A stretch of 35,794 nucleotides of DNA, taken from Crocosphaera sp. (GTDB lineage: Bacteria > Cyanobacteriota > Cyanobacteriia > Cyanobacteriales > Microcystaceae). Below the pieces are notes generated by a model, which saw only the letters and a program-made list of their open reading frames with translations, did not search any database and was not told the origin of the DNA. Positions 1 through 35,794 of the stretch are shown here, in pieces. Every line of letters begins with the position of its first letter. Position 1 is the first letter of the stretch. A program made the translations under genes and the position numbers. The stretch is taken from assembly GCA_030064935.1 (NCBI GenBank), contig JASJEA010000016.1:1-35794 (forward strand), read 5' to 3'.

Positions 1-186
1 CCCAGTCAACATAAGTTTTCTGGTAAAAGAATTAAACGGGGTTTGTATCGGACAAAGGATAAACATTATTGTTCTAGCGATATTAATGGAAGTGCAAACA
101 TCTTGGTAAAAAGTAAACACAGACTCAATTTCGAGCGAGTGTCTAGAGGGTTTTTGGCTAACCCTTTAAGGATTTTTATCGCTTAA
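1..186 (+). pseudogene. tnpB: TnpB C-terminal fragment, IS200/IS605 family (cut by window edge)
   Basis: The frame opening at base 1 encodes about 61 residues up to TAA at 184-186. It contains the stretch SSDINGSANIL, matching the C-terminal RuvC-III part of TnpB (DxNGAxNI), whose Asp is the last catalytic acid of this RNA-guided nuclease family. The zinc ribbon that normally precedes this motif lies before the window, so whether the gene is intact cannot be judged. The stop is followed five bases later by a hairpin typical of the element's right end. In this family the 3' end of tnpB overlaps a guide (omega/re) RNA, so such an RNA may lie here. No tnpA is visible. Confidence 0.82.
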
Positions 187-190
187 GAAT

Positions 191-220
191 CCACTCGCCA
201 TAAGGGCAGTGGAGTGTCAA
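191..220 (+). mobile_element. IS200/IS605 right-end hairpin with TCAA
   Basis: Bases 191-212 form an 8-bp stem with one bulge (CCACT-C-GCC pairing with GGC-AGTGG, loop ATAAG). It is followed four bases later by TCAA at 217-220. IS608-like elements end in a subterminal hairpin followed by a cleavage tetranucleotide TCAA, so the element probably ends at 220. The hairpin and tetranucleotide are seen directly; the boundary is inferred from the family. Confidence 0.6.
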
Positions 221-225
221 GAGAT

Positions 226-312
226 ATGAAACAATATGAACGGTTTGGGATAGCTGGAAAGCGTCAAAGGTTTGTACAACAAATCCTCAATGAACTTAAC
301 TCTTTCGCTTAG
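226..312 (+). pseudogene. Short ORF or gene tail beside the IS right end
   Basis: ATG at 226 opens a 28-residue frame (MKQYERFGIAGKRQRFVQQI...) ending at TAG 310-312. It begins six bases after the presumed IS terminus. It could be the 3' remainder of a gene interrupted by the element or chance coding. I recognise no family and see no strong ribosome-binding site. Confidence 0.25.
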
Positions 313-342
313 AAAAAGTCAATAAGTAAGTGAAAAGCTTGC

Positions 343-362
343 TCAAATCTAGCTAGATTTGA
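343..362. promoter_or_regulatory. 20-bp perfect palindrome upstream of the CHAT gene
   Basis: TCAAATCTAGCTAGATTTGA is a perfect inverted repeat with no spacer. It sits about 130 bases before the ATG of the CHAT-TPR gene and overlaps a TTGACA-like hexamer at 359-364. No well-spaced -10 hexamer is obvious. It could be an operator for a dimeric regulator or a cruciform/hairpin. The rest of 187-492 shows no convincing gene. Confidence 0.5.
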
Positions 363-492
363 CAGGGTATAAAGAAGATAAAGAAGACATTAAATCTTTT
401 TCCGTAACTCTTTCTTATCCCCCTTGTATTTTCCTAGAATACTTGCTATAACTTGGGAACGACAGCATTTACCAGTGTTTTGTTTTCTATTT

Positions 493-3354
493 ATGGTTAA
501 TCAAAAGCCCGGAGTACCTAAGATATTCTCGAATCCATTAAAAAAACTATTGAGATGGCCATCGCTTATTAACTTCTTCTTACTATTTCTCATTTCCATC
601 GCAGTACCTCTATGGGTTTCCCAAGTTTCTTTATCAACTCCTATTATTCAAACTCAACACAATGTTTTAGAGTTAATAGAGCAAGCTAAACAACAATATC
701 AAGAAAAAAAGTTCTCTGAAGCAGCAATAATTTGGCAACAAATGGCTGATACTTTTGGGACAAAAGGAGATACACTCAATCAAGCTATGGCATTGAGTAA
801 TCTTTCTTTGACTTATCAACAATTAGGTCAATGGAATGAAGCAAAAACAACAATCAATCAAAGTATTTCTCTCTTAGAATCTATTGAAAATAGTCCGGTA
901 CAAGCTCGTATTTTAGCTGCTAGTTTAGATATTAAAGGACAATTACAATTATCATTAGGCGAAGCAGTTAATGCCCTAAATAATTGGCAAGAAGCGACTA
1001 AAATTTATAAAAATATTGGTAATCATAAAAAAGTTTTTCAAAGTAAAATTAATCAAGCTCAAGCTATGCAACAGTTAGGATTTTATCCGAGAGCTTGTCA
1101 AACATTAATAGAGACTTTAGATATTAAGACAAACAACTGTGAAATATCAGAAAATAATCTCGAAAATTTACCAGAGAAAATATCAATTTCTCAAAAAGTT
1201 TTAGGATTACGAAGCTTGGCTAATGTCTTGAGGGTAACTGGAAAAACTAAACAATCGCAACTGGTTTTATTAAAAAGTTTTCAATTAGCACAAACTGAAG
1301 ATAATCTTGAAGCTTTAGCGGCAATTTATCTTAGTTTAGGAAATACAGCCAGAGTGTTAGGATATCAAATAATAGCAAGAGAAAAACAACGACAGCCAAT
1401 CAATTCAAGGGATTCAATAACTTGTATTCCAAGTCAAAATTATCAAAAGAGTGAGGAATTTTATCAACAGGCGATCGCTTGCTATCATAAAGCCGCATCA
1501 GGAACATTATCCATTACTAAAATACAAGCACAACTCAATTCATTAAGTCTTTTCATACAAAGAGAAAAATGGAATCAAGTTCTAAAAATCGTCGAAAAAT
1601 TACAAACAGAGCTTATAGATAATGTTGATAATCAGATAATTTTATTACCTCCCAGTCGAGAAATTGTAACGGCTCAACTGAAATTGGCACAAAATTTTAT
1701 CTGTCTGCAAACTATTTTTAATTCCAATAATCCTCAACTGGTAACTCCAATTTTACAGTCTTGTCCAACTGTTAAAAAAACTCTCAATGTAAACGAAATC
1801 CAATCCTTATCCATTCCAACTTGGACAACCATTAATAAACTGATAGAAACAGCACTTAACCAAGCTCAAACCATAGGAGATAAACAAGGTGAAGCCAACG
1901 CTTTTGGTTATTTAGGGGCAACCTATCAAGGATTAGGAAATCTAACTAAAGCGAAACAGTTAACAGAATCTTCTTTGCAAAGACTTTCTGCCTTTGATAA
2001 TCCTGAGTTGGCCTATCTATGGCAATGGCAACTGGGAAGATTTTATCAACTTGAGAGCAAAAATCAAAAAGCGATCGCCTCTTATACCTTAGCCGTGGAG
2101 ATCCTCGAATCATTGCGACAGGATTTAGTAGTTACCAATGCTGACATTCAATATAACTTCCGAGATAGTGTAGAACCAGTCTATCGGGAATTGGTGGCGC
2201 AACTCTTGCAACCCTCAAATACAGGAAAAATCAGCCAAGAAAACCTCACAAAAGCCCGTAAAATCATAGAATCACTACAATTAGCCGAACTTAATAACTT
2301 CTTTCAGGAAGCTTGTATTGATGCTCAACCGCAACAAATTGACGAACTTGATCCCAATGCTGCGGTTATTTATTCTATTGTTTTACCCCAACACTTAGCC
2401 GTCATCTTATCCATACCTGGAAATCCCTTAAGTTATTATCAAACAAGCTTTAAAAACGCATCCCTAGAAGTTGAAGCCGTTTTTGATGACCTATTTGCCC
2501 AGTTAAACCCCTATATTTCTAGTCCTGAGCCCCTAAATCCCCATCAAAAACTATATGATTGGTTAATTCGTCCCTTAGAAACAGAATTAAAGGAAAATCA
2601 GATCAAAACCTTAGTCTTTGTCCATGATGGTATATTGCGGGGTGTTCCCATGGCAGCACTGCACGATGGCCAGCAATATTTGATAGAAAAGTATCATCTG
2701 GCTTTAACCCCTGGATTACAATTGTTGAGTCCAAAATCCCTTTCTTCCGACCAATTAACAACCCTAGCCGGTGGCTTAGCCGAAGCCCGTCAAGGTTTTT
2801 CAGCGTTACCTGGGGTGAAAGAAGAAGTCAAAGAGATTTCTGAGATAGTCTCAGCAGAAGTTTTGTTAGATCAGCAGTTTACCAGCGATCGCCTACAACA
2901 AGCAATTGAGTCAACATCTTTTCCTATTGTCCACTTAGCCACTCATGGACAGTTTTCTTCCCAAGTAGAAGATACATTTTTATTGACCTGGGATGAGCGG
3001 ATCAACGTTAAAAATTTAGACCAATTCTTACGAGAAAGAGAGGGTCAACAAAGGAGTCCCATTGAACTGTTAATTTTAAGTGCTTGTCAGACGGCAACAG
3101 GAGATAAACGAGCAGTGTTAGGATTAGCGGGGGTAGCAGTTCGTTCCGGTGCGCGGAGTACCTTAGCCACTCTTTGGTCGGTGCAAGATGATTCTACGGC
3201 CGATTTAATTGCCCAATTTTATAAGATTTTAAGTCAGTCAGGGATCAGTAAAGCAGAAGCACTACGTCAGGCACAACTATCCCTTTTGCGATCTCCTCAA
3301 TATCAACATCCTTTTTATTGGGCTCCATTTGTTTTAGTGGGAAATTGGCTCTGA
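493..3354 (+). CDS. CHAT-domain tetratricopeptide repeat protein (caspase-like peptidase)
   Basis: About 953 residues from ATG at 493. A longer frame opens at TTG 424, but the ATG places a hydrophobic segment (about residues 27-45) near the N-terminus, as expected for a signal anchor. The N-terminal half is helical with TPR-like repeats (for example around residues 60-200 and 440-540). The C-terminal third is a CHAT domain of the caspase/HetF-associated type. The catalytic His lies in LATHGQF (about residue 818) and the Cys in LSACQT (about residue 865), followed by the glycine-rich GLAGVAVRSGA segment. Both catalytic residues are present, so the peptidase looks intact. The TPRs probably bind a partner or substrate. 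Neighbours are a DUF928 gene downstream and a CHASE2/AAA protein on the other strand, a grouping seen elsewhere in cyanobacteria. Substrate unknown. Confidence 0.92.
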   Translation: MVNQKPGVPKIFSNPLKKLLRWPSLINFFLLFLISIAVPLWVSQVSLSTPIIQTQHNVLELIEQAKQQYQEKKFSEAAIIWQQMADTFGTKGDTLNQAMALSNLSLTYQQLGQWNEAKTTINQSISLLESIENSPVQARILAASLDIKGQLQLSLGEAVNALNNWQEATKIYKNIGNHKKVFQSKINQAQAMQQLGFYPRACQTLIETLDIKTNNCEISENNLENLPEKISISQKVLGLRSLANVLRVTGKTKQSQLVLLKSFQLAQTEDNLEALAAIYLSLGNTARVLGYQIIAREKQRQPINSRDSITCIPSQNYQKSEEFYQQAIACYHKAASGTLSITKIQAQLNSLSLFIQREKWNQVLKIVEKLQTELIDNVDNQIILLPPSREIVTAQLKLAQNFICLQTIFNSNNPQLVTPILQSCPTVKKTLNVNEIQSLSIPTWTTINKLIETALNQAQTIGDKQGEANAFGYLGATYQGLGNLTKAKQLTESSLQRLSAFDNPELAYLWQWQLGRFYQLESKNQKAIASYTLAVEILESLRQDLVVTNADIQYNFRDSVEPVYRELVAQLLQPSNTGKISQENLTKARKIIESLQLAELNNFFQEACIDAQPQQIDELDPNAAVIYSIVLPQHLAVILSIPGNPLSYYQTSFKNASLEVEAVFDDLFAQLNPYISSPEPLNPHQKLYDWLIRPLETELKENQIKTLVFVHDGILRGVPMAALHDGQQYLIEKYHLALTPGLQLLSPKSLSSDQLTTLAGGLAEARQGFSALPGVKEEVKEISEIVSAEVLLDQQFTSDRLQQAIESTSFPIVHLATHGQFSSQVEDTFLLTWDERINVKNLDQFLREREGQQRSPIELLILSACQTATGDKRAVLGLAGVAVRSGARSTLATLWSVQDDSTADLIAQFYKILSQSGISKAEALRQAQLSLLRSPQYQHPFYWAPFVLVGNWL

Positions 3355-3510
3355 ACTATCCCAACTAAAAAATCAGGTTTATTTTAGGTAACAAAGTCAG
3401 GGCATAGTTTCGGTCAATTAAAACAAAAATAGGATTAAATCAGGTTTTTCAAAATCAAGGTTAACAACTCAATTAATTCAGTACAATTAAGTTAGCTAAC
3501 CCTGCAACGT

Positions 3511-3538
3511 GAGTTCGGTGTTAGGAGTTCGGAGTTAT
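3511..3538. repeat. Degenerate heptanucleotide tandem repeat (4 units)
   Basis: Four consecutive 7-mers: GAGTTCG, GTGTTAG, GAGTTCG, GAGTTAT. This is the period typical of cyanobacterial short tandemly repeated sequences, as in the longer array at 12139-12271, but with a different unit. Confidence 0.6.
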
Positions 3539-3623
3539 GATTTTTTAGAGGAGACAATGAGGGTTTGAGGCGGCTGATTTGAGTGAGTTGTCTACAAATT
3601 TCCTTAGATCGAACTCAAGTCTG
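3532..3623 (+). repeat. Dispersed intergenic repeat, copy A
   Basis: From the shared core GACAATGAGGGTTT at 3553, 57 of 71 bases match 28652-28722 without gaps (hand count). The match weakly extends upstream to GAGTTATG at 3532/28631 at the same spacing. Both copies lie on the + strand between + strand genes and upstream of a gene for a small exported protein. Neither copy encodes a recognisable protein. Confidence 0.7.
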
Positions 3624-3708
3624 CAAGAAGCCCTGCACTATAAGCTTACGTCGCTGTCGGGTAGTTCACCTCATTCACTTGACCTTGGAATTTAGGAAAA
3701 TAATCAAG

Positions 3709-4458
3709 ATGCTAAATAACTACAAGTTGCTCAATCTCATAACCCTAAGTTTATTACTTTTAAATCCTTCGGTAATCCTCACTGAACCCATTAACAACCC
3801 ATCTACTACAAATGATAGAACCTTGATTAGAGTATTGTTTAAGCCACCACCAGATGATAAAAAGCCAGACCAAACAAGAGGTGCTGGCTCGCGTCACGAT
3901 GGACAATGTTCCATAGATACCCCCTCGGAAAATCGAGCTAACACCTCATCCCATCAACCTGATATTATCCCCCTCATCCCTTCATCTAACTTTGGATTAA
4001 CCACAGCAGAACGCCCCATTTTCTGGATTAATTTACCAGAAACCTCTGCCCAACAAGTGGTTTTGAGTATTAAAACAGAAGGTAAAACCCATCATTCTCA
4101 AACCCTTATTTCCATCACCGAAAAGTCTGGTTTGATAGCCCTTCAACCTTCCCCGGACTCCCCTCCCTTAGAAGTGGGGAAAGTCTATCAATGGGCAGCC
4201 GTTTTGGTCTGTGGAGAACGCCCAAGTCCTAATGATCCAGCGATCTCTGCTTGGGTTCATCGTGTCCCCTTATCTAAACCCAGAAATATAAGTACACCTT
4301 TAGAACAAGCCGCTTGGTATGGAGAACAAGGAATTTGGTATGATGCACTCACCTCTCTGGTTCAAGTCAAGCGATCGCAACCTAATAATGAAAACTTAAT
4401 TAACATCTGGGCTGAGTTTCTTGAGTCGGCAGGACTTCAAGCAACCTCTTTTCAATAA
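3709..4458 (+). CDS. DUF928 domain exported protein
   Basis: About 249 residues from ATG 3709. The frame is open back to 3583, but that extension runs through repeat DNA and would bury the signal peptide; from 3709 the protein begins with a basic start and a leucine-rich hydrophobic core (residues about 7-22). The body has the pattern of the cyanobacterial DUF928 family: a Pro/Asp-rich linker, RGAGSR, a Cys, a central IPSSNFGLTTAERPIFW segment and the C-terminal part EVGKVYQWAAVLVCGERPS. The function of DUF928 is unknown; members commonly lie near CHAT-TPR and CHASE2 genes, as here. Its last 59 bases overlap the end of the convergent CHASE2/AAA gene. Confidence 0.85.
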   Translation: MLNNYKLLNLITLSLLLLNPSVILTEPINNPSTTNDRTLIRVLFKPPPDDKKPDQTRGAGSRHDGQCSIDTPSENRANTSSHQPDIIPLIPSSNFGLTTAERPIFWINLPETSAQQVVLSIKTEGKTHHSQTLISITEKSGLIALQPSPDSPPLEVGKVYQWAAVLVCGERPSPNDPAISAWVHRVPLSKPRNISTPLEQAAWYGEQGIWYDALTSLVQVKRSQPNNENLINIWAEFLESAGLQATSFQ

Positions 4459-7156
4459 ATGCCTTATTGTCCTTACTTTCTGACTGTTTTAGGTATTCAA
4501 TAGCAATACACCCAGTGGCCGGATCATCTTGATAGGTTTCTAACAACAAAGCCAATGTTAGTGCAAATTTTAGTTTCTCTTGTTGCTGATACCCAATCAT
4601 CACTAGGACGAATCCTGCCGCAACAAATGCCAATAAAGCAGGAATGAACGGCAACCACCAACCGAAGATAAAGGCGAAATAACATCCCCCGAAAAGAAGA
4701 CTAATCACCACAAGCCAAATCAAAGTTATCCCTCTCATCGATTGAAACCACCAGCTTATGACTGCCCCTATCAAGGCAATCACGCTTATCCATAGCCATT
4801 CTATCGGCTCAGACCAAACTCGGAGCAGGGCTCTTCCATCAAGGGCAGAACTGAGGATGTTACTAGCAATATTGGCATGAAGCACAATCCCTGGCATCAT
4901 CGATCCTTTATAGCTGTAAGGAGTATAAAATAAATCATTCATACTTTCGGCGGTTGTACCAAGAAACACAAGGCGATTGCGTAAACTCTTGGGAGGTATT
5001 TGATTATTCAAGAGATCCCTTAAGGAGAAAGTCAAAAAATCGGCCTGAGTTCCCCGAAAATTCAACAAAACCTGATAACCGCCAGAATCAGTGCGGATAT
5101 AACCCCCATCATTGTCTTTAAATCGCTGAAAAACGGCTTTTCCTAAACGCACTCTTTGGCCATTTTCTAAAATTTCTAGGGTTATTCCTTCTTTTTCAAG
5201 ATAATTTAAGGCCAACATAACCCCTAAACTGTAGCGTACTTCATCTTCGCAGAGCACGACCGATAATAAAGCACGTCTTACCTTGCCATCGGTATCTAGC
5301 ACTTGATCGGCAAATCCCACTTGTCCCAGTTGACTCAATACAGGAGAGGGTTTAACTTGATTGCCAATGACTTTCTCAATGCCAAATAGGTTGGAGGTTG
5401 ATTGAAATACCTTGACCAAATCAGTATGGCCTGGTTCTACCGATAAATCTCGATAAATATCAAGTCCAATAGCTTGAGGGTTTTGGGCTTTAATTTTCGT
5501 AATTGCCTCAGCTAAAATACCATCTGGAATCAAGCCTTGTTTGGCCTCTCTCAAGTCTGTCTCATCAATAGTAATAATAGCAATCCGAGAATCGGGTGCT
5601 TCTAAAGGGCGTAAACGGAAGAATAGATCGAGTAGATTCCATTCTAATCCTTGCAATAGTCCACTGAAGCGCAACAACAGAATCATTCCGGTGACACTCA
5701 AGGCTGTTAGGGGTATCCATGCCCTGCCAATTCGTCGTTTTTGTACTTTTTGTTTGGCCTGTGCTCTAGCTGATGCTAATAGTTGACTAGCTTTTTCCGT
5801 CGTTTCTAGTAACGTTTTGGTTTTTTGCCGAGCTAATTCTTGACTAGCCACTAAAAATTGATAGTCTACATCGCTGAGGCTTTTTCCTAAAGCCCAAGTT
5901 AGGGCATTTTGTAATTCTAGTCCCTGTAATAAACAAGATTCATTCTTTTTTTTTGAGGCAATCCAAGCATTTACCGCAGCAGAATAGGGACGCAACTTTT
6001 CTAAGTTTTTTTCAACCCAAGTGATGTCAAAAATAGTTTTATAAATCATATTATAAACCTCAATTTGTCCTTGTTTTTCCACAACTAATCCTGACAGTCG
6101 TAACTCCATTTGTTCTGAACTACCATCAGAGCAAATTGTCCCTTGTTCTAAAATTTTCTTATACAGTCCTAACAGTTGTACTGCCTTTTGCTCATTGCGC
6201 AGAATTCTATCTCGAATGGTTCTTAAATGTTCAGGTTCATCTTTTACTTCCCAATTCTCTAGAATATGAGAACGTACCACTTGCTCTATAAATTTTATAT
6301 TTTCTTCTTGCAAACTTATACTACTAGATGTTGGCCATTTTTTAGTCTCTATAGTCTGCTGTTGAGTTTCTATACTCTGCATTACTAACTGACAAAGTTT
6401 TTGTGTCAAAAAGGGTTGCCCACCCGTCCATTCTAAGATATCTTTGATGATGGTTTCAGGATGATCAATCTTTGCTCTTAACCCCTCAATTAAGGGTTTA
6501 ACTTCATCAAATTGAAATCCTTGTAATTGAATGCCTTGACCAATATTAAAAGGCGTTTGCGTTTTGTCTTCAATTAAATCTGAGGGGGTAGCGACTCCCA
6601 ACAGCGTAAAAGTTAACCTTTGATAGTCAACATGGGTATCCCGTTGGTCATAACAATAAAGAATTAGTCCAAAAAAATCATCGAGAGAAAAATTTTGACT
6701 AAGAACTCGATCAATTTCATCAACGAAAATAACAATTTTTTGTTTGATTTCAACTAAGAGTATTTCTTTAATAAATAAGCTTAAAAGCTGTACAGGAGAG
6801 AACAAATCTCGTCGTTCTCGCCACCAACTTCGCCATTGAATTTTTGAGGTCAAATCAGAACTACTTACCAAAGATTGAACCATACCTGCATACCATTTTT
6901 CAGGGGTTACATCTTGGGTTCCCATTCCTGTTAAATCAATAAAAACACAGACTGTCCCTTCTGTTTGCAGTCGTTGCATCGTTCGCACCCGCAAACTAGA
7001 TTTTCCCATTTGCCGGGAGTTAAGTACATAACAAAATTGTCCTGCTTTTAAAGCTTGATAGAAGTCTAAATCAGCTTGTCGTGTTACATAGCTAGGTGCA
7101 TGACTATCGAGACTTCCTCCAACTTGATATTCATAAGTTGACTTAGTTTCAGTCAT
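4400..7156 (-). CDS. AAA-like ATPase fused to a CHASE2 sensor domain
   Basis: 918 residues. The N-terminal part is an AAA-like (AAA_35 type) NTPase domain, with Walker A NSRQMGKSS at residues 46-54 and Walker B IVIFVDEID at 141-149. A linker of about 200 residues leads to a membrane segment near 480-505. A CHASE2 domain follows (about 505-740, with IAIITIDETDL and AIGLDIYRD), then three closely spaced C-terminal membrane helices (about 770-860) and a short cytoplasmic tail. CHASE2 is an extracytoplasmic sensor domain usually attached to kinases, cyclases or, in cyanobacteria, AAA-like domains. Here it probably passes an outside signal to the NTPase. The gene is the last of a run of five same-strand genes (209-base gap from the previous one) and overlaps the DUF928 gene tail-to-tail. 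Confidence 0.9.
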   Translation of the reverse strand: MTETKSTYEYQVGGSLDSHAPSYVTRQADLDFYQALKAGQFCYVLNSRQMGKSSLRVRTMQRLQTEGTVCVFIDLTGMGTQDVTPEKWYAGMVQSLVSSSDLTSKIQWRSWWRERRDLFSPVQLLSLFIKEILLVEIKQKIVIFVDEIDRVLSQNFSLDDFFGLILYCYDQRDTHVDYQRLTFTLLGVATPSDLIEDKTQTPFNIGQGIQLQGFQFDEVKPLIEGLRAKIDHPETIIKDILEWTGGQPFLTQKLCQLVMQSIETQQQTIETKKWPTSSSISLQEENIKFIEQVVRSHILENWEVKDEPEHLRTIRDRILRNEQKAVQLLGLYKKILEQGTICSDGSSEQMELRLSGLVVEKQGQIEVYNMIYKTIFDITWVEKNLEKLRPYSAAVNAWIASKKKNESCLLQGLELQNALTWALGKSLSDVDYQFLVASQELARQKTKTLLETTEKASQLLASARAQAKQKVQKRRIGRAWIPLTALSVTGMILLLRFSGLLQGLEWNLLDLFFRLRPLEAPDSRIAIITIDETDLREAKQGLIPDGILAEAITKIKAQNPQAIGLDIYRDLSVEPGHTDLVKVFQSTSNLFGIEKVIGNQVKPSPVLSQLGQVGFADQVLDTDGKVRRALLSVVLCEDEVRYSLGVMLALNYLEKEGITLEILENGQRVRLGKAVFQRFKDNDGGYIRTDSGGYQVLLNFRGTQADFLTFSLRDLLNNQIPPKSLRNRLVFLGTTAESMNDLFYTPYSYKGSMMPGIVLHANIASNILSSALDGRALLRVWSEPIEWLWISVIALIGAVISWWFQSMRGITLIWLVVISLLFGGCYFAFIFGWWLPFIPALLAFVAAGFVLVMIGYQQQEKLKFALTLALLLETYQDDPATGCIAIEYLKQSESKDNKAFIEKRLLEVLPTQETQPRC

Positions 7157-7365
7157 AAATACTAGGGTTAATTGTTTTTGTTGAGGGATAAACCAGATGT
7201 GTTAATCACTCTATTTTAGCTGTTAAGGGCACTTATTGACCTTGCCAACTGATTTTTACCTTGTTTTTCAACAATCACCTGATATTAACCAATTTACCTA
7301 ATTCTGTGTTTAATCCTGGCTTTTGCCAATTGAAAAGCAGACTGTTTAGGTTTGTCTTGGTTCGA

Positions 7366-8709
7366 TCAAGCAGCAGACAAAACACGACTAAAATACTCAC
7401 GATACAAATTACATCTAGGGATGACCTGATTATTTTTGCGCTGCACTAGCCCCATACTATGCAACTTATAAATCTGCATAGAATCTAATTCTACTGGTTC
7501 TGGTGATCTGACAACCTTTTGCAACGCCTGAGCCAATTCTGGTATTTGTTGCAGAACCTCTAATTGTCTCCGTAGATGATTACTATAAATTCCTGCTTCA
7601 GTTGAAGCCTCATTTAGTAGTTGTTCTAGGGTAATTTTCCCGGAGCTTACCTCATACAGAGCCAACCGCACTAGAGAAGGATGTCCCCCCACCATCCCCA
7701 TCAATTCCTCTATTTGGGACTGATTCCACTTCAATTGATGAAGATGCGCTAATTTTGTAACTTGCTGTGAATCAAATTCTAGCAACTCTATGGGAACCCC
7801 TGCATTAAAGGGGGATTGATTCATATCCAAGGGAATATAACATTCCGTTGAGTGAGCCATGACAAGTCTTAGTTGTTTCCATTGTTGAGAAATCTTCCCC
7901 TTTTCATGCCAACTTCGCACCATTCCTAAAAAATCCTCAATCACTTGAGTTTGGGAAAAAAGCAAATCTACTTCATCTAAGGCTAAGACTAAAGGACAAT
8001 CTATGGCGGGTAATATATACTCTTCAAAGTAAACTGTACAGTTATCATTACTGCCTAAAATCTCTGTATCCCAATACTCACTTAATTGATTTTCTAATTT
8101 TAATTGTCGCCCCACCATCAAACAAAGCCAGCGCAAGAACTTATCTAAATTTGTGACAATGGAGCGCTCGACACTACCAAAATCCAAGTAAGCTGTTTTG
8201 TAATTTTGAGACTGGGAATGATTTAGTATCCTGCTCATCAATGAGGTTTTTCCCATCAGTTTTGGGGCTTTAATACGAATAAGAGAACCCTGCTTCTTGA
8301 TCGCATCGTAACACAGAGATTCGATGCCGTTTCGCTTGACATAGAAGCTCGAATCTAGGGGCACTGATCCCTCTGGAAAGGGAATTTCTTTGACCAACAC
8401 CGAAGCAGCTTGTAGAGGCTTTTGACTCTTTGATGCTCTCTTAAGAGGTTCGCGAAGATTCTTCTTACTAACTTTTTCTCCTAAGATATTTGATAGTTTC
8501 TTCCATAGCTTATTACCCACGTCTTTATTGAGGTAGTCAACCGTATAGCCAGCCTTTTGTGCCATTTCTTCATAAGTTTTTCCTTCCCAAGATCCCTGAA
8601 GCACTATCATCTCAACATCACTCAGGTATTTCCCCATCTTTTTGAAGACGAGTTGCTCAGCCACTTGTTTGGCCTCTGTCCAATTTAATTCCGAGTCTAA
8701 GTTCATCAC
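7366..8709 (-). CDS. HTH (vMAP-N0-like) plus AAA-like ATPase
   Basis: 447 residues; GTG at 8709 or ATG at 8706, with an AAGGAA ribosome-binding site upstream. Residues 1-90 resemble the N-terminal helix-turn-helix domain of vWA-MoxR-associated proteins (YLSDVEMIVLQGSWEGKTYE, then EEMAQKAGYTVDYLNKDV). An AAA-like (AAA_35) NTPase follows, with Walker A APKLMGKTS at about 148-156 and Walker B LVLALDEVD at 240-248, then a C-terminal winged-helix-like region. No membrane segment is visible, so the protein is probably cytosolic. It is related to the NTPase part of the next gene. It lies 61 bases downstream of the mcp gene on the same strand. vMAP-type proteins have been proposed to act in NTP-dependent conflict systems; the role here is inference. 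Confidence 0.82.
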   Translation of the reverse strand: MMNLDSELNWTEAKQVAEQLVFKKMGKYLSDVEMIVLQGSWEGKTYEEMAQKAGYTVDYLNKDVGNKLWKKLSNILGEKVSKKNLREPLKRASKSQKPLQAASVLVKEIPFPEGSVPLDSSFYVKRNGIESLCYDAIKKQGSLIRIKAPKLMGKTSLMSRILNHSQSQNYKTAYLDFGSVERSIVTNLDKFLRWLCLMVGRQLKLENQLSEYWDTEILGSNDNCTVYFEEYILPAIDCPLVLALDEVDLLFSQTQVIEDFLGMVRSWHEKGKISQQWKQLRLVMAHSTECYIPLDMNQSPFNAGVPIELLEFDSQQVTKLAHLHQLKWNQSQIEELMGMVGGHPSLVRLALYEVSSGKITLEQLLNEASTEAGIYSNHLRRQLEVLQQIPELAQALQKVVRSPEPVELDSMQIYKLHSMGLVQRKNNQVIPRCNLYREYFSRVLSAA

Positions 8710-8770
8710 ATCGTAGTTCCTTTTACTAGCTCACCAATTATAAGATTGATCAGATTCAATATTTTTAGCT

Positions 8771-10468
8771 CTAATCTTTAACTTTAAAAACAGAAATTTC
8801 TGACTGTAAAGCTTGAGCGGAATCATTCAATCTTTCGAGAACTAAATGGGTATCATGTAATGAATAAGCGGTTTGTTCAGAGCCTTCACTTAATTGTTCC
8901 ATTGCCTCTCGAATATGTTGTGCGCTACGGGATTGTTCGTCCATACTTTTACTGACTAATTCAAAGCGAGGGGTAATACGTTGTACCTGTTCAATGACTT
9001 GGGCAATTTGATGACTGATATTACCCACATCTTGCACACTACTACTTACTTCTTTATTAAATTTATCCATTTCCATCACCCCTGTAGAAACTGCAGATTG
9101 CATCTCTTTAACCATCTGTTCAATTTCCAAAGTTGCCACTGCAGTTTGGTCTGCTAAACGACGAATTTCTCTGGCAACAACAGCAAAACCAGCACCATAT
9201 TCTCCTGCTTTTTCGGCTTCAATCGCAGCATTTAAAGACAATAAATTGGTTTGATCAGCTACCTTGGTAATGGTTAAAACCACACTATTAATATTATGGG
9301 CTTTTTCACTCATAACTCCTAATTTAGAAGCAATAGAAGTGGTAGCTTCTGCCAATTGACGCATAGTCGTTTCCATTCTACCTAAATCATCTTGACCTTG
9401 GTTAGCGGCGGTGGCGGTACTTTGAGACAGTTCTGTAATTTGCTCCATTGTTTTTACTAATTCTTCTGAAGTATTAGCAATTTCTTGAGCCGTTGTTGTC
9501 ACTTCATTGGTTGAGGCAATTTGTTCGGTTAAAGTTGCTTCTAATTGTTTCCTAGATGCAGCCATTTGTGTCGTAGAACTGGTAATAGAAATCCCCGATT
9601 GTTGTACCTTAGAAATCAAAGAATTTAGGGTGTGAATCATTATTTTTAACGCTTCTAATAATTGACCGACTTCATCATGAGAAACAACTTCTAATTCTGC
9701 GGTTAAATTTCCCGCAGAAACTGCTTCAGCCAAATCAACTGCTTGCCCTAAAGATTGGGTAATGCTACGAGTAATCCAATACCCTAAACTGAGGATAGTA
9801 ATAATACTAATAATAAAAGTAATCGAAACAATATTAACTGTATTTTGTTGATGTTGTCTAGCAATTTTAGCTGACTCTTTAGATGAATTAACAACTTGAT
9901 CAACAAGGGCAACATTTTTATCTTTGAGTCCATCTTGAGAAGACTGAACTTTTGCCCCAATATTCTTTGCAGCAGCGATTTGCTCGCTATTAATTAGACT
10001 AAAAACTTCTTCGGCCTGAGTATTATAATTAATATGAGCTTGTTCATAATCATTTAAACTTCTGGCAATTTCTCTAAAATCCTCTTCATCTTTTTGATTA
10101 TTGGCAAGGTCGATTTGTTTTAAAATTAGACTCTGAGAGGATTCGATCGCCGTACGAACCCTACTTTGGTTATTGAGAAAGTTGGTACGAGATTGGTTAA
10201 AATTTGTTTTATTAGTAGGATTATTAGGACTATTAACCCCGGCAATATAAGCTTTCTCAAAGTTAAGAACTTGTTCGAGTTGATTTTCCTGCATTTGAAT
10301 CAAATTTTGAATCAAAGAAAGATCCTGTTCTGACATTTGTCTGACTTCAGCATACAATTTCGACATCCCTAACCAAGTAACAACTGCACCCACTCCCATA
10401 ATGACTGCTGAAAACACCAACAGCCCTAACAGTTTGGATTCAATGGTCATTGATTTATAAAACTTCAT
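8771..10468 (-). CDS. Methyl-accepting chemotaxis protein (WspA-like)
   Basis: 565 residues. Two membrane segments (about 13-33 and 210-232) flank a periplasmic helical sensor region. A HAMP domain (about 230-285) and a long cytoplasmic signalling coiled coil follow. The hairpin tip is readable as DQTNLLSLNAAIEAEKAG, followed by FAVVAREIRRLADQT, the part that docks CheA and CheW. A good ribosome-binding site (TAGGAATT before ATG) overlaps the cheR stop, 10 bases upstream, so co-translation with cheR is likely. The three-gene order cheW-cheR-mcp fits a Wsp-type sensory complex. No cheA, cheB or response regulator is present in the window. Confidence 0.95.
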   Translation of the reverse strand: MKFYKSMTIESKLLGLLVFSAVIMGVGAVVTWLGMSKLYAEVRQMSEQDLSLIQNLIQMQENQLEQVLNFEKAYIAGVNSPNNPTNKTNFNQSRTNFLNNQSRVRTAIESSQSLILKQIDLANNQKDEEDFREIARSLNDYEQAHINYNTQAEEVFSLINSEQIAAAKNIGAKVQSSQDGLKDKNVALVDQVVNSSKESAKIARQHQQNTVNIVSITFIISIITILSLGYWITRSITQSLGQAVDLAEAVSAGNLTAELEVVSHDEVGQLLEALKIMIHTLNSLISKVQQSGISITSSTTQMAASRKQLEATLTEQIASTNEVTTTAQEIANTSEELVKTMEQITELSQSTATAANQGQDDLGRMETTMRQLAEATTSIASKLGVMSEKAHNINSVVLTITKVADQTNLLSLNAAIEAEKAGEYGAGFAVVAREIRRLADQTAVATLEIEQMVKEMQSAVSTGVMEMDKFNKEVSSSVQDVGNISHQIAQVIEQVQRITPRFELVSKSMDEQSRSAQHIREAMEQLSEGSEQTAYSLHDTHLVLERLNDSAQALQSEISVFKVKD

Positions 10469-10478
10469 AATTCCTACC

Positions 10479-11675
10479 CTAAAGATTATCTAATCGTTGA
10501 ATGCGATTTTTAAGCACAGCAGCCCCTTTTGCATCTCCCTGATGCTCTCGCAGCAAAGCCAAATGAACTAACGCTTCACGATAATTGGGCCGCAGATAAA
10601 GGGCTTTCTGAAAGTATCGTTGGGCCTGTTCATTATCTCCCTGTGCTTGACAAATTTCTCCCCATAATAGATAACCAGCAGCATCAATGGGATTACGTTG
10701 GAGATAGTTTTGACAAGACTGGGCTGCTTCTTTTAATTGTCCCTGATTAGCGAATTGTTGTGCTATTTCTAAAGAAGAAAGTTGTTTTTTTTCCGGTTTT
10801 GCTAAAGATAGGGGTTGTTTTTTTTGTCGTTTAATCAGTGGGGAGGGTTTAACAGGTGGCAAACGATGAGGTGAAGGCTCTAAGACTTTTTGATAAGCAA
10901 ATGCAGAAGGATAATTCATAAAGCGAAAGGAAGGAGATTTAACTAAATTGCTTTCTGCTGCACCAACAAATAATAAGCCTCCATTGTCAAGCAACTGCTC
11001 TAAAGTTGTGAGAACACGATTGCGGGCTACTCCATCGAGATAAATCAACAGATGACGACAAAAAATAACATGATAGGGAGGATGAGTGGGCAACCAGGGG
11101 GAAAGAATATTTTTTGTCCTAAACTTAACTTGTTGACGAATAGACTCGCAGATTTGATAGTAATTCTGTCGAACCTCAAAAAATTGCTGATTTTCTACCC
11201 TGTCATGGGAACGAAAAGAATTTTTGCTATAAACTCCCTTTCTGGCTTTGGCTAAAGCTTTTTTACTAATATCGATCCCCTCTACCATAAATTGTTTTGA
11301 GGTTAGAGGAGAGTTGAGTAAAGTCATGGCAATAGAGTAAGGCTCCTCCCCCGTTGAACAAGGAATACTCAGTATTCTTAGAGTTTCTTGGGGATGGGTG
11401 GGTAGCCATTGGTTTTTAACATAATCTTGCAGACAAAAAAAAGCATTGCGATGACGAAAAAACCAAGTTTCCGGAACTACTACTTGTTCGACCAATTCCT
11501 GAAATTCTTGGGCTGAAGACTGCAAGCGTTTTAAATAGTCTGAGAGGTTATCGAGTCCACAAGCTTTTTGACGGCATTCTATAGCCTTGGTGAGTTGTCT
11601 TGAGCCTATTTTTCCCGAACCCAAGCCCATTTTTTGGGTAAGTAACTTTTCAATGCCTTGATATTTTTGATTCAT
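10479..11675 (-). CDS. CheR-type methyltransferase with C-terminal TPR (WspC-like)
   Basis: About 398 residues from ATG 11675, four bases after the cheW stop. An in-frame ATG at 11720 would overlap cheW by 41 bases, but homology to WspC begins at MNQKYQGIEKLL. The protein has a CheR N-terminal helical domain, a SAM-dependent methyltransferase domain (ILSIPCSTGEEPYS; FCRHLLIYLD) and, after a basic Pro-rich linker (about 270-300), TPR repeats including YLLWGEICQAQGDNEQAQRY. It would methylate glutamates of the MCP encoded next. TPR-bearing CheR proteins are typical of Wsp-type systems, where methylation needs no CheR-binding pentapeptide on the receptor; the MCP here ends SVFKVKD without such a motif. 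Confidence 0.92.
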   Translation of the reverse strand: MNQKYQGIEKLLTQKMGLGSGKIGSRQLTKAIECRQKACGLDNLSDYLKRLQSSAQEFQELVEQVVVPETWFFRHRNAFFCLQDYVKNQWLPTHPQETLRILSIPCSTGEEPYSIAMTLLNSPLTSKQFMVEGIDISKKALAKARKGVYSKNSFRSHDRVENQQFFEVRQNYYQICESIRQQVKFRTKNILSPWLPTHPPYHVIFCRHLLIYLDGVARNRVLTTLEQLLDNGGLLFVGAAESNLVKSPSFRFMNYPSAFAYQKVLEPSPHRLPPVKPSPLIKRQKKQPLSLAKPEKKQLSSLEIAQQFANQGQLKEAAQSCQNYLQRNPIDAAGYLLWGEICQAQGDNEQAQRYFQKALYLRPNYREALVHLALLREHQGDAKGAAVLKNRIQRLDNL

Positions 11676-11679
11676 GTGA

Positions 11680-12138
11680 TTATGTGCGATTTTCAGGCAA
11701 TAACCAGGTTCGTTGACCATCCGAAAGTAACCTATCCACTCTTAATCTTTGTATCATGCCATCTTTTTCGGGAATCATCTCCCCTAAGTAAGCGGCCAAG
11801 TCTGAATTGACTTCTGTGGAAATCCATTCGCTTTCGGGTTTATAGAGAGTATCTGTCACTCTTTCTGCCATCAGGCCAAGGTAGCGGGTTCTACCATCAG
11901 GCAGGGGATAATTTACTATGATAATGCGAGTGCTAAGACAATGGCGACAGGGATAATCCCCAATTAGGTAACATAAATCAATAGCAGGCACTATTTTACT
12001 GCGATAGTTAAATACCCCGGCTACATATTTGGGAGCTTGGTAAAGCTTTCTTAGGTCAAGTTGTGGAATAATCTCGACAATTTGTTTACTGTCGATGGCG
12101 TATCTTTCATCACCAAGATGAAATATGAGTAAGAGCAT
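11680..12138 (-). CDS. CheW-like coupling protein (WspB-like)
   Basis: 152 residues with the CheW fold: LLIFHLGDERYAIDSKQIVE at the start, then VAGVFNYRSKIVPAIDL, the usual CheW signature region. The order and layout resemble WspB, with WspC-like cheR directly downstream (4-base gap). CheW proteins link receptors to the CheA kinase, which is not encoded here. Its ATG at 12136-12138 touches the first unit of a 133-base heptamer array, so the bases that should hold a ribosome-binding site are CCCC-rich repeat units and no Shine-Dalgarno sequence is visible. Translation may depend on coupling or on the repeat itself. Confidence 0.9.
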   Translation of the reverse strand: MLLLIFHLGDERYAIDSKQIVEIIPQLDLRKLYQAPKYVAGVFNYRSKIVPAIDLCYLIGDYPCRHCLSTRIIIVNYPLPDGRTRYLGLMAERVTDTLYKPESEWISTEVNSDLAAYLGEMIPEKDGMIQRLRVDRLLSDGQRTWLLPENRT

Positions 12139-12271
12139 GGGGAATGGGGAATGGGGAATTGAGAATGGGGAATGGGGAATTGAGAATGGGGAATGGGGAA
12201 TTGAGAATGGGGAATTGAGAATTGAGAATGGGGAATGGGGAATTGAGAATTGAGAATTGAGAATTGAGAAT
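12139..12271. repeat. Heptanucleotide tandem array, 19 units of two variants
   Basis: Exactly 19 perfect 7-mers with no interruption: ten GGGGAAT (A) and nine TGAGAAT (B), in the order AAABAABAABABBAABBBB. It belongs to the cyanobacterial class of short tandemly repeated sequences. It begins at the base next to the cheW start codon and therefore forms the cheW 5' leader. On the minus strand an open frame runs through the whole array (about 12301 to 12110, TTG at best), out of frame with cheW. Confidence 0.95.
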
Positions 12272-12533
12272 GGGCAGAAAAAATAAGTTATAAAGTCTCA
12301 ATTAATCTATTTAAAGTTCGCTCTGAAACATAAACTTTACTGGTATTATGACAACAGTTTTTATCTCAATAGAGGAACAATGAAAATCAAGATCACCCCC
12401 ACACTGAACTTAATGAAAATAGTGATAGACATAATTTAAAACTTTGACGATATGAGGGAAGCATGGAAACTAATCAAGGGAAAACGACAACATTTAAGAT
12501 AGAATAGTCGAGATTTAAAGTGAGGAGTGCATT
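12272..12533. promoter_or_regulatory. Divergent intergenic region between cheW and the GHL10 gene
   Basis: Both the cheW operon promoter (reading left) and the GHL10 gene promoter (reading right) should lie here. A 19-residue ORF (12380-12439, +) has a fair GAGGAAC ribosome-binding site, but no known family is evident. No clear -35/-10 pair could be picked by eye. Confidence 0.4.
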
Positions 12534-15251
12534 GTGTTGAGGAAAGTCAAGTGGAAAGAAAATAAACTTTTGGGGATAAAAACCGTCATTTTTTCCTCAA
12601 AATCCCTATTAAGACTATTATCATCTACCATTGTCTATAGTTTACTCATAACCCCTTCCCATGCACTCCTGGGAAAAGTTGGGGTAGTAAGAAGTCCTGA
12701 AAACCAACAGCAATGGGTATCTATTCGTAACCGTCTCTTAGCTACTAACATCCAATTTTGTATCATTGAAGCAGAAGAATGGACAACATTAGAAGACCTC
12801 AGAAACGTCCGTACTTTGTTCTTACCAAACGTTGAAACCATCACCGGACAACAAGCAGAAGCCTTGCAAAGCTGGGTACAAGGAGGCGGCAATCTTATTG
12901 TCTCAGGTCCAACGGCCAATCTTTCAGAATCATCGGTTAGAAGCGATTTACAGGCCCTTTTTGGAGCTTATTGGGGTTTTACTAACTCTCGCCCCTCTAG
13001 TTTAACAGTGGAAGATACGTCTCAATTTCCCCTAGTTAAACCGAGCAACCTCAATGAGAGTTTAGTGGGAGGTGTGATCATCCCCAGTTCCCTGACAGCG
13101 CAAACGGTAGCTGTCTGGTTGACAGAAGACAATCCTCCTGGTGTGGTGGTTAATGAACAGATTACCTTCTTAGGCTGGCGTTGGGGTGTTGAGGGGGTTA
13201 CCTCGGCTACCTTCGATTTGAGTTGGTTAAAAGCAGTTTTAAATCGTTACGGAATCAGCGAAAACAATCAATTGACGGTCGAATCTTCACCGGATCAAGA
13301 TCCCTTTGCCATTCCTTCGTGTAACTTAGTTAATTTGACCCCAAAGTCTCCCCCCTTCCCAATTTTACCCCCTGTTTTTATCCCTGAATCGGAAGAAGTT
13401 CCCTCACAAAGCGATCCTCAATTGGATAACGAACCGATCATAGAAATAGATCCGGATCTCTCTCCTGACTCCTCTGTTCCTTCTTCAAACCTAATTAGCG
13501 ATCGCAGTTCTTCGAGTTTTCGCTATGCCAAACTTTCTCCTGGGCAGGTGCAAACCATGACGGAAGAGTTATCCAATCTCATAGTTCGTTTTGAAAGTAC
13601 CCTTTTTGCAGCCCAAGTTCACAGCCAAACGTCTCCCCTCTCTTTGCGTGAGTCTCAAGAAGCGGTGAGAGATGCGAAAATTAGCTTAGAAAACTTTAAG
13701 AAATTAGTCAGTCAACGACAATATACCCAGGCTCGACAACTGTGGTTAAAAGCCCGTCGTAACCTCTGGGATCATTATCCAACAGATAGTCAATTTACTC
13801 AGCCGGAAGTACGAGCCATGTGGTTAGATCGGGGTAGTATTGTCAAAACCCGATCAGAGGCAGAGTTAGCGGTTTTATTTGATCGTATGGCCCAAGCGGG
13901 TATTAATACAGTGTTTATGGAAACGGTTAACGCAAGTTATCCTATTTACCCCAGTCGTGTGGCCCCAGAACAAAATCCCTTAACTAAGGGTTGGGACCCA
14001 CTCAAAGCGGCGGTGAAATTAGCCCATGAACGGAATATGGAACTTCATGCTTGGGTGTGGATCTTTGCTGCTGCTAACCAAGGTCATAATAAAGTTTTAG
14101 AGTTGCCAGAGGACTATTTAGGTCCAGTTTTGTCTCGTAACCCTGATTGGGGAGTGATGGATCAAGATGGCAATTATTTTGATCAGGGTCAACAATTTAA
14201 AAAGGCATTTCTTGACCCAGCTAATCCTAGAGTACAAAAATATTTATTATCTTTATTGGATGAAATTGCCCGCAATTATGATGTAGATGGCATTCAGTTT
14301 GATTACATTCGTTATCCATTTCAACAACCTCAAATCAATCAAACTTTTGGTTATAGTAAGTCCTCTCGTTATTTGTTTAAAGAAATGAGCGGGGTTGATC
14401 CCATCGAAATTTCCCCAAGTCATCCCTTATGGAATGAATGGACAGGGTTTCGCATTCGTCAAATTGATAGTTTTGTTGCCACTGCTTCTAGTCACCTAAA
14501 AAAGATTAATCCTGACTTGATTATTTCTGCTTCAGTCTTTCCTATTGAACGACGGGATCGTTTATTTCGTCTGCAACAAAATTGGGAAGAATGGATGGAA
14601 CAGGGATGGGTAGATATAATTGTTTTAATGACTTATGCCTTGGACACTGGAAACTTGGAAGAACGTACCAAATTATTGTTTAATGAGAGTTTACCCAAGT
14701 CTTCTTTAGTCATTCCTGGCCTAAGATTATTAAAGGTTCCCGATCCGGTGACGATTGACCAATTACAATTGGTTCGTAGTATGCCCATTAGTGGGTTTTC
14801 TCTGTTTGCAACGGAAAATTTGACCCCTTCTTTACAAAGTATCCTCAGTAGGATTCAACTTCCAAAAACCCGTCAACCTTTACCTTATCGTCAACCATTT
14901 CAAACTGCTTTACTGCGTTATCAAGCTCTACAAAAAGAGTGGGATTTTTGGGCTAATCAAAAACAGCAAAAAGTTGATAAAAATACCTTGAAAAAAATTA
15001 ATGATCAAAGTAATCAATTAGGGTTAGTATTGGAACAGGTATCTGCCAACCCATCCCCTCCCAATATCAGATTAGCTCAACAAAGTTTAAGGCAATTTAA
15101 ACAACGATTTCCCAACTGGATGAGAAGTCATAAACAAGTTAATTTTCATCAAATTAAAGTGTGGGAAAATCAGCTAAAAACCTTAGAAAAATTATTAGTC
15201 TATGGAGAAAGAAAAATGATTGAACAGGAAAAAATGAAAAGATTTCGGTAG
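12534..15251 (+). CDS. Exported GHL10 (family 10 glycosyl hydrolase-like) protein
   Basis: 905 residues starting at GTG 12534, supported by GAGGAG at 12522-12527 with six-base spacing. A signal or anchor segment covers about residues 27-45. Residues 46-155 resemble a glutamine-amidotransferase-like or sugar-binding fold (LFLPNVETITGQQAEALQSW, then GGGNLIVSGPTA). A Pro/Ser/Asp-rich linker (about 265-330) and a helical region (about 340-425) follow. The GHL10 domain covers about 430-740, with VRAMWLDRGS, ELHAWVWIFAA, VDGIQFDYIRYP and IIVLMTYALD, matching the TIM barrel of the DUF187 family. The tail is helical. The likely role is breakdown or remodelling of an envelope polysaccharide; substrate unknown. 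The fusion order is typical of cyanobacterial members. Confidence 0.88.
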   Translation: MLRKVKWKENKLLGIKTVIFSSKSLLRLLSSTIVYSLLITPSHALLGKVGVVRSPENQQQWVSIRNRLLATNIQFCIIEAEEWTTLEDLRNVRTLFLPNVETITGQQAEALQSWVQGGGNLIVSGPTANLSESSVRSDLQALFGAYWGFTNSRPSSLTVEDTSQFPLVKPSNLNESLVGGVIIPSSLTAQTVAVWLTEDNPPGVVVNEQITFLGWRWGVEGVTSATFDLSWLKAVLNRYGISENNQLTVESSPDQDPFAIPSCNLVNLTPKSPPFPILPPVFIPESEEVPSQSDPQLDNEPIIEIDPDLSPDSSVPSSNLISDRSSSSFRYAKLSPGQVQTMTEELSNLIVRFESTLFAAQVHSQTSPLSLRESQEAVRDAKISLENFKKLVSQRQYTQARQLWLKARRNLWDHYPTDSQFTQPEVRAMWLDRGSIVKTRSEAELAVLFDRMAQAGINTVFMETVNASYPIYPSRVAPEQNPLTKGWDPLKAAVKLAHERNMELHAWVWIFAAANQGHNKVLELPEDYLGPVLSRNPDWGVMDQDGNYFDQGQQFKKAFLDPANPRVQKYLLSLLDEIARNYDVDGIQFDYIRYPFQQPQINQTFGYSKSSRYLFKEMSGVDPIEISPSHPLWNEWTGFRIRQIDSFVATASSHLKKINPDLIISASVFPIERRDRLFRLQQNWEEWMEQGWVDIIVLMTYALDTGNLEERTKLLFNESLPKSSLVIPGLRLLKVPDPVTIDQLQLVRSMPISGFSLFATENLTPSLQSILSRIQLPKTRQPLPYRQPFQTALLRYQALQKEWDFWANQKQQKVDKNTLKKINDQSNQLGLVLEQVSANPSPPNIRLAQQSLRQFKQRFPNWMRSHKQVNFHQIKVWENQLKTLEKLLVYGERKMIEQEKMKRFR

Positions 15252-15337
15252 TCTTCTTACCAGAATAATTTTAGATTTATTAATGAGTTATGTGTTGTGA
15301 AATCAACTTATTAGCAAGTTGTAAAAATCAAAAAACA

Positions 15338-16633
15338 ATGCAAGAATCTATCTTCAGAAAAACAGCTATTCCTATTATTTTTAGTAGTCTTATCTTAGTC
15401 ATTATTTTTGGAGTCTTATGGATTCGAGATAGGAATAGAATAACCACTTTAACCCTATTTACAGGCAGTGAAAGCGGACAATATTATGCTTTTGGTCAAG
15501 CTTTGGCTAAAGTAATTGATAAGCATAATTCCCGTATTAAAATTGAGGTCAAAAAAAGTAAAGGATCGTTAGAAAATGTTCAACAACTGGATGAGAAAAA
15601 AGCTGACTTAGCCTTACTTCAAAGTGATACCATTATTAGCTCTTCTACTAAAGCTGTTAGCTTTCTTTTTCCTGAATTATTCCACTTAATTGTCCATAAA
15701 GATGCCAATATTAATAGGATTAATGATCTAGAAGGAAAAAGAATTGCTTTGATGCCTGAAAAAAGTGGCTCTTATGCTATGTTTTGGGCATTACAAGATC
15801 ACTATCAACTCGATATTGATCAACTCGAAACCACTCCTTTGTCTCCTTTTGAAGCTCATAAAGCATTAAATAATAGAGAGGTTGATGCGTTATTTCAGGT
15901 TATTTCTTTAGAAAATCCTGCGGTGGTTCAATTACTAAAAAATACCCAACTCAAACTAATAGGTATTGATCAAGGATCAGCTTTACAATTAGATGTTCCT
16001 ACTTTAGAAGTTATGTCTATTCCTAAAGGTGCTTATCATGGAGGAATTCCCATTCCACCTGAAGATTTACCTGGGATCGGAGTACGAGCAGTTTTAGTCA
16101 CAAGGAAACAGATTAATCGAGAAATAATTTTTGAAATTACCCGTATTTTATACGAAGCGAGGAATGATTTAGTAAAAGAATTTTTACCCGCAGCAATGAT
16201 AGATGAAGCGAATAGTGTTGATAATCATCGAACTTTAGGGTTTTCATTTCATCCTGGTGCATTGGACTATTATAATAAAGGAAATCCCAGTTTTATTGTA
16301 GAATATGCTGAACCTATAGGATTATTTGTGTCTGTTTCAATGTTAATCATATCAGGGATTTGGCAACTCCGTTTATGGTTAGCAGGTAAACAAAAAAATA
16401 GAGCAGATTTATATAATTTACAACTGTTACAAATGATTGATGAGATTCAAACGATAGAAACTTTAGAGCAGTTAGCTAAGGTTAAATATCAGCTATTAGA
16501 AATGTTAGATAAAGTGATTATTGATTTAGATAAAGATTTGATTAGTCCTCAATCTTTTCAGTCTTTTACCTTTCCTTGGCAAGTTGCTTTATTAACTCTT
16601 CACCAAAGAGAAAATTTATTAATGAGACTTTAG
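15338..16633 (+). CDS. Membrane-anchored TAXI-type TRAP solute-binding protein
   Basis: About 431 residues from ATG 15338; an alternative ATG at 15290 adds 16 residues. Neither has a clear ribosome-binding site. An N-terminal membrane segment is followed by a TAXI-family binding domain (LTLFTGSESGQYYAFGQALA, then DLALLQSDT, EGKRIALMPEKSGSY and TEVMSIP-like strands). The C-terminus adds a second membrane segment (about residues 335-355) and a helical cytoplasmic tail of about 75 residues. Classical TAXI proteins are free periplasmic subunits working with a TRAP permease; none is encoded nearby. This protein may instead be a tethered sensor or serve a distant permease. It follows the GHL10 gene by 86 bases and could share its transcript. 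Confidence 0.82.
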   Translation: MQESIFRKTAIPIIFSSLILVIIFGVLWIRDRNRITTLTLFTGSESGQYYAFGQALAKVIDKHNSRIKIEVKKSKGSLENVQQLDEKKADLALLQSDTIISSSTKAVSFLFPELFHLIVHKDANINRINDLEGKRIALMPEKSGSYAMFWALQDHYQLDIDQLETTPLSPFEAHKALNNREVDALFQVISLENPAVVQLLKNTQLKLIGIDQGSALQLDVPTLEVMSIPKGAYHGGIPIPPEDLPGIGVRAVLVTRKQINREIIFEITRILYEARNDLVKEFLPAAMIDEANSVDNHRTLGFSFHPGALDYYNKGNPSFIVEYAEPIGLFVSVSMLIISGIWQLRLWLAGKQKNRADLYNLQLLQMIDEIQTIETLEQLAKVKYQLLEMLDKVIIDLDKDLISPQSFQSFTFPWQVALLTLHQRENLLMRL

Positions 16634-16734
16634 CTAATTTAAAGCCCAAATATAGCCAAGACACTAGCATTATTCTTTAACCAATTATAAAATTGAATGT
16701 TAAATGGATACACCAATCCTATGAGAAATAGATG

Positions 16735-16899
16735 TTAGGAAAAAATCAATTGTTGCCCAGAAAATAATCTTGATACCATCAACATAATTTTCTCCTGAAA
16801 AGTACAATGAGCAGCTAATTTTACTAAAGTTATTCTCACAGAAACAATAACTTTACCCGTCCCCAATCTTGTTTCTTCGGCAGAAGCCTGAACTGGAGT
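16735..16899 (-). pseudogene. Possible remnant of an unidentified gene
   Basis: The minus strand is open for about 54 codons (TPVQASAEETRLGTGKVIVS ... SGQQLIFS, then TAA), bounded upstream by a stop. The alternating hydrophobic pattern looks protein-like, but no family is recognised and no start codon or ribosome-binding site is apparent. It could be chance. Confidence 0.25.
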
Positions 16900-17108
16900 T
16901 TAGACTAAACACTCATACTGTATAGTCTAGTCTAACAATGCTTTTAACTCTTACCTCCTGATTTCTAAAGCCTCTTTTTGTGTACAATAAATATAGCCAT
17001 TTTTGCCGATTTTTAACACCCTATCAGGGTTCAAAGAAAGTCACAGACTGTATTTTAAATTTTCCGACAGGTCTAATGGAGTGGAAAGCGTGTCGAAAAC
17101 AGCACCTA

Positions 17109-17133
17109 GGGGGTATGGTAGACTCCATCCCCC
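17109..17133 (+). other. GC-rich hairpin in the leader of the FkbM gene
   Basis: A nine-pair stem with one bulged T (GGGGG-T-ATGG / CCATCCCCC) and a six-base loop, about 100 bases before the FkbM start codon. There is no T-run, so it is not a standard terminator. It may be a transcript structure or the end of a decayed mobile element. Confidence 0.4.
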
Positions 17134-17230
17134 ATATAAATAAGATGAGCGATCAGCGAATTCGATTAAGCAAATAGGTTAAACTAAGAAAAACTAAAAA
17201 ATATTAGTAATGTAAGGAGAATTAAACTTT

Positions 17231-17938
17231 ATGAAAAGAGTAATCAAACAGATAATTAATAAGTTTGGCTATGACATTGTACGAACAGATCGGATTACAA
17301 AAAAGCCTTTAACTGATATGAAGGAATTTTTGCATAATGATCATCCAATTATTTTTGATGTTGGTGCCAATGTGGGACAATCTATTGAAAACTTTCGAGG
17401 AGTTTTTCCAAAATGTACAATTCATTCTTTTGAGCCAAGTCCTAGAACTTTTGAAATACTAAAACAGAAAGCACCTAAACTTGAAAATCTATACTTATGG
17501 AACTATGCACTTGGATCATCTTGTAAATCAATGAATTTTCTAGAAAACTCTTCTTCAACGATGAGTTCTTTTTTACCTATTAGCGAGTATGGGTGGGGAA
17601 AAGTTATAAAAGAAACATTGGTTGAAGTGAAAACAATTGATCAATTTTGTGAGGATAAAGGTATTGAACATATAGATATTTTAAAATCTGATACACAAGG
17701 GTTTGATTTAGAAGTATTTAAGGGTGCTGAAAAGACAATTCAAGCGAACAAAATTGGGCTTATTTATTTTGAGATAATTTTTTCTGATATGTATAAAAAT
17801 CTTCCTTCATTTAGTGAAATATATGATTTTTTAATAAGCCGAGATTTTTTGTTAGTTACTTTCTATAAATTTCATTATCAAAAGAACTTAGCAAGTTGGA
17901 CAGATGCTCTTTTCGTTCATAATTCCTACATTCAATGA
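17231..17938 (+). CDS. FkbM family methyltransferase
   Basis: 235 residues; AAGGAGA at 17214-17220 is a strong ribosome-binding site for the ATG. The SAM-binding motif IIFDVGANVGQS lies at about residues 40-51, followed by the FEPSP acidic strand and the FkbM-typical VKTIDQFCEDKGI, then DILKSDTQGFDLEVFKGA. FkbM enzymes O-methylate sugars and polyketides; with a GT61-type transferase next door, glycan or exopolysaccharide methylation is the likeliest role. It begins a strongly AT-rich three-gene group (to 20555) bordered by IS debris, which suggests horizontal acquisition. About 290 bases separate it from the next gene. Confidence 0.88.
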   Translation: MKRVIKQIINKFGYDIVRTDRITKKPLTDMKEFLHNDHPIIFDVGANVGQSIENFRGVFPKCTIHSFEPSPRTFEILKQKAPKLENLYLWNYALGSSCKSMNFLENSSSTMSSFLPISEYGWGKVIKETLVEVKTIDQFCEDKGIEHIDILKSDTQGFDLEVFKGAEKTIQANKIGLIYFEIIFSDMYKNLPSFSEIYDFLISRDFLLVTFYKFHYQKNLASWTDALFVHNSYIQ

Positions 17939-18226
17939 AAATGTCATACTTTCTTTTATTGCTTCGTTAAAGATACCATAGAGTTATAAAAAAGCTAAAT
18001 GTAATTTAAAAACTTATATTAATGTCTCTTCTAGACCTCTTTTCTTTACGCTTAAACTCTAGTTTTTGACCCTTGCCTTCCAATTTGTGACCTTTCTATT
18101 AACGACACAAAACTTATGTACAAAGATATTGGTCATTTTTTATTATTTTGTACCCCCTAGGCGCATCCCAGATCAATCCTATATCTTTTGGTTTATACTA
18201 AACTAAGTGTCGCACACGGAGGATTT
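17939..18226. other. AT-rich intergenic region between FkbM and GT61 genes
   Basis: No gene seen. TACCCCCTAGG (18151-18161) is the exact reverse complement of CCTAGGGGGTA at 17105-17115, so the FkbM gene is flanked by an 11-bp inverted pair. A 7-bp inverted repeat (GTACAAA/TTTGTAC) lies at about 18118-18153. GGAGGA at 18218-18223 serves the next gene. Confidence 0.4.
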
Positions 18227-19351
18227 ATGAATATATCATTATTTGAGTTCATCAAACAAAAAAAGAATTCTCTTGAAAAGTTCTTACGCTACAAATTCAT
18301 AAAACAAGTTTCTATTAAAGATGTTACTGAAGATATTAAACCATTAATATTATCTGAGAATAAGATTCCTACTCCAGAAATAAAGAGGATGGTTTTTAGT
18401 AATTTTTCTAATTCTTCTAATGTTGATTCATCAGAATTTTATGATATCCATCCTATTTACACAGCAACTCTTAAAGATGTCATTTATTATGCAAAATATT
18501 ATTCTTTATTTACAAAATCAAGAAAACTTATTTTAGAATCAGTAGGACATTATACTAATCATTTTAAGCCAGATCAATTTAGCTTAAATAAGTTATATTT
18601 TAGCCAAGTAGAAACGTTACCAGGAGTCTATAGTACGATACGTGCTATGACTAACCATAAGAATTACTATCATTGTTTAATTGACTATATTCCTAGAGTT
18701 TATTTGTTAGATCAACCTAGATATAAAAATGAGGAAATTAAATTACTTTTATGCAGTTCACCTACTCAAACGGAAAACTTTTTTTTAAAAAAATTATTGC
18801 CTAACCATATCAAACCCATGATTATAGATCCTAATCGATTATACTGTTTAGAAAAAGTTATTTTTCCAAGCATGATGACTCGTCGTCAAATAGGATATTT
18901 ACCACGGCCTTATATTGAATACTTAATCTCTAAAGTTGCCCCATTACGAAAAAGAAATAGAAAAAATCGCATTTTTATTTCGCGTTCAAAATCAAAAACC
19001 CGTCGAATTCATAATGAAGATGAATTGTTTACTCTCTTAGAAAATTATGGATTTAAAAAATATTATTTAGAAGAGTTACCTATTGAACAACAAATAGAGT
19101 TATTTTATGATGCAGAAGCTGTGATTGCAACTCATGGAGCAGGTTTAGCTAATTTAATATTTTCAAGTAATATTAAGGTATTAGAATTGTTTCCGACTAG
19201 CAAATGTTTCTTCCATTATTACTATTTATCTAAAGCACTTAATCATTGCTATGACTATTGGTCTAATCCTGAAGGTTTTACTAAAAATGTCGAAGAATTT
19301 ACGGTCAATTTATCAGAAATTTCTAAATTTTTAAAAACATTAAAAGATTAA
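18227..19351 (+). CDS. Glycosyltransferase family 61 (DUF563) protein
   Basis: About 374 residues from ATG 18227, chosen because GGAGGA lies just upstream; the frame is open to a TTG at 18188. The C-terminal half carries the GT61/DUF563 pattern: HCLIDYIPRVYLLD, RIFISRSKSKTRRI, LEELPIEQQIELF and the hallmark EAVIATHGAGLANLIFSS followed by VLELFP. No membrane segment or signal peptide is evident, so a cytosolic transferase acting on a glycan or glycolipid precursor is likely. Acceptor and donor sugars are unknown. It lies between two FkbM-type methyltransferase genes. Confidence 0.87.
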   Translation: MNISLFEFIKQKKNSLEKFLRYKFIKQVSIKDVTEDIKPLILSENKIPTPEIKRMVFSNFSNSSNVDSSEFYDIHPIYTATLKDVIYYAKYYSLFTKSRKLILESVGHYTNHFKPDQFSLNKLYFSQVETLPGVYSTIRAMTNHKNYYHCLIDYIPRVYLLDQPRYKNEEIKLLLCSSPTQTENFFLKKLLPNHIKPMIIDPNRLYCLEKVIFPSMMTRRQIGYLPRPYIEYLISKVAPLRKRNRKNRIFISRSKSKTRRIHNEDELFTLLENYGFKKYYLEELPIEQQIELFYDAEAVIATHGAGLANLIFSSNIKVLELFPTSKCFFHYYYLSKALNHCYDYWSNPEGFTKNVEEFTVNLSEISKFLKTLKD

Positions 19352-19483
19352 GCCTCCTCTTTGATTGCCTTTAAGTGCTAGGCAATGATCAGCGCTTTTT
19401 GAGTGGAGTAGTTGGCCAATATCGGTTTGAGTTCCTATGGCATCAATGGTAACTAGTGTAGCTTGGGGAAAGTAATCCCGCAT
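19352..19483 (-). pseudogene. ISAs1-like transposase remnant
   Basis: On the minus strand, ATG at 19483 opens KMRDYFPQATLVTIDAIGTQ followed by TDIGQLLHSKSADHCLALKG and NQRG. This matches the core of ISAs1-family DDE transposases (VTIDAMGCQTEIA ... YVLALKGNQ), including one catalytic Asp. The match starts abruptly and stops at the 3' end of the GT61 gene, so only about 45 residues survive. No terminal repeats were found. It marks a past IS insertion or deletion directly behind the GT61 gene. Confidence 0.75.
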
Positions 19484-19709
19484 TTTTCACAAATTTTGCC
19501 CTACCTAAACCTAAAACATTGATTTAGTCTAAGTTTGACCTGGGTTTGATAAACGACTTAAAAATGACAGTGTTTTATGTTGAGCGATCGCTTGAAAAAT
19601 AAGTAACATCTGTTCCCTAGCTGATTAGTGATCGGTTTGTGAGAAATGCAGGGCTAATATAAAGTATATTGAAGTCTGAACCATAAAGAATATAAATAAA
19701 TAGTGAGTA
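19484..19709. other. Leader region of the second FkbM-like gene
   Basis: No gene is supported. Contains one HIP1 octamer (GCGATCGC near 19583) and AT-rich sequence before the next ATG. A minus-strand stretch upstream of the ISAs1 remnant may be further decayed transposase in another frame, but this is uncertain. Confidence 0.35.
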
Positions 19710-20555
19710 ATGACTTCAATGACAAATGGAAACAAAAAAATTATTTATGATATCGGTGCTAATAACGGAGATGATGTCCCTTATTATTTGAAGAAAGCCG
19801 ATATCGTTATTGCTGTCGAGGCCAATCCAATCCTTTGTGAACAAATGCAGAAACGATTCGCACTAGAGATTCAACAACAGAAACTGGTTATTGAAAATTG
19901 TGTTCTGACAGCAGGGAATGAAGTTACAAGTGTTCCCTTCTACATCCATAAAAATAACCATGTGCAAAGTCAGTTACCTGCTCCAAAATATAGACTTAAG
20001 AACTACGAAAAAGTCTTCCTACCTGGGAAAACTGTCAATCAACTCTTTGACGAACACGGAGATCCCTATTACGTCAAGATCGATATCGAGCATTATGATC
20101 ATGTTATCCTTCGATCACTTTTCAATAATGACATTCGACCTAGGTATATTTCTGCTGAATCTCATTCTATTGAAGTATTTCTTTTATTGGCGAGCCTTGG
20201 AAATTACGACCATTTTAAAATTGTTAATGGTCCGAGTGTTAAAAACACATATTATAATTGGCCTATAAGTACGATTAGTGGAGAAGAAAGGTACTCATTC
20301 CCCCATCACTCAGCTGGACCATTTGGAGAAGATGTGGCTGGGGAATGGATTAATTCAGAAAGTCTTTTCCGCAGCCTATTAGCTGATGGATTAGGTTGGA
20401 AAGATATCCATGCTAAGGAACCAGAGAAATATATGCTAGGGAGAAAGCCTAGTTTCCTTTGGCGGATAAGATATCGGTACTATTTTTTGAGATGGAAAAT
20501 ATCTCGCTCTCAACGGCTTAAGAGAATTAGGGCTTTACTGAAACTGGGGACTTGA
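19710..20555 (+). CDS. FkbM-like SAM-dependent methyltransferase
   Basis: 281 residues. The SAM-binding strand and loop read KIIYDIGANNGDDVPYYL (about residues 9-26), followed by VIAVEANP, the FkbM-like VKIDIEHYDH (about 118-127) and a strand ending RYISAESHS. The C-terminal region is basic and rich in Arg/Tyr (after about 250), perhaps an association surface. This subgroup is often found in polysaccharide or glycan loci. No strong ribosome-binding site is visible before the ATG. It lies between an ISAs1-like remnant and a TnpB remnant, so it is part of an acquired island with the two genes before it. Confidence 0.82.
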   Translation: MTSMTNGNKKIIYDIGANNGDDVPYYLKKADIVIAVEANPILCEQMQKRFALEIQQQKLVIENCVLTAGNEVTSVPFYIHKNNHVQSQLPAPKYRLKNYEKVFLPGKTVNQLFDEHGDPYYVKIDIEHYDHVILRSLFNNDIRPRYISAESHSIEVFLLLASLGNYDHFKIVNGPSVKNTYYNWPISTISGEERYSFPHHSAGPFGEDVAGEWINSESLFRSLLADGLGWKDIHAKEPEKYMLGRKPSFLWRIRYRYYFLRWKISRSQRLKRIRALLKLGT

Positions 20556-20610
20556 AACTATAGGCTAGGATGAGGCCAAACAGTAAAAGCTAGAATGTTT
20601 TTAGCTTCCC

Positions 20611-20626
20611 TGCGAGAAGCCTCGCA
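20611..20626 (+). repeat. Perfect 6-bp hairpin in IS remnant
   Basis: TGCGAG-AAGC-CTCGCA, a perfect stem with a four-base loop near the left side of the decayed IS200/IS605 copy. Similar subterminal hairpins are recognised by TnpA in this family. Confidence 0.5.
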
Positions 20627-20749
20627 CTGTACCGACAGGTAAGTCTTTGTTGGGTGTGGTCAAATGTCGTTGGTCAGATTGAACGCCCAGGTTTAATCTG
20701 ATCTCAGAGTTGATGACACAATCAATCGGCAAGCGATCGCTCTTAAAGC

Positions 20750-21058
20750 TTGTTTCTGGAAAAAAAGAAGAGAGATGTTTATTTTGAGAAAGTTGATGCT
20801 AATTTTACCAGTCAAACTTGTCCTAATTATGGTGTATTTACTGGCAAAAACGACTTGTCTCAACGAGTGCATGAATGTTCTAATTGCGGTTTTATAACCA
20901 ATAGGGACGTTGCTGCTGCGATGATTGTAGAGCAACGTGGATTTGCAGGCCTCGGACTGGGGGTAAAGCTGTCTGTGGAGGAAGAGGTGATCGGGAATGT
21001 CCCTAAACCCCGCGCCGTGGAACGGCACAAGGGAACGCACACCCAGCAAGTCATCTAG
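20750..21058 (+). pseudogene. tnpB: TnpB C-terminal remnant
   Basis: About 100 residues with the TnpB C-terminal layout: VYFEKVDANFTSQTCPN, a zinc-ribbon second half HECSNCGF, the RuvC-III motif NRDVAAAMI, and the tail common in cyanobacterial copies (GLGVKLSVEEEVIGNVPKPR). The first zinc knuckle reads CPNY instead of CPNC, so one metal ligand is lost. An in-frame stop lies just upstream (20744-20746), and the N-terminal and RuvC-I/II parts are absent. Not functional as a nuclease. Confidence 0.85.
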
Positions 21059-21129
21059 AGCTTCCCGTAGAAACAGGAAAGCCTCATAGTGATATGGGGA
21101 AGCCCGCCCCGTACCCATAAGTTCATATT

Positions 21130-23637
21130 TTAATGGGGTTGAATTTGCGCAGAAACAATCATTTCTTGATTGGACAATTTAACTAAGCGATCGCCTTGTC
21201 CATCTTTGCCCCATATTTTAATATTTTTAGCTTCGAGGATCAGAGGTTTATTTTGACTGGTTAATAAGGTAACTTTGTCCTGATTAGAAACTTCAATCAT
21301 GGCGCATAAATTATCTGTTTTTTGAGCAAACTGTAAGGCTTGGGTCCCAATATCTCCTAATTTTGTCATGCGTAACCCTGTCACATTTAAGCGTTTACCA
21401 TAGCCAAGTTTAGACACTAATAAAACAGTCTTATTATCATCAAGAGTAACACAACCGATAATGGTTTCTCCATAGCGTAATTTTAAGGCTTGATTTCCTT
21501 GAGAATTACGTCCCATTATGTGAATGACTTCATCGACAACCGGAAAGCGTAAAATACGACCAGTAGACATGGCAATGGCAACTTCTTCTCCTTCTTTAGT
21601 AAGAGAAATATAGTTAAGGGAATCATTATCTTTTAGCTTAATTAAAACCAATCCTCGATTGGTTAAACTTTCTAGTTCTGACAGGTTAACCCGCTTTATT
21701 TTTCCTTGATTGGTTAACAATAATAAATCTTGATTTTCCGAATTTTCTGACAAGAAGAAAACGGAGATGACTTTTTTACTATCTCGCTGTGCACTTTTAG
21801 GCAATAAACTTAATAAAGGTATGGATTGAATATCAATAGGAGGAACTTCCGCAACATTTACAGGATAGGCTTTTCCAATGTCAGTAATAACTACAAATTG
21901 CTCTTTTTCTTGGATCATTTCGCTATAACTAACTAAATGATTATTCGGTACTGAATGATTAGGCGATCGCCAGCAAATAGTCCCTTGAACTGTTATTTCT
22001 AGTAGTGCATCTTTGGGGGGAGTTTGAGGAGTAAAAAGGCTAAGAGTTTGAATTTTATCCTCTGATTTTTCTTCTATTTTTGCTGTAGATACTTTCTCAG
22101 TTTTTTCCTGTTTTGGCGATATTTTTTCTGCTTTTTGTTTAACAATTTTAGTGCGTCTTTCATCACCATATTTACGTTTAAGCGATCGCAGTTCTTTTTT
22201 GAGAACTTTTAAAAATTCCTGCCGTTCTTTTAAAAGGGTTTCTAACTCATTAATTCGTTGTTGTAGTTGATCATATTCAGCTTGTAATTTTTCTCTTTCT
22301 AATCCAGTTAAGCGACGCATAGGCATGGCTAAAATACCGTTAGCTTGCTCTTCACTTAAATTCAATTCTTGCTGAAAATGTTGCTTAGCCGTTGTGCCAT
22401 CTGCTGCATTACGTAAAATATCAATCATGCGATCTAAGTCGTTTAAAGCAATCAATAATCCTTCCAAAAGATGTAAACGATTACGACAATCTTCTAGTTC
22501 ATGATTGTATTGGCGGGTTAGGGTTTGTTCTCGAAATTTGAGAAATTCTTCTAATAGTTGACGCAGGGATAATTGACGGGGTTGATTATCCACCAAGGCC
22601 AACATAATGGCCCCAAAATTTTGTTGTAGAGGGGTTTTTTTATACAACTCTCTCAACACAGTTTTAGCTACTGCATCCCGTTTTAACTCGATCACCACTC
22701 GCATTCCCGTGCGATCGCTTTCATCGCGAATATCAGCAATACCTTCTAAGCGGCCATTGTTCACCAAATCAGCAATTTTCTCAATCCAAGCCGACTTATT
22801 AACTTGATAGGGTAATTCCGTGACGATAATCGCTGTTCGCTCTTTTCTTCGTTTTTTCCCCACATCCATGCGTTGAATGCTCACCACACCCCGTACAGGG
22901 ATACTGCCTCTACCACTGGTATAAGCAGCTTCGACCCCTTGAATATCGATAATTTCTCCCCCTGTGGGAAAGTCCGGACCTGGGATCAGTTTCCATAGTT
23001 TCTCATCGGATAAGTCGGGGTTATCGATCAAAGCAATTAACCCATCCACTAATTCCCCCAAGTTGTGGGGGGGGATATTTGTGGCCATCCCTACCGCAAT
23101 ACCAGTACACCCATTGAGCAATAAATTGGGGAGTTGGGCGGGTAAAACAACCGGTTCTTGCTGAGAATTATCAAAGTTGCTACTAAAATCAACAATTGCC
23201 TCACTAATCTCTGTGAGCATGGCTTGATCGCCTATGGGAGAGAGTCGTGTCTCTGTGTAACGCATAGCTGCCGGGGGATCGTTATCTACCGAGCCAAAGT
23301 TACCATGTCCCCCTAATAGGGGGTAACGACTGGAAAACTCCTGTACCATGCGAACTAAGGCATCGTAAACCGCTTGATCCCCGTGGGGATGGTATTTCCC
23401 CAACACATCCCCCACCACACGAGCGCATTTACGAAAGGGCCTATCGGGGGTTAAGCCTAGTTCGTGCATGGCGTAGAGAATGCGACGATGAACAGGTTTG
23501 AGGCCATCTCGCACATCTGGTAAGGCTCGTCCCACAATGACACTCATGGCATACTCTAAATAGGAACGTTGCATCTCTGCGTGCAAAGCTGTGGGGATAA
23601 TTTCACCAGTTCCTACGAGTTTCAACTTTTGTGCCAT
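21130..23637 (-). CDS. Type IIA DNA topoisomerase subunit A (GyrA/ParC-like)
   Basis: 835 residues; AAGGAAAG upstream of ATG is a good ribosome-binding site. The N-terminal breakage-reunion domain is intact: [17 protein letters not shown] and the active Tyr in AAMRYTET (Y127). A coiled-coil exit gate region (about 360-490) is followed by a Lys/Glu-rich linker (about 495-545) and a C-terminal beta-propeller with motifs such as [11 protein letters not shown] and [13 protein letters not shown]. The GyrA box (QRRGGKG-like), needed by gyrase to wrap DNA and introduce supercoils, is not visible where expected. This fits the second, ParC-like A subunit found in many cyanobacteria; it is commonly annotated gyrA. 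The residue equivalent to E. coli GyrA Ser83 is Gln (Q88). Confidence 0.93.
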
Positions 23638-24366
23638 AAGTGTTTCTTTCCTTTTGAGTTAACCATTTTAGGGAGTGTCCCTATTATTTACAGGATACTG
23701 CATTCAAAGCCTACCCACTGTCCTGTAGGGCTGGGATATAGAATGCCTAACGGGGTTTTTAACGTGACAAAAACTTTATGTTATCATGACCAACCACTGG
23801 CAGTGGAGAGAAATGAGGGTTAAAATCCCCCGTCTATGGGTACCTAGAAGTATGGTTAAGCGATACTTAAGTGTTGTCAATCAGAATGAGCGAATTACTT
23901 CCACCTCAAGTTAGAGGCTTGAAACAAGGAAAATTCTTCTTCTCTTGGTCCATTGGATATTGGGAGGAAACCTCCCCATCCCTCGACCGCTTTTCATACC
24001 CTTGAAAGAGGAGGCTTGGAACTCTTTTTTTCGGTCAAACAATTGCAGATTATAGATTTATTCTATGCCATATTTATGGTTATCTGTCAATACACGAGCC
24101 CCAGGATCACCCTTAATTTTTATAAAAAATTAATATTTGTTGATATTTTTTAGGAAAGATTTGGGAACTTTAATCTTGTATGACTTTTGAGTAAGTTTTC
24201 TTGTAAGTCAACTTATGAGTTTTCATACTAGGACTTTGGAGCTATTTAAGTTTAAAGCAAGTTTGCTTTAGTCAAGAAAAGTTAGCTGATTAGAAAGAGC
24301 TTGATCTATTTTTAATCAGACAGTGTAACAAAGTCTCAACATTGAAAATTATGTAATTGTACTACG
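23638..24366. other. 729-base intergenic region with several inverted repeats
   Basis: No gene is convincing; a 66-codon + frame at 23953-24153 has no recognisable domain. Structures seen are ACAGGA/TCCTGT (about 23691-23726) enclosing GCATTC, which pairs with GAATGC further on, CCACTGGCAGTGG (about 23795-23807), and a perfect GGGAGG-AAA-CCTCCC hairpin (23962-23976). CTTGAAAGAGGAGG then CTTTTTTT follows. Text such as GGCAGTGGAG also occurs at the IS200/IS605 right end at 205-214, so this may be decayed IS DNA or an untranslated structured RNA. The PKS remnant promoter would be near the right end. Confidence 0.4.
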
Positions 24367-25458
24367 ATGTCTTTTCCTGAACAAAACGCTCACCTATCAG
24401 ATCATTCGTCTTTAGCTATTCTTGGAATAGGATGCCGTTTCCCTGGTAAAGTTCATAGTCCCTCAGAATTGTGGCAACTACTGGTTCATGGCGTTGATGG
24501 GATTACTGAGATCCCATTAGATCCTTGGAATATCCAAAAACTTTATCATGAAGACAAAGAAAAAAAAGGGAAGGTTTATGTAAAAAAAGGAATATTTCTC
24601 GATAAAGTTGAGGAATTTGAGCATTTATTGTTGGGAATTTCTCCTAGAGAAGCAAATTGTCTTGATCCTCAACAAAAATTGTTATTAGAAGTCGCATGGA
24701 AAGCTTTTGAAACTCAAAGGACTTTAACATTCGAGTCTCTAGAACAGCTAGAAGAAAATTTACAAGCTTTCATAAATGGGGAAAAGGCATCAGGCATAAA
24801 TCAAGATAATTTGATCAATGAACCCCGTTCAAAACTAGCATTTATCTTTTCTGGAATGGGTAAGCAATGGTGGGCTATGGGAAAAGGTTTGTTAGATGAA
24901 CCTGTTTTTCGAGAAGTCATCCAACAATGCGATCACTATTTATCTTCTCTGGTATCCTGGTCCCTATGGCAAGAATTTACCGCCGATGAGAATCAATCTC
25001 GCGTTGATGAAACCGAAATTGGTCAAGTCTCCATTTTTGTCTTACAAGTTGCCTTAGCATCTCTGTGGCGATCTTGGGGAATTGAACCGGAGGTGATTAT
25101 TGGCCATAGTGTTGGAGAAGTTGCTGCGGCTCATGTTGCAGGTGTTTTGACATTAGAACAAGCCTTAGAGGTAATTGTTGGTCGAAGTCACTGTCAAGGA
25201 AAATTAGCTGAATATACGACTGCTTTAGAGGCTATTGCCGAGACATTAGAAGCAGAAGACATTTTATATCGCAGACTAAATGTGGAAGTTCCTTCCTATA
25301 GTCCGATAATGGATGAAATTAGCGAAGAAGCTCATGAAACCTTACAATGTCTGACACCTAAAAAACCAAGCATTCCTCTTGTCTCAACCGTTACTGGCAA
25401 GTTTGTGGTTAAAGCTCTTGAATTTAAGAAAGCTCTGATCTCATCACAAGAACGTTAG
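24367..25458 (+). pseudogene. Eroded type I polyketide synthase (KS-AT remnant)
   Basis: 363 codons in one open frame. Residues 13-115 are the start of a ketosynthase (SLAILGIGCRFPG ... LDPQQKLLLEVAWKAFE). The frame then jumps directly to the end of the KS-AT linker (about residue 116 on, LTFESLEQLEENLQAF), so the KS catalytic Cys and both His are gone. The acyltransferase follows (LAFIFSGMGKQWWAMG; GHSVGE with Ser at about 248). A second gap occurs near residue 283, where the usual GKGxMxAV ... INSP part is absent. The motif normally reading YHSPIMDE is SYSPIMDE, so the second catalytic residue is lost. All later modules are missing. The GMGxQWW style is that of HglE-like and related cyanobacterial PKS. 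Catalytically dead as read. Confidence 0.85.
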
Positions 25459-25496
25459 CTTATTATTCATAACAGCATATTAGACCAGTAAGAGTT

Positions 25497-25757
25497 GTGA
25501 ACTACCTACGCTCGTCTAAGGACAGAGCGTAGGCTTCTGGTATCCCCTTAAGAACTGCTAGAACTTCCTTCGTGGTACTATCGGTTTTAGATTTAACAAA
25601 ATATTTTTGAGGGAAAAACCTTCTGGTAAAGGACGATGCCATCTTACCTTTAACCAGCCACCCAGCTTGGAAATAGAAAGATAAAGCCATTTCTTTTCTA
25701 CTCTTTTAATCTTAATCGCTTGGGATTCTATTCTCAGGTTACGATTGGGAAATGCCA
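25497..25757 (-). pseudogene. tnpB: TnpB fragment with IS200/IS605 right end
   Basis: The minus strand encodes NLRIESQAIKIKRVEKKWLY followed by LSISKLGGWLKVRWHRPLPE and GFSLKNILL, which matches the middle of the TnpB N-terminal domain (usually KLGGFLKVKWHRPLPEGF). The frame then shifts, and the sequence ends in EAYALSLDERR, which is simply translation through the right-end hairpin (25505-25533). Everything between is deleted. The fragment lies against the cofH stop; its first codons overlap the last codons of cofH in another frame. Confidence 0.78.
25505..25533. repeat. Perfect 9-bp hairpin, IS200/IS605 right end
   Basis: CCTACGCTC pairs perfectly with GAGCGTAGG across an 11-base loop. On the minus strand it is preceded by AGAAG and followed by TAGTTCAC, the layout of cyanobacterial IS200/IS605 right ends. 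It might also end transcription between the PKS remnant and cofH, although no T-run follows. Confidence 0.65.
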
Positions 25758-26884
25758 TAGATTGTATTTCTTTCCTGATAAGGGCGTTTCAGGGAGGCGA
25801 TCGCTTGTTGTAAGGTTTTCACGTCCATACAAGTGCCTCCAGTGGCTCCTGCCATGGTGGTAATATGTTCTTCCATTAAGGTGCCACCAAGATCATTACA
25901 ACCCCATTTCAATGCTTCTACGGCTCCATTCAAACCTAGTTTTACCCAACTGGGTTGATGATTGCCGATCCATTTACCAAGGAAGAGGCGGGAAACGGCG
26001 GTTAAAAGTAATGTATCTTGAAGGCTGGGTTGTTCTCGTTGAACACGATTTTTTAGGGCTTTGGGGGCATCTTTTCCTACAAAGGGTAGGAGAATAAATT
26101 CAGTTATTTTTCCAGGATAGTTATGGTTGATAGCAGTTTTTTGTAAGTTTCTAATCTGACTTAAATGTTTGATTTGTTGTTCTGCTGTTTCAATATGTCC
26201 ACATAACATGGTACTGGTGGTATATAATCCTAAACGATGGGCTAAACTAACAATTTCTAGCCAAGTTTGACTGTTAATTTTTTCCGGACAAATAATCCGT
26301 CTCACGGTGTCGTCTAAAACTTCGGCTGCGGTTCCTGGCATTGAGCCTAAACCTGCTTTTTTTAAGCCTAGAATAACATCGATATAGGTCAATTTATCTT
26401 CTCTGGCAATAAATTGGATTTCTTGGGGAGAAAAGGCGTGTAGATGAAGTTGGGGGAAAGTTTCTTTAATAGTACGAATTAATTGTTGATAGTATTTTAG
26501 GGAACTTCCTTCTAGTTTAGCTTGAGGGTTTAAGCCTCCCTGCATACAAATTTCCGTTGCTCCCTTTTTCACTGCTTCGGTTGCTTTTTCAATAATTTGT
26601 TCTATACTAAGCCAAAATGCTCCGTCTTGTTCGGGATCACGTCGAAAGGCACAAAAGTTACAATGTTGCTCACAAATATTGGTAAAATTAATGTTCCGAT
26701 TAATAATATAAGTGACGGTATTCCCTACTTGTTTTTGTCGCAAGTTATCGGCACTTTGGCGAATTTTATTGATTATAGTTTCATCCTTTTGAGACAGAAG
26801 TAGCATAGCATCGCTTTCTGATAACTCCCACTCATTTTCTACTTGTTCTAAAATGTTTGTTATGGATTTGACTTGACTAACCAT
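25739..26884 (-). CDS. cofH: FO synthase subunit 2 (CofH)
   Basis: 381 residues, radical SAM enzyme. The cluster-binding motif CEQHCNFCAF has cysteines at 71, 75 and 78. It is followed by EICMQGGLNP, LHAFSPQEI and GLGSMPGTAAEVLDD, all hallmarks of CofH; the tail has EEHITTMAGATGG. With CofG it joins tyrosine-derived and flavin-pathway precursors to make 8-hydroxy-5-deazaflavin (FO), used in cyanobacteria mainly as the antenna of photolyase. cofG is not in the window. The 3' end abuts a TnpB fragment, but the protein ends at a normal length. Confidence 0.95.
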   Translation of the reverse strand: MVSQVKSITNILEQVENEWELSESDAMLLLSQKDETIINKIRQSADNLRQKQVGNTVTYIINRNINFTNICEQHCNFCAFRRDPEQDGAFWLSIEQIIEKATEAVKKGATEICMQGGLNPQAKLEGSSLKYYQQLIRTIKETFPQLHLHAFSPQEIQFIAREDKLTYIDVILGLKKAGLGSMPGTAAEVLDDTVRRIICPEKINSQTWLEIVSLAHRLGLYTTSTMLCGHIETAEQQIKHLSQIRNLQKTAINHNYPGKITEFILLPFVGKDAPKALKNRVQREQPSLQDTLLLTAVSRLFLGKWIGNHQPSWVKLGLNGAVEALKWGCNDLGGTLMEEHITTMAGATGGTCMDVKTLQQAIASLKRPYQERNTIYGISQS

Positions 26885-26964
26885 AAGAATCTATTAATAA
26901 TTATCCTATTGTCGTTTAATTATTATATCAGAATATTTCTTATTTTAAATCGGTACCTTAATTT

Positions 26965-28614
26965 ATGAAAGTTTCAGCAAAACAGATTAATCTTCTTCTT
27001 TTATTATCTATTGCTATCGCTGTTCTATTGAGAATAATTTATTTAGATAGTCGAGAATTTTGGTACGATGAGGTTTTATCTTTGTTACTTTCAACGGGGA
27101 AAAAAGGTAATTATAATAATCCACAAGATACACCTATTTTATTGGCCAATTATACCAGTTTACTGCAGATTACTCTTGAAAATAGTTTTTCTGCTTTTTT
27201 GATAACAACTGAAAAGTTTCTCAAAGGTTTAATGGGAGAACCTCACCCTTTTTTATTTTTTTTACAACAATATATATGGTTAAGATTCTGGGGAAATTCA
27301 GAAGCAGCAATGCGGAGTATTATTGTTTTATTTAGCTTGGGTTCTATAGCCTGTGCTTATGGTTTAGGAAGACGATTATTAGGAAATCAAGGAGGTTTGT
27401 TATTCGCTGCATTATTGGGTTTAAATCCTTACTATCTCTTTCATTCTTTAAATGTCAGAATGTATTGTCCATTAGTGTTTTGGGTTTTACTCAGCAGTTG
27501 GTCTTTATTAGAATTGGTTACATTAAAAGGTTCAAGTTTCAAAAATAAAAATGATAAATTATATCAAGTATTTTGGATAGTATTATTGATTTTTTCTCTA
27601 GCATCGGGGTTGATGACATTTTATTATTTTGCAGTTTTTATGTTGGCTTTATCAGTATTAGTTTTATGGTTAGATAGACGCAGATGGTGGCAATATGCTG
27701 TTTATTTCATCGCTAGTGTTCTCATTACTATTCCTTGGGTTTTGTGGGGAACTAGACAACAATTAAGAAATGCTGATTTAGGAAGGTTTTCCAGTAAAGG
27801 TAATTTATTTATAAATCTATTCAAACATTTTCAACAGTTTCTTGATGTCTTAGGTATTCATTTATTAATTGGTGACTGGTCTAGTATTTTATCTCCTTTT
27901 ATTATCACGTTAGCGGGATTTTTTGTGGTAATTATTTTAAGTTTCTGTAGTTTTTATCTTTGGAAAAATCAACAACATAAATTACTAACTATTGGCTTAA
28001 TTATAGGTGTATTGCCCTTAGTTTTAATGCTAATAATAGATATTGTGACAGGAAAATTCACATTAGCATTTGGTTGGGGTCGTTCAGTAATTTTTGTTTT
28101 ACCCGGATGTTTATTATTATTAGTTATCTATTTAGAAAAAGCCAATATTAAGTTTAAAAGTTTAGCAATTATAGGCATCCTATTACTCTATTTAACTATC
28201 AATATTACTGATTTTAGTTTACGTTCCCGTAGGATGTTTCATACAGTAGCAGATATTATTAATCAACAGCCAAACAGCCCCACATTAATTATTATGGATT
28301 CTCAAGCTTGGGGTCACGTTCTACGTTTAGCTTATTATCTTCCTGTGACTTCTCCCATTAGTTTACTATCCCAAAAGTCTAATAAATTTGTCTCTATTGT
28401 TGAAAAAAATCTTAATCAAAATACCCAAAATTATAACCGTATTTTATGGTTACAAAGTCATCGTCCGGTTTGGGGTAAACCAAGTACAGAAGAACAAAAA
28501 CAACAAGTCAAAAACATTTTGAATCAAAGTTACAACTTACAACAGTCTCAAGCCTTATTAGGAACCTGGGAATTAGATAATTTTACACTCAATGTTTATC
28601 AAAAAAATAGGTAA
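26965..28614 (+). CDS. GT39-like membrane glycosyltransferase
   Basis: 549 residues, very hydrophobic, with about ten or more predicted membrane helices. The first helix (about 10-25) is followed by DSREFWYDEV, the acidic GT-C motif in the first outer loop that binds the lipid-linked sugar in GT39/ArnT-like enzymes. Later comes QQYIWLRFWGNSEAAMRSI, also typical. It transfers a sugar from a polyprenyl carrier to a protein or lipid outside the membrane. Substrate unknown. It is divergent from cofH (80 bases) and unrelated to it in function. Confidence 0.85.
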   Translation: MKVSAKQINLLLLLSIAIAVLLRIIYLDSREFWYDEVLSLLLSTGKKGNYNNPQDTPILLANYTSLLQITLENSFSAFLITTEKFLKGLMGEPHPFLFFLQQYIWLRFWGNSEAAMRSIIVLFSLGSIACAYGLGRRLLGNQGGLLFAALLGLNPYYLFHSLNVRMYCPLVFWVLLSSWSLLELVTLKGSSFKNKNDKLYQVFWIVLLIFSLASGLMTFYYFAVFMLALSVLVLWLDRRRWWQYAVYFIASVLITIPWVLWGTRQQLRNADLGRFSSKGNLFINLFKHFQQFLDVLGIHLLIGDWSSILSPFIITLAGFFVVIILSFCSFYLWKNQQHKLLTIGLIIGVLPLVLMLIIDIVTGKFTLAFGWGRSVIFVLPGCLLLLVIYLEKANIKFKSLAIIGILLLYLTINITDFSLRSRRMFHTVADIINQQPNSPTLIIMDSQAWGHVLRLAYYLPVTSPISLLSQKSNKFVSIVEKNLNQNTQNYNRILWLQSHRPVWGKPSTEEQKQQVKNILNQSYNLQQSQALLGTWELDNFTLNVYQKNR

Positions 28615-28630
28615 CTTTAGAACTTACATT

Positions 28631-28722
28631 GAGTTATGTTTTTTTAAACAAGACAATGAGGGTTTAAGACTGCTGATTTAAGTAAGTTGTATCCAAATTA
28701 CCTAATATCAAACTCAGTTTTG
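28631..28722 (+). repeat. Dispersed intergenic repeat, copy B
   Basis: Counterpart of 3532-3623; 57 of 71 bases match ungapped from GACAATGAGGGTTT at 28652. It sits in the 248-base gap between the GT39-like gene and a small exported protein gene. The rest of that gap shows no gene. Confidence 0.7.
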
Positions 28723-28862
28723 TAGGGGTTTAACGCTGTTAAATTACCCTCATACTTTTCTCACAACTGAAACCTGATGGCTAGATCCGAAAATTAATAT
28801 CTCAATGATGATGATCCGTCAAACTTTGGGCATACTAAGAGCATCATTATCTGAAATAATCT

Positions 28863-30130
<1,268 letters not shown>

Positions 30131-30190
30131 TTATATATCTATAAGTCCTAGGGCGGCTATTTAGAGAATTTGTAATCTTTTCTTTTGTCT

Positions 30191-30213
30191 TTGGGGAATG
30201 ACCCCAACAGGGG
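30191..30213. other. Overlapping alternative hairpins in the ilvC leader
   Basis: TTGGGG-AATGA-CCCCAA (30191-30207) and CCCC-AACA-GGGG (30202-30213) share the CCCC and cannot form together. They lie about 100 bases upstream of the ilvC ATG. A switch-like leader is possible, but neither is followed by a T-run on the minus strand. Confidence 0.35.
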
Positions 30214-30241
30214 TGAAAACCTAACTGCTATTTTGAGTTTT

Positions 30242-30262
30242 TTGTCAAGAGCGGCTTGACAA
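30242..30262. terminator. Hairpin just after the glutaredoxin-like gene
   Basis: TTGTCAAG-AGCGG-CTTGACAA, a perfect 8-bp stem placed three bases after the glutaredoxin-like stop on the minus strand. The minus strand continues with AAAAAACTC rather than T, so it is not a standard intrinsic terminator. It may protect the 3' end of the message. Confidence 0.35.
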
Positions 30263-30264
30263 TT

Positions 30265-30537
30265 TCAGCTATTGGTAAATGTTTGATAATTTTTCTCTAA
30301 CCGTTGTGCTAACCTTTCCACAGAAATACGGGGGGAAAAACGAGGGATCGTTTTTTCTCCTTCGGGTAACTGTAAGCGCAATACAGGAATTTCATATTGA
30401 TAGGCTTCAAACCAGTCATCACGAGTGGTTATATCTCGTATTTCTAGTTCAACATTAAGGGTTTTAATCTGTCTTAATTTGCCTTCTAGTCCCTCACATA
30501 AATGACACCCCGGTTTACTATACAAAATAAGCTGCAT
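30265..30537 (-). CDS. Glutaredoxin-like thioredoxin-fold protein
   Basis: 90 residues. LILYSKPGCHLC places a CxxC redox pair at Cys11 and Cys14, followed by the TRDDWFEAYQYEIPVLRL part with the cis-Pro of the thioredoxin fold (DUF836/glutaredoxin-like family). Such proteins are small cytosolic thiol-disulfide reductants. The gene starts 10 bases after the ABC ATPase gene, so the two are very likely co-transcribed. Partner unknown. Confidence 0.85.
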   Translation of the reverse strand: MQLILYSKPGCHLCEGLEGKLRQIKTLNVELEIRDITTRDDWFEAYQYEIPVLRLQLPEGEKTIPRFSPRISVERLAQRLEKNYQTFTNS

Positions 30538-30547
30538 GATTAATCAC

Positions 30548-31642
30548 CTATCTACTGAGTGAAGACATTTCCTTTTGAGAGGGTAAGGGAATGGTGGGAA
30601 ACACTTGTGCTGCTTGAGAAGCGATCGCCAGTTGCACTTTTGTTCCAATGGGTAACTGGGTTTGAATCGTCGTCCTCGCATGGATTTGACAACCGGAGGG
30701 GGTTCTTAAACAATAACGATATTCTCTTCCCAAAAATTGGCGATCGCTAATCACTACTTCTGCTGTGTCGTCCTGTTCTAACTTGATATCCTCTTGTCGG
30801 ACCATCAATTCTCCTTCGGGAATATTTTCCCCAGAGTAAGGTAGTTCCCACTGACCAATTTCTGTGGTCCAGATTTGTCCTCTTCGTTTAGCAGGGATAA
30901 AATTAGCCTGGGTGACAAATTCCGCCACAAACCGAGATTTCGGACGGGTATAAATCTCTTCAGGGGTTCCCAATTGTTCGATTGTCCCAGAGGACATAAC
31001 AGCGATTTTATCACAGATGGCCATGGCTTCTTCTTGGTCGTGGGTGACAAACATGGCGGTTATGCCGGTGCCTTTGAGAATGTGACGAATTTCGTGTCGT
31101 AATCTCAAACGAACTTGCACGTCCAAGTTACTTAGGGGTTCATCCAATAATATTAAGGCTGGTTTGGGGGCTAATGCTCTGGCTAAAGCGACTCTTTGTT
31201 GTTGTCCCCCTGAGAGTTGATGGGGATAACGTCTTTCGAGCCCTTCGAGTCCTACTAAGGTCAATACTTCGCCAATACGCTGTTTTATTTCTTTTTTAGG
31301 TAATTTCTTCTTATCTAAGCCAAAAGCAATGTTATCAGCAATGTTTAAATGGGGGAATAAGGCATAATCTTGGAATACCATTCCTGTATTCCGTTGTTCT
31401 GGGGGAAGTATTTTCTGAGCACTGGCTACCAAATTTCCCCCTAGTTCTATGGTTCCTGCGCTGGGTTGTTCAAACCCTGCAATCATTCGTAATAGGGTAG
31501 TTTTGCCACAACCAGATGGACCGAGTAACCCTAAAATTTCCCCTTGTGCTAAGTTAAAGCTGATTTGATCAACGGCGGCTATCTCCTGATGAGGAAATTG
31601 TTTAATAATTTGTTCTACTTGGAGAATAATAGAGTCTGTCAT
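30548..31642 (-). CDS. ABC transporter ATPase, Fe(III)/FutC-FbpC-like
   Basis: 364 residues. Walker A GPSGCGKTT at 41-49, Q-loop in VFQDYALFPH, signature LSGGQQQR at 143-150, Walker B LILLDEP at 163-169 and switch His in VTHDQEE. The C-terminal part (about 240-350) is a TOBE-type regulatory domain. Overall it is closest to the iron(III)/sulfate/spermidine importer ATPases, with the PPEQRNTGMVFQDYALFPHL segment typical of FbpC/FutC. Substrate is inferred only; permease and binding-protein genes are not adjacent, which is normal for the dispersed fut genes of cyanobacteria. It heads an operon with the glutaredoxin-like gene. Confidence 0.88.
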   Translation of the reverse strand: MTDSIILQVEQIIKQFPHQEIAAVDQISFNLAQGEILGLLGPSGCGKTTLLRMIAGFEQPSAGTIELGGNLVASAQKILPPEQRNTGMVFQDYALFPHLNIADNIAFGLDKKKLPKKEIKQRIGEVLTLVGLEGLERRYPHQLSGGQQQRVALARALAPKPALILLDEPLSNLDVQVRLRLRHEIRHILKGTGITAMFVTHDQEEAMAICDKIAVMSSGTIEQLGTPEEIYTRPKSRFVAEFVTQANFIPAKRRGQIWTTEIGQWELPYSGENIPEGELMVRQEDIKLEQDDTAEVVISDRQFLGREYRYCLRTPSGCQIHARTTIQTQLPIGTKVQLAIASQAAQVFPTIPLPSQKEMSSLSR

Positions 31643-31825
31643 AGTTAGGGTGGTTTCTAGGGTGAATCAGAGGAATTTACAGTTAAAATTATCGATTATG
31701 ATTTTAAAATTCGGGTAAGACCCTTAATTACTAATGCTTAGTTATAAGTATTATCAATAAGCACCTTTAATTGTTATATCCCATTTTTCTCATTTTTCAA
31801 ATAGGAAATATTCGCAAGATTGTCA

Positions 31826-32566
31826 ATGTTATCTAGAACACACTCCCATTATAACCATAATCCTCTCAACCCTGGTTTTGATACCATTTTGGTGCCTCAA
31901 GGGATGGAATACAAAGCTGTTGTCTCAGGAATAGCTAAAAAAACTTCAAAAATCAATATTATAGCTATTCCTGCTGGAATAGAACCCTTGACACGCTTTT
32001 TACAACAATGGCAACAAAGTAGAGAGTTTCTTGATAAATTACCGCAAGGATTGATTCTAATGGGGTTAGGGGGAAGCTTGTCCCCAACTTACTCGGTGGG
32101 AGATGTGATTTTGTACCGAGACTGTGGTTTGATGGATGATACTCAGGAAGAGTGGGGATGCTCAGACGAATTTTTGAGTGAGTGGGTGTTTGAGCAGTTA
32201 GGAAACACTAAGTTTTGGGGAAGGGGAATAACTAGCGATCGCATTATCTGCTCAGCTACAGAAAAGCTTTTATTAGGAAAAAAATATCAAGCCGATGTGG
32301 TGGATATGGAAGGAATGGCTTTGTTAAAGTGGAGTCAACAATGGGATATTCCTGTGGCGATGATTCGGGTAATTAGTGATAGTTGTCAGCAAGATTTACC
32401 TGATTTAAGTAAAGCATTTAATACAGATGGAAGTTTACAGCCTTTCATACTAACCCGTCAAATGTTGAAAAATCCGTCAAATTCAATACATTTAATTCGC
32501 AGTTCTTTGAAAAGTTTAGGAGTATTGAGTGAAGTTATCAATAAGATTACTGAAGGGTATTTTTAA
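31826..32566 (+). CDS. Nucleoside phosphorylase/MTAN-like protein
   Basis: About 246 residues from ATG 31826 (a TTG two codons earlier is less likely). The segment TILVPQGMEYKAVVSGI begins the PNP/UDP phosphorylase fold. LILMGLGGSLSPTYSVGDVI is the central glycine-rich part, and VVDMEGMALLKW is the ribose-binding signature (usually VDMEGAA). IPVAMIRVISD follows, matching the catalytic Asp strand. Members cleave purine nucleosides or related compounds; the substrate (including a possible hopanoid HpnG-like role) cannot be fixed from sequence. It is divergent from the ABC gene with a 177-base gap. Confidence 0.75.
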   Translation: MLSRTHSHYNHNPLNPGFDTILVPQGMEYKAVVSGIAKKTSKINIIAIPAGIEPLTRFLQQWQQSREFLDKLPQGLILMGLGGSLSPTYSVGDVILYRDCGLMDDTQEEWGCSDEFLSEWVFEQLGNTKFWGRGITSDRIICSATEKLLLGKKYQADVVDMEGMALLKWSQQWDIPVAMIRVISDSCQQDLPDLSKAFNTDGSLQPFILTRQMLKNPSNSIHLIRSSLKSLGVLSEVINKITEGYF

Positions 32567-32577
32567 GATTGGTTGAA

Positions 32578-32709
32578 ATGCAGGGTATTGGTTGGACGAT
32601 TAACCAAGGAAGAAATTATTTACAACAATATTATCAAAAGCGATCCCGTTCACAATTAACTGATAATCAAATCCAAGAATTTTTAGACGATTTAAAAACA
32701 AAAGTATGA
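32578..32709 (+). CDS. Short 43-residue ORF, unknown
   Basis: ATG 32578 to TGA 32709 encodes MQGIGWTINQGRNYLQQYYQ followed by a helical, charged end (LTDNQIQEFLDDLKTKV). It is only 11 bases behind the phosphorylase-like gene and on the same strand, and its composition looks protein-like. No domain is recognised. It could be a translated small protein of the same transcript or a remnant. Confidence 0.45.
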   Translation: MQGIGWTINQGRNYLQQYYQKRSRSQLTDNQIQEFLDDLKTKV

Positions 32710-32730
32710 AAAAGGTGGGACGATCCCACC
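32708..32730 (-). terminator. Intrinsic terminator after sufS
   Basis: On the minus strand GGTGGGA-TCG-TCCCACC is followed by TTTTTC, a textbook stem plus U-run, 26 bases after the sufS stop. It ends the sufD-sufS transcript. The + strand lacks a T-run, so it is not bidirectional by that criterion. Confidence 0.82.
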
Positions 32731-32755
32731 CCCAAAAACGCAGGCTATATGTTTA

Positions 32756-34018
32756 TTATCCCATCATATTCGTAAAGAAATCAATAGTTTCTTTTAAAAC
32801 CATGACAAATTGATCAATTTCTTCATAGGTATTATAAAAATATAAACTTACTCTGGCACTTCCTGAAGCATCAAATAAACGATGTAAAGGTTGAGTACAA
32901 TGGTGTCCGGAACGAATAGCAACCCCTTCATGATCTAATAAGGTTGATAAGTCACTTCCGTGTATTCCCTCAATATTAAATGCAGCTAAGGAGGCTCTTC
33001 CTTTTCCTTCTTGGGTAGGTTTTGGTCCATAAATCTTGATCTTAGGAATGTCTGCTAATTTTCTGAACAAATAAGCCGTTAATTCTTCCTCATAATCATG
33101 AATTTTATCCATACCAATATGGGTTAAATAATCAATAGCTGCCCCTAAAGCGATCGCTTCTCCAATAGCAGGGGTTCCGGCTTCAAATTTATGGGGTAAT
33201 TCTCCACAGGTAAAACCATCAAAAAAGACTTCATTAATCATTTCTCCTCCCCCTAAAAAAGGAGGCATTTCTTCTAATATTGCTTGTTTTCCATACAAGA
33301 AACCTACCCCAGAAGGACCACACATTTTATGGCCACTAGCCACTAACCAATCACAGTCCATTTGCTGTACATTAATGGTCATATGAGGGACACTTTGACA
33401 AGCATCAATTAATACCTTTACTCCCTTTGCATGGGATAGTTTAATCACTTCTTGAACTGGATTAATACATCCTAATGTATTAGAAACATGAACAATAGCA
33501 ACTAATTTTGTTTTTTCTGATAATAGGGATTTAAATCCTTCTAAGTCAAAATCTTCATTATCCGTTAAGGGAACATATTTAATCACGGCCCCCGTCTGTT
33601 TAGCAATCATTTGCCAAGGCACAAAATTACTATGATGTTCCATAACAGAGGTAATAATTTCATCCCCTGGTTGAAGATTATTTAAACCCCAACTATAAGC
33701 CACTACATTAATGGCTTCAGTAGCATTTCTAGTGAAGATAATTTCCTGACGGGAAGCAGCATGAATAAACTCGGCTATTTTATCCCTAGCTCCTTCATAA
33801 GCTTCTGTTGCTCTCACACTTAAACTGTGCGCCCCACGATGAACATTGGCGTTATCTTTTTGATAATAATTACGTAAAGTATCGAGTACCGCCACTGGTT
33901 TTTGAGAGGTAGCTGCATTGTCTAAATAGACTAAAGGTTTACCGTTAATTTCCTGGTGTAAAATGGGGAAATCATTGCGTACTTTTGCAGCTAGGGTTTT
34001 TTCTTGGATAGCAGTCAT
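32756..34018 (-). CDS. sufS: Cysteine desulfurase SufS
   Basis: About 420 residues from ATG 34018; the frame continues upstream to 34093, but that part overlaps sufD and adds no homology. The PLP-binding Lys lies in VASGHKMCGP (about Lys231) and the catalytic Cys in IRSGHHCTQPLH (about Cys374), as in group II desulfurases. It removes sulfur from cysteine for Fe-S cluster assembly by the SUF complex, working with SufE or SufU, which are not in the window. It lies 46 bases after sufD. Confidence 0.97.
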   Translation of the reverse strand: MTAIQEKTLAAKVRNDFPILHQEINGKPLVYLDNAATSQKPVAVLDTLRNYYQKDNANVHRGAHSLSVRATEAYEGARDKIAEFIHAASRQEIIFTRNATEAINVVAYSWGLNNLQPGDEIITSVMEHHSNFVPWQMIAKQTGAVIKYVPLTDNEDFDLEGFKSLLSEKTKLVAIVHVSNTLGCINPVQEVIKLSHAKGVKVLIDACQSVPHMTINVQQMDCDWLVASGHKMCGPSGVGFLYGKQAILEEMPPFLGGGEMINEVFFDGFTCGELPHKFEAGTPAIGEAIALGAAIDYLTHIGMDKIHDYEEELTAYLFRKLADIPKIKIYGPKPTQEGKGRASLAAFNIEGIHGSDLSTLLDHEGVAIRSGHHCTQPLHRLFDASGSARVSLYFYNTYEEIDQFVMVLKETIDFFTNMMG

Positions 34019-34064
34019 AATTGAAGTCAGAAGTTTTAATTTTTTTTCGAGTTTGAGATTCAGT

Positions 34065-35414
34065 TTACGCCTCGGCAGTGCGACAAACCACACATTGGGT
34101 TAGTCTTTGTTGCAGAGATTTAAAGGGTATTCTTTCCAAAATCTCAGCAGCGAAAGCATCAATTAAAAGATGGCGGGCATCGGTTTCATTTAAGCCTCGA
34201 CTTTGTAAATAAAATAATTCATCGGCTTCTAATTGACTGATGGTTGCTCCGTGAGAACATTTAACATTATCGGCTGTAATTTGTAGTTCTGGTTTGGTAT
34301 TAATCCGGGCTTTGGATGATAGTAATAGGTTACGGTTTAATTGGGTGGCATTGGTTAATTGTGCGAGTTTAGGAACGAATATTTTGCCATTAAATACCCC
34401 TTGTCCATTGCCGTCAATAATACATTTATGTAATTGATGAGTCACTCCATAAGGATGATTTAAACAAACAGCCGTATGAGTATCAGCAACTTGCTGATTA
34501 TCAATCATCGTTAAGCCGTTAAGATGGCTTTCTGTTTGTGTCCCATTTTGCCAAATTTGTAGGTTATGACGAGAAACTTTTGCTCCTAAATTTATCTCGT
34601 TACAAGTGTAGTTACTATCTTGATTCTGTGTGATGGAACTTCTTCCTATATGGAAGCTATCTGCTAATTCTCTTTGAATTCGATTATGATTGATTTGAGC
34701 ATTATTATTTAACCAAATCTCTGTCACAGAATTAGTAAAATATGGATTATTTTGTTGCAGATCTGAACAATGTTCTGTTATCGTGCCATAATACTCAATA
34801 AAAGAAGCACTAGAGCCTGTTTCTGCTATGATTAAGGTGCGAGTTTGAATCAGACTTGGATTATCATTGCCAACTACAAGAAATAGAACTTGAATAGGAG
34901 TTTCTACAGCAATATTTTTATTAATCCAAACAACAGCAGCATCCCTAAAACCTGCTGTATTTAATGCAGTGAATGTATCTTTTTCTCCTTCTGATTTACC
35001 TAAATAGTTAACAATATTTTCTTGTTGTAGCTCAGATAAATTGCTTAAGTTTCCAACATAGACATCCTGGGGTAATGCAGATACATTAGATAACTCAGAA
35101 GCATATTGTCCATTGACAAAAACAATGTAACTTTGTTGAGCTTCAGGTAAGATAAAGTTATCAATAATATTCTGGGTGACTGTCTCACTTTTCGCTGCTA
35201 AAAATTCCAACTGATATAATTCAGAAAGATCCGTAAACCGCCATTCCTCATCCTTTTTTGTGGGAAGAGTTAATTCTTTGACTTGAGCAACAGCATTTTT
35301 TCTTAGGGTTTGCAAATAGTCAATGTCAATGATGGGAGAATTCGCTTGACACTGCTCTAATAGGTTATTGAGGTAGGTTTCTGAATTGGTTGTGTCGAGG
35401 GTTGGATTATTCAT
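34065..35414 (-). CDS. sufD: Fe-S cluster assembly scaffold protein SufD
   Basis: 449 residues. The N-terminal helical part has KDEEWRFTDLSEL, typical of SufD; the right-handed beta-helix core runs through about 150-400 with HNRIQRELADSFHIGRSS, and the family end motif DNVKCSHGATISQLEADELF followed by YLQSRGL includes the conserved His. It forms the SufBC2D scaffold with SufB and SufC. In cyanobacteria the usual order is sufB-C-D-S; here sufC does not follow closely upstream. Confidence 0.95.
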   Translation of the reverse strand: MNNPTLDTTNSETYLNNLLEQCQANSPIIDIDYLQTLRKNAVAQVKELTLPTKKDEEWRFTDLSELYQLEFLAAKSETVTQNIIDNFILPEAQQSYIVFVNGQYASELSNVSALPQDVYVGNLSNLSELQQENIVNYLGKSEGEKDTFTALNTAGFRDAAVVWINKNIAVETPIQVLFLVVGNDNPSLIQTRTLIIAETGSSASFIEYYGTITEHCSDLQQNNPYFTNSVTEIWLNNNAQINHNRIQRELADSFHIGRSSITQNQDSNYTCNEINLGAKVSRHNLQIWQNGTQTESHLNGLTMIDNQQVADTHTAVCLNHPYGVTHQLHKCIIDGNGQGVFNGKIFVPKLAQLTNATQLNRNLLLSSKARINTKPELQITADNVKCSHGATISQLEADELFYLQSRGLNETDARHLLIDAFAAEILERIPFKSLQQRLTQCVVCRTAEA

Positions 35415-35577
35415 GCAGTTATGGTCAATAGTCAGCAGTTACAGTCTCTCTTGATGCAGGTTCCGTCTGTTTTCAACATTGACGAATCAGTTCACTCAAC
35501 CTGAATCTATAACCATCTTACAATACTTTAGAAACATTTTTGTTGTTAAAGTATCTTTTTGCTCTAATGGCTAATGA

Positions 35578-35596
35578 TTACTGTTGCGCAATAGAA
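35578..35596 (+). repeat. 19-base direct repeat, copy 1
   Basis: TTACTGTTGCGCAATAGAA, identical to 35776-35794, 198 bases apart. The second copy ends at the window edge, so more copies may follow. Confidence 0.85.
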
Positions 35597-35742
35597 TACA
35601 TTTGTTCACCACCAGCCCATGATATACGGTTTCAGAAGTAGCTAATGGTTACAGCAACAATCATTAAACAGTTTCTTATTTCAAGTGCTCGCTCACTCAC
35701 CACTAAATCATCTCTTCTTTGAGACTGAATATAAACAACAGG

Positions 35743-35758
35743 TTATAACCGGTTATAA
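35743..35758. promoter_or_regulatory. 16-bp perfect palindrome upstream of sufD
   Basis: TTATAACCGGTTATAA, perfectly symmetric, with GG before it so that GGTTATAA occurs twice in tandem. It may be a binding site for a dimeric regulator or part of the repeat unit. The target gene is uncertain because the next upstream gene is outside the window. Confidence 0.5.
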
Positions 35759-35775
35759 AAGCGAGAATCAATCTG

Positions 35776-35794
35776 TTACTGTTGCGCAATAGAA
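35776..35794 (+). repeat. 19-base direct repeat, copy 2 (at window end)
   Basis: Identical to 35578-35596; the repeat may continue beyond the window. Confidence 0.85.

Follow-up and report, generated by a model that had tools for sequence, protein, structure and literature searches.

The window analysed here is an entire contig of Crocosphaera sp. (JASJEA010000016.1, 35,794 nucleotides). Combining the open reading frame (ORF) list with a Pfam scan of 22 of the 24 ORFs of at least 100 aa (the other two overlap longer genes), we found all seven genes that had been predicted, at the expected positions. On the forward strand, a TPR-CHAT caspase-fold cysteine protease is encoded at 493-3354 (PF12770, E = 2.6e-66; the frame opens at 424 and the ATG lies at 493), followed at 3709-4458 by a predicted periplasmic DUF928 protein (PF06051, E = 5e-45), whose frame opens at 3583 and whose ATG at 3709 agrees with its orthologues. 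The left end of the contig (1-423) holds a 61-aa open frame (1-186, forward strand) without a Pfam match. The other five genes occupy the reverse strand: CheW (11680-12138), a CheR methyltransferase with TPR (10479-11720), a methyl-accepting chemotaxis protein (MCP) with HAMP, the last gene of this CheW-CheR-MCP cassette (8771-10468), a 447-aa AAA_35 NTPase (7366-8709, E = 1e-149) and an AAA_35-CHASE2 membrane receptor (4400-7156; AAA_35 5e-29, CHASE2 2e-66) with its CHASE2 sensor domain at 4763-5692. cheW and cheR overlap by 41 bp and cheR and mcp are separated by 10 bp, while the gaps from mcp to the 447-aa AAA_35 gene and from there to the CHASE2 gene are 61 and 209 bp. The CHASE2 and DUF928 genes are convergent and overlap by 59 bp. 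Since the CHAT and DUF928 genes lie on the forward strand, they are excluded from the single transcript proposed to run from 12138 to 4400. Neither Rfam nor tRNA scanning of the window gave a match.

The locus looks like two independent, unrelated gene sets that touch at about 8710-8770. In seven of the eight other genomes of the genus DNA similarity was limited to the MCP side and stopped at the MCP stop codon, at about 8755-8772; the eighth genome had no match at all. In another genome (G010) both sets were present on a single contig, about 390 kb apart. Thirteen other loci carry CheR-MCP, 11 of them with CheW, and in this small control, drawn mostly from one genus, a profile search detected AAA_35, CHASE2, DUF928 or CHAT in none. 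Conversely, CheW, CheR and MCP were missing from all 27 AAA_35-CHASE2 loci and all 40 DUF928 loci in profile searches, and from all 20 fetched AAA_35 loci by tblastn. The original prediction had joined all seven genes into one pathway, in which the Wsp-like MCP, CheR and CheW would control first the AAA_35 proteins and, at the end of the chain, the CHAT protease. The MCP and AAA_35 genes do share a strand and a 61-bp gap, and a scan of the interval from 8771 to 8709, where a strong terminator had been named as evidence against the pathway, detected nothing resembling a terminator; read-through is therefore possible in this genome. However, the linkage never recurs in the sampled loci, the two sets are far apart in G010 and within the genus the DNA match goes no further than the MCP stop codon. 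We therefore reject the single pathway, a plausible reading of the locus that failed its own synteny test, as highly improbable. What stands of the candidate locus is the grouping of CHAT, DUF928, CHASE2 and the AAA_35 pair, which recurs in cyanobacteria; the Wsp-like genes fall outside it.

The first set (8771-12138) is a CheW-CheR-MCP cassette, a small chemotaxis-receptor set. The Wsp chemosensory system is defined by an MCP, CheW and CheR together with a CheA-REC kinase, CheB and a WspR-type GGDEF regulator. The window resembles it in having an MCP, CheW and a TPR-bearing CheR in one run, but CheA-REC, CheB and a WspR-type GGDEF protein were all missing from the 22 scanned ORFs, and tblastn with four CheA proteins of the same genome gave no match in the window. 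Other contigs of this genome carry four matches to the CheA dimerisation domain, and CheA adjoins the cassette in one of the 13 related loci (L092; tblastn). Another of these CheR-MCP loci (L082) shows a weak, partial match (28%) to the N-terminal part of the AAA_35 protein.

The second set (493-8709) is best read as one copy of an envelope module that recurs in cyanobacteria, here in its AAA_35 variant. The arrangement of CHAT-DUF928 facing AAA_35-CHASE2/AAA_35 was found again in other cyanobacteria. Judged by gene neighbourhood, the predicted core of the module is DUF928 with a CHASE2 receptor, often accompanied by the transporter (ShlB) and exoprotein of a two-partner-secretion (TPS) system and by the TPR-CHAT protease. 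Among 40 DUF928 neighbourhoods, CHASE2 was present in 30, CHAT in 22, TPS in 21 and ShlB in 11, and missing from 10, 18, 19 and 29, respectively, some of which end at contig ends. These tallies use profiles built from the analysed loci (E ≤ 1e-5) rather than Pfam, which confirmed CHASE2 in all 30 proteins and TPS, ShlB and CHAT in selected members only. One search kept the best 80 of 559 relatives. The loci are not independent, as eight relatives within the genus and further close genomes are among them; Fisher values carry no correction for this kinship. L041 and L046 overlap L101 and L100, and one place (L219, identical to L102) entered two sets, once each, and figures twice in the pooled signal-rule and gene-distance counts.

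The DUF928 and CHASE2 genes were at most 303 bp apart in 38 of the 41 loci with both, and in this genome all six DUF928 genes have a CHASE2 gene no more than 300 bp away, against a chance expectation of 3.4% per gene within 10 kb. All 20 unfused loci that contain CHAT as well as TPS carry them on the same strand, and in 18 the two are no more than 2 kb apart. Several loci have overlapping CHAT/TPS and DUF928/CHASE2 genes. These overlaps, together with the frequency of CHAT and TPS around DUF928 compared with 0 of 13 CheR-MCP loci, argue against a mere sharing of a surface neighbourhood, in which TPS and CHAT would form one unit for processing and DUF928-CHASE2 would be a sensor of its own, with no mechanistic link. 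DUF928-CHASE2 pairs whose fetched stretches lack TPS and CHAT, such as C209 and C37 of this genome, are what such a reading would predict, and we regard it as unlikely. Partners are also missing elsewhere: 16 of the 27 AAA_35-CHASE2 loci had no DUF928 match at the threshold used, and within the Crocosphaera genome the three CHAT loci C207, C235 and C258 had no module partner in the fetched stretches, nor did the CHASE2 gene of C176 on its 8-kb contig.

Only 492 bp of the contig precede the CHAT ATG, and any TPS exoprotein or transporter genes further upstream would lie beyond its end. G010 has TPS and no ShlB match. Elsewhere in the Crocosphaera genome there are four TPS genes, none clearly the partner of the window CHAT. 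The best match there to the G010 TPS protein is on C263 (41%), but that stretch has TPS and ShlB and no CHAT. C133, where TPS and ShlB stand at the end of a contig, is likewise no clear partner.

By its domain and its catalytic dyad the protein encoded at 493-3354 is a CHAT protease with predicted activity. The His codon (2944-2946, in the motif HLATHG) and the Cys codon (3085-3087, in SACQT) are present, and both residues are invariant in eight of eight aligned sequences including that of the window. Searches of solved-structure sequences with this protein and with the 447-aa AAA_35 protein gave short or TPR matches only. The N-terminus is hydrophobic and signal-like. Of 24 complete unfused CHAT ORFs, 19 share this feature and five missed our signal rule, which is crude and uses hydropathy only. 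In five genomes TPS and CHAT form a single protein (by Pfam in G042, G055, G011 and G009, and by our own profiles only in G045, where the fetched stretch cuts the sequence off), and all five fusions keep the His/Cys dyad. The fusion gene of G009 lies beside an AAA_35-CHASE2 gene, with ShlB also present at the locus. These fusions to TPS exoproteins make it probable that CHAT is exported; together with the signal-like N-termini, they place the protease, predicted to be extracytoplasmic, on the same membrane face as CHASE2. This topology clashes with the originally suggested order of outside signal, NTPases and protease, as does the signal-like N-terminus of DUF928. If true, a family of caspase-fold proteases would act beyond the cytoplasmic membrane, on secreted exoproteins. 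The main texts of the cyanobacterial proteomics papers searched contain no occurrence of CHAT, DUF928 or related terms.

The receptor encoded at 4400-7156 has a predicted topology of an N-terminal AAA_35 domain inside, one transmembrane segment, CHASE2 outside, three further transmembrane segments and a short cytoplasmic tail. In the predicted model of this receptor, residues 7-410 align with the archaeal ATPases 2qen (Z 19.6) and 2fna (Z 19.1), the plant NLR RPP1 (Z 16.2) and CED-4 (Z 15.1). The GKS (P-loop) and DE (Walker B) residues are invariant in 19 sequences. The domain is thus predicted, from the model, to be a STAND-like NTPase with intact P-loop and Walker B residues. A second AAA_35 gene is a frequent neighbour of the AAA_35-CHASE2 receptor gene. 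The helix-turn-helix earlier assigned to the 447-aa protein was not confirmed: its first 110 residues had no Pfam match above the cut-off, and one sub-threshold match, to HGD-D, covers residues 52-112 (E = 0.051).

The STAND/NLR/CED-4-like fold would also suit a cytoplasmic conflict or cell-death system, in which CHAT would be a suicide protease, switched on by the NTPases once these detect stress or an invader. Caspase-like proteases are known from NTP-dependent conflict systems (PMC7159879), and a CHAT ORF was nearby or in frame in 4 of 53 AAA_35 loci without CHASE2. We consider a cytoplasmic system improbable, however, given the signal-like N-termini of CHAT in the window and most relatives and the fusions to TPS exoproteins; PADLOC gave only weak partial matches in the window, for two of ten proteins (TPR on CHAT and mad2 on CheR). 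Ternary VMAP conflict systems likewise combine NTPases with caspase-like proteases, but consist of a MoxR AAA+ protein, a vWA protein and VMAP together (PMC7159879). Membership was rejected because neither MoxR nor vWA was present among the 22 scanned ORFs; VMAP was also missing among these, the contig's own genes only. The main text of PMC7159879 contains neither 'AAA_35' nor 'CHASE2'.

DUF928 is a domain of unknown function, named by a single paper in the literature searched. The window protein has a signal-like N-terminus, and 20 of 54 DUF928 ORFs missed the hydropathy rule. Its model (pLDDT 75.5) is an Ig/FnIII-like sandwich with C-terminal helices and resembles the C-terminal domain of MtxA (4z29; Z 10.0, 145 residues aligned, rmsd 3.7, 7% identity), the next best structural match having a Z of 7.4. 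MtxA was absent from the first 50 Foldseek matches listed for the model and also from the matches, up to E = 10, of a DUF928 profile built on 11 sequences and run against PDB sequences, so the link rests on one predicted model. NKG2-D entries, the sole matches of that profile (best E = 0.0012), were taken as chance. In magnetotactic bacteria the mtxA gene is followed by that of a CHASE2-adenylate cyclase (PMC4439547). The two systems would therefore share the predicted fold and an adjoining CHASE2 receptor gene; they differ in that no sequence similarity of MtxA to DUF928 was found and that the available part of PMC4439547 mentions no CHAT or TPS with it. Similarly, in the Burkholderia BiofilmReg operon a CHASE2 receptor with a variable cytoplasmic part adjoins a gene whose product, its partner, carries a predicted signal peptide; there, FecR/LysM (LysM-FecR with a CHASE2 histidine kinase) replaces DUF928, and CHAT and TPS are not mentioned in the available part of PMC5192318. 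That source describes the factors recognised by CHASE2 as not known. Neighbourhood and fold together suggest a testable role for DUF928 as a periplasmic partner of CHASE2 receptors.

We favour, at a probability of roughly 60%, an envelope surveillance module with the protease and DUF928 outside, CHASE2 across the membrane and a STAND-like NTPase inside, the chemotaxis-receptor set being separate. CHAT, outside the cytoplasmic membrane, would mature, release or degrade a TPS exoprotein, and periplasmic DUF928 would present the state of this process to CHASE2, whether as a fragment, a ligand or bare DUF928. CHASE2 would relay the signal across the membrane to the output domain of that copy, in the window the STAND-like AAA_35 NTPase, which may assemble with the neighbouring AAA_35 protein. 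Among the 30 CHASE2 partners of DUF928 the outputs were GGDEF (16), EAL (9), CHAT (6), cyclase (5), histidine kinase (2) and AAA_35 (1), counted per family and not per protein; without EAL they sum to 30. The CHASE2 proteins beside DUF928 on C106 and C159 of this genome had no Pfam output domain. A broader proposal, which we hold only tentatively and judge doubtful, is that of a modular cyanobacterial envelope surveillance system leading from a caspase-fold protease, exported along with a TPS exoprotein or as a fusion to it, through DUF928 to CHASE2 with exchangeable outputs. In the AAA_35 form, which the window represents, the receptor would be a STAND-like NTPase that spans the membrane and works as a switch of the apoptosome or NLR kind, triggered from the cell exterior.

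The prevalence of GGDEF is also consistent with the opposite direction, in which cytoplasmic output and CHASE2 would switch the periplasmic CHAT on or off, and c-di-GMP is described as controlling the periplasmic protease LapG, which acts on the TpsA adhesin CdrA (PMC5422565). Against this, published descriptions place CHASE2 among extracellular sensory domains (PMC5192318, PMC5587647). We think the inside-out direction rather unlikely, although its odds overlap with those of the surveillance module. Cyclases and histidine kinases, moreover, normally act downstream of an input. The CdrA-LapG system of Pseudomonas aeruginosa uses the receptor LapD, and LapG is a cysteine protease. The surveillance module as we read it shares with that system a TPS exoprotein, an extracytoplasmic protease (here predicted) and a link to c-di-GMP (here GGDEF in 16 of 30), and differs in its membrane protein, which is CHASE2 with DUF928. 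According to the available part of a review, TpsA maturation proteases appear to be encoded outside TPS operons (PMC5422565); the protease here is a caspase-fold CHAT encoded beside the TPS exoprotein or fused to it.

The seven genes of the original prediction were confirmed by open reading frame (ORF) and domain searches, at the coordinates it gave and with intact domains. The minus strand carries cheW, cheR and mcp (8771-12138), followed by an AAA_35 gene (7366-8709, 447 aa) and an AAA_35-CHASE2 gene. CHAT and DUF928 lie on the plus strand, completing the second unit (493-8709), and the DUF928 and CHASE2 genes converge, their 3' ends overlapping by 59 bp. The window makes up the whole of contig C29 in a 319-contig genome, with CHAT occupying its left end. 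An open frame at that end (1-186, plus strand) gave no Pfam match; it may resemble the tail of a transposon-encoded TnpB.

The original prediction proposed that both units may form one pathway, in which an outside signal received by the Wsp-like module gates the NTPases and finally the CHAT protease. The 447-aa AAA_35 protein, CheR and CheW served as queries against the window's own genome and those of 58 relatives, 59 in all; the window's relatives in the named collection were cyanobacteria. Relatives of the AAA_35 protein at 63-83% identity were found in G010, G058, G026, G013, G018, G019, G038, G029 and G012 (partial), and G009 held one partial match at 67% and one at 53%. In the eight other same-genus genomes identity was at most 50% among the matches listed; by contrast, CheR was kept in seven of these. 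For seven of the eight same-genus genomes, DNA similarity across the junction broke off at the MCP stop codon (about 8755-8772), and the junction stretch had no DNA match in the eighth (G005). G010 carries both units on one contig (C1), one near 11-22 kb and the other near 412-415 kb. Profiles built from our sequences detected no CheW, CheR or MCP in 27 AAA_35-CHASE2 loci or 40 DUF928 loci, and no AAA_35, CHASE2, DUF928, CHAT, TPS (two-partner secretion exoprotein) or ShlB (TPS transporter) in 13 CheR-MCP loci. Tblastn likewise found no CheW, CheR or MCP in any of 20 fetched AAA_35 loci. A single weak partial tblastn match to the AAA_35 protein (28%) occurred in one CheR-MCP locus (L082), and an MCP in 1 of 53 AAA_35 loci lacking CHASE2 (L157). 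The proposed link from the MCP module to the AAA_35/CHASE2/CHAT set thus does not recur in the loci sampled. The contig may be chimaeric at 8710-8770; the recurrence results are unaffected by this, or by the TPS gene status of the window's copy.

CheW was also present in 11 of the 13 CheR-MCP loci examined and lay on a separate contig in G002 and G004. A CheA gene adjoined the cassette in only one, following CheW-CheR-MCP in L092 (G041, 8497-15750), and the cassette may therefore be a trimmed chemosensory operon. Outside L092 its kinase partner must be encoded apart; the CheA candidates of the window's genome lie on contigs C28, C48, C228 and C132.

The second unit did recur. A contig scan with the AAA_35-CHASE2 alignment, covering the best 80 of 559 relatives, yielded 27 loci of the CHASE2 type and 53 with other C-termini. 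DUF928, TPS, CHAT and ShlB accompanied 11, 8, 7 and 5 of the former versus 1, 2, 4 and 0 of the latter (Fisher P=1e-5, 0.002, 0.04 and 0.003, respectively, ignoring kinship). Pfam confirmed TPS (PF05860) and ShlB (PF03865) in selected genes near CHAT. Across these loci (L099-L178) the AAA_35 N-terminal half is joined to very different C-termini and a second AAA_35 gene often adjoins, making a swappable tandem NTPase pair.

As a test not starting from the AAA_35 protein, DUF928 was searched for in the same 59 genomes and found in 49. Neighbourhoods of at most 20 kb around the best listed match per genome were obtained for 40 of the 41 genomes among the matches listed, G057 being left out because its match lay at a contig start. 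They contained CHASE2 in 30 cases, CHAT in 22, TPS in 21 and ShlB in 11. DUF928 and CHASE2 genes were at most 303 bp apart in 38 of 41 loci having both, and in the window's genome each of the six DUF928 genes had a CHASE2 gene no more than 300 bp away (chance, 3.4% per gene for 10 kb). CHAT and TPS occurred together in 24 of 67 pooled loci, fused in 4; the 20 unfused pairs were all on the same strand, 18 within 2 kb. The AAA_35 form was distinct in its gene geometry: among the 12 loci listed, in which one place appears twice, 11 had it converging with DUF928, as against 0 of 29 for other outputs. Some loci of the window's genome did not fit this picture: CHAT loci on C207, C235 and C258 had no module partner in the fetched stretches, and the short contig C176 bore a CHASE2 gene alone. 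The one paper in the literature searched that names DUF928 (PMC5587647) describes neighbouring Nostoc genes for two WD40 proteins, a hypothetical protein, a CHASE2 sensor and a DUF928 protein. No account of the TPS-CHAT-DUF928-CHASE2 module turned up in the literature searched, subscription papers being mostly outside its reach, and none joining the CHAT domain, two-partner secretion and cyanobacteria.

The window's receptor has one transmembrane segment ahead of CHASE2 and three behind, and the positive-inside rule predicts CHASE2 outside and AAA_35 inside. Pfam confirmed CHASE2 in all 30 receptors from the DUF928 neighbourhoods, with outputs (counted per family) of GGDEF (16), EAL (9), CHAT (6), guanylate/adenylate cyclase (5), histidine kinase (2) and AAA_35 (1). 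Within the window's own genome the outputs beside DUF928 were GGDEF (C247), GGDEF-EAL (C209), cyclase (C37), AAA_35 (the window) and none recognised (C106 and C159). The outer part is therefore constant and the inner part variable, which looks like a receptor family. The P-loop and DE residues of the AAA_35 half are invariant in the alignment; the receptor model (pLDDT 80.6, pTM 0.46) resembles, in its AAA_35 part, archaeal ATPases (Z 19.6), a plant NLR (Z 16.2) and CED-4 (Z 15.1). In one CHASE2 partner among the six with a CHAT domain (L195, 7244-9619), CHAT is N-terminal to CHASE2 and hence predicted to be cytoplasmic; its His (GHS) and Cys (NSCDG) are present.

A crude signal rule, which asks for positive residues and then a hydrophobic stretch at the N-terminus, was satisfied by 34 of 54 DUF928 ORFs. 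Cysteines 67 and 168 of DUF928 (counting from the ATG at 3709) are well conserved, which is compatible with an oxidising compartment. The DUF928 model (pLDDT 75.5, pTM 0.72, 11 aligned sequences) is an Ig/FnIII-like sandwich with C-terminal helices. Of the solved structures re-aligned to it, the MtxA C-terminal domain (4z29) scored highest, with Z 10.0 across 145 residues against 7.4 for the next best; MtxA was absent from the first 50 Foldseek rows, and sequence profiles gave no DUF928-MtxA link. According to the MtxA paper, mtxA is followed by an adenylate-cyclase-like gene with a CHASE2 domain, and PMC5192318 likewise places a Burkholderia LysM-FecR protein gene next to a CHASE2 kinase gene. 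We infer that DUF928 is a periplasmic CHASE2 partner.

Fusions with N-terminal TPS and C-terminal CHAT were identified by Pfam in G042 (1850 aa), G055 (1565 aa), G011 (1479 aa) and G009 (1832 aa); a fifth TPS-CHAT fusion, in G045, was recognised by our profiles and is cut by the end of the fetched stretch. All five keep the His/Cys dyad. The G009 fusion neighbours DUF928, AAA_35-CHASE2 and AAA_35 genes in the window's order and orientation, so this set is directly related to the window's; the window CHAT matches the fusion at 40% across 827 aligned columns. Among 24 complete unfused CHAT ORFs, 19 have an N-terminal hydrophobic segment preceded by positive residues; of the five exceptions, three lack such residues before the segment, one is a 287-aa fragment and one a 564-aa ORF. 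CHAT is thus probably exported.

Gene content, recurrence, fusion and output variety were observed directly. They are best explained by an envelope module, in which the window's own CHAT would be exported and act on a TPS exoprotein, DUF928 would serve as messenger, and the signal would run outside-in. The known system closest in logic is CdrA-LapG, in which, according to PMC5422565, a TPS adhesin is set free by a periplasmic protease under c-di-GMP control. This precedent makes the same module run inside-out a serious rival, and since both directions employ one module, their odds overlap and they are not exclusive.

Elsewhere in the window, a 7-bp unit is repeated in tandem about 20 times at 12137-12274, with 6.3 copies of a 21-bp super-unit; the array lies between cheW and GHL10, which are divergently transcribed. 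A 363-aa ORF (24367-25458, plus strand), containing only the first parts of ketoacyl synthase and acyltransferase domains, resembles a truncated fragment of a polyketide synthase.
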